DNA of 56,837 nucleotides from Nitrospiraceae bacterium (lineage in GTDB: Bacteria; Nitrospirota; Thermodesulfovibrionia; UBA6902): assembly GCA_003599425.1 (NCBI GenBank), contig QZKC01000004.1, positions 1 through 56,837 of the forward strand, read 5' to 3'. The first letter of the stretch is position 1, and every line of letters begins with the position of its first letter. The position numbers and the translations under genes were made by a program. This document shows, piece after piece, positions 1-56,837 of this stretch. The notes under the pieces are model-generated. The model had not been told where the DNA came from and searched no databases. It saw only the letters and a list, made by a program, of their open reading frames with translations.

Positions 1-104
1 CAAAGGTGTCGTATAGAAATCTTCGTCAGCCTCACCTTTGTGCCTTTGCTCCTTTGTCCCTGTGTGCCTTCTATTGGAACAGAGTTCGCTATGAATAATC
101 TGGA
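1..104 (+). repeat. Dispersed 100-bp repeat, copy 1
   Basis: The same sequence, with minor changes, occurs at 8990-9096 and 38556-38656. Shared landmarks are AGGTGTCG, a tract rich in CCTTTGTGCCTTTG, and TTGGAACAGAGTT followed closely by ATGAAT. All three copies lie in the same orientation. This copy lies just past the stop codon of the minus-strand PilZ gene and may start before the window. No coding potential is evident. Confidence 0.8.
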
Positions 105-112
105 CTAAACAG

Positions 113-433
113 CTATTCCACGGATTCTAACAATTTAGTATATTTAAGCGGCGGGGCTATGATCTCCATCCCGATGCTGCTGGTGAAACCATGAGGTGGG
201 GTCAGATACGACCATTTTATTCTGCACGGTAGCGCCTGTTTCTCTCCGGAAGGCGGCTGGAACCTTACTTCAATCGGGGCGCCGACAGTAAACTCCGAAG
301 ACCTTTGAGGCGCTGTTACAGCATATATGCCGTTTTCAGAAAGGTTTTCAATGGTGCAGGCGTAACGTTTGTCTTCCATGATAAGTTCCGCAGGATAGCT
401 TACGATTTTTCGCTTATGCCGCCTCGCTTCCAT
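113..433 (-). CDS. PilZ domain protein (c-di-GMP receptor)
   Basis: A 106-aa single-domain PilZ protein. The N-terminal RRHKR (residues 4-8) matches the RxxxR half of the c-di-GMP site, and NLSENG (30-35) matches the (D/N)xSxxG half; the remainder has the alternating hydrophobic pattern of the PilZ barrel, ending in a GMEI strand. Both ligand motifs are intact, so cyclic di-GMP binding is expected from family knowledge. The protein has no signal peptide or membrane segment and should be a cytosolic effector. It could control export or motility functions; the cellulose-synthase-like enzyme encoded at 9078-10625 lacks its own PilZ domain, so a link in trans is possible but is only inference. 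It stands alone with no operon partner in view. Confidence 0.85.
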   Translation of the reverse strand: MEARRHKRKIVSYPAELIMEDKRYACTIENLSENGIYAVTAPQRSSEFTVGAPIEVRFQPPSGEKQALPCRIKWSYLTPPHGFTSSIGMEIIAPPLKYTKLLESVE

Positions 434-481
434 GTGGTATTCTACTACAATCTGTTAACAAATTTGTTGTGTTATAGCCCT

Positions 482-536
482 GATTATTCATGAAGTTGGA
501 GCCATGCCTGCTTCAAAGAAAAATTCATGAATAATC
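482..536. repeat. Short palindromic element, derivative of the MITE family
   Basis: Perfect 13-bp inverted ends (GATTATTCATGAA at 482-494 and its complement at 524-536) enclose about 29 bp. The ends resemble those of the 170-bp MITE-like elements at 5258, 18995 and 56705, and GGAGC follows the left end as in those copies. It is probably an internally deleted copy. Confidence 0.65.
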
Positions 537-583
537 TGGAATAGAGGTGTTGAAGGCGTCTCTGCCTGTTGTCAGTTGCGGGG

Positions 584-1297
584 TCAATTCAGTTTCTTCA
601 ATAGCTCTTTCCAGTCCTTGACAACAGTATCCTCTTCAGATCCCTCAAAGCTGAATTTTTTCTCTGCATGTTGTGTCCGGGAAAGCGTATCAGGAGAGGC
701 AATTATTGCATATACGGGAATGCCCTCTTCTTCCAGGTTTGCTGTTATGTCAGCATTGCCTGGCGGAAAGACCGGAAATAAAGGGAATTCTTTTTCCTTG
801 AGCCATAAACGCGATCTTTTCATGTCCATTATTCCGGACAGATAAATGATCATGAACTGCTTGCTCAATTGCTTCAATGCTTCTTTCCCTTCCTTGCTGG
901 GTTCAAAAGAAAAGGGGCGCGTGAACAAAATACTTTCGATCTCAATCAGTATCACCTTGTCTTTTTTTCCTGTAACGAGAAGGGTTCCTTCATCAGATGA
1001 AGCGCCTGCAGATATCCGGATCATCTTTACGCCTCTTGCAGATGGAGAATGTCTAATAAATGCGTAGCCGTCGCCTCCGCTTAACGTCCTGCCTATCTGC
1101 TTGCCATCAGCGAAAAACTCAACGATCTTGCCGCCTTCAGGGAAAAGCCTGCCTGTCGTGAACGCTTTTAAAGTCCCTGTCTTTCCAAGTGGCATAGCGG
1201 AATCGTAAAAAACCACTTCTGCTGAAGCGCATGTCGAGAAGACAAAAATAAGGGTGAAAACTATGATCCCTGATAATGGCAATGACCCATGCTTCAA
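584..1297 (-). CDS. Secreted protein with Ig-like N-terminus and HAD-like C-terminus
   Basis: A 237-aa protein with an N-terminal hydrophobic segment ending in CASA-EV, a plausible Sec signal peptide cleaved near residue 26. Residues about 27-110 look like a beta-sandwich domain (alternating strands, GKTGTLKAFTTGR). Residues about 115-237 resemble a HAD/LNS2-type fold: a VILIEIES strand sits where the DxDGT nucleophile loop would be, followed by an IIYLSG strand and an RLWLKEKEFP helix. The catalytic aspartates are missing, so phosphatase activity is unlikely. This reading is a fold guess from pattern. The gene is divergent from ccdA. No specific function can be assigned. Confidence 0.55.
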   Translation of the reverse strand: MKHGSLPLSGIIVFTLIFVFSTCASAEVVFYDSAMPLGKTGTLKAFTTGRLFPEGGKIVEFFADGKQIGRTLSGGDGYAFIRHSPSARGVKMIRISAGASSDEGTLLVTGKKDKVILIEIESILFTRPFSFEPSKEGKEALKQLSKQFMIIYLSGIMDMKRSRLWLKEKEFPLFPVFPPGNADITANLEEEGIPVYAIIASPDTLSRTQHAEKKFSFEGSEEDTVVKDWKELLKKLN

Positions 1298-1412
1298 AAT
1301 TGACTCCGTTCATAAGCATTGTACGACAGATGCTGTAAAAACAAAAGCCTGTATTGGCAATATCAGCAAGAATTCTGTACAATCAAAAGAGTTTCTGAAA
1401 CACTGTTATATT

Positions 1413-2144
1413 ATGTCAAACGTCGGCTACATAGGTGCTTTTCTTGGCGGGGTGCTCTCATTCCTCTCCCCGTGCGTGCTGCCGCTTATTCCATCGTATG
1501 TTTCGTACATCACCGGAGTTTCCTTTGAAGACTTCAAGTCCGGCGACAAGGCGTTCATACGTCGTCTGACCATTATAAATTCATCAGCTTTTGTAGTCGG
1601 CTTTTCCACGATTTTTATCCTGCTTGGCATATCATCATCTTTCATAGGCGCCCTTTTTTCATACTATTACGACCAGATCAGGATCATCGGAGGAGTGATA
1701 ATTATTGTCTTTGGGCTTTATGTGATGGGCATTCTGAAGCTGAACTTTCTTGCGTCAGACAAAAGGGTGCATCTCAAATCAAAACCGCGGGGGATTTTAG
1801 GTTCCCTTGTCGTGGGGCTCACATTCGGCGCGGGATGGACCCCGTGCATAGGGCCGATACTGGGGTCGATCTTGCTGATCGCAGGGACCGCAGGTTCGGC
1901 AATGTACGGCTTTAAGCTCCTGCTCGTATATTCCCTGGGGCTTGCCATCCCCTTCATAACCACAGCGCTTCTCATCAATACATTTCTCAGCCACTTCAAA
2001 GCGATCCAGAAATATATGAGGGCGATAATGATCCTGAGCGGACTGCTGCTCATAGCCTTCGGGATCACGTTGCTTACGGACAATGTCCATCTCCTGTTGA
2101 GCATTGCCCCGGACCTGGGCGTTGAAGAATTGATCAGACGCTGA
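1413..2144 (+). CDS. ccdA: Cytochrome c biogenesis protein CcdA (thiol-disulfide transmembrane carrier)
   Basis: A 243-aa polytopic membrane protein of the CcdA/DsbD-beta family, which carries reducing equivalents from cytoplasmic thioredoxin across the inner membrane for cytochrome c maturation and periplasmic disulfide reduction. The two hallmark cysteines are present: SPCVLPLIPSY near residue 21 and WTPCIGPIL near residue 145. About six hydrophobic segments are visible, with the usual GGVLSFLSPCVLP start. The open frame extends upstream to 1254, but that part runs over the divergent gene and has no family similarity; ATG 1413 gives the expected N-terminus. It could support maturation of multihaem proteins such as the triheme DsrJ encoded at 46168-46566. 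Confidence 0.93.
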   Translation: MSNVGYIGAFLGGVLSFLSPCVLPLIPSYVSYITGVSFEDFKSGDKAFIRRLTIINSSAFVVGFSTIFILLGISSSFIGALFSYYYDQIRIIGGVIIIVFGLYVMGILKLNFLASDKRVHLKSKPRGILGSLVVGLTFGAGWTPCIGPILGSILLIAGTAGSAMYGFKLLLVYSLGLAIPFITTALLINTFLSHFKAIQKYMRAIMILSGLLLIAFGITLLTDNVHLLLSIAPDLGVEELIRR

Positions 2145-2176
2145 CCACTGCTTTATCACTTCTTTACTCTATCTGC

Positions 2177-2182
2177 TAAAAT
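2177..2182 (+). promoter_or_regulatory. -10 box for the UvrA-family gene, probable leaderless start
   Basis: TAAAAT lies seven bases before ATG 2189, and no Shine-Dalgarno sequence separates them. Transcription would begin at or next to the start codon. A clear -35 box is not visible. Confidence 0.4.
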
Positions 2183-2188
2183 ATCTGA

Positions 2189-4885
2189 ATGTCCAGACAT
2201 GAGCTCATAATTGAAGGGGCCAGACAGAATAACCTCCGGAATGTCAGCCTTCGGCTGCCCCATAATACGTTCATCACCATAACCGGAGTATCCGGGTCCG
2301 GCAAGTCTTCTCTTGCATTCGATACGATATTTGCCGAAGGTCAGTGGAGGTTTATTGAATCCCTTTCGACATACGCTCGCCTTTTTCTTGAAAAACTTGA
2401 CAGGCCTGATGTGGACTCAATCCGGAACATACGTCCTGCTATAGCGCTTGAACAGAAAAATCCGGTAAAAACTTCCCGGGCAACGGTAGGTACATCCACT
2501 GAGATATATGATTACCTCAGGCTCCTGTACGCAAAGATTGCCCGGCCGCACTGTCACAAATGCGGGAAGATGTTAAAGGCATGGTCGCCGTCATCGACAG
2601 CGCAGGAACTGATAGACAAATACAGCGGACAAAAGGCAATGATACTTTTTGATTGTGATGACAATGCTGAAGGGCTGCAGAAAAAGGGTTTTCACCGGTA
2701 TCGTGAAAAGGCGGCGACGGGATATGAAGTGATACTGGACAGACTTGTGATAAAAGACGAACCACGGCTTGCTGACTCTCTTGAGACTGCATGGGAGCAT
2801 GGGGGCGGAAACGTCAAAGTGGAAATCGTCCGTGAAGCGCCGGAAAATAACGAGTTGCTCAGATTCAGCAAGGAATTAAAATGCATTGACTGTGGCATTG
2901 AGATCATGACTCCCCAGCCGCTTCTGTTTTCCTTCAACCATCCGCTTGGCGCGTGTCCTGAATGCAAGGGATTCGGGAACAGCCTTGAATATGCTGAAGC
3001 CAGCATTGTCCCGGACAAAGAACTCTCGCTTGAAAAAGGGGCGATCGAACCATGGAGTAAACCGTCCAACAGGTGGTGGTACAGGCAGTTTGCAAAAGCT
3101 GCAAAGGCAAATGGGATCAAGCTGAATGTACCGTATAAAGACCTTCCCGAAGAGACCAGGGAGCTCATCTTTAAGGGTAGTGATGATTTTTATGGAATGA
3201 AAGAGTTCTTTGAATATCTCGAAAGCAGGCGCTACAAACTGCATGTGCGCGTGTTTCTCAGCAGATACAGAAGAGGCGTAACGTGCCGGACTTGCGGTGG
3301 GGGCAGGCTTCGGCCCGAAGCCCTTGCATATACCATCGGGGGGCTGAATATAGCGCAACTGTCAGCTAAGTCAATAACACAGATGGACGAGTATTTCGCA
3401 AGGCTCTCCCTGACAGAGCAGGAGCAGGAGATGTCATCAGAGATACTCAGACAGATCAGGCTCAAGGTCGGTTTCTTCATGCGGGTCGGGATCACCTATC
3501 TCACTCTGAACAGGGAGGCAAAGACGCTTTCAGGGGGTGAATCACAGAGGATAAACCTTGCCAACCAGCTCTCCTCGAAACTGACGGGAACTCTCTATGT
3601 CCTGGATGAACCAACAGTGGGGCTTCATCCAAGGGATGTCAGCAGGATCTCTGACATACTGAAAGAACTTGCAGATGCAGGGAATACTGTAATTGTAGTA
3701 GAGCATGACAAAGCGATCATAGACTTATCGGACTGGATCGTTGAGCTCGGGCCCGGCGGAGGCGGAAACGGAGGGCGGATACTTTTCTCCGGCAGGAGAG
3801 AAGATTTTTTAAGGACTGATACCCTTACCGCGCAGTATATGAATAAAGCAGCAGGGATACCTGTTCCGGTTCTCAGGAGAAAGGGCAGCGGGAAGCGCCT
3901 TTCCATACGGGGTGCGCACGGGAACAACCTCAAGCACATAGACGTCACTGTACCGCTGCAGACACTGACGTGCATAACAGGTGTCTCCGGTTCAGGGAAG
4001 AGCACCATTGTGGAGGATACCATATACAGAGCGCTTGCGCAGTTTTTCAAGATGGAATTTGAAAATCCCCAGCCCTTTGGATCAATAGATGGGCTTGAAC
4101 ATGTGAAAGGGGTCAGGATAATCGATCAGCATCCGATAGGCAAGAGCCCGAGGTCCAATCCAGTAACGTACATAAAGGCGTTCGACCATATCAGAAAGGT
4201 CTTCGCGGAACAACCTCAGTCCAGGACTTTTGGATATGCCCCAGGGCATTTTTCTTTTAATACCGAAGGAGGCCGTTGTCCTGCCTGTCAGGGAGCGGGT
4301 TTTCAGAAATTAGAGATGTACTTCTTTGAAGATCTCTATATCACCTGTGAAGAATGCGGAGGCCGGAGATACAAGCCAGAGATCCTTTCCGTCACGTATA
4401 ACGGGAAAAACATTCATGAGGTCCTTGACCTTACCGTTGATGAGGCAATTGTTTTTTTCAAGAACATCCCTCCTCTGCAAAACAAATTAAGGCTGATGTC
4501 TACAGTGGGGCTTGGATATTTACGGCTTGGTCAGCCTGCGACCACACTTTCCGGAGGCGAGGCACAGCGTCTGAAGATCTGCGAGGAACTCGGCGTGCTC
4601 AGGAGGAGAGATATAATCTACATACTCGATGAACCCACAGTAGGGCTTCATCCCGATGATATCAGAAAACTTCTCGCAGTTTTGAATGAACTTGTGCATG
4701 CGGGCAACACAGTCCTTCTGGTTGAGCACAACCTGGATGTAATAAAGAGCGCTGACTGGGTCATTGATATCGGCCCGGAAGGCGGCGACAAAGGCGGCAG
4801 CATAGTCGCGGAAGGGACGCCTGAGGATATTGCTAAAGTGGAGGAGTCTCATACAGGGAGATTTTTGAGGGAGTATCTTGCTTAG
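2189..4885 (+). CDS. uvrA: UvrA-family excinuclease ABC ATPase
   Basis: An 898-aa tandem ABC ATPase of the UvrA family, which recognises bulky DNA lesions. Walker A motifs GVSGSGKS occur at residues 33-40 and near 600; ABC signatures LSGGES (near 449) and LSGGEA (near 788) precede LDEPTVGLHP Walker B segments. Zinc-finger CxxC pairs are seen as CHKCG, CIDCG and CPECKG, CRTCGGG, CPACQG and CEECGG. It is about 40 residues shorter than typical UvrA, and the region after the first zinc finger lacks the KERKG-like loop that contacts UvrB in E. coli UvrA. It may therefore be a second, UvrA2-like paralogue rather than the main excinuclease subunit. It directly follows ccdA. Confidence 0.9.
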   Translation: MSRHELIIEGARQNNLRNVSLRLPHNTFITITGVSGSGKSSLAFDTIFAEGQWRFIESLSTYARLFLEKLDRPDVDSIRNIRPAIALEQKNPVKTSRATVGTSTEIYDYLRLLYAKIARPHCHKCGKMLKAWSPSSTAQELIDKYSGQKAMILFDCDDNAEGLQKKGFHRYREKAATGYEVILDRLVIKDEPRLADSLETAWEHGGGNVKVEIVREAPENNELLRFSKELKCIDCGIEIMTPQPLLFSFNHPLGACPECKGFGNSLEYAEASIVPDKELSLEKGAIEPWSKPSNRWWYRQFAKAAKANGIKLNVPYKDLPEETRELIFKGSDDFYGMKEFFEYLESRRYKLHVRVFLSRYRRGVTCRTCGGGRLRPEALAYTIGGLNIAQLSAKSITQMDEYFARLSLTEQEQEMSSEILRQIRLKVGFFMRVGITYLTLNREAKTLSGGESQRINLANQLSSKLTGTLYVLDEPTVGLHPRDVSRISDILKELADAGNTVIVVEHDKAIIDLSDWIVELGPGGGGNGGRILFSGRREDFLRTDTLTAQYMNKAAGIPVPVLRRKGSGKRLSIRGAHGNNLKHIDVTVPLQTLTCITGVSGSGKSTIVEDTIYRALAQFFKMEFENPQPFGSIDGLEHVKGVRIIDQHPIGKSPRSNPVTYIKAFDHIRKVFAEQPQSRTFGYAPGHFSFNTEGGRCPACQGAGFQKLEMYFFEDLYITCEECGGRRYKPEILSVTYNGKNIHEVLDLTVDEAIVFFKNIPPLQNKLRLMSTVGLGYLRLGQPATTLSGGEAQRLKICEELGVLRRRDIIYILDEPTVGLHPDDIRKLLAVLNELVHAGNTVLLVEHNLDVIKSADWVIDIGPEGGDKGGSIVAEGTPEDIAKVEESHTGRFLREYLA

Positions 4886-4953
4886 CCCAGAAAAGCAATT
4901 ACACATCAGACAACAGACGCAGACGCCTTCAAACCTCTATAAAGCAACAGATC

Positions 4954-4989
4954 AGTTAAATCCAGGGATCCTGCGATCTGGATTTAACT
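4954..4989. terminator. Strong hairpin after the UvrA-family gene
   Basis: AGTTAAATCCAG (4954-4965) pairs perfectly with CTGGATTTAACT (4978-4989) around a 12-base loop. It lies about 70 bases past the stop codon. No T-run follows, so it may be a 3' mRNA hairpin or a small palindromic repeat instead of a classic terminator. The rest of 4886-5111 shows nothing recognisable. Confidence 0.4.
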
Positions 4990-5111
4990 ATACCGCTCAA
5001 TGCCGAAGACCGGGAGTTTTCAAAGGTGTTGCTGATAGAGTTTTTTCAGGCATCTAAGCCTGTCGTAACATCCTGTCACATGCACTCCTCGCGTCAACTT
5101 TACTCTGTGCC

Positions 5112-5140
5112 TTGACCTCTGTTACATAGCTTTATATAAT
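5112..5140 (+). promoter_or_regulatory. Consensus sigma-70 promoter
   Basis: TTGACC (5112-5117), 17-base spacer, TATAAT (5135-5140). Expected transcription start is near 5147. No start codon with a ribosome-binding site follows closely; a terminator-like hairpin lies about 65-80 bases downstream. Confidence 0.65.
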
Positions 5141-5146
5141 AACCCC

Positions 5147-5236
5147 GGTCATGAGGGACATGGCTTTAGTTTTTCCGGTTAAATCAATTTAGAAAATATT
5201 GACACTATCATCCCTCGTATTGAGGGAATATTTTTT
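5147..5236 (+). ncRNA. Candidate small RNA or attenuated leader
   Basis: The stretch is bounded by a consensus promoter (5112-5140) and a hairpin TCCCTC / GAGGGA (5211-5227) followed by a T-rich tract ending near 5236, giving a predicted transcript of about 90 nt. No plausible small ORF is seen in it. Alternatively it is the leader of the propeller gene at 5476, with the hairpin as an attenuator; the MITE-like element at 5258-5431 now lies between. Confidence 0.4.
5211..5236 (+). terminator. Intrinsic-terminator-like hairpin
   Basis: A six-base-pair stem TCCCTC with GAGGGA around a five-base loop, followed by AATATTTTTT. The stem is short, so termination may be partial. Confidence 0.45.
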
Positions 5237-5257
5237 AACCTGGCTCATTCCAATCTG

Positions 5258-5431
5258 GATTATTCATAAATTTTTTTGGAGCAAGCCATGGTTCGAGAAC
5301 ATCTTGGAAGCAATAGATCATTAAAGTAACAAATCAGTACACATTCAAACAAAATGTTTTTCAAGTTAAGGATGCTTAAGGTATTGCACAATATGTTCTC
5401 TCACCATACTTGCTCCAAATTTATGAATAAT
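5258..5431 (+). mobile_element. MITE-like element, copy 1
   Basis: About 172 bp with imperfect terminal inverted repeats. The left end reads GATTATTCATAAATTT and, after GGAGCAAGCCATGG, GAGAACAT; the right end carries the complement with ATGTTCTC and TTGCTCCAAATTTATGAATAA. Related copies lie at 18995-19162 (same orientation) and from 56705 to the window end (inverted). No transposase gene is inside, as expected for a non-autonomous element. It sits just before the propeller gene. Confidence 0.75.
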
Positions 5432-5475
5432 GAAAGCGAAGGATAAACCAGGTTAACACAAGGAGGGATATGCGC

Positions 5476-7125
5476 ATGAGGGGACATCGCATTTCTTTTG
5501 TTTCAGCAGTATGTTTATTTCTTTATCTTGGTGCCGGCACAGCATCATATGCAAATATGAAAAGTGTTGGCTGGAAGGACGTAAGCAGGGGCATCAGGGA
5601 TTTTGACATCATGAGGGTAATAGTCAGCCCAGACGATCCACAGACAGTATATGCGAGTTCTGTGAACAGTGTTTACAAAACCACTGATGGAGGAGGCGCA
5701 TGGGATGAGATATTATCATTCAGGGGAACAGGAAAGACAGTCGATGCACTTGCAGCTGCAACTTCACAAATTGTTTTTGCCGGAACGAGTGAAGGGCTCT
5801 TCAGAAGCATTGACAGCGGGACAAATTGGGAAAAAATATTTAACGGGATAGGTGATCCTGAGAGTTTGGTAACCTGTATTGCTGTGAACGCACAAAATCC
5901 GGAAGAGATAGTTATTGGCACAGGGTCAGGAATATACCGGACAGAGAATACCGGAAAAGACTGGAGCAGAGGGCACAATATGCCTATCGGAACTCTGGTG
6001 ACATCAGTTGCGATAGATGCGAAAGAACCTCAGACAATGTATGCCGCTGCAGAAAGCGGAGCATACAAAAGCACAGACCGCGGGATCACATGGAAGAGAA
6101 TCTTTGTGGAAAACATCTCTGAGAAAACCGGCAGCACACTTTATGAAGATCGGGAGGATGCAGGAAATGAGGAAAGCAGCGGAGCAAAGGTAACATCCGT
6201 ACTTATCGATCGTTTTGATAATCAGAAGGTATACATTGGCACATCATCAGGCCTTTTTACTTCTGAGGACAGAGGGCTGACATGGAGAAGGGCCGGAGAA
6301 TCAGGCCTGTACGATCGCGACATCAGGCATCTTGTCATGAGCTCCAGGCACACGGACAATATATTTGCAGCGACGGGTAAGGGAGTATTCCGGTACTTAA
6401 AAGATTCCGAAAGCTGGAGCGAGATGAGCAACGGCCTTGTTTCCGCGGGCATAAGGTTTCTGGCAATTTCACATGATATTAAAGACGGGTCTAATGTTCT
6501 TTGGGCTGCAGCAGAAAAAGGAATCTTCAAAACATTCCAGCAGAAACTTGCGTATACTGATATTGGAGAGATTGACGCTCAGCAGGTGCTCTCACAATTT
6601 GATCATGAACCTGCGATCTCGGAGATCAGGAATGCAGCTATAGAATATGCAGAAGTCCAGCCAGAAAAAATACAAACATGGAGAAAGGCAGCGGCAAAGA
6701 AGGCATTACTGCCGGATGTGCGCTTTGAATACCAGAAAAACAAGAGCTGGCAAAAGGGAACCTATTTCTACAGCAACTCAAGTGAGAAATATACAGATGA
6801 TGATGTCACTCTTGACAGGGATAAAGATTGGTCCATATCCCTGACGTGGAATTTGGGAGAGCTTGTCTGGAACGATGACCAGACATCTATTGATTCGAGG
6901 TCCAAACTCATGGTCGAGCTGAGAGATGACATAGTGAATGAAGTCACGCGCCTCTATTTCGAAAGAAGAAAGGTGCAGATAGAGATGCTTCTGCTGCCGG
7001 ATGAGGACATTAAGGAGAGACTGGGCAGGGAACTGAGGCTTCAGGAGTTGACTGCCGGCATTGATGCGCTGACAGATTCTTTTTTGTCAAAGAGACTGGC
7101 TCAGATAAAAAGAGACAGAATATAA
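5476..7125 (+). CDS. Exported seven-bladed Asp-box propeller protein with TolC-like C-terminus
   Basis: About 549 aa with a Sec signal peptide (hydrophobic core ending near TASYA). Seven repeats follow, each with the pattern (V/I/L)(Y/F/W)A-x-T-x-x-G-(L/V/I)(Y/F) and, in most, a S/T-x-D-x-G-x-x-W Asp-box turn (for example KTTDGGGAW, RSIDSGTNW, KSTDRGITW, TSEDRGLTW). This predicts a seven-bladed propeller like sortilin/VPS10 or Ycf48 folds. From about residue 390 the sequence changes to LLPDVRFEYQ, then SLTWNLGELVW, then a long charged helix, resembling part of a TolC-family outer-membrane efflux protein. The ATG at 5470 is only three bases from AGGAGG; ATG 5476, nine bases away, is the better start. 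Function unknown. Confidence 0.75.
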   Translation: MRGHRISFVSAVCLFLYLGAGTASYANMKSVGWKDVSRGIRDFDIMRVIVSPDDPQTVYASSVNSVYKTTDGGGAWDEILSFRGTGKTVDALAAATSQIVFAGTSEGLFRSIDSGTNWEKIFNGIGDPESLVTCIAVNAQNPEEIVIGTGSGIYRTENTGKDWSRGHNMPIGTLVTSVAIDAKEPQTMYAAAESGAYKSTDRGITWKRIFVENISEKTGSTLYEDREDAGNEESSGAKVTSVLIDRFDNQKVYIGTSSGLFTSEDRGLTWRRAGESGLYDRDIRHLVMSSRHTDNIFAATGKGVFRYLKDSESWSEMSNGLVSAGIRFLAISHDIKDGSNVLWAAAEKGIFKTFQQKLAYTDIGEIDAQQVLSQFDHEPAISEIRNAAIEYAEVQPEKIQTWRKAAAKKALLPDVRFEYQKNKSWQKGTYFYSNSSEKYTDDDVTLDRDKDWSISLTWNLGELVWNDDQTSIDSRSKLMVELRDDIVNEVTRLYFERRKVQIEMLLLPDEDIKERLGRELRLQELTAGIDALTDSFLSKRLAQIKRDRI

Positions 7126-7176
7126 TTTAAAAATAAGGAATAAAATACTCTCGAAAAAAAAGTTCGATTAGGGGGG

Positions 7177-7204
7177 TTGACAAAGAATAAAAACGAGTTA
7201 AAAT
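7177..7204 (+). promoter_or_regulatory. Sigma-70 promoter of the structured RNA
   Basis: TTGACA (7177-7182), 16-base spacer, TAAAAT (7199-7204). The predicted start near 7211 falls 13 bases before the first helix of the structured RNA, and no start codon with a ribosome-binding site follows. Confidence 0.6.
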
Positions 7205-7210
7205 AAATTT

Positions 7211-7495
7211 AGGAACACGGCTTGCGATACCCTGGAGCGGAATAAACCGGAGGACCAAGCAAATTGGTAAGGAGTAGGAGTTAGATAGCGGTGAGCAAGC
7301 CTCCATAGTCAGGAGGAAGCCTGAAGCATCTACCGAAGCTCCAAAATAAAAAGAGCTCCAAGGTTTAACGTATCCCAGGGCATCGCTTCAAACTTATAGA
7401 GCCATCTGAAGGCAAGATTGGCAACGCAGCAATACGGTGTGCGTTAATAGAACGTACCAATGTATCAGTTGTCCAAGGAAACTGGCCCGAAGATG
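7211..7495 (+). ncRNA. Structured RNA, HEARO/omega-RNA-like candidate
   Basis: No long ORF, but many nested complementary segments. GCGATACCCTGG (7224-7235) pairs with CCAGGGCATCGC (7375-7386) with one mismatch, closing a 160-nt domain. Inside it are ACCAA/TTGGT, TAGAT/ATCTA enclosing a CCTCC/GGAGG hairpin, and GAGCTCC repeats. Downstream are hairpins GCCATCT/AGATTGGC, AACGCA/TGCGTT and CAGTT/AACTG. The CCCTGG...CCAGGG closing helix and internal AGCGGTGAG and CTACCGAAGC elements recall the HEARO class, now known as guide RNAs of IscB nucleases; that identity is from memory and unverified. No IscB or HNH gene is nearby, so this would be an orphan copy. The 3' end is approximate. Confidence 0.55.
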
Positions 7496-7550
7496 ACTCT
7501 ATATTATTTTGTCAGCACCCTGCTATAACCCTTTTTGTTCTATTAAACGG

Positions 7551-7806
7551 GTGAAGCCGAAAATTCTTCTTGTAACTCCCTGGATTCATGATTTTGCTGC
7601 TGTAAATATATGGTCAAGACCCCTGGGGATGTGTACATGATGCGACGAATGACTTGTCTCGAGCCGGTCATTTAAGACAGGTCGATAAAAAATTGCAGCA
7701 GGAAGAATGCCTTGAAGATATACTTAAGAAATTCGGACTCACACTGGAAAAAATCAATCCGCCGAGGCCATATTATTCACTCGGCTTGTACCAGCACTAT
7801 CCCTAA
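7551..7806 (+). pseudogene. Decayed gene remnant (radical SAM/B12-binding type N-terminus)
   Basis: GTG 7551 opens a frame reading KPKILLVTPWIHDFAAVN then IWSRPLG, typical of the first residues of B12-binding radical SAM proteins, but it stops within 30 codons. A second frame from about 7626 reads HDATNDLSRAGHLRQV and continues to EKINPPRPYYSLGLYQHYP and a stop at 7804-7806. The two pieces look like the ends of one gene joined by a large internal deletion and frameshift. The assignment of the first part is by resemblance only. Confidence 0.45.
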
Positions 7807-7841
7807 AAGACTTTTAGTATGATTACTTATGATTGCTAATC

Positions 7842-7905
7842 TGTCATTCCGGGCTTGACCCGGAATCCAGTTTTTTTCTGGATTCCCGCCTTCGCGGGAA
7901 TGACG
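7842..7905. repeat. Genome-wide palindromic repeat (extragenic)
   Basis: TGTCATTCC-type palindrome with GGAATCCAG, CTGGATTCC and a terminal GCGGGAATGAC half. A related copy lies at 52331-52397. It is placed between the gene remnant and the convergent GH26-like gene, where it could also act as a bidirectional terminator hairpin. Confidence 0.75.
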
Positions 7906-7946
7906 TTTAATTATTCATATATGTGACCCGATTAGTAATCCTCCCT

Positions 7947-8819
7947 CTAAAATAAATTGACCGCGGACCGGAACGCCTGCAATGATTCGTCAGAAGACGC
8001 GATCCTCCAGTCACATTCCTTGTTGACATCAAACCAGATCAGTGCCTCGACGCGCGGGAAGCATTTTCTCAAAGCATGAAAAGCGTCAGTTATCCACAGC
8101 GCTTTGTCCCCCCCGGTCTCTGTGCTTGCTGTCTCTCCTATCATGATCGGACATTTGCTGAGAGTAGTCATTGTCTTATATGCATCCGAGAAAATTTGCT
8201 CAAAACTTTGCCACGATGACCATTCCCTGACTGATCCCCAGTTGTATCCGTCAATTGCCACCCAGTCTACAACTTCATCACCTGGGAAATAGTCTTCCAT
8301 CCTGTTAAATGGCGTCATGGGATAAGAGAAGGCATAAGGGCTCCATACCCATTGTATCCTTGACAAAGCCTCCCTGTTGACAAGCTCCCGAATGTGCTTC
8401 CATGCGGCAATAAAATCTTCAGGAGAATTGCTATTTACTGTTCCGCACCAGGGATACCAGTTACCGTTCATTTCATGCATGACCCTCAGAAATACAATGC
8501 GCGGGAATGTTGCAAGCTCTCGGGCAAATGACCGGATATAATCATCATATCTCCCAGCCGCAATATTTCTCAGAGCAAAATCAGGTTGGTCATAAGGCCT
8601 CTCTGCATCAGGGGGATGCATCCAGGGCTCCCATGTCAGAAGGATATCTCGTGATGAGTTTCTGAAGCGTTCAAGCCACTGCAGATCATCCCTAATAAAA
8701 CAGCGGTTCCAAGCCCTGTACACGGAAATAATTTGTACAGGTGTTCCACAGGTATTTTCGATAGAGGTAAGCTCAGTTTCTTCAATAGGCTCATAGAGAC
8801 GGTAGATCCCGAATTTCAT
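7947..8819 (-). CDS. GH26-like glycoside hydrolase (beta-mannanase family)
   Basis: A 290-aa protein resembling family 26 glycoside hydrolases. A likely acid/base glutamate is E116 in RVMHEMNGNWYPW and the nucleophile E229 in PIMIGETAS; WEPWMHP and WVAIDGYNWG are other family-like segments. No signal peptide is visible, which is unusual for a mannanase, so the protein may act inside the cell or leave by another route. It lies downstream of a cellulose-synthase-like glycosyltransferase and an outer-membrane barrel on the same strand. Hydrolases are commonly paired with synthase-dependent polysaccharide secretion, where they trim or release polymer; that role is inferred. The substrate cannot be read from the sequence. 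Confidence 0.75.
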   Translation of the reverse strand: MKFGIYRLYEPIEETELTSIENTCGTPVQIISVYRAWNRCFIRDDLQWLERFRNSSRDILLTWEPWMHPPDAERPYDQPDFALRNIAAGRYDDYIRSFARELATFPRIVFLRVMHEMNGNWYPWCGTVNSNSPEDFIAAWKHIRELVNREALSRIQWVWSPYAFSYPMTPFNRMEDYFPGDEVVDWVAIDGYNWGSVREWSSWQSFEQIFSDAYKTMTTLSKCPIMIGETASTETGGDKALWITDAFHALRKCFPRVEALIWFDVNKECDWRIASSDESLQAFRSAVNLF

Positions 8820-8989
8820 TGGTTAATCCTGTTATGGTATTATTCCCCAAAGATCTTAAATTTCATTTGACATCTTTTCATGCACAAAGGGCAGCTCTGC
8901 ATCGATATTTCTCTGATCGACAAAAACATTACATTATTGCCTTAGAACCCTCATGTATCTTTCACAGTAAATATTCTTTTGCTGATAAC

Positions 8990-9096
8990 GTCTTTTTTTC
9001 AAAGGTGTCGCATAGAAATTCTCCGCAGACAACCCTTTGTGCCTTTGTCACTTTGTGCCAACCATTGGAACAGAGTGCTATGAATGATCAGGGATA
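8990..9096 (+). repeat. Dispersed 100-bp repeat, copy 2
   Basis: Matches the copies at 1-104 and 38556-38656. Its right end overlaps the last codons and stop of the minus-strand glycosyltransferase gene (end at 9078), so the repeat supplies that protein's extreme C-terminus. Confidence 0.8.
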
Positions 9097-10625
9097 AGTC
9101 TTTTGGGGAATAAGCTTAGGGCAACAAAACGCCACAGGACAGCTATGGTCCATGAGGCCCAGAACACATTAATTACGAGAAACCAGAAATCGTTCCTGAT
9201 CGTTGTCAGGCCATATGCTATCGCAGCGACTGATAGCAGGATCAGTATGATATGCGGAAGACATTTAAAAATACGTGCGCGAAGCGTGTGCTGCCTGCTG
9301 ACCTTCTGAGTTACCGTATATTGAGGAAGCCTCTTCCTGCTGAACAATGCTGCAAAAAAAGCGCTGGAGAAAACAGCAAAGAGCCCTGCCTGGGCCTGGA
9401 ACCTCTTGAAAGTATGCAGCCTGTAGGTTGTGATCCTGTTGGATAACAGATAGAGCAAAAAGTAAGGGGTCCTTGCAATAATGTAATGCCAGAAAGGTTC
9501 CCTCAATATAAAATGATGTGTAAAGAGAGCCCAAACAGGAATTATGAAAAATATGGGCAGGAAGATACCGAATACTACATAGTGAAACCCGATGTGGAAA
9601 TATTGCATCCGCTGATAAAAATCAAGCCCTTTCCTGAAAAGAGGGCTGTCCCATAATATGATGCGTATTGAATCAACAGACCATTGCCACCGCTGCTTCG
9701 TATGACTGATTATGTCTTCCGGGGCCGTTCCCTCAGTGTAGCTCTTATCATGATATACGGATCTCCAGCCATTGCTGTGGAGCAGGATTGAGGTGTGCAC
9801 GTCCTCAACGAAATTCCATGTTGAAAATCCCCCTATGGACTCCACCGCCGTCCTCCTGTACAGGACTCCGCTGCCGCATGAAAATGCCGCGTTGTCATAA
9901 TCTTTTCCGGACATCATGACGCTGTAAAACACATCATCAGAATTGCACCATGGGTCACCCTTGGGCAGCCTGAAGACCTGTTTGGTCTGGACAAAGCCTA
10001 TTCCCGGAATACTGAAATAGCCGATAATGCGGTCAATGATCTCAGGCTTTGCGATCTGATCAGCGTCAAGGGCTAAAATGAGATCGCCGCTGGTGAGTTT
10101 CAGTGCGTGATTCAGATTCCCTGCTTTTCTGTTTTCATGGGTGGGCCTTCGGATATATTCAATGTGATGCTGTTCGCAGAGTGATCTGACCTTGTCATCC
10201 TCTCCGTCATCCAGCACAAATATCTTTTTATTTTCATAAGCGATAGAAACTGCGGCGATCAGGGTTTTTTCGATGATCTCAACCGGCTCCCTGTTGACAG
10301 GGATGAAGATATCCACGCTGAAATTCTTTTTTTCAAGCGGCGGCCCTTCAGGCCGGTGATGCCGTTTGGCCCAGAGAACATTTCCCCAAAGGAGAAAAAG
10401 CAGGAGAAAGACCGACTCTGTGATAAGGAAGGCGGCTGCCATGTACCAATATTGCCATTGCGCATTAATGTAGCACCATCCGATGTAGATTGAGGCAGAC
10501 AGGGCCACGGCAATGGAAAAAAACTGTCCTGAAATCCTGTTCTTTCTCTGTTCTTTTTCGCCGTATCTCTGGTACGTTCTTTTCCCGCGGAGGTCGTCTA
10601 TCCAGTTTTTGATATTTTGCTTCAT
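9078..10625 (-). CDS. Cellulose-synthase-like family 2 glycosyltransferase
   Basis: A 515-aa integral-membrane processive glycosyltransferase of the BcsA/CesA type. Two membrane helices (about 33-55 and 62-85) precede the catalytic domain, with DDGEDD (D139/D140), DAD (187-189), VEDVHTS (the TED position, near 275) and QRWQW (311-315), the Q(Q/R)xRW acceptor motif. Four or more further helices follow. All catalytic motifs are intact. The C-terminal PilZ domain of BcsA is absent, so any c-di-GMP control would have to come from a separate protein. The gene starts nine bases after the barrel gene, indicating an operon, and its last codons lie in a dispersed repeat. The product polymer is unknown. 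Confidence 0.88.
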   Translation of the reverse strand: MKQNIKNWIDDLRGKRTYQRYGEKEQRKNRISGQFFSIAVALSASIYIGWCYINAQWQYWYMAAAFLITESVFLLLFLLWGNVLWAKRHHRPEGPPLEKKNFSVDIFIPVNREPVEIIEKTLIAAVSIAYENKKIFVLDDGEDDKVRSLCEQHHIEYIRRPTHENRKAGNLNHALKLTSGDLILALDADQIAKPEIIDRIIGYFSIPGIGFVQTKQVFRLPKGDPWCNSDDVFYSVMMSGKDYDNAAFSCGSGVLYRRTAVESIGGFSTWNFVEDVHTSILLHSNGWRSVYHDKSYTEGTAPEDIISHTKQRWQWSVDSIRIILWDSPLFRKGLDFYQRMQYFHIGFHYVVFGIFLPIFFIIPVWALFTHHFILREPFWHYIIARTPYFLLYLLSNRITTYRLHTFKRFQAQAGLFAVFSSAFFAALFSRKRLPQYTVTQKVSRQHTLRARIFKCLPHIILILLSVAAIAYGLTTIRNDFWFLVINVFWASWTIAVLWRFVALSLFPKRLIPDHS

Positions 10626-10634
10626 GAGTAATGA

Positions 10635-11705
10635 TTAAAACCTGTGCTGAAATGCGATAGTATAGTTTGTTGCCCAAAAGCGGTCGCCTTCCTCCAGCCT
10701 TTCAACACCCTCGTTCTGGTCAAACCACCGTGCATCAAAGCGCAGTGATGATCGTTCCGTGAACGCATAAGATGCTGAAAGGAAGGCAGACTTTGACAGG
10801 CCGCTGCTTTTGGGAGAATATGAAAGCGCAGCTTCTGCACCCAATGAGAGATGCTTATTGAAAGCTTGACGATATTCAAGCCGCAGGGTATGAGTTTCGA
10901 AATTAATGGGGTCCCAGTAAGCGGATTCGACGGTATCTTTGCTTCTCGCGACAGGCGCAGGGTCTTTTATATCAAGATAGAAATAATTGTAAGCTGCCCG
11001 AAGGTATGGGTTGTCAAGCACCTGATACCCTGCTTCTAACATTAAACTGCGCTTTTCGTTGCCGTCTGAATAGTCGCCGTATACTACTTCACCAGCGAAT
11101 GACACCTTTGGAGCAGGGTAATACAGGAGATATAACTTGTAGTCATCAGTCTGAATATCGCGAACGACCGACCCAATGGTGACTACATGGCTGTAAATGA
11201 CGTTGTTAAACGGCAGCACCGTGTCAATAATATCAAAGTGCCTGAAACTGAACTCAGTAAAAACATTTGCTAACGGCTGATAGCGAACGAACAGGCCGCC
11301 ATTCAGATTTGTATTGTCATTATCATATAAATTTCCGGACAGGCGAGCTAACAGGGTGATGCTTCCGGAAAGCCGGTTTTCCCCCTGAATGAACACGGAA
11401 TGCCTCAATATATCTTCAAAGCCATCCTGAGAAAAATCTGACAGCACATAACCGGTCTCAAGATGTAACCCTTCTGCAGCAGAAAAACCGAACTCGGCTC
11501 CGGCGCTTTTCCGAGTGAAATCAGATGAGTTGGTGTAATATTCTGACAGCACTTTCATTGAAAAAGCAGTAAAAACTGAGAAAGGCTTATCCTGTCCTTT
11601 TGTTTGCTGAATCGAACTATCATTGTCCGTAGCGATAGCTGACATGCTGTCTGAGATGCACAATAATAATGCGGTCAGGAGCAGGATGGTTTTATACTTT
11701 CGCAT
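10635..11705 (-). CDS. Outer-membrane beta-barrel protein (YaiO-like)
   Basis: A 356-aa protein with a clear signal peptide (MRKYKTILLLTALLLCIS, cleavage near residue 25) and then alternating-strand sequence with aromatic girdle residues, ending in ...TIAFQHRF with a terminal phenylalanine, the usual outer-membrane insertion signal. The strand pattern (LHLETGYVLSDFS, LRLEYRQAFNKHLSLGAEAAL, RSSLRFDARWFDQNEG) resembles YaiO-type barrels. It is the first gene of a tight operon with the cellulose-synthase-like enzyme and probably forms the outer-membrane exit or anchoring port for the polymer. It lacks the TPR scaffold of BcsC, so the secretion complex would be minimal. The YaiO assignment is by resemblance. 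Confidence 0.75.
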   Translation of the reverse strand: MRKYKTILLLTALLLCISDSMSAIATDNDSSIQQTKGQDKPFSVFTAFSMKVLSEYYTNSSDFTRKSAGAEFGFSAAEGLHLETGYVLSDFSQDGFEDILRHSVFIQGENRLSGSITLLARLSGNLYDNDNTNLNGGLFVRYQPLANVFTEFSFRHFDIIDTVLPFNNVIYSHVVTIGSVVRDIQTDDYKLYLLYYPAPKVSFAGEVVYGDYSDGNEKRSLMLEAGYQVLDNPYLRAAYNYFYLDIKDPAPVARSKDTVESAYWDPINFETHTLRLEYRQAFNKHLSLGAEAALSYSPKSSGLSKSAFLSASYAFTERSSLRFDARWFDQNEGVERLEEGDRFWATNYTIAFQHRF

Positions 11706-11838
11706 TGTTGCAGTGTCCTTACAAAAAGAAGAATGTTAAAATTTCATGAGTGCAAGAAGCAGGAGATATTATAAGGCATAAGCGTTAAATATTAACAGGG
11801 GATATAAGCGGGGTTGTTTGAACCTGCGCGGACAGGTC

Positions 11839-12588
11839 TTATGTCTTGTGTACGGCCTGTTTCAGCATTGACAACATCTTTTTTCTTTGAGACCAGAAAA
11901 CGAGTGGCAAGGCGCCTGATATAAATAAAAGCACCTGTCCCGGCTCGGGCACGACAGTCACGTCCAGCTTTACACTGCCGGAATTGTCAACAGAGTTAGT
12001 GTCATTGATATAGAAATAGAGATTGGCATTTTCTTTAAGTGAAATGGTCATGCCATCAACATTAGAGCGGTAAAAATTAAGTGAATCATTTGCAGTGGAT
12101 GCGATATAAGCCCCTTCGCCAAAGTTGAAATTGCCGTCATAATCAGCCCATATCTGCACATAATTATTCCACTGATTCCCTCCCCAGTAAGCCAATAAAT
12201 TATATGCTGAGGAGTCGGGGGCCAACCGTATATCATACAGCCCTTTCTCTAAATATATACTGGTCCAGATCGGGTTTGAGGGGGCATTGAACGGGTCGCC
12301 TCCGGATTCCAGCCACCAGTCAAAAGTATTCATATCAGGGTCAGATACAAGTGCATCAAGACTGCTCCATCGAAGTGCTTCCGGGTCGCCATATCGCCAC
12401 TGGTAATAGTAATTAGTTGTATTTTTATACCTCACATATAGATACGTACTTGTCAGGTTATCTTCCGACCAGCCGGCATTCGCAATGCCGTCGAGGGTTA
12501 CCGAAGCAGTTGAAGCATTAGAGTATGAGAAAGGGATCAAAGCCAGCATCATAACTCCCAATAACATGTTAACTAACTTTTTTTGCAT
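11839..12588 (-). CDS. PEP-CTERM sorting-domain protein
   Basis: A 249-aa exported protein. The N-terminus is a Sec signal peptide with a hydrophobic stretch ending near SNA-S. The C-terminus carries the full PEP-CTERM tripartite signal: VPEPGQ, a hydrophobic helix (VLLFISGALPLVFW) and a basic tail (SQRKK). Such proteins are processed by exosortase and are linked by family knowledge to exopolysaccharide production. The body is Asn/Tyr/Trp-rich beta-type sequence of unknown role. It is immediately upstream on the same strand of the exopolysaccharide operon, which supports a shared matrix function. No exosortase gene is in the window. Confidence 0.85.
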   Translation of the reverse strand: MQKKLVNMLLGVMMLALIPFSYSNASTASVTLDGIANAGWSEDNLTSTYLYVRYKNTTNYYYQWRYGDPEALRWSSLDALVSDPDMNTFDWWLESGGDPFNAPSNPIWTSIYLEKGLYDIRLAPDSSAYNLLAYWGGNQWNNYVQIWADYDGNFNFGEGAYIASTANDSLNFYRSNVDGMTISLKENANLYFYINDTNSVDNSGSVKLDVTVVPEPGQVLLFISGALPLVFWSQRKKMLSMLKQAVHKT

Positions 12589-12693
12589 CTTTATGACTCC
12601 TTTAAACCTTGTCTTTGCTCTCTGTAGAAACTGATCATCAGAGTGTTCCAGAAATTGCCACGCAGATATTTATTTGAATAATTACCTGATAAA

Positions 12694-12709
12694 TGGCAAG
12701 AATCATGCC
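12694..12709 (+). promoter_or_regulatory. Candidate sigma-54 promoter (-24/-12)
   Basis: TGGCAAGAATCATGCC has the invariant GG and GC dinucleotides ten bases apart and matches TGGCA at -24. It would drive the large plus-strand gene starting at 12994 with a leader near 270 nt. Confidence 0.35.
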
Positions 12710-12810
12710 TAAAGACCTTAGTTTTGTACGACGAGTTTTATGCTGTTTTTTTAGGAGATTAAATCTTGTGGCGCAATAATGCATTGATGTGACAAGATGG
12801 CGGTGACACG

Positions 12811-12824
12811 GCAACAATGTGCCA
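12811..12824 (-). promoter_or_regulatory. Imperfect sigma-54-like box for the PEP-CTERM gene
   Basis: The minus strand reads TGGCAC, four bases, TTGC. Both half-boxes match the consensus, but GG and GC are nine instead of ten bases apart, which usually weakens function. It lies inside the GTGACA/TGTCAC inverted repeat, so it could instead be part of a protein-binding site. Confidence 0.22.
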
Positions 12825-12993
12825 TGTCACAATGTATGAAATGCTTTGCGCTGTATGATGATCCTTTGTATCAGATATGGTTATCTTGATAATTTTCATT
12901 TGCCGTGTTAGTCTTTTTAATCTCATACTAAATTCCTGCGCTTCTATGCATGAGGGCGCGAAAGGACGCGGCGTCAGAACAGGAGGAGGTCTC

Positions 12994-15900
12994 ATGAAGG
13001 CGGCGGTTGAGTTGCTTTTATCTGTTCTCATTCTGATTCTGATCATCTCCGGCGCTCCCTCACTGGCCCAGGCAGCAAATCAATCCAGAACATCCTGCTC
13101 TGATAATCCGTCACTTATGCAGATGACCCCCACATCTCTTAATACTGGCCAGACTATCCAGTTATCGTTGGTCGGCCTTGATCTTGAAAAGGCTTCTGTT
13201 TCTCTGGATCTCGGTGCAGGCATAATTGTCATGGGGAAGCCGGTCGCCAAACCAAGCATAGCAGCGACCAAAATGTATACTGTTTCGGTCAATGTGCTGC
13301 CTTCGGCGCCTGCAGGGGCGCATCCTGTAAAGATCAAGTTCTGTAACGGAACACAAACCAAGGAGACAGGTTTGAGTGTCACTGTCATTGCTGCTGCACC
13401 TATCATGAGCGACGACAGAATAATCACTGATGACAGAACAGGCGAAACGAACCGTCAGCAGTGCACTGAAAATCCCCGTATTGACCAGATGAATCCCTAC
13501 ACTGCAGTTCAGGGGCAGATGAATCTTCAGCTTGAACTCAGAGGCTGGGACCTGGACAAGCCAGGCATGATGTTTGACTTTGGCGCGGGTATCGTTGTGA
13601 TCGGGAGGCCCCTCATGCAGAAAAGAGTGTCTGATCGAGTGAATATTTATAAGGTGGGCATTAATGTGCTTCCTGCAGCACCGTCAGGCGCCCATGCCTT
13701 GACGATCAGATACTGTAACGGCACAAAGACACTTCAGACGAGAGCAACTCTACTTGTTAATGCCAGCACACAGCAAACACCTGTGGCTGTGCCTCAAATA
13801 CAGACCTCGCCCGCAGTCTCACAACAGGCAGCGCCCCCAACAATCCCAACAGCTATCCTCGCAGTAGCTCCGAACCAGTGGCAGCCCGGCAAGTCATATC
13901 ATTTGATAATTACGGGAATGAACCTCGTTTCAGGCATGGAGGTACAGTTTGGAAGCGGGATCAAGAATAAGAGCACATTCACCGTGCTCAGTACAAATCT
14001 TGCAAAGCTGCTGATCGAAGTTGAACCATCAGCAAAAGGCAGCAAAAAGGCCCGGATGAGAATGGCATCGTCAGACCCATGGAAGGACACCTCAGCAGTG
14101 GCATTCATTCAGACAGTTGAAGCGGCCCAGGCGCCAGTGAAGAAGGCCGCGATCAAGCTTCCAGATTTCAAGCCGGAGCTTGCCATTAAGGGGAAAATTT
14201 TTCTTGACGAGCCAAAGTGGCGCGAGATGATCGGCAGCACTGTTCCACCTAAGGGGCCTGACGGAAAGCCGCTCGGTCAGCCAACACCTATATATCAGCA
14301 GAAACATCCTGTGCTCAATGATTCCCTCATCTTTGACTGGCATGAGCAGAATCCGGGGACTGCTGAATGGTTCGAGATACGTTTCTTCCGGCAGGGACAA
14401 CTTATTGCAACACGAAAGATTGAATCCAAAAAATCCTGGTATGGCCTGCCCTTCCCTCCAAGCTCATTCCGTCCGGACGGCCCACTGGTGGGAGAACTGT
14501 TGAAGGCAGTCCCGGCTAAATCAGGTAGCAAGGATACGTTGCAACTGGCCAATATGAACGGGATACAGGGAAGCGTTGATCTCGAAACCGCTTTGCCAAA
14601 GGCTGACCTGGCTTGGGAAGTGGCGGGTTTTCGGAAATATTCCGGCAACGGCGTGGTCACAACAGCCTCACTTGAAGAGCCTGTCCTGTATGCTGCTTCA
14701 GGCCAGCAGGGCAGCGTCATGACGGATGCCCCTGCTGCAAATTTACCGGCCTCACAGGCGCCGGTGATCAAGGAAGTAGAGATATCTGAACGCTGGCCTC
14801 TTTATGCTGCTGACAGGCCGACCGGCCTTGCGTGCCCGACTGCGAGTTCCACAGGCGGACTTGATGTGGTAAACATAGACGCTGAGGCTATGAAAAACAA
14901 GGGAGGTGTGAAAATCTCCACTGCAAACCATGCCTATGACCGCTTTGCTTTGAGCGGAAAAATAAATCTGGCCAAGAGCCCGTATGCTGCGCATGCGAGC
15001 AAGACTCAGACATCAACTCCGGATACGAGCGGATCTTTTTCAGGTCCCTTAGGCGGAAGCGTAAGCTATGGGTCTAAATCCCAGGTGCTCTTTACTACGT
15101 GGACCTTCGAGAATGTATTCATAGACTGGGGCGACGGTACAGTTCAACCCCTGAGCATGACACAGGGAGGCGACGCCGGAGACTATAGCCAGGAGAAAGC
15201 CCTTGATATAAGCAAAGCAATGGAGAAATATCAGCATGCGTACAAAGAACCGGGGAGCTATACCGTCCGCATATATCAACTTTCCTCTGATGATGTACAG
15301 GGCGGCGGCCAGCAGGCAGCTGTTTCCTCTATCTCCAATAATCAGGCTGGCGGCAGTCTTTACCAGTTGGCAATGGGAGCATCAGGCGGTGTGCAGGCAA
15401 AGGCTTCTGCTGCTGAGATGGAGTACGGCAAGGCAGTGGCTGACCGTGCCTATATGCTCTTTTGCAAAAACATTATAATCGAGCCCCGCACTGACCCTGA
15501 TGCAAACGGCCTCTTGCATCTGGTGAACATTGAAGTGCAGGGCTTTCCCAATCCTCCGGGGAATAAAAAGACAATGCCAAAAAAGACAAAGGCCAACACA
15601 TCGGCCGAACCAGCCACAACCGGCTCTGCTTCAAATAGTGTGTCAGCCGTCAATGCTGCTATTGCTGTGGAAGAGTTATCGCCTCTGTCATTGCTGGGGA
15701 ACATGCCGGCATACAGTGCATGCGACTACCAGCTCACTGCCGGTGCGAAACTGTCTTATTATGGACAGGGCGACGTAAAACTCACCTGGTTCGTTGACAG
15801 CATGGCTCTGCCGTCCGAGGAATTTCCTGTCGGGCCATCCAAAGGGCGGCCAGACAAAGTACTGTCCCAACCACAATCCACATGGGGTGATCCTGTAGTG

Positions 15901-18900
15901 GATGATCTTGCACCGCTGCTTTCCCCTCCGATCGGCCTTGAGAAGCTGGGAAAACGTGAGGTCCGTGTAGAGGCAGAGGTGGTGCACAAGATCAGCGGGT
16001 ATGGCCTCATGAATCTGGTACAGGCTGCACTTGGCGCAGGAGGCAAGCAGGACGCTGGATTAGCTCAGGCACTCTCAACTGCGATGAAGCAGGAGGGCGT
16101 GAAGCTGGGGGTTCTCTCTCCGTTCAAGACACCAGTCAAAGGTGGGACAGGGCCAATGAGCTTTCTCAATACTCCTTTGGAGCGAGTGGCTGCAGCAGGC
16201 CTGACACACCTGGCGGCTAAATTTTCTGAAGGGAACAGTTATGCTCCGTTGAGCGATGTCAAAACCGGGGTAGTGGCAATAACAAAAAAACAGCCGCCCG
16301 AGTTCGTACAGTCTGAAACGAGGCAGTACCTTGTTGTGGGATATAATTCGGAACAACCCTGCACCCTGAAATTTCCGGTGAAGGATGGATATTTTCTCGT
16401 GGCCGGCCTTCAGGAGCCTGGAGGAAAGTCCAAGGTAACACGAAAGGGCAACAGTTTTAGCGGTCAGGGGGAATTGATCGTTCCTGTACCCACGGTCTCA
16501 GGAGTGAAGACGTTGAAGGCGCCAATTACGTTCCAGGACTGGAAGGTCGTGTCTGACGGTGTGTCAGTGGATTCAGGAACCTTTGATATAACAAATAGCG
16601 GACTGCCTGAGACGCTTCTGTCTGGCCTGAAAGGCCGCTTCAGCCGACTTAAAGGCGCAGCAGGAGACCATGTGGATGCCTGGCTCGATGCGCAGCTTTC
16701 AAACACGGCACTGACCAAATCAGCATCACCCGGCGCGGTGCCGGAATGGAAAGGAGTAATGGCTGCGCTGAGTCCTGCGGGCGACTGGTTTGCAGCAGGC
16801 ACACCAATGCCTGAGATCCTGATATACGATACCGGGTTCCGTATTACACCCGCTTCAGCAAACCTCGATCTTAGCGCAAAAGAGGGTGCACAGGTCAGTT
16901 CAAACTGTCAGGGAGATGCAGGCATTGCCTGGCGCGGAGTACAGTTTGGCAGTGGCACTGTTCTGAATTTTTATAATTTCGATCTGCCCGTTGCACCACC
17001 TCAGACGCAGGTGAGTGACTGGGCCATTGATAGTGCAGGGATATGCGGCAAGGCGAATACCGGACAAGCCTCCCATCAGTGGCTTAAGGGGAAGATCAGC
17101 TGGTCTAATATAGCTGCCCAGGCGCAGGGAGGAAGCTTTAAGGCTACCTATCATGACCTCATAGTTCATGTCCCGTGGCTTAATGTAGACCTGAAAGGAT
17201 CAGCAGACCCTGTGATAACTGGCGGAAAAGGCCAGGGCACAGGCGGTATAACACTTGCACTTACAGGCGGGCCAAAGACTGTGAAGAATGGGCCTGTTAC
17301 CCTGAAGGCTGACAATATGCTTTTCACTACATTAAAGGGCATTGGTCCGGTCGTGCAGACTGATACCTGTTTTGACTTTCAGGGAGAGAAGCAGGCATTT
17401 GCAAAGGATGTCTGCGTTAATGGATTGCACTATGGCCTTGACGGCAAGGCATATTTTGCAGACGGCAAGCCACATGCTGTTCAACTTACCGGCAAGAAAG
17501 GCAACATTGCTCAAAGTACGGTCGATCTGAAGAGCGTTGTCATCACTGCATCTGCCGGTAGTGAGAACCGTCTCGGTTTTGCTTTTGATACGGATCTGAC
17601 CATATCAAAGGTCCTGCAGGCTGCGAAAGCGCCTGTGTCTTATTCAATTACAGAATCCCCATCAGGCGTGTACAATGGTACGGGGCCTGTAACCGGGTCG
17701 GTAACGGCTATCCAATTTGTATCGCCCAATATCAAGGCAACTATTACCCCCGTATATGCCGGGCCTACTGATGGAAGCGCCGGATTAAATCCCGTGCAGT
17801 TTGCGATGGATAATAGCTCAGGTATGAGCGATGCACCTTTTCAGATAGCGCTGGCAACACCTTCCAATATTATCTACAAGGGAAGTGTAGATCTGACACC
17901 GTTTGAGCTCGGAGTGCCTGTAAAAGGGGTGTTCGTATTGGGCTATCAGGGCGATACCGATTTCTGGGCTGCCAAGGGCACCTTTGTTTTTCCGGCTTCA
18001 GGGGCGCCGCTTGTACCGCCGCTTGTAAACATGTTTGAAGTTGGAGGCGGTCTTGGGTATCATGTAACACGGGCCTCTCTCATTGATGCCAACCTTGAGT
18101 ATGTGCAGTTCAGCAGCGATTCAGTGCCGGTTTTTAATGCGCATACCCTCATCGGTTCCGGATGGGACGGTGGCTTTACTTTTGCTGTGAAAGGAGAGCT
18201 CACCATAAAGACTGGAGGCAGCGATTCAGGTGTGGGCATGAATTACGATGCGTGGCTCCTGTCATCGAGCCATGGCGGCAAGGGCGATCTTTACGGCGAC
18301 CTTACTTATGGCGGCGGCGCCTTCTCCGGCAACATGAACGGCCATCTGAGCATCTTTGGGACTGACGCCGTATATGTGGAGGCAAAGAATAATGCGATCG
18401 CTTTTTCCGTGGGCAATGGCGACTGGTATTTTAACCTGGGCAGTGAAGGCAATCCCGTGACAGGCCATGTACTTGTTGTTGATGCCGGAGCCTGGATGAA
18501 TCTGAGCAAGTCAAAAGGCCTTCATGTGGGAGCCAAGGCTGACAAGCGCTTCCCTGACATTACATGTGATAGCGGCACGTGTGCTTATGTTCAGGGCAAA
18601 GTAAAGGTTGATGCGGGTATCAATCCCTCGCCCTTTTCCCTTTCTGCCAAAGGCAATGCAGGGGTGGATGCAAAGGCCTGTGCATCAGGGTTTTGTCTGG
18701 GCGCTGGGGTAGATGCAAGCGTCCATGCAGGAGTGCCTCCGCCGTCATTAGGGTTTGCCTGTAATCTGAATGGCTGCCCGATCGGCAAGCTGAGTGTAGG
18801 ACTGGACATTCTCCCTGCGCCAAAACCGAACATAAGCGCCAGTTTCTGCAGCCTGGCTGAAGCTGGAGAGGCTATTGCAACGGGCATTGAAAACCTGGGA

Positions 18901-18966
18901 AGTGCGCTTGAGGATTTTGGCGAGAGCGTCGGAGATGCCATAACCTCGTGTTTGGGACTCTGCTGA
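12994..18966 (+). CDS. Giant exported multidomain protein (1990 aa) with IPT-like repeats and PKD-like domain
   Basis: The start is ATG 12994, preceded by AGGAGGAGG; it gives a signal peptide (MKAAVELLLSVLILILI, cleavage after AQA). The upstream in-frame extension to 12877 lacks these features. Two near-duplicate domains follow (about residues 27-125 and 145-260), each starting with a cysteine (CSDNP, CTENP), containing a DLGAGI or DFGAGI strand and NVLPxAPxGAH, and ending with a YCNGT/FCNGT cysteine that probably makes a disulfide. A third, Cys-free copy is at about 285-380. A PKD-like unit (FIDWGDG near 710 and PGSYTVRIY near 755) follows. The last 1000 residues are glycine-rich beta-type sequence without recognised domains and end in CLGLC. 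It is first of four exported-protein genes. Function unknown. Confidence 0.8.
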   Translation: MKAAVELLLSVLILILIISGAPSLAQAANQSRTSCSDNPSLMQMTPTSLNTGQTIQLSLVGLDLEKASVSLDLGAGIIVMGKPVAKPSIAATKMYTVSVNVLPSAPAGAHPVKIKFCNGTQTKETGLSVTVIAAAPIMSDDRIITDDRTGETNRQQCTENPRIDQMNPYTAVQGQMNLQLELRGWDLDKPGMMFDFGAGIVVIGRPLMQKRVSDRVNIYKVGINVLPAAPSGAHALTIRYCNGTKTLQTRATLLVNASTQQTPVAVPQIQTSPAVSQQAAPPTIPTAILAVAPNQWQPGKSYHLIITGMNLVSGMEVQFGSGIKNKSTFTVLSTNLAKLLIEVEPSAKGSKKARMRMASSDPWKDTSAVAFIQTVEAAQAPVKKAAIKLPDFKPELAIKGKIFLDEPKWREMIGSTVPPKGPDGKPLGQPTPIYQQKHPVLNDSLIFDWHEQNPGTAEWFEIRFFRQGQLIATRKIESKKSWYGLPFPPSSFRPDGPLVGELLKAVPAKSGSKDTLQLANMNGIQGSVDLETALPKADLAWEVAGFRKYSGNGVVTTASLEEPVLYAASGQQGSVMTDAPAANLPASQAPVIKEVEISERWPLYAADRPTGLACPTASSTGGLDVVNIDAEAMKNKGGVKISTANHAYDRFALSGKINLAKSPYAAHASKTQTSTPDTSGSFSGPLGGSVSYGSKSQVLFTTWTFENVFIDWGDGTVQPLSMTQGGDAGDYSQEKALDISKAMEKYQHAYKEPGSYTVRIYQLSSDDVQGGGQQAAVSSISNNQAGGSLYQLAMGASGGVQAKASAAEMEYGKAVADRAYMLFCKNIIIEPRTDPDANGLLHLVNIEVQGFPNPPGNKKTMPKKTKANTSAEPATTGSASNSVSAVNAAIAVEELSPLSLLGNMPAYSACDYQLTAGAKLSYYGQGDVKLTWFVDSMALPSEEFPVGPSKGRPDKVLSQPQSTWGDPVVDDLAPLLSPPIGLEKLGKREVRVEAEVVHKISGYGLMNLVQAALGAGGKQDAGLAQALSTAMKQEGVKLGVLSPFKTPVKGGTGPMSFLNTPLERVAAAGLTHLAAKFSEGNSYAPLSDVKTGVVAITKKQPPEFVQSETRQYLVVGYNSEQPCTLKFPVKDGYFLVAGLQEPGGKSKVTRKGNSFSGQGELIVPVPTVSGVKTLKAPITFQDWKVVSDGVSVDSGTFDITNSGLPETLLSGLKGRFSRLKGAAGDHVDAWLDAQLSNTALTKSASPGAVPEWKGVMAALSPAGDWFAAGTPMPEILIYDTGFRITPASANLDLSAKEGAQVSSNCQGDAGIAWRGVQFGSGTVLNFYNFDLPVAPPQTQVSDWAIDSAGICGKANTGQASHQWLKGKISWSNIAAQAQGGSFKATYHDLIVHVPWLNVDLKGSADPVITGGKGQGTGGITLALTGGPKTVKNGPVTLKADNMLFTTLKGIGPVVQTDTCFDFQGEKQAFAKDVCVNGLHYGLDGKAYFADGKPHAVQLTGKKGNIAQSTVDLKSVVITASAGSENRLGFAFDTDLTISKVLQAAKAPVSYSITESPSGVYNGTGPVTGSVTAIQFVSPNIKATITPVYAGPTDGSAGLNPVQFAMDNSSGMSDAPFQIALATPSNIIYKGSVDLTPFELGVPVKGVFVLGYQGDTDFWAAKGTFVFPASGAPLVPPLVNMFEVGGGLGYHVTRASLIDANLEYVQFSSDSVPVFNAHTLIGSGWDGGFTFAVKGELTIKTGGSDSGVGMNYDAWLLSSSHGGKGDLYGDLTYGGGAFSGNMNGHLSIFGTDAVYVEAKNNAIAFSVGNGDWYFNLGSEGNPVTGHVLVVDAGAWMNLSKSKGLHVGAKADKRFPDITCDSGTCAYVQGKVKVDAGINPSPFSLSAKGNAGVDAKACASGFCLGAGVDASVHAGVPPPSLGFACNLNGCPIGKLSVGLDILPAPKPNISASFCSLAEAGEAIATGIENLGSALEDFGESVGDAITSCLGLC

Positions 18967-18994
18967 CATGCGGCATGACTATACATGACCCGGC

Positions 18995-19162
18995 TTATTC
19001 ATAAATTTTATTTGGACAAGCCATGGTTCGAGAACATCTTGAACGCAATGGATTATTAAAATACTTAACAATGCATATGCAAACAGAATATTTCAGAGTT
19101 ATGGATACTAAGGTATTGCTCAATATGTTCTCTCACCATACTTGTCCAAAATTACGCATAAC
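18995..19162 (+). mobile_element. MITE-like element, copy 2
   Basis: Same landmarks as the copy at 5258 (TTATTCATAAATTTTA, CAAGCCATGGTTCGAG, and at the right ATATGTTCTCTCACC and CTTGTCCAAA). The right terminal repeat has decayed (TTACGCATAAC). It sits between two genes of the exported-protein cluster and carries an open frame that reads into the downstream gene, which can mislead start prediction. Confidence 0.75.
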
Positions 19163-19202
19163 TCAGAGCAGATGCAGGCTTTACATGTTGAGAGGGAATG
19201 AA

Positions 19203-21167
19203 TTGATAAAGAGAACAATAATACCGTTACTCATAGCATTTTTAATCATGGGAAATGCGCTGCCGCTCTTTGCGCAAAGCGGGGTCAAGGCACAGGCATA
19301 CTCTGCATCAGACGGTGAGGGCGGGGTAAGACTCATGTGGTTCGTGACGCCGGACCGCTGGCGCGGGGGATGGCGTGTAGAGGATGAAACAGGCAAGATG
19401 CTTGCCGATAAAGTAATCCCCGGCAGAGCGGATGCAATGAAGGTCCTTAGTGCTTCATCTCAGGCAGAGATCAACAGCATCATGCAAAATACAGGAGAGC
19501 GGAACAGTAAGAAAAGCGGGGCAGCGCAGGATATTGCATTTGGTATGCACGTGTTTGCAGACTGGAACTTTGCACAGGCCGCAGGTCTCGCCGTGGAGTT
19601 GAAGGGATTAGAGAAGCGCCGCACCTCATTTGTTGTCCGCAGACTTGATAATAATGGCAAACCTGACGGCGCTTATCTGAAGACAGAACCTGTTGACCTT
19701 GCGAAGGCAGCCCCGCCACCGCCATCGCCGCGGGAATTCAGGGCAGAAGCGTCAAAGAACGGGGTGAGCCTCTACTGGCGTCTTGCGCGGAACCCACTGC
19801 CTGTTTTTGCCTATGTAGTGGAACGTGAGGACAAGGGAGAGATTCGCGCCCTGACAGATACTCCCCTTCTTCTTGGCAGTGCCTGGCCGGAGAATTCTCC
19901 GGCATTTATTGATGACCAGCCTCCTCTGGAGCAGGATGTGGTCTATCTTGTCCGTGCAGTTGACGCGCTGGGAAGACGCTCCAACCCTGTTGCAGTAGGT
20001 ATTTTTTCGCCTGATTTTTCTGCTCTTGACGCGCCTATGGATGTGAAGGCAGAAGCGCCTAAAGCAAATACAGTAGAATTATCATGGAAGGCAAACAGCA
20101 GTTCCAATACAGCCGGGTATCTTGTGGAACGTTCGTACCAGCTCTCCGGCCCGTACGAGATACTGACGCCAGAAGGAGTGAGCCGCGGTACAACGAAGTA
20201 TCAGGATAAGGGCCTTCGTGCGGGGACTACTTATTTCTACCGTGTGCGGGCAATCGGGTCCAGAGGGGATACGGGGCTGCCGGGTAGTCCTGCAATGGCG
20301 GTAGTCCGTGGGGATGCCTTACCAGCGCCGGAAAACCTTGCCACGGAAACAGGGCAGACCCGCATTCGGCTGACATGGGAAGCGGTCTCTGCTGCATCAG
20401 GCTACCACGTGGAACGGCGCACCGGAAATAACAGCCCCTGGAGCCGTCTCACAGGTATTCCATTGCCTGATAGCCTCTATGACGACCATGTGGGCTACAG
20501 CCCGGGCGGCAAGTTTGAATATCGCGTTCTTGCAGTTGGCTACGATGGCCAGGATGGAAAGACCTCACGGACGATCGAGGTGATACTGCAGGATACTGTG
20601 CCGCCGCCGCCGCCACGCTTTACTGCGGCCAGCGGCGAGGGAGGAAAGGTAGTAATCGCATTTTCACCTTCGTCACCTGAAGAGGACACAGCTCAGGTGC
20701 TGGTGCTGCGTTCTGATCAGCCCGAAGAACAGGGACTGGTGATAGGAGATCCACTTTCAGGCAGGGAGCGCAAGTTTGAGGACAAATGGGTGGAGCCGGG
20801 ACGACGTTACTATTACCGTCTTGTAGCAGTGGATGCGAGCGGAAATCGGAGCGATCCTGGCGAAGCAGTGGGGATAACCATAGGACATGCACCTCTGCCT
20901 AAGCCTGATGCGCCCAAAGTTGCCTATGAAGACAAACCCTTTCCACATGTGCGCCTGCGATTTGATGAGCCGCCAAAGGGGCTCAGGGTTATCGTAGAGG
21001 CACAGACCAGCGCAGGAGCATGGCTCTATATATCAGGGCCGGTCACAGGCAAAGAGGCCATAGACCTCGATCCCGGCAAGGAAGCCAAACGTTACCGCCT
21101 GCGTTATCAGGATGCAGGAGGCGCTGTGGGCCAGGCCTCTCAGGAGGCCGCGCTTTCCGGACGCTAA
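19203..21167 (+). CDS. Exported fibronectin type III repeat protein
   Basis: About 654 aa. The preferred start is TTG 19203, six bases after AGAGGG; the signal peptide then reads MIKRTIIPLLIAFLIMGN and ends FAQ-S. An upstream in-frame ATG at 19023 lies inside the MITE-like element and is rejected. After an N-terminal beta domain (about 25-180), four or five fibronectin III modules follow, each with the core W near the second strand and a Y-x-Y/Y-x-V-x-A strand (VELSWKA, TYFYRVRAIG, IRLTWEA, FEYRVLAVGYDG, RYYYRLVAVDASG). Pro-rich linkers separate them. Such proteins usually mediate surface adhesion or scaffold large surface structures. It lies in the cluster of exported proteins; its partner is unknown. 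Confidence 0.78.
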   Translation: MIKRTIIPLLIAFLIMGNALPLFAQSGVKAQAYSASDGEGGVRLMWFVTPDRWRGGWRVEDETGKMLADKVIPGRADAMKVLSASSQAEINSIMQNTGERNSKKSGAAQDIAFGMHVFADWNFAQAAGLAVELKGLEKRRTSFVVRRLDNNGKPDGAYLKTEPVDLAKAAPPPPSPREFRAEASKNGVSLYWRLARNPLPVFAYVVEREDKGEIRALTDTPLLLGSAWPENSPAFIDDQPPLEQDVVYLVRAVDALGRRSNPVAVGIFSPDFSALDAPMDVKAEAPKANTVELSWKANSSSNTAGYLVERSYQLSGPYEILTPEGVSRGTTKYQDKGLRAGTTYFYRVRAIGSRGDTGLPGSPAMAVVRGDALPAPENLATETGQTRIRLTWEAVSAASGYHVERRTGNNSPWSRLTGIPLPDSLYDDHVGYSPGGKFEYRVLAVGYDGQDGKTSRTIEVILQDTVPPPPPRFTAASGEGGKVVIAFSPSSPEEDTAQVLVLRSDQPEEQGLVIGDPLSGRERKFEDKWVEPGRRYYYRLVAVDASGNRSDPGEAVGITIGHAPLPKPDAPKVAYEDKPFPHVRLRFDEPPKGLRVIVEAQTSAGAWLYISGPVTGKEAIDLDPGKEAKRYRLRYQDAGGAVGQASQEAALSGR

Positions 21168-21250
21168 TGCCATAGAAGAACTTAATGTTATTGATGTATA
21201 CTTAATCTCTTTAGAAAAAGTCAGTTCCTGAGCAAATACATTCTGAACAA

Positions 21251-21370
21251 AATGACAAAAAAATTAGCCGCGAAGGCACAAATTCACAAAGTAAAAGATT
21301 GTTTTGGAAAAAATTCGCGCCTTGGTGTCTTTGTGGCAAAAAACTTAGTTCCGTTTTTACCGGATTAGGG
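21251..21370 (+). repeat. Leader repeat, copy 1
   Basis: About 120 bp, similar to 23411-23540. An interrupted palindrome (CGAAGGCACAAATTCACAAA on the left, GCGCCTTGGTGTCTTTGTGG on the right) is followed by GGCAAAAAAC, a TTCCG...CCGGATTAGGGGGA segment and then the start codon of the next gene. The repeat therefore supplies the purine-rich ribosome-binding region. Confidence 0.75.
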
Positions 21371-21377
21371 GGATTAT

Positions 21378-23390
21378 ATGAGAACTTATCTGTTGGCTGT
21401 AATTGTCTGTGTTGCTGTAGTGATGTCTGTTTCTGCTGATGCGTTGTCTCAGAACGAGGTGATCAATGTGGTCGCTCCCCAGAATGCCTCTGAGGTGATC
21501 GGCAAGAAACCTGAGATCAGGATAGAGTTCAGCGTTCCTGTTGACCCGGCGAGCATTATCGTGATCCTTGACGGAACAGATGTGGCCCAGGTGGGAACAA
21601 AAAACGAGAGGTCTTTTGTCTACACGCCAATAAGCGCATTGCCTTCAGGTTTGCACAATCTAACTGTTATCGCGAACGACCAGAGCGGAAATCCTTATCA
21701 AAAAGATAGTACATTCCTGAGCCGCCATACTACTGCATTTGACGAAGCATACTCCAATAACGAAGTCGCGGCGATCTACGAGTCTGCTGTCATGAAACCG
21801 GAACGGTCTGTGACCACTCCATATTCGAAAATAGAGGGAAACATCAGCACCGATTCAAAACTGAAGACCAAAGATTACGAGTTGGGATTCACAGCGAATC
21901 TGAGATATTTTGACCAGAGCCTTCCGGCGCTCTCCTCAGTGCTCTCCTCAGGGACGAATACTTCCACTCAGGACCAGAACCTTCTGAAAAAGGGTCTCAG
22001 CCTTGCCAACTTCTTATTCACTGGTAAATATATGAAAGACCCGTTCACGGCAACAGCCGAGCTTGGTGATGTCCAGGCAAGCGAGACACAAAATACTGTC
22101 TCAGGACTTGCCCGCCGCGGAGGCAGGCTGATGCTCGAATACGGAGACGCAATGCTGAGCGCCTTTGTTGTGAAGGGCGAACGCGTGGCGGGATTTTACG
22201 GAGGCTTCGGCATTGATGGGTCGAGCGATGACCATATCTATGGCGCATCGGCTGCTGTTAAGTTCATTGATAAGAAAGCGGAGTTCAAGGCAGTCTACGT
22301 TAGCGGCGGAGAACCGCCCTCTTCTGTAGGTACAGCAACCTCAGCAAGCATACCCACATCGACTCCGGGCCTCGTGAAAGACGGCACTCACACAAAAGGC
22401 GACGTGATCGGCGCACAACTCGTGACCGATTTCTTTGAGAACCGTTTCAGGACAGAGATCGAAGTCGATTCATCAAGATTTGATTTTGATGTGCAGGATT
22501 CAGTTAATGAGGAAAGCGATGTTGCCTATCGCGCAAAGGCTGACGGCCTGCTCGGCCGCTATAATTACGAGGCGAAATATGAGTTTTACGGAAGGGATTA
22601 CGCAGTGATCGGCAATCAGGGCGCGATGAAGGATTCACAGCTCTTCAGTTTTATGAACGGGCTGGTACTTGAAGGCCACAGCATGACACTCTCCCTTGCA
22701 CGGACAAATGATAACGTAGAAGAAGACTGGACGCTTCCCCGCATTGTGAAAAAGGACGGGATGCTCACATACAGTTTCATGAAGATACCTCAATTGCCGG
22801 TTACACTTGTGTATCAAAAGAGCCTGCAGGAGAGCTCTCATGAACCGGACGGAACGAATGAGATCGACATTATGACAGATACAGCAACAGGATCAGTGAG
22901 CTATGTGGCTGGAGGCTTCAGTACATCATTTACTGCTGTATATTCACTGCAGAATGACAGGACATCAACAAATGCCGATACACGGACGACCACCTATGTG
23001 CTTGCACCGGCATATGCTACACCTGTCTTTTCTATAATGCCCATGGCGTCATGGAACAGGACAAAGGATACGGCCAGTGATGTAAGGACCGACACTTATA
23101 CGGGCGGGCTGAATCTCTACAGCAGGTTCTTCAATGACCGCATAGCCTTTGACGCCGGAGGCACCTACACAATCGTCCGGAATGATAGTGATACGTTAAA
23201 AACTAATGACTTTAATGGCACCCTGAGAGTAGGATACAATATGAAACATTGTTTGAAATGGCTTACAGACCCGATGGTCGCGTTAAGAGGGCAGTATGTG
23301 CGGCATGTAGACAAAGTGGACCATTCAGCCGACGGGGACGAGTTCCTTCTCTTCCTTGTGCTGTCAACAACAATACCGATTTCTCTTTAG
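21378..23390 (+). CDS. Outer-membrane protein: Ig-like N-terminus plus beta-barrel
   Basis: A 670-aa protein with a signal peptide (hydrophobic core LLAVIVCVAVVMSVS, cleavage near ADA-L). Residues about 30-115 form an Ig-like domain of the Big_5 type (PQNASEVIGKKPEIRIEFSVPVDP, split here as a motif around residues 38-61, then GTDV and LPSGLHNLTVIAND). Residues about 140-670 show repeated amphipathic strands with alternating polar and aromatic residues (YELGFTANLRYFDQS, FRTEIEVDSSRFDF), ending in LFLVLSTTIPISL, consistent with a large barrel. The start follows GGGGGAT in a leader repeat. It is the third gene of the exported cluster and probably anchors it in the outer membrane. No TonB box was seen, so a TonB-dependent receptor is not supported. 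Confidence 0.72.
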   Translation: MRTYLLAVIVCVAVVMSVSADALSQNEVINVVAPQNASEVIGKKPEIRIEFSVPVDPASIIVILDGTDVAQVGTKNERSFVYTPISALPSGLHNLTVIANDQSGNPYQKDSTFLSRHTTAFDEAYSNNEVAAIYESAVMKPERSVTTPYSKIEGNISTDSKLKTKDYELGFTANLRYFDQSLPALSSVLSSGTNTSTQDQNLLKKGLSLANFLFTGKYMKDPFTATAELGDVQASETQNTVSGLARRGGRLMLEYGDAMLSAFVVKGERVAGFYGGFGIDGSSDDHIYGASAAVKFIDKKAEFKAVYVSGGEPPSSVGTATSASIPTSTPGLVKDGTHTKGDVIGAQLVTDFFENRFRTEIEVDSSRFDFDVQDSVNEESDVAYRAKADGLLGRYNYEAKYEFYGRDYAVIGNQGAMKDSQLFSFMNGLVLEGHSMTLSLARTNDNVEEDWTLPRIVKKDGMLTYSFMKIPQLPVTLVYQKSLQESSHEPDGTNEIDIMTDTATGSVSYVAGGFSTSFTAVYSLQNDRTSTNADTRTTTYVLAPAYATPVFSIMPMASWNRTKDTASDVRTDTYTGGLNLYSRFFNDRIAFDAGGTYTIVRNDSDTLKTNDFNGTLRVGYNMKHCLKWLTDPMVALRGQYVRHVDKVDHSADGDEFLLFLVLSTTIPISL

Positions 23391-23410
23391 TCGCTTAATG
23401 GTTAAGCTTT

Positions 23411-23540
23411 TGACAAAATGATAAGTAAATTAACCACTAAGGCACAAAGCCACAAATGAAAAAACTGTTTTGTAGATCATTCGTGCCTTAGTGTCTTCGT
23501 GGCAAAAAACCTTGGTTCCGGCTTTGCCGGGTTTAGGAGG
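23411..23540 (+). repeat. Leader repeat, copy 2
   Basis: Second copy of the repeat at 21251. The palindromic halves are CACTAAGGCACAAAGCCACA and TCGTGCCTTAGTGTC plus TTCGTGGC, closer to a perfect palindrome than copy 1. It ends in TTTAGGAGG, which is the Shine-Dalgarno sequence for the ATG at 23547. Confidence 0.8.
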
Positions 23541-23546
23541 ATGAAA

Positions 23547-24611
23547 ATGAAAAAAATATATTCACTCGTAATTGCGATCATGATCTTTTGTGCTGGGTAT
23601 GCTGAGGCGGTGGTGGGCACAGTATCTCCTCCATCAATTTCCGTGACGCAGGGCATTTCAGCAACATCAACTCTGGTCTATAGGCTGAGCGATATTGCAG
23701 TGGCTGACTGCCAATACCGGTCAAGCAAGGGCAGCTTCATTAGTGGAAGGAGTTCACTTCTTGAAGAAAATCCTGCTGCGCTTACTGTCATCGTTCCTCC
23801 TGCGATCAACAGCGGCTCGGCTACCGAGACGCTCAGGATCCCGGCTGGCCTCATCGAGAAGGTGTTGCGGCAGAATGTCCGTACGTTTACATATACTCGT
23901 GTATTTGAGACGGATACCTGTGATGATGTTTCAGTAACAATGAACGTGACTATCTCGATCACAGGCGAGGCTGCAGCGGAATTCGGCATAACACGGATGG
24001 AGCTCTACTTCGAAAACAGGCGGCCTGAGATCACGCTCGAGAGAAACATGCCTGACCTGAAGGCCTTTGCGGACATCCGGTTTGTCGGCTCAGGTCTCCT
24101 TGAGGGATACTGGGAGGTTGACGGAAGGCTTATCAGCCGGGAGTTCCGCCATCTCACTTATGGAAGGAGTGTAACGCTTCAGTCACAGCAGATTCCCGGC
24201 CTTCCGACTTTTGATGAAGGTTCTCATATCGTTCGTTTTGTGGTTACCAAACCCGCTTCTGACATTGCTACGCCGTTCATCGTCTATTTCGTCACTCCCA
24301 AGGAGGCCAGGATACGTCAGATCCCGCTTTTGCTCCTTGATCCAATTGAAGGAGGAAATGCCGGCGCTGCGACGAAATTCTCCTGGGACAAGCCTGCCGG
24401 TGCGGACATCTTCCTTATCTCTTTCTACGAAGACCCGGATGGAACGCCTGTTTTCTCTGCCTACACACGGGAGCCGTTCTATGTGCTTCCCAAACCTGTT
24501 GTGAGCATGGTATTTACTGCTGAGAGGCAGTATCTCTGGAAAGTGGTCGGATTTGATACAGAGAGCCAGGAGACGAGCGAGAGCGGCAAGAGGACATTCA
24601 TCATCAAGTAA
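23547..24611 (+). CDS. Exported protein of unknown function (354 aa)
   Basis: ATG 23547 lies six bases after AGGAGG and gives the signal peptide KKIYSLVIAIMIFCAGYA with cleavage near EAV. An in-frame ATG at 23541 abuts the Shine-Dalgarno sequence, so it is less likely; the frame open from 23499 runs through a repeat. The mature protein is all-beta in appearance: an N-terminal domain with two cysteines about 75 residues apart (VADCQYR, TDTCDDV), a middle domain (LYFENRRPEITLERN, LLEGYWEVDGR, EGSHIVRFVV) and a C-terminal FN3-like unit (KFSWDKPAGADIFLISFYED, QYLWKVVGFD). I do not recognise the family. It closes the four-gene exported cluster. Confidence 0.7.
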   Translation: MKKIYSLVIAIMIFCAGYAEAVVGTVSPPSISVTQGISATSTLVYRLSDIAVADCQYRSSKGSFISGRSSLLEENPAALTVIVPPAINSGSATETLRIPAGLIEKVLRQNVRTFTYTRVFETDTCDDVSVTMNVTISITGEAAAEFGITRMELYFENRRPEITLERNMPDLKAFADIRFVGSGLLEGYWEVDGRLISREFRHLTYGRSVTLQSQQIPGLPTFDEGSHIVRFVVTKPASDIATPFIVYFVTPKEARIRQIPLLLLDPIEGGNAGAATKFSWDKPAGADIFLISFYEDPDGTPVFSAYTREPFYVLPKPVVSMVFTAERQYLWKVVGFDTESQETSESGKRTFIIK

Positions 24612-24780
24612 GTTCAAGGCTCGTCTCGGCGCAACTACAGACATACTGCACAGGATCAAGTACCGCATTTGACGGATGAGTAAGGATTCATGTATTCTTA
24701 TGTTATCCTGTCATTTCATCTTGACTACCCTAAACTGTTTTTTTCGTCAATAAAGGCTAATCAATAAAAGGAGGCGGACT

Positions 24781-24972
24781 ATGGCAATGCGTTCCGGCAT
24801 GTACAGCAGCAATAAGCGGAAGAAGGAGTTAATGCGGCAGAAAAAACAGGAAGAGAAAAGACTGAAACGTCATAAAAATGTTAAGTCTCCCTCTCAGGAC
24901 TCAGAAGAAACTGGCTCGATCAACACTGCTTCCGAATCCGGTGTAGATACGTCAGGGACAGAAATTAATTAA
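24781..24972 (+). CDS. Small basic Lys/Arg-rich protein
   Basis: A 63-aa protein preceded by AAAGGAGG at good spacing. Residues 9-34 are a highly basic helix (SSNKRKKELMRQKKQEEKR); the tail is acidic and Ser/Thr-rich. Short proteins beginning with an SSNKRKKEL-like segment recur in sulfate and metal reducers as conserved hypotheticals. The composition suggests RNA or ribosome binding, but this is inference. It is first in a run with two other small genes. Confidence 0.7.
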   Translation: MAMRSGMYSSNKRKKELMRQKKQEEKRLKRHKNVKSPSQDSEETGSINTASESGVDTSGTEIN

Positions 24973-25011
24973 TTTAACAAGTAACAAATTCAAATTTAAA
25001 AGGATAACAGC

Positions 25012-25443
25012 ATGGATAAGAAACACTCATTAGGCGGAGATATTGAAGCAATGTGTACAAAATGTAAATTGGAATTAGGCCATACAATTATTGCTATGGT
25101 TGATGATGTCCCTGAAAGGGTCAAATGCAATACCTGTAACGGGGAACACAACTATCGTACTAAGTCACCTAAAAAACCCCGTACAAGGTTAATGGACGCT
25201 GACCGGAAAGCAAGATCACGTGAAGCACATTACAATGAACAGATGTCCAGGATAACTGGCGGAGACCTGTCCAAGGCCAAAAAATACAGCATGGAAGACA
25301 ATTTCAAAAAAGATGAGTTAATAGACCACCCTGCATTTGGGCTCGGGATAGTCTTATCTGTAACTCAAAAAAACAAAATGGAGATTCTCTTCAAGGATGG
25401 GCCCAAACTGCTCATTCAAAACAGGGAAGCGGCAGTGCAATAA
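25012..25443 (+). CDS. Zinc-ribbon hypothetical protein
   Basis: A 143-aa protein with an N-terminal zinc ribbon (CTKCKLE at about 15-21 and CNTCNG at about 39-44), a basic middle (KSPKKPRTRLMDADRKARSR) and a C-terminal small barrel-like segment (HPAFGLGIVLSVTQKNKMEILFKDG, which I place at residues 108-132) that resembles SH3-type domains of transcription-associated proteins such as CarD or RapA. It is followed after 11 bases by ywbE, suggesting an operon. A nucleic-acid-related role is likely, but no specific function can be stated. Confidence 0.7.
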   Translation: MDKKHSLGGDIEAMCTKCKLELGHTIIAMVDDVPERVKCNTCNGEHNYRTKSPKKPRTRLMDADRKARSREAHYNEQMSRITGGDLSKAKKYSMEDNFKKDELIDHPAFGLGIVLSVTQKNKMEILFKDGPKLLIQNREAAVQ

Positions 25444-25454
25444 GGTGACGCTCT

Positions 25455-25667
25455 GTGGATGGGACCAGGCGTTCGGACATAAAACCGGGGTTGCGTGTTT
25501 CGATAGTATTGAAACAGGACCAGAGTACCGCAAAACTGACAGAAGGAATTGTAAAAGATATTTTAACCAAATCTCCGACGCATCCGCATGGGATTAAAGT
25601 CCGGCTGGAAAACGGGGAAGTAGGACGAGTTAAAGTTATTCATTTATCGGGCGCCTTGCCCACTTGA
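25455..25667 (+). CDS. ywbE: YwbE family protein
   Basis: A 70-aa protein starting at GTG 25455 after AAGGTG. The sequence DIKPGLRVSIVLKQDQS, then GIVKDILTKSPTHPHGIKV and LENGEVGRV, matches the conserved YwbE family of small beta proteins of unknown function. An overlapping frame starting at 25397 is a shadow. Its last 24 bases overlap the 3' end of the convergent rhlE gene, so the two mRNAs are complementary at their ends. Confidence 0.85.
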   Translation: MDGTRRSDIKPGLRVSIVLKQDQSTAKLTEGIVKDILTKSPTHPHGIKVRLENGEVGRVKVIHLSGALPT

Positions 25668-26984
25668 TAATGAAGTTGTTGGACCGAAGGAGTACCTTGC
25701 GAAACCCCGCCTTGATGTCTTTGAGACCCCTGCGCTTTTAAACTTCCGTTTTTCAGTTCTTCCCCCGTTATTTCTCTTCTGTTTTGTTGTGGAGAAAGCA
25801 TGCTTTCTGCGGTGTTGCGGTTCACGCTGTGTATGTGCAAATTCGGGATCACGTGAAGCCGGCATTTTATAAGTTAAGCCCTCAACTGTGCGGCGTTCAA
25901 TTTTTTCACCGAGTACGCGTTCGATGCTGCGCACCATGTCACCGTCTTCACGGGTAATGAATGTGAAGGCATCGCCGGTCCTGGCAGCGCGTCCTGTGCG
26001 GCCTATCCGGTGTGTGTACGCATCAATGGTATCCGGCATGTCGTAATTGATGACATGGGATATGCTTGAAACATCAATGCCGCGTGCTGCTATGTCTGTT
26101 GCTACAAGGACCTGATACTTGCCTTTGCGGAATCCGTCGAGGGCGGCCTGTCTCCTGTTCTGCGATAAGTTCCCCTGCAGCGATACAGCCCGGTAGCCGG
26201 ACTTTTCCAGTTGCAGTCCCACGTGCCTGGCGCGGTGCTTGGTGCGCGTAAATACCAGTACAGAGTCCGTGTCAGTATGGCGCAGCAGTTCAAGGAGAAG
26301 TGCGGTTTTGAATTGCTGATCAACCGGATAGAGCGCGTGTGCAACAGTGTTCAGAGGCGCAGTGTGATTGACCTGTACCGTTACCGGGGCTTGAAGGACT
26401 TCATGAGCCAGTCTCCGGATATCATCAGGCATGGTTGCTGAGAACAGCAGCGTCTGTCTCTGGCCCGGTATATGCGTGATGATCTTCCTGATGTCAGGGA
26501 GAAAGCCCATGTCAAACATCCGGTCTGCCTCGTCAAGCACAAGCACTTCCAGTTGTGACAGGTTGATAGTGCGCTGATTAATATGATCCAGCAAACGGCC
26601 CGGGCAGGCAACAACGATCTCCACGCCGCGGCGCAGTTTCTGTATCTGCATGTTCATGCTGACGCCGCCGTAAACCGTTGCGCTCCTGACCCTTGTCTGC
26701 TTTCCCAGAGTTCCGATCGCCTCGTGGATCTGCTCAGCCAGTTCACGCGTTGGTGCAATGACGAGTGCACGCACACAGCCGCGCGGCCCCTGCATCAGCC
26801 GGTGCAGGATCGGCAGTACAAAGGCGGCTGTCTTGCCGGTGCCTGTCTGTGCCAGTCCCATGACGTCCTGTCCTTCAAGGATTGGCGGTATCGCCTGCTC
26901 CTGAATCGGGGTCGGCGTCAGATAGCACGCGGACTTTACCCCGGCCGCAACATTAGGGTGAAAATCAAATTTGTTAAATTCCAT
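25644..26984 (-). CDS. rhlE: DEAD-box RNA helicase RhlE
   Basis: A 446-aa ATP-dependent RNA helicase. All core motifs are present: the Q-motif region (TPTPIQEQAIP, residues 23-33), motif I AQTGTGKT (45-52), motif Ia PTRELA, motif II DEAD followed by RMFDMGF, motif III SAT, VLVFTRTK, ATDIAARGID and HRIGRTGR. The tail after about residue 375 is basic and disordered (RRKHAFSTTKQKRNN), typical of RhlE. It acts in ribosome assembly and RNA turnover, often at low temperature. A good Shine-Dalgarno sequence (AAGGAAA) precedes the ATG. It is convergent with ywbE. Confidence 0.93.
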   Translation of the reverse strand: MEFNKFDFHPNVAAGVKSACYLTPTPIQEQAIPPILEGQDVMGLAQTGTGKTAAFVLPILHRLMQGPRGCVRALVIAPTRELAEQIHEAIGTLGKQTRVRSATVYGGVSMNMQIQKLRRGVEIVVACPGRLLDHINQRTINLSQLEVLVLDEADRMFDMGFLPDIRKIITHIPGQRQTLLFSATMPDDIRRLAHEVLQAPVTVQVNHTAPLNTVAHALYPVDQQFKTALLLELLRHTDTDSVLVFTRTKHRARHVGLQLEKSGYRAVSLQGNLSQNRRQAALDGFRKGKYQVLVATDIAARGIDVSSISHVINYDMPDTIDAYTHRIGRTGRAARTGDAFTFITREDGDMVRSIERVLGEKIERRTVEGLTYKMPASRDPEFAHTQREPQHRRKHAFSTTKQKRNNGGRTEKRKFKSAGVSKTSRRGFARYSFGPTTSLSSGQGAR

Positions 26985-27150
26985 AAATTTCCTTCTTTCT
27001 TTAGTTCTGCGTTCGGGGGAAAAATGCCAGGGTATATCTGAGGGATTACAATGACGTAGTTTTCATCCGTGTACTGCAGTTATTTGTTGTCTAAGAGTAC
27101 CAGTTTGGCGAAGTTGTGTCAAGTTTTGCCTGCTTATAGTCAAAATCCTG

Positions 27151-27156
27151 TAAAAT
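27151..27156 (+). promoter_or_regulatory. -10 box with predicted leaderless GTG start
   Basis: TAAAAT lies six bases before GTG 27163; TTGCCT 19 bases further upstream may be the -35 box. There is no Shine-Dalgarno sequence. Confidence 0.4.
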
Positions 27157-27162
27157 AATCCT

Positions 27163-28344
27163 GTGGGAAATTTATCAATTGAAAGAGATGTCATTATTAT
27201 AGGCGCAGGCGCTGCGGGACTGATGTGCGCGATCGAAGCAGGGAAACGCGGGCGCAAGGTGTTGGTGCTTGACCATGCCTATAAGCCGGGGCAAAAGATC
27301 CGCGTTTCCGGAGGCGGAAACTGCAACTTCACGAATATCAACACGAGGCCGCTGCATTATATCTCCCGAAATCCCCACTTCTGCAAATCGGCCCTGAGCC
27401 GTTTTACCCCCAGTGATTTTATTGAATTGCTCAAAAAACACCACATTGGATATCACGAAAAAGAATTAGGGCAGATGTTTTGCAATGAAGGCTCAGTCGC
27501 GATCCTCAATATGTTGAGAAAAGAATGCGAGGCAGCAGGTGTTGAACTACATACAAACTGCCGGATCTCAGAGATCAACAAACAGAGTCCTTTTAAAGTG
27601 ATGACCGCAAGCGGGACATTTCTCTCGGGATCGCTTGTGATAGCAACGGGCGGACTTTCATACCCTAAACTTGGAGCAAGCGGGTTCGGCCACAGGATCG
27701 CTGAAAAGTTCGGCCTTAAGCTCACACCGTTAAAACCTGCCCTGGTCCCCCTGTTGTTCAGCCGGAAAGACCTCGTGGTTTTTAACAAGTTAAGCGGTGT
27801 CTCCGTAAAAGTTAAGGTGGGCTCTAATAGCAAGGAATTTTACGGGAACATGCTTTTCACGCACAAGGGATTGAGCGGACCGGCGATACTCCAGATATCA
27901 TCATACTGGAATAACGGGGACACCATTCACGTCGATCTGCTGCCTGACATTGATGTCCTTAAAGTGCTTGCTGAAAATCGCCGAAGCAGAATGGAAATGA
28001 AGAACCTGCTCTCACGCTATTTCCCAAAAAGATTCATTCAAATATGGTGTGAAATGTATATCAGGTCAAAACCAGTATGCCAGTATTCTGACATGGAGCT
28101 TGAAGATATCAGTGGACGCCTTAAAGACTGGAAGATAAAACCGTCCGGCACGGAAGGATACAATACTGCGGAGGTCACTCTCGGCGGAGTCGATACGGAT
28201 GAACTGTCATCCAGGACTATGGAGGCAAAAAAGGTTCAGGGCCTGTATTTTGCCGGAGAGGTTATCGATGTGACGGGACAGCTCGGAGGGTATAATCTGC
28301 AATGGGCCTGGTCCTCGGGTTATGCAGCTGGACAGTATGTATAG
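27163..28344 (+). CDS. HI0933/YhiN-family FAD-dependent oxidoreductase
   Basis: A 393-aa flavoprotein of the HI0933-like (YhiN/BaiN) family. The Rossmann motif GAGAAG is at 14-19, preceded by beta-strand DVIIIG; GQKIRVSGGGNCNFTN is the family signature, and the C-terminal GEVIDVTGQLGGYNLQWAW closes the FAD site. The start is GTG 27163. The physiological substrate of the family is not settled. It is followed five bases later by maf and both are probably co-transcribed. Confidence 0.88.
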   Translation: MGNLSIERDVIIIGAGAAGLMCAIEAGKRGRKVLVLDHAYKPGQKIRVSGGGNCNFTNINTRPLHYISRNPHFCKSALSRFTPSDFIELLKKHHIGYHEKELGQMFCNEGSVAILNMLRKECEAAGVELHTNCRISEINKQSPFKVMTASGTFLSGSLVIATGGLSYPKLGASGFGHRIAEKFGLKLTPLKPALVPLLFSRKDLVVFNKLSGVSVKVKVGSNSKEFYGNMLFTHKGLSGPAILQISSYWNNGDTIHVDLLPDIDVLKVLAENRRSRMEMKNLLSRYFPKRFIQIWCEMYIRSKPVCQYSDMELEDISGRLKDWKIKPSGTEGYNTAEVTLGGVDTDELSSRTMEAKKVQGLYFAGEVIDVTGQLGGYNLQWAWSSGYAAGQYV

Positions 28345-28349
28345 ATAAT

Positions 28350-28955
28350 ATGAAAAAAATTATACTTGCATCAGCATCGCCGAGGAGAAAGGATATCCTG
28401 AAAATAACAGGCCTGAAATTCTCTGTCTGCGCCAGTGATTATGAAGAAGACCTGGATTTGCCTTTAAGGCCGCAGGCACTCGCAAGGTTCCTCTCACGCA
28501 AAAAGGCTGAGGCTGTAGCACATAGATACAGGAACGCTGTGATCATAGCTGCAGACACCTTTATTGTCTTTAATAATAAACTGCTCGGCAAGCCCCATAC
28601 CGCTAAAGAAGCTGAAAAGATGCTTAAAATGCTCAACGGCAAAAGACATTCGGTCATCACCGGGTTTACCATTATGGATCCTGCCGTTAAAAAAACATTA
28701 TCACGCTCGGTTGAAACAAAGGTCTATTTTAACAAGCTCAGCATGGCAGAAATAAACGCATACATCGAATCAAAAGAACCGCTCGATAAGGCAGGTGCAT
28801 ACGCAATCCAGGGGCTCGGAGCGGTGTTCATCGAAAAAATTGACGGGGATTTTTTTAACGTAATGGGACTTCCCCTGTGCGCCCTGACCGAAAGCCTGAA
28901 AAAGTTCGGGGTTTATGTTTTGAAAGATAGGGTAGGCTGTATAATAAAAGATTAA
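28350..28955 (+). CDS. maf: Maf-family nucleotide pyrophosphatase
   Basis: A 201-aa protein with the Maf signature SASPRRKDIL at the N-terminus, followed by ADTFIVFNNKLLGKP and GKRHSVITGF, which form the nucleoside triphosphate pyrophosphatase pocket. Members hydrolyse dTTP/UTP or modified nucleotides. ATG 28350 gives the conserved MKKIILASASPRR start; the longer frame from 28302 overlaps the upstream gene in another frame and is rejected. Confidence 0.92.
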   Translation: MKKIILASASPRRKDILKITGLKFSVCASDYEEDLDLPLRPQALARFLSRKKAEAVAHRYRNAVIIAADTFIVFNNKLLGKPHTAKEAEKMLKMLNGKRHSVITGFTIMDPAVKKTLSRSVETKVYFNKLSMAEINAYIESKEPLDKAGAYAIQGLGAVFIEKIDGDFFNVMGLPLCALTESLKKFGVYVLKDRVGCIIKD

Positions 28956-29143
28956 CCTTTCAATAGTACGCCATTAATTTCTTGCTGTTTATCATGCGTT
29001 TGATTAAAATTAACCATTGATTTTTTGTTGGAGCAACGGGGCTTATTTTATTAGGCACATGACATAACTCTTTCCCTTATGATTATCGAGACGATTGTGG
29101 AGAGCCAGGCTTTAGAGAATGGCAATATCAAGAATAATTAACC

Positions 29144-31129
29144 ATGTCTAATCATCACGATCACGCAAATCTGATTTGGCAGATTGCGGACTTACTGCGC
29201 GGACCTTATCGTCCGCCGCAGTATGAGCGCGTTATGCTGCCAACGACTGTTCTCCGCCGGTTCGACTGCGTACTCGCACCGACGAAGGTTAAGGTGCTGG
29301 CCGCATACGAGAAGCACAAGGACCGTAAGCTTGGCGAAGGGCTCGACACAATACTCAACAAGGCCGCCGGTCAACGTTTCCATAACCACTCGCCGCTTAC
29401 CTTTGAAAAGCTCAAGGGCGACCCAGACCACATTGACAAACACCTCGTCAGCTACATCAACGGGTTTTCGGCAAACGTTCGCCGCATATTTGAATACTTT
29501 GAGTTCAGCAATGAGATAGAAAGAATGCGAGAGGCAAACATTCTTTATCTCGTCGTTTCTAAGTTCTGCGAAGTAGACCTGCACCCAGACACGGTGCCAA
29601 ATGAAGAGATGGGGCTGATCTTTGAAAACCTGATACGCAAATTTAACGAGCTTGCCAATGAAACTGCCGGAGACCACTTCACCCCGCGCGAAGTTATTCG
29701 CTTGATGGTTAACATACTTTTTATCAACGACGACAAGCTACTTACAACACCCGGCACCGTGCGAAAGCTACTCGACCCTGCGAGCGGGACTGGTGGAATG
29801 CTTGCCGAGGCGCAGAACTATATGCGCGAGCATCATTCAGCGGCGAAGCTCTACGTTTACGGCCAGGACTATAACAAGCGGGCATTTGCCACAGCCGCAT
29901 CTGACATGCTCATCAAGCAGGTTGATCACAACGGGGGCGGAGATAACGTCAGATACGGCGACAGCTTTACTGATGACCAGTTTCAGGAAGAAAAATTCGA
30001 CTACTTCCTGACTAATCCTCCTTTCGGTGTGGACTGGAAGAAGCAGCAGAAAGATATACAGAATGAGCACGATAAATACGGTTTTGCCAAAAGATTCGGC
30101 GCAGGGTTGCCGCGTGTCAATGACGGTGCACTTCTTTTCATGCAGCATATGGTCAGCAAGTTCGAGCCGGTACTTCCTGACAAACATAAACACGGTTCAC
30201 GGCTTGCCATCGTCTTCAGCGGCTCACCGCTATTTACCGGCGGCGCGGGTTCGGGCGAAAGCGATATTCGCAAATGGATAATCGAAAATGACTGGCTGGA
30301 GGCAATCATTGCCCTTCCGGAGCAGATGTTCTACAACACCGGCATTGGGACGTACATCTGGATTGTTACGAACCGCAAGGAGAAACGGCGCAAGGGTAAG
30401 ATACAACTTCTTGATGCTCGCAATAAATGGCAGCCCGGCGGCAGCGAAGAATCCAAGCGCAGTCTCGGTGATAAACGTCGGCATATGTCGAATCGAGATA
30501 TTTCCGAGATCGTGAAGTTATATGGGCGCTACGGTAATACAGACACTTCAAAAATATTTGATAACACTGATTTTGGTTACATCCGTGTCACAGTAGATAG
30601 GCCCTTGCGTCTTTGTTATCAAATGACTGTTGATGACAAGGCCCGATTTCTCAACTCATGTCCGCACTTACAGGATGACGTTCAGGCTATTGACAAGGAG
30701 TTGGGCCGGAAGTCGCAACGGGATTGGAGCGTTGTGAAAGAACGTATTCTCGACATTCTCCACGAGCGACGTTCAAAGTGGAAAGCAACAGAGCACAAAC
30801 TATTCCGTGACATGTTCACACTGAAAGACCCCAATGCGGAACCGGTTCTTAAAGGGGGCCACTACGAAGACTATGAACCAGACGCTGATTTGCGTGATTT
30901 CGAAAACATCCCTCTTAAGGAAGACATAGATGAATACTTCAAGCGCGAGGTCCTACCCCATGTGCCTGATGCGTGGATGGACAGGAGCAAGGACAAGATC
31001 GGTTACGAGATTAACTTTAACCGTCACTTCTATCGCTTTACTCCACCGCGACCATTGGAAGATATAGACTCAGATCTAAAGCAGGCAGAGGAGGAGATTC
31101 TGCGGTTACTGCGGGAGGTGACAGAGTGA
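29144..31129 (+). CDS. hsdM: Type I restriction-modification system, methyltransferase subunit HsdM
   Basis: A 661-aa N6-adenine methyltransferase subunit. The N-terminal helical HsdM domain leads to FTPREVIRLMV, then DPASGTGGML (motif I, near 210) and NPPFG (motif IV, near 290). The C-terminal extension beyond about 450 is longer than in E. coli HsdM but common in this subfamily. It binds S-adenosylmethionine and methylates the site chosen by HsdS. The gene overlaps hsdS by four bases, so translation is coupled. The island from 29144 to 37250 separates maf from dusB and looks like an inserted defence unit. Confidence 0.93.
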   Translation: MSNHHDHANLIWQIADLLRGPYRPPQYERVMLPTTVLRRFDCVLAPTKVKVLAAYEKHKDRKLGEGLDTILNKAAGQRFHNHSPLTFEKLKGDPDHIDKHLVSYINGFSANVRRIFEYFEFSNEIERMREANILYLVVSKFCEVDLHPDTVPNEEMGLIFENLIRKFNELANETAGDHFTPREVIRLMVNILFINDDKLLTTPGTVRKLLDPASGTGGMLAEAQNYMREHHSAAKLYVYGQDYNKRAFATAASDMLIKQVDHNGGGDNVRYGDSFTDDQFQEEKFDYFLTNPPFGVDWKKQQKDIQNEHDKYGFAKRFGAGLPRVNDGALLFMQHMVSKFEPVLPDKHKHGSRLAIVFSGSPLFTGGAGSGESDIRKWIIENDWLEAIIALPEQMFYNTGIGTYIWIVTNRKEKRRKGKIQLLDARNKWQPGGSEESKRSLGDKRRHMSNRDISEIVKLYGRYGNTDTSKIFDNTDFGYIRVTVDRPLRLCYQMTVDDKARFLNSCPHLQDDVQAIDKELGRKSQRDWSVVKERILDILHERRSKWKATEHKLFRDMFTLKDPNAEPVLKGGHYEDYEPDADLRDFENIPLKEDIDEYFKREVLPHVPDAWMDRSKDKIGYEINFNRHFYRFTPPRPLEDIDSDLKQAEEEILRLLREVTE

Positions 31130-32484
31130 CGCTTCTGCACGATCAGCCTAAGACGGCAAGAGAACTAGAGTGGCTTGAAACAATACCTGCTCACTGGAAA
31201 ATCGACCGATTGAAATGGTCGATTTCCGGCATATTCAACGGTGTGTGGGGTGACGAGCCCAACAGCCTTGAAGATATTGTCTGCATTCGTGTAGCAGACT
31301 TTGACAGAACGCGTTTCAAAGTGGCCGAAGATTCACTGACGTTACGCGCAGTCGCGGCTAAGGACCGCATGAACCGAATTCTCCTGAAGGGCGATCTGCT
31401 TATTGAGAAGTCCGGGGGCGGTGAAAATCAGCCTGTCGGTTGCGTAGTGCACTTTGACCATGACTATTCTGCAGTTTGTTCTAATTTTATTGGAAGAATG
31501 CCCGTTGCCACTGACATGTATCCACGATTCTGGTCATATGTGCATGCATTCTTGTATGCGGAACGCATGAATGTTCTCGCCATAAAACAGACCACTGGAA
31601 TTCAAAATCTCGATGCCGACTCGTATTTCAATCTCAAGGTGCCATTCCCTCCGTTCGTAGAACAACGCGCTATTGCCGAGTACCTTGACCGTGAAACTGC
31701 AAAAATAGATGCGCTGGTAGCCGCGAAGGAAAGACTGTTGGAGACTCTGGCCGAAAAGCGGAAGGCACTTATTACAAATGCCGTCACACGAGGGCTGGAT
31801 GCCAAAGCACTTTTTCGCGATTCAAACATCCCATGGCTCGGCAAGATTCCAGCACATTGGGATATATGGAAGACCGGTCACTTTTCTCAAGTCGGAAACG
31901 GTTCCACTCCAAGCCGTGAGAACAGTGAATACTGGAGTAACGGTACAATCCCGTGGCTAAACAGTGCTGTAGTCAATCGCGATGAAGTAACCGACGCTGA
32001 ACAGTTTGTCACAGACATTGCATTTAGGGAATGTCACCTGCCAATGGTCTCTACTGGTAGTGTTCTTGTAGGTATTACTGGGCAAGGGAAAACTCGTGGC
32101 CTATCAGTTGTTCTTTCATGTGAGGCCACCATTAACCAACATATTGCATTTATTACACCTGATAAGGAACGCGCCGACTCTTGGTATTTACGATGGCTGT
32201 TATTCTCAGCCTATAACTACCTCCGTGCTATCAGCGATGATACAGGAGGAACAAAGGGTGCATTGACCTGCGAAGAATTGGCGGGGTTGCGAGTTCCTCT
32301 CCCGCCCCTCTCCGAACAACGCGCTATCGTCACCTACATTGCAACTGAAACGGCAAAGTTGGATGCTTTGAAAACGGCGGCTGAGCGGACGATTGCTTTA
32401 TTAAAAGAACGCCGCGCCGCTCTTATTTCAACGGCGGTGACGGGAAAAATAAACTGCCTTTCGGCAATTGCCGAGGGCAATTAA
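31126..32484 (+). CDS. hsdS: Type I restriction-modification specificity subunit HsdS
   Basis: A 452-aa protein with two target-recognition domains (about 10-185 and 225-405), each followed by a conserved helical spacer. The ends of the domains read PPFVEQRAIAEYLDRETAK and PPLSEQRAIVTYIATETAK, and the helices carry KRKALITNAVTRG and RRAALISTAVTGK. PWLGKIPAHW marks the start of the second half. Both domains are complete, so a bipartite recognition sequence is expected; it cannot be read from the protein alone. Confidence 0.93.
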   Translation: MTLLHDQPKTARELEWLETIPAHWKIDRLKWSISGIFNGVWGDEPNSLEDIVCIRVADFDRTRFKVAEDSLTLRAVAAKDRMNRILLKGDLLIEKSGGGENQPVGCVVHFDHDYSAVCSNFIGRMPVATDMYPRFWSYVHAFLYAERMNVLAIKQTTGIQNLDADSYFNLKVPFPPFVEQRAIAEYLDRETAKIDALVAAKERLLETLAEKRKALITNAVTRGLDAKALFRDSNIPWLGKIPAHWDIWKTGHFSQVGNGSTPSRENSEYWSNGTIPWLNSAVVNRDEVTDAEQFVTDIAFRECHLPMVSTGSVLVGITGQGKTRGLSVVLSCEATINQHIAFITPDKERADSWYLRWLLFSAYNYLRAISDDTGGTKGALTCEELAGLRVPLPPLSEQRAIVTYIATETAKLDALKTAAERTIALLKERRAALISTAVTGKINCLSAIAEGN

Positions 32485-32503
32485 AATTGAGTATAGTTTA
32501 GAT

Positions 32504-33709
32504 ATGGCAACATCAACACAAGCATTAGTAAACCCAGACGTACTCGAATGGGCAAGGAAAGAGAGCGGCTATGAGCCTGACACAGTAGCTAAACGGCTTC
32601 ATGTGAAGCTTGAGAAAATACTCTCTTGGGAAAAAGGCGAGAAGAAACCTACTGTGCGGCAAGCGCAAGAACTCGCTAAATTCTATCACCGACCATTCGG
32701 CGTGTTCTTTTTGCCTCAACCACCGGCACTTACTCCTCTTGCGGCTGAATACCGCCATCTGCCGGGAATTAAGCCCGGCGTCGAGTCGCCGGAGTTCCGT
32801 CTTGCCCTGCGCATCATGTCACGGCGGCGGGAAACAGCACTGGAATTGAACGAGGAGCTTGGTTTGCCTGTGGTTGAGTTCAACATTGCCGCTCATTTAT
32901 CAGAAAGCCCGTCTAATGTCGGCGTTCGTCTTCGCTCAATTCTTGGTATCACTCCTGACGAACAGCTCGGTTGGGAATCAGAATGGCAGGCATGGCGGCG
33001 TTGGCGTGAAGCTGTTGAGGCATTGGGGGTGCTGGTATTTCAATTCCCAAAAGTAAGCCTTGATCAGGCTCGTGGAGTTTCGCTCTTCACATTTCCACTA
33101 CCAGCAATCGGAATCAATAGCAAAGAGTCTTCTCCTGCTGCGCGGTGCTTTACACTTCTTCACGAACTTACACATCTTGCCCTTGCGATTGGACGAGAGG
33201 AACAGTCTGCGCTCGGCGAGACACGCGATAATTCAGCCTGGCTGGAAGTGGAAAGATTCGCTGAGGAGTCGGCAAGCGCAGCATTGATCCCTACCGACAT
33301 GCTCTCCACTTTCTTAAAAAGAATGAATGTATCGCCTGACGCGTGGGATATAACTCTTATGCGCACATTGGCGGGCAAGTTCCGCGTCACGCCACTGGCT
33401 ATGGCGACCCGGCTGAGGGCTGCCGGTGAACTGACATGGGATGGCTATAACAGATGGAAAGAGGAGTGGAATAAATATCTTGCTTCGCTACCGAAACGGA
33501 AGGGTTTCGCCTCTCCGGTGGACAAGACACTCGGCAGAAGCGGCCGTCCTTTTGCGCAATTAGTACTGGAGGCGCTGGATGCAAATAGAATCACATCCGT
33601 AGATGCGAGTCGCTATCTTGACTTAAGATTTGATCACTTCGATAAACTCCGAAACGAGCTTCTTATTGGAACGATGCGGAAGGCAGAAGGTATCGATGAT
33701 GGGGAATAG
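32504..33709 (+). CDS. XRE-type HTH plus ImmA/IrrE zinc-peptidase protein
   Basis: A 401-aa two-domain protein. Residues about 5-70 are an XRE-like helix-turn-helix (DTVAKRLHVKLEKILSWEKG, split by the turn). Residues about 180-300 are an ImmA/IrrE domain with the HExxH zinc motif in LLHELTHLAL (near 220) and a downstream EESAS glutamate. Such proteins often act as antitoxins or cleave repressors. ATG 32504 is chosen; the frame extends to 32468 inside hsdS. The next gene, 12 bases on, encodes a PIN-like protein, so the two probably form a toxin-antitoxin-like pair between hsdS and hsdR. Confidence 0.85.
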   Translation: MATSTQALVNPDVLEWARKESGYEPDTVAKRLHVKLEKILSWEKGEKKPTVRQAQELAKFYHRPFGVFFLPQPPALTPLAAEYRHLPGIKPGVESPEFRLALRIMSRRRETALELNEELGLPVVEFNIAAHLSESPSNVGVRLRSILGITPDEQLGWESEWQAWRRWREAVEALGVLVFQFPKVSLDQARGVSLFTFPLPAIGINSKESSPAARCFTLLHELTHLALAIGREEQSALGETRDNSAWLEVERFAEESASAALIPTDMLSTFLKRMNVSPDAWDITLMRTLAGKFRVTPLAMATRLRAAGELTWDGYNRWKEEWNKYLASLPKRKGFASPVDKTLGRSGRPFAQLVLEALDANRITSVDASRYLDLRFDHFDKLRNELLIGTMRKAEGIDDGE

Positions 33710-33721
33710 AGACAAACGATA

Positions 33722-34195
33722 ATGTATTCCTTTGACACAAGCGTTTTTATGGATTGGCAGGCGAGATATTATCCGCCTGACATCTTTACCTCAATGGTCA
33801 CAAAGATCGAGGGCTTGATTACTAATGGCTCGTGTTCTTCTGTTCAACTTGTAAAGGAAGAAATCGATGCCGTGGGAACTCCCGAATTGCGTGCGTGGGC
33901 AAAGAAAAACCCTGCGCTTTTTGTGCCTCTTGATCCTCTTGTGCAGGTCGAAGCAGCAAGTATTGAGTCCAGATATCCTGACCTTATGGATCCAAGAAGT
34001 CCTTATCAATCAGCCGATGCATATGTCATTGCTCTGGCAAAAGTAAAAGGCGGAACGGTTGTGTCCCAGGAAACTTCCGCAGCCGAAAAGAGAAGCGCAA
34101 AGAGAACCCATTACATCCCCGACGTGTGCCGCGATCTTGGCATCCCCTGCATAAATCTGCTCGGACTTATGCGGCGGGAAAAATGGACTTTCTGA
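33722..34195 (+). CDS. PIN-like DUF4411 family protein (putative toxin nuclease)
   Basis: A 157-aa protein of the DUF4411 type. The YSFDTSVFMDW start supplies the first PIN aspartate, EEIDAVG the middle acidic residue, and ADAYVIALAK the later aspartate, so the acidic active site of a PIN ribonuclease appears complete. It is preceded by the XRE/ImmA gene and followed one base later by hsdR. The role within a restriction island is not established; abortive infection on loss of the antitoxin is one possible function. Confidence 0.8.
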   Translation: MYSFDTSVFMDWQARYYPPDIFTSMVTKIEGLITNGSCSSVQLVKEEIDAVGTPELRAWAKKNPALFVPLDPLVQVEAASIESRYPDLMDPRSPYQSADAYVIALAKVKGGTVVSQETSAAEKRSAKRTHYIPDVCRDLGIPCINLLGLMRREKWTF

Positions 34196-34196
34196 T

Positions 34197-37100
34197 ATGC
34201 CTGAAACTACAAAGGAAAAAGCCTTTGAAACCGTTATCGAGACTCACTTACTTTCCAACGGTTACATTGCAATAGACCACGAAGGTTTTGACCGTGAACG
34301 GGCAATATTTCCGCAGTCAGTGCTTACCTTCATCCGTGAGACTCAGCCGCAGGAGTGGACCAAGCTTAAGGCGCTACACGGCGAGCGAACAAGCGAGCAA
34401 ATTATTGGCGATCTATGCAAGTGGATGGACACTTACGGCTCGCTGGCAACTCTGAGGCATGGATTTAAGTGCTATGGCCGCACGTTACGTGTCGCATTCT
34501 TTAAAGCAGCACATGAGCTGAATCCCGAACTGGAGGCCCGGTATGCTGCCAACCAGCTTGGTATCACTCGCCAACTTCATTTCTCTTCACGCTCGGAGAA
34601 ATCACTCGATGTAACCCTGAGCCTGAACGGTATTCCAATCGCAACCGCTGAACTCAAAAATCCTTTGACGGGACAGATAGCAGACGATGCAATGAGACAA
34701 TATCGGCAGGACCGCGATCCACGAGAGGTCATTTTCGATTTCAAACGCCGTGCATTAGTGCATTTTGCCGTTGACACTGAGACTGTTTTCATGACTACAA
34801 GACTCGCAGGGAAGGCGACTCACTTCCTGCCCTTTAATAAAGGCAGTGAAGGCGGCGCGGGGAACCCGCCAGATCCTGCTGGCCGGACATACCGAACGGC
34901 CTACTTATGGGAAGAGGTTCTCCAACGCGATAGCCTGCTCGACCTGTTTGCGAGATTTATTCATCTTCAAATCGAGGAGAAACGGACGGACGAAGGCCGT
35001 AAAGTGAAGAAGGAGACGATGATTTTTCCACGGTATCATCAACTCCAGTCAGTGCGTTCACTGGTTAATGCAGCTCGACAAGAGGGTATTGGGCACAACT
35101 ATCTCATTGAACACTCTGCAGGCAGCGGAAAGAGCAACACTATAGGCTGGCTGGCCCATCGTCTGGCTTCACTGCATGACACAGAAAACCAGCGTGTATT
35201 TGACTCAGTGATCGTAGTTACTGACCGCGTGGTGCTCGACCAGCAGTTACAGGACACAATTTACCAGTTCGAACATAAGCGCGGCGTTGTGCAGAAGATA
35301 GATGAAAGTTCGCGGCAATTGGCTGAGGCGTTGGAGAATGCTGTGCCTGTTATCATAACTACTCTTCAGAAGTTTCCGTTCGTCTCCCGTCAACTGCTCA
35401 AGATGGCGGAGGAGCGAGGCCAGGATGGCACAGGAACACTCCCAACCCGCCGGTGTGCAGTGATAATCGATGAAGCACACAGCTCGCAGGGTGGTGAAAC
35501 TGCTACCGACCTTAAAGAAGTTTTGGGTGGAGAGTCGTTACGAGATGAGGCCCAAAGGAAAGCTGCAGAGGAAGGGCTGGAGAACATGGAAGAACTATTC
35601 CGCAGCATGGCTAAGCGCGGACGTCAAGCGAACTTGAGTTTTTTCGCTTTTACTGCCACTCCAAAGCACAAGACCCTTGCTGTCTTCGGGCGGAATGGTG
35701 GCCCATTTCACCGTTACACAATGCGACAGGCTATTGAGGAAGAATTTATCCTCGACGTGCTAAAGCACTATACGACATATGCTACCTATTTCAAACTGCT
35801 GAAGGCATGTGATGAAGATCCTAATGTAGAGCGCAAGAAAGCGGCAAAGGCCCTGGCGCGTTTTCTCAAGCTCCATCCCCATAATATTGCGCAGAAAACC
35901 GAGGTGATGATTGAGCATTTTCATGCCGTTACCCTCCACAAGATCGGCGGTCATGCCAAGGCGATGGTAGTGACAGGATCGCGGTTAGAAGCAGTTCGCT
36001 ACAAGCAAAGCTTTGACCATTATATCAAGGCGAAGGGGTATCCCATAAAGACACTGGTGGCATTCTCCGGCACAGTGGTAGATGACGAAATTCCGGACGT
36101 TACCTACACCGAAGTTGGCATGAACGAGGGTATTAAGGAAAAAGAATTACCGGAAAAGTTCGCAATACCTGAATATCGTGTATTGCTGGTTGCTGAGAAA
36201 TACCAGACAGGATTCGACCAGCCGCTTTTACATACGATGTATGTAGATAAACGTCTGGCAGGAATTCAGGCAGTGCAGACGCTCTCTCGCCTAAATCGGA
36301 TACATCCATGGAAAGAAGATACCTTTGTGCTTGATTTCGTCAATGATCGTGAGGAGATCCGCGAGGCTTTTAAAACCTACTACGAAGGCGCCGAGATGGG
36401 GGAAGAAGTGGAGCCGGTCCGCATGTATCAGATCAAGGCTGAGCTGGACGCTTCAGGCATCTATCTTGCCGAAGAAGTTCATAGGTTTTGCGAAATTTAT
36501 TTCAAACCCAAACAGAGGCAAAGTGCCCTCGATCATCAGGATATGAATGCAGCATTAGACCCGGCAGTGTCGCGCTTTTCGGTACTGCAACAAGAAAAGG
36601 AAGATGAGGCAGAACTCTGGCGCGGCAAGTTGCAGGCATTTCGCAACCTTTACGGCTTTTTAAGCCAGGTGATACCGTATCAGGACTCCGACCTTGAAAA
36701 GCTCTACGTCTTCCTTCGTCATCTCTACCGGAAACTTCCGCGAAGACGCACGGGACCAGCCTACGACTTTGATGATGAAGTACGGCTGGATTATTATCGC
36801 CTCCAGAAGATCAGCGAAGGTTCCATCAGCTTAAGGGAGGGCACTGCCAGGGCATTGGACGGACCGACTGAGGTGGGCACCGGCATGGTCCGAGAGGAGC
36901 CGGTTTCGCTTTCGCGCCTCATCGATATCGTAAACGAGCGATTTGGCACAGACTTCAACCAGGCGGACCAATTATTCTTCGATCAAATTGTAGAAGCCGC
37001 GATGGCAGATGAAGTGCTCAAGCAAGCAGCGGCAGTGAATCCTGAAGATAAGTTCGAATTAGTTTTTAAGAACCTGCTGGAGGCACTGTTTGTTGAGAGA

Positions 37101-37250
37101 ATGGACCAGAACGAAGAACTGTTCGCACGGTTCATGAATGATTCGGCATTTCAGAAAGTTGTTACTGGTTGGCTTGCATCAGAGGCATACAAGAGGTTGC
37201 GAGGTCATGGCGGTTGGTGGAATCAATATTCAATGCTGCCACAGATATAG
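34197..37250 (+). CDS. hsdR: Type I restriction-modification endonuclease and translocase subunit HsdR
   Basis: A 1017-aa subunit. The N-terminal nuclease domain has the PD-(D/E)xK core in IATAELKNPLTGQ (near 150). The SF2 motor follows: Walker A EHSAGSGKSN (near 305), DEAHSSQ (near 425), FAFTATP, and the second RecA domain with VAEKYQTGFDQP and QTLSRLNRIH. The C-terminal helical region links to the methyltransferase complex. It is intact over its full length. With hsdM and hsdS it makes a complete type I system, which translocates DNA and cuts unmodified foreign DNA away from the recognition site. Confidence 0.93.
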   Translation: MPETTKEKAFETVIETHLLSNGYIAIDHEGFDRERAIFPQSVLTFIRETQPQEWTKLKALHGERTSEQIIGDLCKWMDTYGSLATLRHGFKCYGRTLRVAFFKAAHELNPELEARYAANQLGITRQLHFSSRSEKSLDVTLSLNGIPIATAELKNPLTGQIADDAMRQYRQDRDPREVIFDFKRRALVHFAVDTETVFMTTRLAGKATHFLPFNKGSEGGAGNPPDPAGRTYRTAYLWEEVLQRDSLLDLFARFIHLQIEEKRTDEGRKVKKETMIFPRYHQLQSVRSLVNAARQEGIGHNYLIEHSAGSGKSNTIGWLAHRLASLHDTENQRVFDSVIVVTDRVVLDQQLQDTIYQFEHKRGVVQKIDESSRQLAEALENAVPVIITTLQKFPFVSRQLLKMAEERGQDGTGTLPTRRCAVIIDEAHSSQGGETATDLKEVLGGESLRDEAQRKAAEEGLENMEELFRSMAKRGRQANLSFFAFTATPKHKTLAVFGRNGGPFHRYTMRQAIEEEFILDVLKHYTTYATYFKLLKACDEDPNVERKKAAKALARFLKLHPHNIAQKTEVMIEHFHAVTLHKIGGHAKAMVVTGSRLEAVRYKQSFDHYIKAKGYPIKTLVAFSGTVVDDEIPDVTYTEVGMNEGIKEKELPEKFAIPEYRVLLVAEKYQTGFDQPLLHTMYVDKRLAGIQAVQTLSRLNRIHPWKEDTFVLDFVNDREEIREAFKTYYEGAEMGEEVEPVRMYQIKAELDASGIYLAEEVHRFCEIYFKPKQRQSALDHQDMNAALDPAVSRFSVLQQEKEDEAELWRGKLQAFRNLYGFLSQVIPYQDSDLEKLYVFLRHLYRKLPRRRTGPAYDFDDEVRLDYYRLQKISEGSISLREGTARALDGPTEVGTGMVREEPVSLSRLIDIVNERFGTDFNQADQLFFDQIVEAAMADEVLKQAAAVNPEDKFELVFKNLLEALFVERMDQNEELFARFMNDSAFQKVVTGWLASEAYKRLRGHGGWWNQYSMLPQI

Positions 37251-37327
37251 CCTACTCTTGTCCGAGATAGAAAATTTAGGACACTACAAGTACACGTAGC
37301 CCCGGATTTTGTTACTATCCTCTGCTG

Positions 37328-37333
37328 TATAAT
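37328..37333 (+). promoter_or_regulatory. -10 box of dusB, probable leaderless start
   Basis: A perfect TATAAT ends eight bases before ATG 37342, with no Shine-Dalgarno sequence between. No good -35 box was found. Confidence 0.45.
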
Positions 37334-37341
37334 AAACAATT

Positions 37342-38322
37342 ATGCTTTCAATCGGGAATGTAACAGTTGTATCTTCTCTTGTCCTTGCACCCATGGCCGG
37401 GATAAGCGATCTTCCTTACCGCCTGATCAACAGGTCATTCGGATGCGGACTTGCATTCACCGAGATGATAAGCGCCACCGCCCTGGCCTACAAAAGCAGG
37501 AACACATTGAAAATGCTTTCAGCAACTGACCAGGACAGGCCGTTAGGTGTTCAGATACTCGGGGGCGACCCGGAGATCATAAAGCGGGCGCTGGATATTT
37601 TAGCGGGATACCCCTTCGATATAATTGATTTCAATGCAGCATGTCCGGTAAGCAAGGTCGTATCAGGGGGAAAAGGCGCAGGTCTGCTCAGAGAGCCTGT
37701 GAAGCTGGAGAGACTTCTGAAGGTAATTATCGACAACACCAGCCTTCCTGTCACCGTCAAGATACGCTCCGGCTGGGATGAAGCATCCATCAACGCTGTG
37801 GATATAGCCCGCCGTGCGCAGGATGCAGGTGTGTGCGGGCTTTTTATACATGGCAGGACCAAGACGCAGGGATATAGAGGGACTGTCGATTACAACATCA
37901 TAGGGAAAGTGAAAGAGTCCCTGAAAATACCAGTGATCGCAAGCGGGGATGCGCTTACGCCTCAGCTCATTAAGAAGTTGCTGGCCGAGACAGGGTGCGA
38001 TGGTGCGGCAGTTGCAAGAGGCGCTCTCGGCAATCCCTGGATATTCCGTGATGCGGCTGAGTATCTGAAGAGCGGGGCACTGCCTTGCAGGCCGGAAATA
38101 TCTGAAATAACGCGGACCATGAAAGAGCATCTTGATTTGATCATCACGTTCCGTGGAGAGAAGACCGGGGTCATGCACTTCAGAAAATTTTTTGCGTGGT
38201 ATGCAAAGGGGATGAACATAAAGAAATTGAGAGCGAAGGCCTTTGCCGCAAATACCTCTGATGAGATGGTGCGTTTGATAGACGAGTTACAGGCCATGCC
38301 TGCTTCTGAGCTTTCCCGCTGA
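37342..38322 (+). CDS. dusB: tRNA-dihydrouridine synthase
   Basis: A 326-aa flavin enzyme that reduces uridine in tRNA D-loops. The TIM-barrel start LAPMAGISDLPYR is typical; the catalytic cysteine is in FNAACPVSKVV (near 100), the usual NxGCP site, with Gly replaced by Ala. FIHGRTKTQGYRG and VIASGDALTP are FMN-contact segments, and ARGALGNPWIF is a family hallmark. The C-terminal helical RNA-binding domain is present. It follows the restriction island and is alone in its transcript as far as can be seen. Confidence 0.93.
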   Translation: MLSIGNVTVVSSLVLAPMAGISDLPYRLINRSFGCGLAFTEMISATALAYKSRNTLKMLSATDQDRPLGVQILGGDPEIIKRALDILAGYPFDIIDFNAACPVSKVVSGGKGAGLLREPVKLERLLKVIIDNTSLPVTVKIRSGWDEASINAVDIARRAQDAGVCGLFIHGRTKTQGYRGTVDYNIIGKVKESLKIPVIASGDALTPQLIKKLLAETGCDGAAVARGALGNPWIFRDAAEYLKSGALPCRPEISEITRTMKEHLDLIITFRGEKTGVMHFRKFFAWYAKGMNIKKLRAKAFAANTSDEMVRLIDELQAMPASELSR

Positions 38323-38555
38323 ACTATAAAATATATTCTCGGAGTTCAAACTACTTTTTATCAAAGCCTGTTATTATATCAAAAGACGGATTCTTGAAAA
38401 GGATATTTATGTTATTAATCATCAAAGATCTTAAAAAATATTTAAGAGGCTCAAATCTCACAAAGGCAAGCCCGTCTCAGGATTTCTATAATCGACAGAA
38501 TTGTTTGCATTTCGTCTTTTCATTTTACATACGTAATCTTTCGATAAGATTCGAA
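38323..38555. other. Intergenic region without a recognised gene
   Basis: A/T-rich. It contains a small interrupted palindrome CTTAAA...TTTAAG near 38430-38446. A short open frame from 38394 has no ribosome-binding site and runs into the repeat, so it is not called. Confidence 0.5.
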
Positions 38556-38656
38556 GTCTTTTTTTTAGAGGTGTCGTATAGAAATCCTTTGCCAGCCTTC
38601 CCTTTGTGCCTTTGTTCCTTTGTCCCTGTGTGCCTTCCATTGGAATGGAGTTCATC
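38556..38656 (+). repeat. Dispersed 100-bp repeat, copy 3
   Basis: Matches 1-104 and 8990-9096. Here its right end (TTGGAATGGAGTTCATC) runs directly into the start codon of the RNase D-like gene and contains the GGAG that serves as its ribosome-binding site. Confidence 0.8.
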
Positions 38657-39511
38657 ATGAATTACATCAATATTGACAGCAGGGCTGCCCTCCGGGCATA
38701 CCTGGAGAAGTTTAAAAATAAGGGGCTTCATGTTATCGCTCTGGACATTGAAGCTGAGTCCAATCTGCATGCGTATGGAGAAAGGTTGTGTTTAATACAG
38801 GTCTTTGATGGAGTGAACAGTGTCATCATTGATCCGTTCGGGATAGATAACGCTACACTTAAACTGCTCTTTGAGAATACGAATATCCTGAAAGTCATGT
38901 ATGATGCAGGGAGTGACTTATCCTTACTGAAAAACACTATTAGTATAGAAATAAAATCCATACTGGATCTGCGACCGGCTGCTGAGCTGCTTAATTATGA
39001 CAAGAAGGACCTTCATTCAGTAATTGCATTTGAACTGGGAATCATTCTGGAAAAGAAAAGGAAGTATCAGAAGCATAACTGGATCAACAGGCCTTTGTCT
39101 GAACAGGCGATTGAGTATGCCCTCAATGATGTCATGCATCTGCTTGCATTGAAAGACGTTATTTTAGCGAAACTGTACGCAAAAAAATTGTTTGAGCCTT
39201 TTTTCCTGAAGAACCTGCAAATACAGAACAAGGATTACACCAGGGATCCGGATGATAAATACAGAAAGATAAACGGATACAGCAGGCTTCGAGGGAGCAA
39301 AAAGACCATTTTTCGCAGAGTGTTTGATATCAGGGAAAAGTATGCAAAGCTGTGCAACATGCCGTCTCATAATGTCATTCAAAAAGACGATCTGGTAAAT
39401 ATAGTCAACGATCCGAAATTCATCGATAAGATCCGCTTTTCAAAAAGGATCCGTAATGATCTCATTCAGGATATGCTGCATGAGCTGAGAAGGGCGGTTG
39501 GGACGGGGTGA
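38657..39511 (+). CDS. RNase D-like 3'-5' exonuclease with HRDC domain
   Basis: A 284-aa DEDDy exonuclease. ALDIEAES (D30, E32) is Exo I, YDAGSDLSLL is Exo II and YALNDVMHLL carries the YxxxD of Exo III. The C-terminus has one HRDC-like helical domain (RRVFDIREKYAKLCNMP, then VIQKDDLVNIV). RNase D trims tRNA 3' ends. It is shorter than E. coli RNase D, which has two HRDC units. ATG 38657 is chosen because GGAG lies six bases before it; that GGAG belongs to a dispersed repeat. Confidence 0.85.
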   Translation: MNYINIDSRAALRAYLEKFKNKGLHVIALDIEAESNLHAYGERLCLIQVFDGVNSVIIDPFGIDNATLKLLFENTNILKVMYDAGSDLSLLKNTISIEIKSILDLRPAAELLNYDKKDLHSVIAFELGIILEKKRKYQKHNWINRPLSEQAIEYALNDVMHLLALKDVILAKLYAKKLFEPFFLKNLQIQNKDYTRDPDDKYRKINGYSRLRGSKKTIFRRVFDIREKYAKLCNMPSHNVIQKDDLVNIVNDPKFIDKIRFSKRIRNDLIQDMLHELRRAVGTG

Positions 39512-39520
39512 AGAATAATC

Positions 39521-40606
39521 TTAACACACTTTTTTGTGTGATTTTGACTTGCCTGCCTTATATATAGCTCTCGCTTCCTTAACATTTTGAATGAATTCCG
39601 GGGTTGTCATTGCAAGTAAATCCTCAACAAACATTTCGCCATTACGCTTACTTTTTTGTTTAGTCTTTTTTGTCATTTTCTCTTGAATGATAGATTCGAT
39701 ACTTGAGATATTACTATATATAATATCTGCGTATATTGGTGCTTCAAAGAAAAGCCTTGTATAGGCAAGGTCACAATATTCTTTATGAGTATCTATCAAT
39801 AAGCAGTCTCTATCCAAAGACAATGCCGCTATACCAGTTGACCCGCTACCTGCAAAAGGATCAACTACAAGCCCACCTTTAGATGACAGGAGCTTAATAA
39901 AAAATGATGGGAGTTCAATGGGAAAAACTGCCGGATGACCTTTGTTCTTTCCAACAAGAGCAATGCTCAAAACATTGGAAGGAAGAACGGTATTTTTTCC
40001 AACCCATCTTGAAAGGTCTCTTCCGAAACCGCTTTGATTGGCTGAATTGTTACGACTTTTATCCCCTTCTCCGAGCTTTTTAAGTCTTGATTCTGCCCAG
40101 TCGCCCATCGGCATTTTTACAGCGTCTTGATTCATAAAAGGGCGCTTGCTTTTTGCGAGATGAAAGCAGTACTCCCATCCATCACGGAGTCTTGTAGGCC
40201 AGTATCCAGGCATAGGATTTGTTTTATGCCATATATAATCATCGATTGCCTGCCATCCAGCATTCATAAGTTTCTCAATGGTGCGCCAGACAAAACGATG
40301 CCTAACACCTTCGACGACTTTATCTTTTATATTAATTACAAGACTTCCTTCCGGCTTTAAGGCATTCCAGAAAGATTCATGAAAAGTCAGAAACCAATCA
40401 GGGAATTTATCAGGATGAATACTGTCATAATGCTTTTTCCGAGCATCTGCATACGGTGGAGATGTAATGATAAGATCAACATTTTCTTTGCAATTAACAA
40501 GATTTCCCCGACTGTCACCATTAATGATGGTGCATTTCGGTTTGTAGTCAAAAAGAAAATTCTTATTTTGGTTTCTGTGATTTCTTCTCAACCTTATTCT
40601 CCACAA
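39521..40606 (-). CDS. Type II DNA methyltransferase (beta class, probably N4-cytosine)
   Basis: A 361-aa methyltransferase with the catalytic TSPPYAD motif near residue 50 preceding the SAM-binding DPFAGSGSTG motif near 247, the order of the beta class; the S-P-P-Y form favours N4-methylcytosine. The target-recognition region lies between. The first codons (TTG 40606 or a later TTG) overlap the upstream endonuclease gene by up to 44 bases, so the two are translationally coupled. Its role is to protect the host sites cut by the partner enzyme. The C-terminal 60 residues are basic and probably extra. Confidence 0.88.
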   Translation of the reverse strand: MWRIRLRRNHRNQNKNFLFDYKPKCTIINGDSRGNLVNCKENVDLIITSPPYADARKKHYDSIHPDKFPDWFLTFHESFWNALKPEGSLVINIKDKVVEGVRHRFVWRTIEKLMNAGWQAIDDYIWHKTNPMPGYWPTRLRDGWEYCFHLAKSKRPFMNQDAVKMPMGDWAESRLKKLGEGDKSRNNSANQSGFGRDLSRWVGKNTVLPSNVLSIALVGKNKGHPAVFPIELPSFFIKLLSSKGGLVVDPFAGSGSTGIAALSLDRDCLLIDTHKEYCDLAYTRLFFEAPIYADIIYSNISSIESIIQEKMTKKTKQKSKRNGEMFVEDLLAMTTPEFIQNVKEARAIYKAGKSKSHKKVC

Positions 40607-41507
40607 TAAAGCTTAAGAATTTTTCCTGGTTAATTGTGTCAGTTTTATCAAGAAGGCCGAGTGACTTCAGTTTTTCTTTAAGAAGTCTTGAACACTCTTC
40701 TTTAAACTCAAGCGTCTTGAATGGTAAATAGGTAGCAACTCTTTTAATTGCCTTCATATATATTTCAATAGGCTCTCTGCCTGTGACATAAGGGAAAATA
40801 AAACCGGGACCCCAATATTCACAGTTTTGAGAATACGGTTGTCCATCTTTGTTACACTTGATGGCTCTATCTTCATTAAACCCTGCGATCTTTCCTTTTG
40901 CCGGAGTTGCAACTCCAACAATACACAAGTACGGGCTGGTGAGATTTTTTTCTTCTTTGGCAACGTTTTCAAGTCGTTTGATTACTCCCCCAATGTCCTG
41001 CCCTCCAACCGTGTCTTTTGATTTTTTTACCGACATATAAAGTCTTAGCCCTCTTTCAAAACCAGGGGTATTGATGTCTGCCACTATGTCGCCTTCTCTG
41101 GAACCATCAAATACCGGCCATCTTTTTCTCATTAATTCGAGAATCAGGTATTGATAGAAAATACCGATATGCATTCTATGTCTTTGCATTTCATGACTTA
41201 CGGCATCTAATTCAAAAATATCTTCGGCCTTCAATTGACTGATAAAATATGATCCCAATATTGGATCGCTGCGTTCTCTCAGGTGCTTTATACAAGCAGT
41301 TACAAGTTTTTCAGGCGTATCTGGAGTCCGTTTAATTTGCCCCTTCTTGTCTCTGATACATCTCTTAAACGCTGCATCAATAGCCTCTTCAATAATATTT
41401 TTATTCATTGGAGGTACTAAGGGCGGAAACAACTTTATATCTGACAAAAGGAACCCTCTTTCACGAGGGTAATCTTGCAGTGACGGACCGATTTTCTTTT
41501 TTGCCAT
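40563..41507 (-). CDS. Probable type II restriction endonuclease
   Basis: A 314-aa protein without clear family resemblance, but with a PD-(D/E)xK-like core: EGDIVADI (near 137-144), then LYMSVKKS where the S-V-K-K lysine follows. The D...xVK spacing fits many type II nucleases. The identification rests mainly on context: it is directly upstream of, and overlaps, a cytosine-type methyltransferase on the same strand. The recognition sequence is unknown. The leader of the next gene (41508-41644) shows nothing notable. Confidence 0.7.
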   Translation of the reverse strand: MAKKKIGPSLQDYPRERGFLLSDIKLFPPLVPPMNKNIIEEAIDAAFKRCIRDKKGQIKRTPDTPEKLVTACIKHLRERSDPILGSYFISQLKAEDIFELDAVSHEMQRHRMHIGIFYQYLILELMRKRWPVFDGSREGDIVADINTPGFERGLRLYMSVKKSKDTVGGQDIGGVIKRLENVAKEEKNLTSPYLCIVGVATPAKGKIAGFNEDRAIKCNKDGQPYSQNCEYWGPGFIFPYVTGREPIEIYMKAIKRVATYLPFKTLEFKEECSRLLKEKLKSLGLLDKTDTINQEKFLSFIVENKVEKKSQKPK

Positions 41508-41644
41508 GGGATTAAGGAACTCCTTTTATCAAAATTAAGTGTAGCGGATAATTTGCTCAATATAAAATACTACATTTGCGAAAATTATTACTGCTCTCTG
41601 TTCAAATACACACGTATACATTGCTAATATCCATATCAACTCAC

Positions 41645-42409
41645 TCACGCCGCCAACTCTTCTCTCATCTCTTCCCGTCTACTCCATAGAACTGGACTCA
41701 CATCATAATTTTTCAGCGCATCCAGAACAGACGCTGTCGGCGCACTTTCAGAATCATTCAAAAAGGCATAAGCCCGTGAATTTGCCGGCCGTACCTCTTT
41801 TGTGTCGATCCATGAAAAGGCTACTGCCTGGGCAGTATCACGGCTGGGTCTGTTTATTGTCTGAAGGATACGCTCCGGCTGTTTTTTAGATGCTGGAATA
41901 ACAAAGTCAAATAAATGGTCATAACCGCTTTTACCTGTGAATTTTACTTTCGGCGTATAGCGTATTTCGCTTAAATCCAGCCACGATGTAACATCCTCAA
42001 GAAAAAGACTTGCAACCATAGGGACAGCTAAGTAGAAAAGGTCATTTATTGCCAGCATAGCCTGAACCAGATTATGTTTCCTCAATGCAAAAGTGTCCGG
42101 TGAAGCATGTACAATTAATTCATCATTGATAATCTTGACACCGAAGCCATTTAACGTCAGGTTCAGAAGGTCTTTGCGTTTTTTGCTTTCCAATTCGCAG
42201 CCGGAAAGGCGAAGGTCTTCAATCGTATAACCATCATCTGTAATGATGAAGCTTCCGTTTTCACGCTTGACATATATCTGCATATAATCATTATGTCTGT
42301 CCAAATAAGGAGTAGTTATTTCTATCCAGTCTTTAACCTGGCGAAGTGATGTTTTATCCTTCAACCATGCCAAATACTGGTCTAATAGTTTCTGAACTTC
42401 ATCAATCAT
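41645..42409 (-). CDS. DUF1828/DUF1829 domain protein
   Basis: A 254-aa protein. The N-terminal half ([20 protein letters not shown] and [15 protein letters not shown]) matches DUF1828; the C-terminal half, from about [16 protein letters not shown], matches DUF1829. ATG 42409 is chosen because it overlaps the upstream stop by eight bases; an upstream extension to 42469 is inside the other gene. Acidic clusters and the pairing with a second short gene suggest a defence or toxin-type module, since both domains recur in such islands, but the biochemical activity is unknown. Confidence 0.75.
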
Positions 42410-42854
42410 GTGAATAACCCATTTCAATAATTGGAGGTTCTTTAATATTACAAAATTGCATGAAATCATTCAAAGTTTTCCATAAGTCAGACATATGGGG
42501 AAATTTATCAGCCGGTACTGGTACAGCCCATTTATCGCCAAACCCTTCTCTATAAATGTGTAAATGAGGTGATGGTATTTCTTCGCCATCTGGATTACGG
42601 TGGGGCTGCCCTCCAAAATCTAAACGGACAAGCACTATTATCTGACGTGCCCTGTTCTGATATTTCCCTTTAAGAAGATCTATTCGACTCCTGCTTAGAT
42701 CAAGAAAGAAGTTCTCTCTCTTGTCAACTGAAATCAATGGAATTGATATGATCCCTCCAAGAGACGGATAATTCCATGTGTCGTCATTCAGTCTGTGCTT
42801 CTCTATTGCTATTAAGGCATCAGCTTCCGATTGTGTAAGATTTATTTCAGCCAT
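42402..42854 (-). CDS. DUF6978-like protein
   Basis: A 150-aa protein resembling the DUF6978 family ([15 protein letters not shown] start, then [23 protein letters not shown] and [15 protein letters not shown]). Its stop overlaps the start of the DUF1828/1829 gene, so the pair is co-translated. Pairs like this are seen in accessory regions of many bacteria. The HRNPDGEE and PHLHIYRE segments are conserved-looking and histidine-rich, but a nuclease site cannot be claimed. Function unknown. Confidence 0.65.
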
Positions 42855-42943
42855 TCCCCTTCCCCCTTTTACCAGTGAAAATATAATATGTCACGATAGT
42901 TCAAAAGTGCAATAGAAAAAAAGTGCAGAAGTCCCCCTCACCC

Positions 42944-42972
42944 TTACCCTCTCCCGCTGGGGGAGAGGGTAA
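42944..42972. repeat. Palindromic repeat
   Basis: TTACCCTCTCCC (42944-42955) and its perfect complement (42961-42972) with a five-base loop. It belongs to the widespread PSPLPSP-type intergenic repeat class. Confidence 0.7.
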
Positions 42973-43083
42973 TTCTGGCAGGGCATTGCTTCTAACTGGG
43001 GCTCCCCTCCGTTGCCCCCTTGACAAACCTCTCAGCATAATGCCATGCTCAATACAGAATTTTAGAAGTTTTTGCAGTTTTAA

Positions 43084-43117
43084 GGCCACAAAGACTTTTG
43101 ACTTTGTGGCTTTTTTA
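43084..43117 (+). terminator. Terminator or attenuator in the cold-shock gene leader
   Basis: GCCACAAAG (43085-43093), an eight-base loop, CTTTGTGGC (43102-43110) and seven T residues. It lies 53 bases before the cold-shock gene, with no gene on this strand just upstream, so it ends either a small RNA or an attenuated leader. Confidence 0.65.
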
Positions 43118-43169
43118 TTTATGTTGAGACCTCTGAGATTTCAGTTTGCAGAAAAGGAGGTAAAAGAAT

Positions 43170-43370
43170 ATGGCTAATGGAACAGTAAAATGGTTCAATG
43201 ACTCAAAGGGTTTTGGCTTTATTGCGAGTGAAGACGGCAGTGATGTATTTGTTCACCATACGTCGATCACGGGCAATGGCTTTAAGTCCCTTGCCGAAGG
43301 TGAAACAGTAAGCTTTGATACCGAAAAAGGCCCGAAAGGCCCCAAGGCTATCAATGTTGTTAAACTGTAA
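43170..43370 (+). CDS. Cold-shock protein, CspA family
   Basis: A 66-aa OB-fold nucleic-acid chaperone. RNP1 (KGFGFI, residues 14-19) and RNP2 (VFVHHT, 27-32) are intact, with the aromatic binding surface W10, F17 and F19 typical of the family. A strong AGGAGG site precedes the ATG at 43170. The leader has a terminator-like hairpin and the gene is closed by another, so it is a single-gene unit. The downstream gene may arise from read-through. Confidence 0.95.
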
Positions 43371-43381
43371 TTGACACGTGA

Positions 43382-43418
43382 GGTCCCCCTGTTTTTGAAG
43401 CAGGGGGACCTTTATTTT
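43382..43418 (+). terminator. Intrinsic terminator after the cold-shock gene
   Basis: GGTCCCCCTG and CAGGGGGACC form a perfect ten-base-pair stem around a nine-base loop, followed by TTTATTTT. Confidence 0.9.
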
Positions 43419-43430
43419 CGGAGATAATTG

Positions 43431-43802
43431 ATGAAAAGAAATGAGCATGCCTTAAGGATGGAATTAAAAAAGCAGACCAACCTTGCTGCCGGTTTGGTCT
43501 CAGACCGATTTCCCGCAGTTTCGGACATTGTAATTAATATGAAGTATTACAGGAAAGGGGCAAATCCTGTTCTTATGCTGCGGACTTTAAATATTGTCCC
43601 TGCCTCTTATGCCATTTTTAAGATGGATTGTATGATAAGGGGTTGTGACGGAGGCGGCTTTGACCTGACTTCTGTTGTCGCAGATATGATCAAAACTCAC
43701 AAGAAGGTGAAAAAGGGCGCTATTGTTTGTCACGGGAACATCGATGAGCGTGCATCTGACCATGCAAGCATTGAGTATGAAACCGTGATACATTATAAAT
43801 AA
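43431..43802 (+). CDS. Conserved hypothetical protein (123 aa)
   Basis: Starts at ATG 43431, seven bases after GGAG. The protein has no signal peptide or membrane segment. The middle is hydrophobic-strand-like (ISVINMKYY-type strand at about 35-40, VLMLRTLNIVP) with two cysteines (MDCMIRGCDGG), and the end (KKGAIVCHGNID) has a further one. Three cysteines plus a histidine could bind metal. I do not recognise the family. It is co-directional with the cold-shock gene but separated by a terminator. Confidence 0.6.
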   Translation: MKRNEHALRMELKKQTNLAAGLVSDRFPAVSDIVINMKYYRKGANPVLMLRTLNIVPASYAIFKMDCMIRGCDGGGFDLTSVVADMIKTHKKVKKGAIVCHGNIDERASDHASIEYETVIHYK

Positions 43803-43822
43803 TCCCCGGCAAGCCTCTTCTG

Positions 43823-44040
43823 TTACTTTTTATCTTTATCGATCAAAGCAAGAAACTGATAATATTTTTTGTCCTCAAGTGGTATTTCATGAAAAGCTCA
43901 CAGAATACCGTATGCATGGGGGCATCAATTCTTTGAGCAAGGTCTTTCCTGATCTTATTAGTGGTTTCTATATATCCGGGTAAAGCAGATATAATCTGAC
44001 TGGTTTCAGCTTCAAGGTCATGGTCTGATATTGCGCCTTT
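43823..44040 (-). pseudogene. Possible gene remnant on the minus strand
   Basis: The minus strand reads GAISDHDLEAETSQIISALP and on to MHTVFCE, then continues in another frame as FHEIPLEDKKYYQFLALIDK to a stop at 43823. The two segments look like one protein broken by a frameshift. No start codon is visible for the first part. The similarity to any family is unknown. The rest of 43803-44161 shows nothing. Confidence 0.3.
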
Positions 44041-44162
44041 TCACTGTATCGCACTTTATCAGGTCCGGCTTTTGTCAGCTCCGGTGCTTTCTGATCGGCT
44101 CCTTAATTGTAATTGCTTCAGGCGTTTGGCTCTGCAATTCAGGAGGGGCTACGGCAGGCAAT

Positions 44163-44203
44163 AAAAAACCCGCCAGAACTTTCTCAGCTCTGGCGGGTTT
44201 TTT
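44163..44203 (-). terminator. Terminator of the dsr operon
   Basis: AAAAAACCCGCCAGA and TCTGGCGGGTTTTTT form a perfect stem with A and T tracts on both sides, lying nine bases past the stop codon of dsrP. It can terminate from either strand. Confidence 0.9.
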
Positions 44204-44211
44204 GTTTTTTA

Positions 44212-45390
44212 TTAGTGCAGCTCTGGCCAGGAAGCGGTCTGCTCTCTTATAGCGATTGCAATTTTGTAAAGCACCGTAAGGATCAAAAATCCGATTGCCC
44301 AAACTCCAAGTGTGATAAGGGTCTCCGGCAGCGTGGGCCAGTATTCAGTTACCCTCTCAAACATATTCGGGACAAATCCGCCGACAACAAGGCCAAATCC
44401 CTTGTCTATCCATAAGGATATAAAAACCATAACACATGCAAATGCGAGCATGCCCTCTTTTTTACGTATGTTCGGATTAACCAGCATGATGAGCGCCACA
44501 ATTGCAAGAATTGAAGAAGCCCACATCAGAGGCACAAGTTTTCCGTGCCCCTCCAGCCCGGCATAGAGATAAACAAAGGGGTGCATGTGTCCCGGAATCT
44601 GGCTGTAAAATGCAGTGAAAAATTCAAGGCCCAGCAGGAATACATTGGCAAACATCGCATAGGTCACAGTCTTGCCAAGCGACTGGATTGCTTCATAGCC
44701 GGGATCAAACTTGCTGACCCTTCTTACTATTAAACAGAGCAGTATGAGGAGCGCCGGACCTGATGCAAATGCTGAAGCGAGAAATCGCGCAGCCATAACT
44801 GCCGTCAGCCAGAAATGTCTCCCCGGAAGTCCGGCATAGAGAAACGCTGTGACCGTGTGAATACTGACTGCCCACGGGATTGAAAGATAGATAAAGAATT
44901 TTATCCAGTTTGGCGGAGGCATGCCCTTCCGGTCTGAGGTCAGCGTCACCCACCCAACGATAAGATTAATAAAGAGATAGCCATTCAGCACCATAGCGTC
45001 CCAAAAGAGTATTGAGTTCGGTGTGGGATGAAGTATGACGTTCATTACTCTCATGGGCTGGCCAAGATCAACAAAAATGAACAGGACGCACATGGTCACC
45101 GCTGCAATCGCAAGGAACTCTCCGAGGATAACTATCTTTCCGTATTTCTTGTAATCATGCAGGTAATACGGGATTACCAGCATTACTGCTGATGCAGCAA
45201 CACCGACAAGGAACGTAAACTGGGAAATATAAAAGCCCCAGGAAACATCCCTGCTCATGCCCGTTACACCAAGGCCGTAGTCAAACTGACGGAGGTAACT
45301 GATAACGCCTGCTCCGATTATCCCGAGCAAAATTATTATCCATGTCCAGTATCTCTTGCTGCCTGTAAGCGCCTTATCCAGCATGTTCAT
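44212..45390 (-). CDS. dsrP: DsrP, NrfD-family quinone-interacting membrane subunit
   Basis: A 392-aa polytopic membrane protein of the NrfD/PsrC family with about ten hydrophobic helices. GYLFINLIVGWVTL and GPALLILLCLIVRR are typical helices, and WAVSIHTVTAFLYAG is a characteristic segment. It exchanges electrons with the quinone pool and passes them to DsrO and DsrJ of the DsrMKJOP complex. The start overlaps dsrO by 17 bases; ATG 45384 is an alternative start two codons on. It is the last gene of the operon, just before a strong terminator. Confidence 0.92.
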   Translation of the reverse strand: MNMLDKALTGSKRYWTWIIILLGIIGAGVISYLRQFDYGLGVTGMSRDVSWGFYISQFTFLVGVAASAVMLVIPYYLHDYKKYGKIVILGEFLAIAAVTMCVLFIFVDLGQPMRVMNVILHPTPNSILFWDAMVLNGYLFINLIVGWVTLTSDRKGMPPPNWIKFFIYLSIPWAVSIHTVTAFLYAGLPGRHFWLTAVMAARFLASAFASGPALLILLCLIVRRVSKFDPGYEAIQSLGKTVTYAMFANVFLLGLEFFTAFYSQIPGHMHPFVYLYAGLEGHGKLVPLMWASSILAIVALIMLVNPNIRKKEGMLAFACVMVFISLWIDKGFGLVVGGFVPNMFERVTEYWPTLPETLITLGVWAIGFLILTVLYKIAIAIREQTASWPELH

Positions 45391-46171
45391 TCCCTCCTAT
45401 TACATAGTAAACACTGGGGCCTGTCCCGATTTCAGGTTTACGCCTGAGAGTGTATTTTGTGCTGAGAACTTTTCTCACTTCCGAGTTCGGATCTTCCAGG
45501 TCTCCAAAGATCAGCGCTCCGTTAGATGCTTCTACGCAGGCTGGTTTAAGCCCCTTTGCAAGCCTTTCAGAGCAGAAGGTGCATTTTTCCACGACGCCTT
45601 TCGTACGTGTCGGGAATTCCGGGTTCGTCTCTTTTACAAATGGTCTCGGGTCCCTCCAGTTAAAACTCCTCGCGCCGTATGGACACGCTGCCATGCAAAA
45701 CCTGCATCCGATGCAGCGATGGTAATCCATGACCACGATGCCGTCAGGCCTCTTGAATGTGGCCTTTGTGGGGCACACCCTGACACAGGGAGGCTTTGCG
45801 CAGTGGTTGCAAAGGAGGAGAAAGGGTTTGTGTTTTATATGGTCCGGCACAAACTCATCAGATATGCCAGGGAAAGAGTGCTCATAATCTTCCTGCCATA
45901 TCCATTTCACTTCATCTTTTTTGTTGCCGATATCCGGAACATTATGGATACTGTGGCAGGCCTGCGTAATCTTTTCATACTCTTCTTTTGTCCCGATCTT
46001 ATTGATATCAATTACCATAGCCCATCTCTTTGCGGTGAGGGCTGCCGGACTCGGCAGGACAGAGGCTTCGGCATTGCCCTTCAGTATCTCTTCAACAGCG
46101 GAAATGCCGGTCAATCCAATAAGCGTTGAGGTGCCGGCAAGCTTCAGGAATTCTCTTCTATTTATGCTCAT
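45374..46171 (-). CDS. dsrO: DsrO, periplasmic [4Fe-4S] ferredoxin subunit
   Basis: About 265 aa. The start ATG 46171 lies after AGGAG and overlaps dsrJ by four bases; the upstream in-frame extension to 46240 is inside dsrJ and rejected. A twin-arginine signal (NRREFLKLAG) directs export. Iron-sulfur cluster cysteines appear as CNHCAKPPCVRVCP, CIGCRFCMAACPYG and CTFCSERL, the three-to-four-cluster layout of NrfC/DsrO. It connects the membrane subunit DsrP with the cytochrome DsrJ on the periplasmic side. Confidence 0.93.
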   Translation of the reverse strand: MSINRREFLKLAGTSTLIGLTGISAVEEILKGNAEASVLPSPAALTAKRWAMVIDINKIGTKEEYEKITQACHSIHNVPDIGNKKDEVKWIWQEDYEHSFPGISDEFVPDHIKHKPFLLLCNHCAKPPCVRVCPTKATFKRPDGIVVMDYHRCIGCRFCMAACPYGARSFNWRDPRPFVKETNPEFPTRTKGVVEKCTFCSERLAKGLKPACVEASNGALIFGDLEDPNSEVRKVLSTKYTLRRKPEIGTGPSVYYVIGGNEHAG

Positions 46172-46566
46172 AGCGCTTTCTCCTTTGATTCGAGATGGCA
46201 TGACCAGCAGTATGGTTTTACATTCGCGTAGGTATGGCAACTGTCACAAAATTCCTTCTTGTTAGAATGGCAGTGCATACATGTATTTTGAAGGCTCATG
46301 ACATACTTTTTCCCGTTTGAGCTTTCGTATACGAAATTACCGTCTCTCAACACCGAATCCCTCCACTCATCCAGGAGCTGCATATGGTTGGCCCGCATAT
46401 AGTCTGCTGATTCAACACAGCGCTTTTCATCAAGCTGGTTGATCACAGGCGTATCAAGTTTTGGCTCCGGCATGGCAGAAGGTTTTCCCATGTTATAAAA
46501 AATGGGGAATACAAACAAACCTACAAAAATTGCAATTCCTACTATTATTTTCCCTCCGTTATACAT
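46168..46566 (-). CDS. dsrJ: DsrJ, triheme cytochrome c
   Basis: A 132-aa protein with an N-terminal membrane anchor (IIVGIAIFVGLFVFP) and three haem c sites: CMHCH (96-100), CDSCH (107-111) and CWSCH (120-124). This matches DsrJ, whose haems have different axial ligands. It carries electrons on the periplasmic side of the DsrMKJOP complex. The gene shares one base with dsrK and four with dsrO, so the whole cluster is translationally coupled. Haem attachment requires a cytochrome c maturation system, to which CcdA (1413-2144) may contribute. Confidence 0.95.
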   Translation of the reverse strand: MYNGGKIIVGIAIFVGLFVFPIFYNMGKPSAMPEPKLDTPVINQLDEKRCVESADYMRANHMQLLDEWRDSVLRDGNFVYESSNGKKYVMSLQNTCMHCHSNKKEFCDSCHTYANVKPYCWSCHLESKEKAL

Positions 46567-48176
46567 TATTCCTGTCCCTCCGTTCCAGGAAGAGGCATCC
46601 CCCTAAGATTGGTTGTCCTGGGCTGCTCCCCCTTCATGATCAGGGCATTCGCCACAAGTTCATGGACTCCGGTCACGCCGGTTCCAGGAACCCAGTAATC
46701 AAGGGAGGCCGTCAGCACTGCTCTGTCAATGGCGCAGATATTCGCCACCATGTTGACGCCGTATTTATCGACAACATCTTTGACAGCATTGGCCCGGGGC
46801 AAACCCCCTCTCATCCTGATCTCCATGTTCTCACCAGCGTTCAGACCGGAACCGCTTCCGCAGCAGAAGGTCTTCTCTCTGGTCGTGAGCTCGTCCATTT
46901 CGTAGAAATGATTGCATGTGTTATTGATGATGTAACGGGGCTCTTCAAAAATCCCCATTCCCCTTGAAGTATTGCAGGAATCATGGAAGGTCACTTTCAG
47001 GTTGTCGTTGCGGCTCTTGTCAAGTTTAAGTTTCCCGTTTTTTATAAGGTCTGCCGTAAATTCGGCAATGTGAACCATCTTGGTAGACTTTGCGTTCTCA
47101 AATACAGTGCCGGTTATCGGCGACTTCGGCACCTGCAGGAAGTCCGCAGGTCCGTTCCACGTATCCATATACTGGTTGAGCACCCTCCACATATGGCCGC
47201 ATTCTCCTCCCAATATCCACTTCACGCCGAGCCTCTTTGCCTCAGCATATATCTTGGAGTTCAACCGTTTTGCAAGTTCGTTGGAAGTAAAGAATCCGAA
47301 GTTCCCTCCTTCCGAGGCATACGTGCTCCACGTATAATCAAGTCCGAGCTCATGAAAGAGCATGAGATATCCCATGCAGGTATATGTTCCGGGATCAGCG
47401 AAAAGGTCTCCGGAAGGAGTTACAAAAAGTATCTCGGCTCCTTTTCTGTTAAATGTCGGGGTGATCTTAATGCCGGTTACTGTTTCAATATCATCGAGCA
47501 TGTATTCCAGATTCCCGACTATCGTGTGAGGTTCAAGTCCGAGGTGATTGCCCTTCATGTAGCAGTTTGCAGCCGGGCCGGAAATCCAGTCCGTGTTCAA
47601 TCCGAGGAGATTGAGCAGCTCTCTGCCCATCATGGTTATCTCAGCGGTATCTATTCCGTAAGGACAGAATACTGAACAGCGGCGGCATTCGGTGCACTGA
47701 AAAAAGTAGTACCACCACTCTTTGAGCACTGAATAGGTAAGCTCCCGTGCCCCGGCGAGCTTGCCAAGTATCTTTCCTGCCTTTGTAAAATTTCCGCGGT
47801 AAACCGAACGGAGCAGTTCAGCCCTGAGGACTGGCATGTTTTTCGGGTCTCCTGAGCCGATAAAAAAGTGGCACTTGTCAGCACAGGCGCCGCATCTTAC
47901 GCAAATATCCATAAAGACCCTGAAAGAGCGGTACTTGTCAAGCAGGTCCTTCATCCCCTTCAGGATGATCTCCTGCCAGTTTTCGGGGAGTTTCCAGTCC
48001 TCGTCCTGCACTCTCCATTCTCTGGGATTAGGAAAGTGAAGCGTTTCAAGATTTTTCGGCTTGGCCCCATAACACCAATTGCCCTCCTTGAGTTCAGCAG
48101 GGGTGTCCATCCAGGCGCTTTGAGGCGGTGCGTAATCTATTTTGCTCAGCTCATCTGGTTTCGGCGTCTTTGCCAT
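46566..48176 (-). CDS. dsrK: DsrK, cytoplasmic heterodisulfide-reductase-like catalytic subunit
   Basis: A 536-aa iron-sulfur protein of the HdrD type. Two ferredoxin cluster motifs (CVRCGACADKCHF near 90; CTECRRCSVFCPYG near 162) are followed by two CCG-type domains: CHDSCNTSRGMG (near 395) and CCGSGSGLN (near 438), which hold the noncubane cluster that reduces the DsrC disulfide or trisulfide. All cysteines are present. It begins two bases after dsrM and ends at the first base of dsrJ. Confidence 0.95.
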   Translation of the reverse strand: MAKTPKPDELSKIDYAPPQSAWMDTPAELKEGNWCYGAKPKNLETLHFPNPREWRVQDEDWKLPENWQEIILKGMKDLLDKYRSFRVFMDICVRCGACADKCHFFIGSGDPKNMPVLRAELLRSVYRGNFTKAGKILGKLAGARELTYSVLKEWWYYFFQCTECRRCSVFCPYGIDTAEITMMGRELLNLLGLNTDWISGPAANCYMKGNHLGLEPHTIVGNLEYMLDDIETVTGIKITPTFNRKGAEILFVTPSGDLFADPGTYTCMGYLMLFHELGLDYTWSTYASEGGNFGFFTSNELAKRLNSKIYAEAKRLGVKWILGGECGHMWRVLNQYMDTWNGPADFLQVPKSPITGTVFENAKSTKMVHIAEFTADLIKNGKLKLDKSRNDNLKVTFHDSCNTSRGMGIFEEPRYIINNTCNHFYEMDELTTREKTFCCGSGSGLNAGENMEIRMRGGLPRANAVKDVVDKYGVNMVANICAIDRAVLTASLDYWVPGTGVTGVHELVANALIMKGEQPRTTNLRGMPLPGTEGQE

Positions 48177-48178
48177 AG

Positions 48179-49171
48179 TTACTCCTTCTCAACTGGTAAT
48201 CCAGCCTTTTTCATTTTTTCTCTGAAATCATTTTCATACTCTTCATATGTATGGACCTCTACCGGATAATTCCAGGGATTGATGTGCCTTACCATGCGGC
48301 TATTATTTGCAAGGTTCCTTGTCGGGCTCAGAAATACACCGCCAAGATGCATGATCTTGCTATAAGGAATATATGCGAACAACGCGCTTACAAGAAATAA
48401 ATGCACATAGAAAATAGCGCTGATCCCTTCAGGGACAACAGGGCTCAGGCTTGCCAGCCCCATAGTCAGCATCTTTACACTTACTATGTCCACTCTCACC
48501 ACATATCTCATAAGTATCCCGCTCAATGCAACGCCCATGATAAGGAAAAGGGGGAAATAGTCAGCAGCAAGAGAAATATAACGAACACTGGGAATAAATA
48601 CCCTTCTTAAAAAAAGATAAGTTGCTGCAAACAAAAGGACCACTCCGCTGATAAGTACCCCGGGGATCCCGACCTGCAAAAACCCGTCAAGCGCCTCAAT
48701 GCTGTGGAGAAATCCAGGCACAGGTTCCGTGAACAACCGCAGATGCCTGATGAGGACCACAAAAAAAGTCCAATGAAATGCCAACCCTCCAAGCCAGAGC
48801 CACCGTGTGGAACTGTACGCAAGCTTGGGGCCTTCTCTCAGTTCAAATTTCGTATTGCTGAAAAGCGATCTGAACAGAAACACCTCAAGGAACATTCTTC
48901 CAATAACTCCTGCACCTGTTGAAGGGTTATCAAGTTTTGACTGCTTGATCCACGGAAGGGACTGCTGTTGTCCGCAGGTCGTAGGTATACGAAAAGGCAC
49001 AGGAGTGCGCCCCCATTTCAGGACACGGGAAATGACCCCGATCAGAAATACTGCCAGTGCAATATAAGGAATCGCTGTCCCGAAGAGGAACTCAAGGTGC
49101 GCCACCTTGACCCCTATGAAAGCAATCAGGGCCAGACCAATTACTGCAAAGAGAGAAAGAATGGCATTCAT
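48179..49171 (-). CDS. dsrM: DsrM, membrane cytochrome b subunit
   Basis: A 330-aa NarI-like membrane protein with about six hydrophobic helices and histidines placed for two haems b (FHWTFFVVLIRHLRLF and FYVHLFLVSALFAYIPYSKIMHLGG). It oxidises quinol and feeds DsrK. The start ATG overlaps the upstream RsbRD gene by four bases. The C-terminus is cytosolic and charged. Confidence 0.92.
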   Translation of the reverse strand: MNAILSLFAVIGLALIAFIGVKVAHLEFLFGTAIPYIALAVFLIGVISRVLKWGRTPVPFRIPTTCGQQQSLPWIKQSKLDNPSTGAGVIGRMFLEVFLFRSLFSNTKFELREGPKLAYSSTRWLWLGGLAFHWTFFVVLIRHLRLFTEPVPGFLHSIEALDGFLQVGIPGVLISGVVLLFAATYLFLRRVFIPSVRYISLAADYFPLFLIMGVALSGILMRYVVRVDIVSVKMLTMGLASLSPVVPEGISAIFYVHLFLVSALFAYIPYSKIMHLGGVFLSPTRNLANNSRMVRHINPWNYPVEVHTYEEYENDFREKMKKAGLPVEKE

Positions 49172-49737
49172 TTGGCTACCTCTTTTCTTTCAAATTCTAT
49201 TAATTCATTGTGGATGTCTTCATACACGCATTCCTTTTTATATACTTCGTCGGCCTTCTGCAATCTCCTGTACGTCCATCCCTGAAGTTCATTGACCTTA
49301 AGCTGATACAGTTTCTCACGGCATTTCATGTAGATATCAAAGGCAAGCAAAGAAAAGTCGTCAATTTTGAGTTCAACCGCAAACAGCTCGGCATGAAGCC
49401 TGTGTGTTTCAATCTCTTCTTTCAGCTCATTTTTGATAACTGCTTTTAAGGACATGATAAAGCGGATGCTCTGGGATGGGGTAAAGTCCTGGACAGCTCG
49501 AATCCTGATAATAGAGTCAAGGTACAGAGAAACCTTATCTTTTTCAGCGTCTTGCACTAAGTATTCATAGAGTTTCTCTATACCCTGATATGTAGTTGCT
49601 CCAACAGGATTCAGGAAGGGGTTTTTCTGTCCTTTCAAAAACTTTGCAGTTTCAGATGGGTAGGTATTGAGGATGGAATCATACCATCTATTCAGGATAA
49701 CAGTTTTTTTCTCTGACAGAAAATTAGTTAACGTCAT
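49168..49737 (-). CDS. RsbRD N-terminal domain protein in the dsr operon
   Basis: A 189-aa all-helical cytosolic protein resembling the RsbRD N-terminal (globin-like) domain: SEKKTVILNRWYDSILNTYP start and PSQSIRFIMSLK helix. It lacks the STAS domain, so it is not a full stressosome component. Genes of this type sit before dsrM in several sulfate reducers, where a sensing or assembly role is suspected. The stop overlaps dsrM by four bases. Its own start lies eight bases after a CCCTG/CAGGG hairpin, which may limit translation. A haem or other ligand is possible but unproven. Confidence 0.75.
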   Translation of the reverse strand: MTLTNFLSEKKTVILNRWYDSILNTYPSETAKFLKGQKNPFLNPVGATTYQGIEKLYEYLVQDAEKDKVSLYLDSIIRIRAVQDFTPSQSIRFIMSLKAVIKNELKEEIETHRLHAELFAVELKIDDFSLLAFDIYMKCREKLYQLKVNELQGWTYRRLQKADEVYKKECVYEDIHNELIEFERKEVAK

Positions 49738-49744
49738 TACGTAT

Positions 49745-49758
49745 CCCTGTTCACAGGG
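49745..49758 (-). promoter_or_regulatory. Hairpin in front of the RsbRD-N gene
   Basis: CCCTG and CAGGG pair around a four-base loop eight bases before the start codon (49737). The purine-rich part likely to bind the ribosome is inside the stem, so initiation may be weak or conditional. Confidence 0.35.
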
Positions 49759-49815
49759 CGGTATCCTCCACCCCCCCTAAAAAATAATAAAAAGGAATCT
49801 TTTTTCGAGTAAGTT

Positions 49816-50151
49816 TTATACGCAGCCTGTCGGTTTAGGAAGACCGGCATATCTGCAAGCCTGCTTTGCAGGGCCTGCCGGATACAGCTCGTAAAGGTAT
49901 TTGGTGTTGCCTTTTTCCGGACCCATCGTCTTACCGATTTCTTTTGTAAGGATCTTGATCATCGGAGCGATCTGGTATTTTTCGAAATACTCCCTGAGAA
50001 ACCTGATGACTTCCCAGTGTGAATCAGACAGATCAAGCCCGTCGTCCTTTGCCATTCTCTTGGCGATATTTTCATTCCATTGCGTCCAGTCCTGCAAATA
50101 TCCCTCTTCATCAACTTCAAAATTTTTTCCGTCAACTTCTAAAGTCGGCAT
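49816..50151 (-). CDS. dsrC: DsrC, sulfur-carrier protein
   Basis: A 111-aa protein with the C-terminal flexible arm ending in ...CRYAGLPKPTGCV. The two redox cysteines are C99 and C110, exactly ten residues apart, with C110 the penultimate residue, which marks a true DsrC instead of a TusE-like protein. It accepts sulfur from DsrAB as a trisulfide, which DsrMKJOP then reduces. The gene is preceded by its own promoter (50242-50286) and a good ribosome-binding site (AGGAG), so it can be made in excess of the other Dsr proteins. Confidence 0.97.
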   Translation of the reverse strand: MPTLEVDGKNFEVDEEGYLQDWTQWNENIAKRMAKDDGLDLSDSHWEVIRFLREYFEKYQIAPMIKILTKEIGKTMGPEKGNTKYLYELYPAGPAKQACRYAGLPKPTGCV

Positions 50152-50241
50152 TATTGTACTCCTTTCTCGTTTGAAATATTATTGGTATCTTCTGTATCAC
50201 GTGGAAGATCTTAGCTTTGATAATACAAGAAACAGGTAAAA

Positions 50242-50286
50242 ACTATAATACAAACTCACCTCAGCGGTCAAATAAAAAAAATTTAT
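50242..50286 (-). promoter_or_regulatory. Promoter of dsrC
   Basis: On the minus strand an A/T tract is followed by TTGACC (50271-50266), 18 bases and TATAGT (50247-50242). The TTGACC and the A/T tract just before it match the promoter of dsrA. Start of transcription near 50235. Confidence 0.55.
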
Positions 50287-50363
50287 AGACCGATTTGCCT
50301 TTATTAAATGTCCCTGCTGCCATCAAATAGCAGGTTTGCGCAAGAATGATAACCTTTTCTTTA

Positions 50364-50693
50364 TCAGCTTTTCAATCTCACGAAAATTATCTTGCCTGAT
50401 TTGCCCCGCCTGTTCTCTCTCCGTGCTGCTGTATTCGTATGTATGTCGTAATCAAAGGTCTCTGTTTCATATCTGTCAGGAGAAAGTGCCAATGCCTTGT
50501 CCAGGTCGCCTTTACACGCAAGTCCCAGGGCCTCAAGAAATATTTCCCCAAGATTATGCCCTGCACGGTCCAGGGCATAGACTGCGCTGCAGGTGCAAAT
50601 CCCGCCTGTAACATCAATTGTTTTTGAGTGGATATCAACAGGAGGCGCAAGATAGTTGTCACAGAATGGACATTGTAATGGTCGTCGTCTCAT
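50364..50693 (-). CDS. Small Cys-rich hypothetical protein of the dsr locus
   Basis: A 109-aa protein with CPFCDNY (residues 8-14) and GICTCSAVYALD (about 31-42), four cysteines that could hold zinc or a cluster. The middle (GHNLGEIFLEALGLACKGD) is helical, and the tail is basic. It lies 32 bases after dsrN and before the dsrC promoter, so it belongs to the dsrABDN transcript. I do not know a named family. Its position suggests a role in Dsr maturation or siroheme handling, which is inference. Confidence 0.6.
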   Translation of the reverse strand: MRRRPLQCPFCDNYLAPPVDIHSKTIDVTGGICTCSAVYALDRAGHNLGEIFLEALGLACKGDLDKALALSPDRYETETFDYDIHTNTAARRENRRGKSGKIIFVRLKS

Positions 50694-50725
50694 GATAGTT
50701 TCCTAACCTCGATCATACATAGATT

Positions 50726-52282
50726 CTATCCGGGCTGCCCTTGGCCTTTATATTTCATCGCGCATCTGACCAGTCCGTCCGCCCACTCAGGCGCCCCAAG
50801 TGCATGAAGATGCGTATATGTTGCAAAAATGTTTTTATACCACATGCCGTCTTTTCCGTCAATGATCCCTTTCCCGCGTTTCATGGTAAACGCAAAATTG
50901 CCCCCTCTCCCTCCCCCCTTGATAACGGGGAAACTCAAGAGGGGTTCAAGTACATGGGAATAATGAAACTCATGCCCTTTGAGAACTGTTTTCAGAGGGT
51001 AATACGGGTTTTCCTGTGTAACCTCAACGATCGTATAGCCATGAGCCCGAGGTTTGTTCTCAAGTCCGAATGATACTGGAAGCGCATCCACCATCGGATA
51101 TGTTTTGCCATGCAGGACGAGGCTTTTCCCGAGATACATAAGCCCGCCGCATTCCGCATAAACAGGGAGGCCGGTCTCAATAGCACTACGAAGGGAGGTT
51201 TTGAAGTGCGAATTTTCCGCTAAAGCGACCGCATGTGTTTCCGGAAATCCCCCGCCTATATACAGCGCATCTATCTCAGGCAGGCTGTTCTCGTTCAGGG
51301 GACTTACCTCAATTAGCTGCACTCCCCTTTTTTCAAGTTCTTCAAAATTCTCCTGATAGTAGAACTGGAACGCTGAGTCACGGATGACGCCAATTTTGAT
51401 TTCGGATTTCGGACTTCTGATTTCAGATTTTAATTCTGTCTTCCTTTTGCGCTTCTGCACTTCTGCACTTCTGTGCTTTTGTAATTCCGCATTCCGCATT
51501 CCGCACTCCGCAATTTTCAGTGAAACAGTCTCTTTCGCGATTGTCAATATCGCATCGACGTCGATATATTTATCCCCTATCTCTGCCACAGCATCAAGAG
51601 ATTTCCCAACATCAAAGTGTTCCTGAAAGGGGGTCAACCCCATGTGCCTTTCAGGGAATGGGTCTTTTTTCAATCTTGGTATTGCGCCTGCAACAGGCAC
51701 TCTGCATCTTCCCTCGACCGCTTTTCTTATTACACTTTCCTGACGTGCTGTCGCTACCTGGTTCAATACGACTCCTCCTATCCTGACATGATCATCCATG
51801 TGCTGGCATCCAAGGATCATGGCAGCTATCGTGTTCGTAGCCTTGCTGCAATCAACGATCATTATCACAGGCGCCTTAATCAGCTTTGACAATTCCGCTG
51901 TGCTGTATGTGCCCTGGTGGTCCACGCCATCATACAATCCGCGGTTCCCCTCGATGAGGGCTATATCATGTGCAATAAGCTGTGCCGTAGTTCCTTGCCC
52001 CTTGCCCCTTGCCCCTTGCCCCTTCAAAGTATGCTCAAAAAACGATCGCAACACCTGTTCCGGCGTCATCATAAAGAGATCCAGGTTATAACAGGGCTCA
52101 CCGGCTGCCTTTGCCAGCCAGCCGGCATCAATATAATCAGGCCCTTTTTTGAAAGGCGTGATCCTGAGCCCCCTCTTTCTGAACGCTGTGACAAGGCTTA
52201 AGGAAAGTATAGTCTTCCCGCTGCCTCCACGGAGGCCGGAAATGACTATTCGTGGTATGGGAAGATCAACTGATTCTGTCAT
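50726..52282 (-). CDS. dsrN: DsrN, siroheme amidase (CbiA/CobB family)
   Basis: About 518 aa. Related to cobyrinic acid a,c-diamide synthase; it converts siroheme to siroamide for DsrAB. Walker A GGSGKT is at 19-24, and the C-terminal glutaminase has the nucleophile in YAECGGLMYLGK and the histidine in EFHYSHV. Start ATG 52282 is chosen; the longer frame (to 52402) begins inside a palindromic repeat. Unusually, three stretches are repeat DNA in frame: KGQGARGKGQG (51994-52024), a 40-residue block around CGMRNAELQKHRSAEVQKRK (51391-51515), and FPVIKGGGRGGNF (50898-50946). Catalytic motifs are intact, so the enzyme may still work. Confidence 0.9.
   Translation of the reverse strand: MTESVDLPIPRIVISGLRGGSGKTILSLSLVTAFRKRGLRITPFKKGPDYIDAGWLAKAAGEPCYNLDLFMMTPEQVLRSFFEHTLKGQGARGKGQGTTAQLIAHDIALIEGNRGLYDGVDHQGTYSTAELSKLIKAPVIMIVDCSKATNTIAAMILGCQHMDDHVRIGGVVLNQVATARQESVIRKAVEGRCRVPVAGAIPRLKKDPFPERHMGLTPFQEHFDVGKSLDAVAEIGDKYIDVDAILTIAKETVSLKIAECGMRNAELQKHRSAEVQKRKRKTELKSEIRSPKSEIKIGVIRDSAFQFYYQENFEELEKRGVQLIEVSPLNENSLPEIDALYIGGGFPETHAVALAENSHFKTSLRSAIETGLPVYAECGGLMYLGKSLVLHGKTYPMVDALPVSFGLENKPRAHGYTIVEVTQENPYYPLKTVLKGHEFHYSHVLEPLLSFPVIKGGGRGGNFAFTMKRGKGIIDGKDGMWYKNIFATYTHLHALGAPEWADGLVRCAMKYKGQGQPG
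50898..50946. repeat. Repeat insertion in dsrN (third)
   Basis: CCCCCTCTCCCTCCCCC...GGGGAAACTCAAGAGGGG, an extragenic-type repeat that is in frame in dsrN and encodes FPVIKGGGRGGNF. Confidence 0.65.
51391..51515. repeat. Repeat insertion in dsrN (second)
   Basis: About 125 bp of low-complexity repeat: TTCGGATTTCGGACTTCTGA at the left, TTCTGCACTTCTGCACTTCTG in the middle, ATTCCGC repeated at the right. It is in frame and adds a basic block of about 40 residues between the two catalytic domains. Confidence 0.75.
51994..52024. repeat. Repeat insertion in dsrN (first), tandem heptamer
   Basis: Four to five tandem copies of TTGCCCC, in frame on the minus strand, encoding KGQGARGKGQG. Slippage could shift the frame. 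Confidence 0.8.
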
Positions 52283-52330
52283 ACGGTCATTGAGTATTTC
52301 GAACGTATAATAATACCTAAAAACAAAAAA

Positions 52331-52397
52331 GTCATTCCCGCAAAAGCGGGAATCCATGAACATGAAATCGCTGGATTCCTGCCTTCGCAGGAATGAC
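52331..52397. repeat. Palindromic repeat upstream of dsrN
   Basis: GTCATTCCCGCAAAAGCGGG...CGCAGGAATGAC, the same class as 7842-7905. It lies in the dsrD-dsrN gap; translation of it gives the common false N-terminus MPSFLRRQES. Confidence 0.8.
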
Positions 52398-52442
52398 GGC
52401 ATGAGTGAAATTTATGTTTAAGTGCTCAACGACGGAATTGAC

Positions 52443-52691
52443 TTACTTAATGAGCCCTTTTTCCCTGAGGTATTCCTCACTCGGTATCTCAACAGAGCTG
52501 GCACCACCGCCGTATGAGTACATGAGCCTGCCGACATCGATCATCCCTCTCAGAGCCTTTTTTACGGTATCAGGGGCTTCACTGGTCTCCTCTGCAAGGG
52601 CTTTGATGACGTCCTTTTCTTTCAGTTTCTTCTTGCCCTTCATTTTTTCCATATAAGCGAAGATCTTATCCTGTAATTCTGCTGTTTCCAT
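52443..52691 (-). CDS. dsrD: DsrD, activator of sulfite reductase
   Basis: An 82-aa winged-helix protein (ELQDKIFAYMEKMKGKKKLKEKDVIKAL split by a turn, and YSYGGGASSVEIPSEEYLREKG). DsrD is found with the reductive, not usually the oxidative, type of DsrAB, and it increases DsrAB activity. It lies 64 bases after dsrB with its own ribosome-binding site. Its presence supports a sulfate/sulfite reducer. Confidence 0.93.
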   Translation of the reverse strand: METAELQDKIFAYMEKMKGKKKLKEKDVIKALAEETSEAPDTVKKALRGMIDVGRLMYSYGGGASSVEIPSEEYLREKGLIK

Positions 52692-52755
52692 GTCCTCACC
52701 TCTTTCTGTTTTTGCAGGGGCGGTTGCCCGCCCCTGCTACTCACGGTTCTTTTTT

Positions 52756-53826
52756 TTAATACTTGAATGCTGCTGACGTCCTGAACGTATCTCTTGCGAA
52801 TGTGAAATCATCAATGTGCTGGAAGGTAAACTCAATGCCTGTCAGTTTGAAGAAGCTTTCCCAGCCTATCCTCTCGATCCACTCTCCGACCCTCTCATGC
52901 TTCATTGCATTCTTTTCATACGTCTCGAGAATGTTTCTGATGGCTGCAACGACTTTCGGCCATCTCGGAGGTTCATTGTAAAAGAACGGGATAGCAAGCT
53001 TGGAGAATTTCGGGTCCGTTCTGAGACTTCCAACCTTTCCGCCAACAACTATTGCTACGCCGTCTTCTTCGGGCTTGTGAATGTCAATCGGCGGACAAAC
53101 TGTGAAGCAGTTGCCGCAGTACATGCATTTTTCTTCATTAATGATCACAGACTTGTCCTTTGGATTCGGCCTGATCGCCGATGTAGGACATGATGCAACT
53201 GTTGTTGGGATCTCACAAACTTTTGGAACCAGTTCATGATTGATCGTCGGGACTTTCCTGTGAACGGCAACTACAGCGATATCAGAGCAGTGAACTGCAC
53301 CGCACATATTAACGCAGCATGCAACAGCAAGCCTTACCTTGTTGGGCAGTTCTTTGGTCGTAAAATACTCATGGAGATCATCCATGATAGCCTTTACGAG
53401 CCCGGATGCATCCGTACATGCACTATGGCAATGTACCCATCCCTGTGTGTGCACTATATTGCTTACCCTGTCTCCGATGCCGCCAACGAGGTACTTTTTC
53501 TGTTTGAGTTCTGCAACAAGGGGGTCTACCTTGCTCTGGTCTGACACCAGGAACTCTACATTGTTTCTCGTGGTAAAACGAAGATATCCATCGCAATATT
53601 TTTCTGACAAATCGCAAATCTCACGGATTGTCTCAGTGCTCAGAATTCTCGGCGAAGCAACTCTCACCGTATACAGTTTATCTCCGCTTTCAGCAACGTG
53701 TACCATGGTGCCACCGCTTAATTCTTCATGATATTTCCATTTGCCATAGTTCTTTTTTATTATCGGCGGAAGGAACTGATCATATTTAGGTGGTCCGATA
53801 TCTGTTTGTCTCTTTGGTAATGCCAT
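52756..53826 (-). CDS. dsrB: DsrB, dissimilatory sulfite reductase beta subunit
   Basis: A 356-aa subunit that holds the catalytic siroheme-[4Fe-4S] pair. The characteristic segments are [14 protein letters not shown] and [13 protein letters not shown] (cluster and siroheme ligands), then a ferredoxin domain with [16 protein letters not shown] near residue 240. The N-terminus ([20 protein letters not shown], with [13 protein letters not shown] before it) is typical of reductive DsrB. It starts 33 bases after dsrA ends, preceded by AGGAGG. Confidence 0.97.
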
Positions 53827-53859
53827 TGTTTTTCCTCCTTGTTAACTTTATTAGTATTA

Positions 53860-55041
53860 TTATTTAAAGTCGCTTTCTGACCAGAAGAAGAACGGGTCTT
53901 TCCTCGGCTCTTTTACCTGCTGAGGCATCGGTGGAACACCGATAGCTTCAAGGAAGGGCCTCATGCCCTCTGACTCAATGACTTCACCGATTCTTTCTCT
54001 TGGTTTCGCTGTATCATCCCACCACCCGATTATTTTGCGGATGAGTTCTTTCAGTTCCGTGTAAGGTGCGTCTGCCTTAATGAACGGCACGATGACCCAT
54101 GAAAGCAGCGAACCCACAACGATCGGGGCCTTGCTTCCAATAAGGATTGTTGCTCCTTTTTCTTTGCCGGACCTGAGGGCTTTTGTCATTTTTGCTATAC
54201 AATGCATGCACCTGTTGCATTCCACATCATTGATCTTCAGGGTTTTGCCATCATAGGCCATGCAGTTTGTCGGGCACATATCAATGATCTCTGCCTGAAT
54301 ATTCATGCCCTTGTCGGCATATTTCTTTACTTCAGCCTGGTCAATCTGGATATTGCCCTTCCAGGTGCCGATAATCGACATGTCTGCGCGTGCTATGGCT
54401 GCAACGCAGTCAACTGCGCATCCTGCTGTCTTGATCTTGAATTTGTACGGAAAAGCAGGCCTGTGGAGTTCGTCCTGAAATTCCTGGGTAAGTGTATAAG
54501 TAATATCAAGGGTGTCGATATTTGACCATTCGCAACGGCCTGGCCCAACGCAGCAACTCGGGGTCCTCATTGCTGAACCTGAACCTCCAAGGTCCCATCC
54601 GCGTGAGGAATATTCCGCAAAGATGGCTTCGAGGTTTTCAGTGGTTGTCCCGAGGAGAACAAGGTCACCCGTGGAACCATGCATGTTTGTCAATCCGCTG
54701 CCGTATTTATCCCAGATATCGCAGATCTCTTTTAATGCTTTTGCAGTATAAAAGAATCCGCTTGTCTGGTTTATTCTGACAGTATGGAAATGAGCGATGC
54801 CGGGGAATTCCTCAGGGAGTGAGGAATATCTTCCGATAACGCCGCCTCCGTATCCGAGAACACCGACGATCCCGCCGTGTTTCCAGTATCCACGCTTTGT
54901 CTTATAAGATTTTTCAAGCTGGCCCAGTTCATCATCTGCCATTGAGCTCTTTTTCGCGGCCTTTTTAATTTCGGTGACGAAACTCGGCCACGGTCCTTTT
55001 TCAAGCTCGTCCAACATTGGTGTTTTGTACTTCCCGCTCAT
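53860..55041 (-). CDS. dsrA: DsrA, dissimilatory sulfite reductase alpha subunit
   Basis: A 393-aa subunit. The siroheme/cluster region contains TPSCCVGPGRCEWSN (near 165) and TAGCAVDCVAAIARAD (near 207); the inserted ferredoxin domain has CPTNCMAYDG and CNRCMHCIAKM (near 250-285). The N-terminal DELEKGPWPSFVTEIK is typical. With DsrB it makes the heterotetramer that reduces sulfite. The start follows AGGAGG at ideal spacing. The upstream 325 bases hold a promoter and a perfect palindrome. Confidence 0.97.
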   Translation of the reverse strand: MSGKYKTPMLDELEKGPWPSFVTEIKKAAKKSSMADDELGQLEKSYKTKRGYWKHGGIVGVLGYGGGVIGRYSSLPEEFPGIAHFHTVRINQTSGFFYTAKALKEICDIWDKYGSGLTNMHGSTGDLVLLGTTTENLEAIFAEYSSRGWDLGGSGSAMRTPSCCVGPGRCEWSNIDTLDITYTLTQEFQDELHRPAFPYKFKIKTAGCAVDCVAAIARADMSIIGTWKGNIQIDQAEVKKYADKGMNIQAEIIDMCPTNCMAYDGKTLKINDVECNRCMHCIAKMTKALRSGKEKGATILIGSKAPIVVGSLLSWVIVPFIKADAPYTELKELIRKIIGWWDDTAKPRERIGEVIESEGMRPFLEAIGVPPMPQQVKEPRKDPFFFWSESDFK

Positions 55042-55065
55042 GTATACCTCCTTTTAATTTTTACC

Positions 55066-55081
55066 CTTGTAATATTACAAG
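55066..55081. promoter_or_regulatory. Perfect 16-bp palindrome in the dsrA leader
   Basis: CTTGTAATATTACAAG is a perfect inverted repeat 25 bases before dsrA and about 100 bases downstream of the predicted transcription start. It resembles an operator for a dimeric repressor. TTGT...ACAA recalls Rex-type sites (TTGTGAA...TTCACAA), but the match is partial. Confidence 0.45.
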
Positions 55082-55174
55082 AGAATTTTGAACTTCGGAA
55101 CCTTAAAACAATATGTCCCTTTTGAATGACTTTTTTCTTGACCTAAGGATTAGAACAGAAAAAAAAGGTTTATC

Positions 55175-55219
55175 ATATTAAAACATGCTTCGTTTTGAGG
55201 TCAAATAAAAAAATTTAAT
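55175..55219 (-). promoter_or_regulatory. Promoter of dsrA
   Basis: On the minus strand an A/T tract precedes TTGACC (55204-55199), 18 bases and TAATAT (55180-55175). The -35 box and the A/T tract are nearly identical to those of dsrC. Transcription start near 55168, giving a leader of about 125 nt. Confidence 0.55.
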
Positions 55220-55335
55220 CGATACATCATCGATGCTTATTTAAAGAAAGGGTGAGGGCAGAGAGCAAAAGGATAATTTGCGTATCACATCTTCTACAAT
55301 CAGCACACTTTATTACTTTGTCTTGAATTCATATA

Positions 55336-55365
55336 TTGAAAAATTATTTGACTGTTTGGTATAGT
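55336..55365 (+). promoter_or_regulatory. Promoter of pyrE
   Basis: TTGAAA (55336-55341), 18-base spacer, TATAGT (55360-55365). The predicted start of transcription is at about 55372, which favours the second ATG (55374) as a leaderless start. Confidence 0.4.
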
Positions 55366-55367
55366 TC

Positions 55368-55943
55368 ATGGCAATGGAAAATTTAAAAGAAAGTCTTATT
55401 CAGTTAATACGTGAACGATCTTTTCAATATAGTAATGAGCCAAAATTTAAACTTTCCTCCGGAGCAGTAAGTAGCTTCTATTTCAATATGAAAAAAACTA
55501 CCCAATCCCCTGACGGGATGTATCTTGTGGGTAAGATTGTATTTGAAAAGATCAAAGAACTTGGTTTACATCCAAACGCTATAGGAGGGCTTACTATGGG
55601 AGCTGATCCTATCGCTTACGCTGTTACCATGCACTCATATATTGTTAAAGAGCCTATTAATGCATTTGTCATAAGGAAAGAACCAAAACAGCATGGTCTT
55701 AAACTTCCAATAGAAGGAGATATCAAAGCGGGAGAGCATGTAATCATCGTAGATGATGTAGTAACTACAGGCGGTTCTACGATAACAGCTATAAACATTG
55801 CAAAAGAAAATGGCTTGATTATAGATGCAGTAATCATCCTTGTAGACCGTTGTGAACAAAATGGCAGACAAAATATACAGGCATTAGGTTATCCTGTTTA
55901 TAATATTCTTACCTTAAACGATTTTATCCCTGCGCATAATTAA
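55368..55943 (+). CDS. pyrE: Orotate phosphoribosyltransferase
   Basis: A 191-aa type I phosphoribosyltransferase of pyrimidine synthesis. The PRPP motif is VIIVDDVVTTGGST (near 125-138); FKLSSGAVSSFYFNMKKTT, GGLTMGADPIAYA and VIRKEPKQHG are further OPRTase hallmarks. It makes orotidine 5'-phosphate from orotate and PRPP. ATG 55374 (two codons on) is an alternative start. It diverges from dsrA and converges on the atpI-like gene. Confidence 0.93.
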   Translation: MAMENLKESLIQLIRERSFQYSNEPKFKLSSGAVSSFYFNMKKTTQSPDGMYLVGKIVFEKIKELGLHPNAIGGLTMGADPIAYAVTMHSYIVKEPINAFVIRKEPKQHGLKLPIEGDIKAGEHVIIVDDVVTTGGSTITAINIAKENGLIIDAVIILVDRCEQNGRQNIQALGYPVYNILTLNDFIPAHN

Positions 55944-55955
55944 CATTGCGTCACT

Positions 55956-56351
55956 TTAAGATTTCTTCTTGTTTACCGCTCCCCCTTGTTTTGTTATGTT
56001 ATTCTCCTTCCCAACTTTCCATCCTTCAATGAGAATAAAAATAAACACGACCGTGAATCCTAACAAAAGTCCTATTATATTTACAACCCTGTAATAGACC
56101 AGGAGGAAAATGGCCACAAAAAGCAGCGATAACCTCATAATATTGAGGAAAACCACAAGAGGCGCTGCCTTGCCAGAACCAATCAGTCCAGCTACATTCC
56201 GTGTCAGCGCCCTCAGATTAAAGATCCCGAACAGCCATCCTATGAATATTCCGAGAGGCAGTTTCCTTGGCTCATAGAATGCCGAAGCAGCTATTGCAGG
56301 TACAATTATAAAAATGCTTTTTTTTACTACCCGTTTCAGGATTTCCATCAA
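55956..56351 (-). CDS. atpI: ATP synthase subunit I (AtpI-like)
   Basis: A 131-aa membrane protein with four hydrophobic segments (IFIIVPAIAASAFY, PLGIFIGWLFGIF, IMRLSLLFVAIFLLVYY and VNIIGLLLGFTVVFIFILIE) and a short basic tail. It fits the ATP synthase I family (AtpI), which helps assemble the c-ring. The next genes expected in an atp operon (atpB, atpE) are not downstream; pyrE converges instead. The pair with AtpZ may therefore be a relic or a separate transcription unit. Confidence 0.75.
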   Translation of the reverse strand: MMEILKRVVKKSIFIIVPAIAASAFYEPRKLPLGIFIGWLFGIFNLRALTRNVAGLIGSGKAAPLVVFLNIMRLSLLFVAIFLLVYYRVVNIIGLLLGFTVVFIFILIEGWKVGKENNITKQGGAVNKKKS

Positions 56352-56404
56352 TATTAACCGTTCAAGCAGTTAAAAAGTTCAAACGGATTGAACTGCTTGA
56401 TCTG

Positions 56405-56668
56405 TTACTTGCTTGAGTTATTTTCATTGTTACTCATCTTCGATGCCACCCTAAAAAGATATTTAAAACCCGCTATGATCCCAAAGAGGGTAAATAATAT
56501 CGTAAACCATGGGGACGTATTAAAAAATCTGTCCAGCAGATAGTAGCCGATCGCGAAGCCGATAAACGTGCTGATGACAAGATTGATACCAACAGTGCTC
56601 GCAACCCCGATATACCTGAAAAATTCGCTTTTCTTTTCTTTCTTTTGCTTTGGTGTCAAGCTGCCCAC
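56405..56668 (-). CDS. AtpZ-like F1Fo ATPase accessory protein
   Basis: An 87-aa protein with two hydrophobic segments (INLVISTFIGFAIGYYLLD and FTILFTLFGIIAGFKYLFRV) after a basic N-terminus, matching AtpZ/AtpI-type small accessory proteins (AtpZ forms a magnesium/calcium transporter with AtpI in some bacteria). The start GTG 56668 lies seven bases after GGAG; a longer frame reaching 56792 comes from the MITE-like element and is not used. It is followed by the AtpI-like gene. Confidence 0.7.
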   Translation of the reverse strand: MGSLTPKQKKEKKSEFFRYIGVASTVGINLVISTFIGFAIGYYLLDRFFNTSPWFTILFTLFGIIAGFKYLFRVASKMSNNENNSSK

Positions 56669-56704
56669 TCATTAGCTCCACATTGTGCTGTATTCTCTGA
56701 CCTT

Positions 56705-56837
56705 GATTATTCATAAACTCGGAGCAAGTATGGTGAGAGAACATATTGAGCAATACCGTAGAACATATAAACCTAAAGCAGTCTGTTTGCACGTGAATCG
56801 CTCAAGTAATTTAATAATTCATTGCGTTCAAGATGTT
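56705..56837 (-). mobile_element. MITE-like element, copy 3 (partial, cut by window end)
   Basis: Inverted relative to the copies at 5258 and 18995. It starts with GATTATTCATAAAC and GGAGCAAGTATGG, then GAGAACATATTGAGC, and continues to the window end, where it reads TTGCGTTCAAGATGTT, the complement of the left part of the other copies. The remaining ~35 bp lie outside. Confidence 0.75.

Follow-up and report, generated by a model that had tools for sequence, protein, structure and literature searches.

Introduction

Few large outer-membrane barrels come with a dedicated partner, and every one known defines a way through the outer membrane. MtrB (PMC7198977) and LptD (PMC4353691) are both solved 26-stranded barrels filled by a partner protein, and LptD also carries a periplasmic N-terminal beta domain (PMC4353691).

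The window (the whole stretch of DNA analyzed, 56,837 nucleotides) contains a cassette of four genes, which encode a giant protein, an FN3 protein, a barrel protein and a small all-beta protein, hereafter P4. Like MtrAB, whose barrel is partner-filled, the cassette has a 26-stranded barrel, according to an AlphaFold model; it has neither haem proteins nor a sequence match to MtrB in the PDB or Pfam, and its barrel bears an extra, putatively periplasmic Ig domain. With LptD/LptE it shares 26 strands, a periplasmic N-terminal beta domain and a two-protein partnership, all predicted for the cassette. However, its barrel was found in only 15 out of 230 genomes, and is thus no general LPS gene, there is no sequence match, the N-terminal domain is an Ig domain rather than an LptA-like one, and P4 is modelled as three Ig-like sandwiches. 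Finally, FimD resembles the cassette in its large barrel, in its Ig-like exported proteins and in giving the top Foldseek E-value, but TM scores were low and the cassette is devoid of chaperone and pilin genes.

Barrels, Ig-like and FN3 domains, subtilases and ECF pairs, the parts of the cassette and its relatives, are all of known kinds, but no curated family searched was matched by their combination, by the P4 family or by the 26-stranded barrel family. An earlier note on this DNA, made from the sequence alone, had not recognized a described system here, and we likewise found no match in family libraries, the PDB or a limited literature search. The cassette is unnamed and has a strict two-gene core, and its natural variants (with or without a protease, with or without the giant) make its function testable by comparison.

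Results

Organization of the cassette and comparison with a sister species

The four genes lie on one strand, behind a leader that is common to the window and to genome G406, from another species of the same genus.

12883-12993, plus strand: upstream leader common to G406, probable promoter/RBS region of the cassette (local alignment)
12994-18966, plus strand: giant exported protein P0001, 1990 aa (ORF, Pfam, relative in G406)
19203-21167, plus strand: FN3 exported protein P0002, 654 aa (ORF, Pfam)
21378-23390, plus strand: barrel protein P0003, 670 aa, core protein 1 (ORF, AlphaFold, family A6)
23547-24611, plus strand: P4 (P0004), 354 aa, core protein 2 (ORF, AlphaFold)

Each protein starts with a signal-type hydrophobic segment (19-residue maxima of 2.0-2.6), and no later stretch of comparable hydrophobicity was found in any of the four, in agreement with the earlier description of four same-strand genes encoding exported proteins only. 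In G406, the four genes were present in identical order, separated by 104, 32 and 10 bp. Protein identity between the window and G406 was 81%, 77%, 75% and 78% for the giant, FN3, barrel and P4 proteins, with dN/dS values of 0.10, 0.13, 0.14 and 0.14, respectively; all four genes are under purifying selection. The right flanks of the two cassettes were unrelated: in G406, a gene that we take to be uvrB, named from its sequence, starts within 3 bp after P4. On the left side, homology begins at about 12883, some 110 bp before the giant gene, in a comparison where the G406 contig itself begins about 460 bp before the giant start codon and 30 kb were read. The G+C content was 0.49-0.56 within the cassette versus 0.46 around it.

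Among 37 genomes of the family, the barrel search returned the window genome and G406; a third match (E = 8e-5) covered the Ig part only. Eight further species of the genus were examined and all lacked the cassette, which implies that it has often been gained or lost.

The intergenic gaps of the window (156-236 bp) are wider than those of G406, because they are filled by a MITE-like element and dispersed palindromic repeats.

19012-19149, no strand: MITE-like insertion with imperfect terminal inverted repeats of about 25 bp, between genes 1 and 2 (sequence; missing from the G406 gap)
21247-21344, no strand: palindromic repeat in the gap that separates genes 2 and 3 (corresponding G406 gap, 32 bp)
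23413-23510, no strand: another copy of this palindrome (81% identity), between barrel and P4 genes (barrel-P4 gap of 10-13 bp in relatives)

Neither the MITE-like element nor either repeat copy was found in the G406 cassette. Taken alone, the wide window gaps could indicate four independent neighbours; however, these gaps hold inserted elements, and G406 keeps the same order with short gaps beside another right flank. This comparison rules out independent neighbours for the cassette as a unit, and we consider that reading extremely unlikely. The four genes are one conserved unit. Co-conservation in relatives, on which the earlier note had made its notion of a system depend, was thus observed: the four genes are intact in G406 next to an unrelated flank, and barrel and P4 occur together in 15 out of 15 barrel genomes.

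The MITE-like element has related copies at 5265-5412 and at 56725-56837, the latter being the end of the contig. The core of the second palindromic copy (23413-23510) reads GTGCCTTnGTGTCTTnGTGGCAAAAAA. An Rfam search of window positions 12000-25500 returned no RNA elements.

The giant and FN3 proteins

The giant protein comprises a signal segment, three Ig/IPT-like domains, a PKD-like unit and about 1100 unclassified residues, with 21 cysteines in total.

13084-13398, plus strand: Ig/IPT-like domain 1, Cys-bridged, roughly residues 31-135, duplicate of domain 2 (self-alignment)
13444-13773, plus strand: Ig/IPT-like domain 2, Cys-bridged, roughly residues 151-260 (self-alignment)
15541-18966, plus strand: C-terminal portion of the giant, without a match to any family (Pfam, NCBIfam, PDB, dN/dS)

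Domains 1 and 2 are near-duplicates (44 of 104 residues identical, 42%; shuffle z of 44) whose Cys pairs match, while the third domain has diverged (z of 5.3 against the first and 1.6 against the second). The G406 giant has just one of the duplicated pair. In Pfam, two stretches of the giant matched PF09099 (E = 1.2e-6) and none matched an IPT family, so that, of the three IPT-like domains proposed earlier, the Cys-bridged near-duplicate pair was recovered but the family assignment was not. The proposed PKD-like unit gave a weak match (E = 0.0019), below the Pfam cut-off.

The C-terminal portion, announced as 1000 unrecognized residues, proved to span about 1100 residues with no match in Pfam, NCBIfam or the PDB. 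The strongest constraint in the protein falls on its last 600 residues (dN/dS of 0.04-0.06 versus G406). In a profile search, this C-terminal half was present in 2 out of 230 genomes of the class, i.e., it has no relative there except in the sister species, and the full-length giant was seen in two genomes. The N-terminal half reaches further: in G196, a Thermodesulfovibrio-type genome, the gene order is a P0008-type exported protein, the barrel, P4 with a subtilase, and a relative of the giant N-terminal half (36%, residues 158-853), which ends at the contig edge. Giant, barrel and P4 are thus linked in two families.

The second protein carries the FN3 domain previously attributed to it (PF00041, E = 3.5e-15). 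Its gene most likely starts at the TTG codon at 19203, judging from the alignment of this codon with the G406 ATG and from the same Shine-Dalgarno sequence before both. The FN3 protein was seen in the genus of the window only.

A two-gene core across the class

Profiles of the barrel, the P4 core, the anti-sigma factor and the giant C-terminal half were run on 230 genomes of the class that contains Thermodesulfovibrio (Nitrospirota). The barrel was detected in 15 of them. P4 was found in all of these and in a sixteenth genome, where the contig begins within P4. The two genes were adjacent in almost every genome, with P4 second and both products exported; the barrel-to-P4 gap was 10-13 bp in 13 relatives, and contig ends fall between or inside the two genes in G096 and G156. 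In its minimal form (G447), the module consists of barrel and P4 alone. In other relatives, the satellites are exported CARDB/Ig-type proteins. A scan of the genome collection added further members in Nitrospirae and a few in Desulfobacterota MAGs.

The invariant core is therefore barrel plus P4, smaller than four genes, in a module that is patchily distributed in the class. To this core, single lineages have added the giant and FN3 proteins, and the view of a system led by the giant finds no support, since the giant is a variable satellite.

Predicted structure of the barrel protein

The AlphaFold model (17 sequences; pLDDT 81, pTM 0.63) predicts an Ig domain at residues 29-116 and a 26-stranded barrel at residues 123-668, which supports the earlier proposal of an Ig-plus-barrel outer-membrane protein; the Ig domain matched Big_13 marginally below the Pfam cut-off (E = 2.7e-5). 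In the model, turns of 2-8 residues lie on the side of the N-terminus and loops of 4-26 residues on the opposite side. Outer-membrane barrels usually have both ends in the periplasm, and by this convention the short turns and the N-terminal Ig domain would be periplasmic. The loops are short, and hence the model contains no built-in surface domain; it also contains no folded plug inside the barrel.

Foldseek searches of the PDB returned outer-membrane barrels generally. FimD had the best E-value (7.5e-9), with TM scores of 0.36/0.32 and an rmsd of 15 Å, and MtrB (6r2q_B) had the best TM pair among the matches listed (0.40/0.41; rmsd 14 Å). This similarity appears generic, and we claim homology to neither protein. 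At the sequence level, no match was found to the MtrB family in Pfam or the PDB, to usher families in Pfam, or to the LptD family in Pfam or the PDB.

The FimD match, together with the exported Ig-like proteins that travel with the barrel, could indicate usher-type or other dedicated fibre assembly, in which subunits would pass the barrel while being polymerized and form a fibre on the cell surface. However, TM scores and rmsd are poor, 26 strands are predicted whereas the FimD barrel has 24, and there is neither a chaperone gene nor a repeated subunit family: no PapD-type chaperone or pilin subunit was matched by Pfam in the four genes, and the cassette ends at P4 in G406. Fibre assembly is therefore very unlikely. 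The surface fibre, sheath or adhesion role initially suggested from the sequence is plausible, but the barrel loops are short and no fibre signature was found for the cassette.

An MtrB-like electron conduit would fit the strand number and the TM pair. Nevertheless, none of the four proteins contains a CxxCH haem motif, so that the cassette has no multihaem cytochrome; these missing haem sites largely rule out a conduit of this type, to which we give almost no weight.

As a third alternative, the barrel could be a porin-like uptake or efflux channel for solutes or a polymer, with P4 and the satellites as polymer-binding proteins. Many exported Ig-like proteins adjoin the barrel, single members of the barrel family gave weak matches to Porin_4 and KdgM, and an exopolysaccharide-type locus is divergent from the cassette in the window. 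Catalytic or transport genes are, however, not conserved with the cassette, and the presumed uvrB is the next gene in G406; we regard such a channel as unlikely.

In G264 (L047:9087-10710), the barrel gene is broken and appears as two ORFs, the first of which is reported to contain an in-frame TAG. A family of barrels of about 417 aa (f27; L019-L035) matched part of the cassette barrel weakly; no P4 was found near these barrels within the stretch examined, and they were left out of the barrel family.

P4, its subtilase form and the associated anti-sigma factor

P4 of the window, described before as a 354-aa all-beta protein, is predicted by AlphaFold (pLDDT 86) to consist of three all-beta, Ig-like sandwiches, for which the structure search gave generic matches only. 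Missing from it are the prodomain-like stretch and the S8 subtilase with which P4 ends in many relatives.

In eight genomes, P4 extends into these two regions. The S8 domain (PF00082) and the prodomain-like stretch that precedes it recall fervidolysin-type subtilases, from which the P4 proteins differ in two ways: here S8 forms one protein with the Ig-like region of P4, and an anti-sigma factor carries a further prodomain-like domain. Asp, His and Ser motifs were identified in the relatives, the Ser motif of G156 being outside the search pattern.

An anti-sigma factor with a Fervidolysin_NPro-like C-terminus was detected in 8 out of 8 genomes with S8-bearing P4 and in 0 out of 7 whose only P4 is without S8 (Fisher p = 1.6e-4, a value that ignores kinship, by which the counts are inflated). 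On the barrel tree, the S8 label needs four changes, two of them forced by well-supported branches, and the tie between anti-sigma factor and S8 therefore rests on few independent events. Wherever it was read, an ECF sigma gene (sigma regions 2 and 4) adjoins the anti-sigma gene. The pair resembles ECF sigma/zf-HC2 anti-sigma pairs in these regions, in zf-HC2 (5 out of 9 anti-sigma factors) and in one apparent membrane segment; it differs in the Fervidolysin_NPro-like C-terminal domain (8 out of 9), in its occurrence with S8-bearing modules and in being missing from the window genome. No anti-sigma factor of this type was found in the window genome (89.6% complete) or in G406. A literature search returned no paper joining anti-sigma factor, subtilase and prodomain, and the link between S8-bearing P4 and the prodomain-like anti-sigma factor appears to be undescribed. 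It points to a simple and testable way in which a cell could gauge the export of its proteins.

In G394, which has one P4 with S8 and one without, the barrel-module and sigma/anti-sigma contigs share a 71-bp end. In G196, the pair lies on another contig, whose end falls within the adjacent P0008 gene; abutting contigs would give this picture. A weaker anti-sigma match was obtained in G280, which has no barrel.

These data bear on another reading, an envelope sensing and proteolysis module, in which barrel and P4 would report the state of the envelope, the P4 subtilase and the anti-sigma prodomain would form a protease switch and the satellites would be its regulon; the window cassette would then be a reduced form keeping the structural half. 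The co-occurrence of anti-sigma factor and S8 speaks for it. On the other hand, the window genome and G406 have neither, so that sensing cannot be the whole function of the window cassette. We judge this reading, including the reduced form, to be quite unlikely.

The ECF sigma genes with an anti-sigma gene encoding a PF22148 prodomain-like C-terminus lie at L036:3054-4206 and in L037, L038, L039, L042, L043, L045, L057, L063 and L080. In the P4 subtilases of L004, L036 and L037, from Thermodesulfovibrio-type genomes, SK or SI replaces the usual GN in the Asn stretch of the oxyanion hole, and the catalytic motifs are kept; those of G122, G394, L057 and G156 retain GN. The activity of the former three may differ. 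The P4 core also occurs by itself, as a short exported protein, at L041:6367-7113, L060:6695-7504, L084:3291-4022, L085:8223-9017 and L086:7943-8767; some of these genes adjoin the module and others lie elsewhere in the genome.

Proposed role of the cassette

We infer the job of the cassette from these comparisons, and propose, tentatively, that barrel and P4 may form an outer-membrane conduit and display platform, whose cargo at the cell surface would be the giant and FN3 proteins. P4 would act as a dedicated exported partner that binds the wide barrel and fills or caps it. The partner-filled barrels of LptD and MtrB suggest, without showing it, that P4 fills the cassette barrel. The core would then pass the giant and FN3 proteins across the outer membrane, or hold them there, resulting in surface display. 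Each lineage has exported Ig-like or beta proteins of its own around the core, here the giant and FN3 proteins; for the giant, it is gene linkage, and that only, that points to a role as cargo. Satellites vary so strongly from lineage to lineage that their roles may be distinct. In the subtilase form of other lineages, the P4 protease would process the cargo and report to the anti-sigma factor.

A broader version, which we consider unlikely, is a new outer-membrane export and display system in which the 26-stranded barrel and its Ig-like partner would handle giant surface proteins peculiar to each lineage. In the full form, the anti-sigma factor, with its domain akin to the prodomain of the subtilase, would read the amount of periplasmic subtilase and so couple transcription to the state of export through a feedback switch.

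Promoter region and neighbouring loci

The sigma-54-like box reported upstream of the cassette was not upheld: with up to three mismatches, 77 consensus matches were counted in the window versus 85 expected, i.e., the box is at chance level, and homology with G406 begins only at about 12883. A programme shared with the divergent exopolysaccharide locus, also suggested earlier, likewise finds no support in this result or in G406, where the presumed uvrB follows the cassette and no sign of such a locus was seen within the 30 kb read (limited on the left side to about 460 bp). A defence system was rejected, as there was no PADLOC match, and so was a plasmid-borne origin, neither giant nor barrel having a plasmid match.

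In the window, the divergent locus (7947-12588, minus strand) encodes a GH26-like protein, a cellulose-synthase-like GT2, a probable barrel of 356 aa and a PEP-CTERM-type protein of 249 aa. Genes for type I restriction-modification (HsdM, HsdR) are located at 29144-37250.
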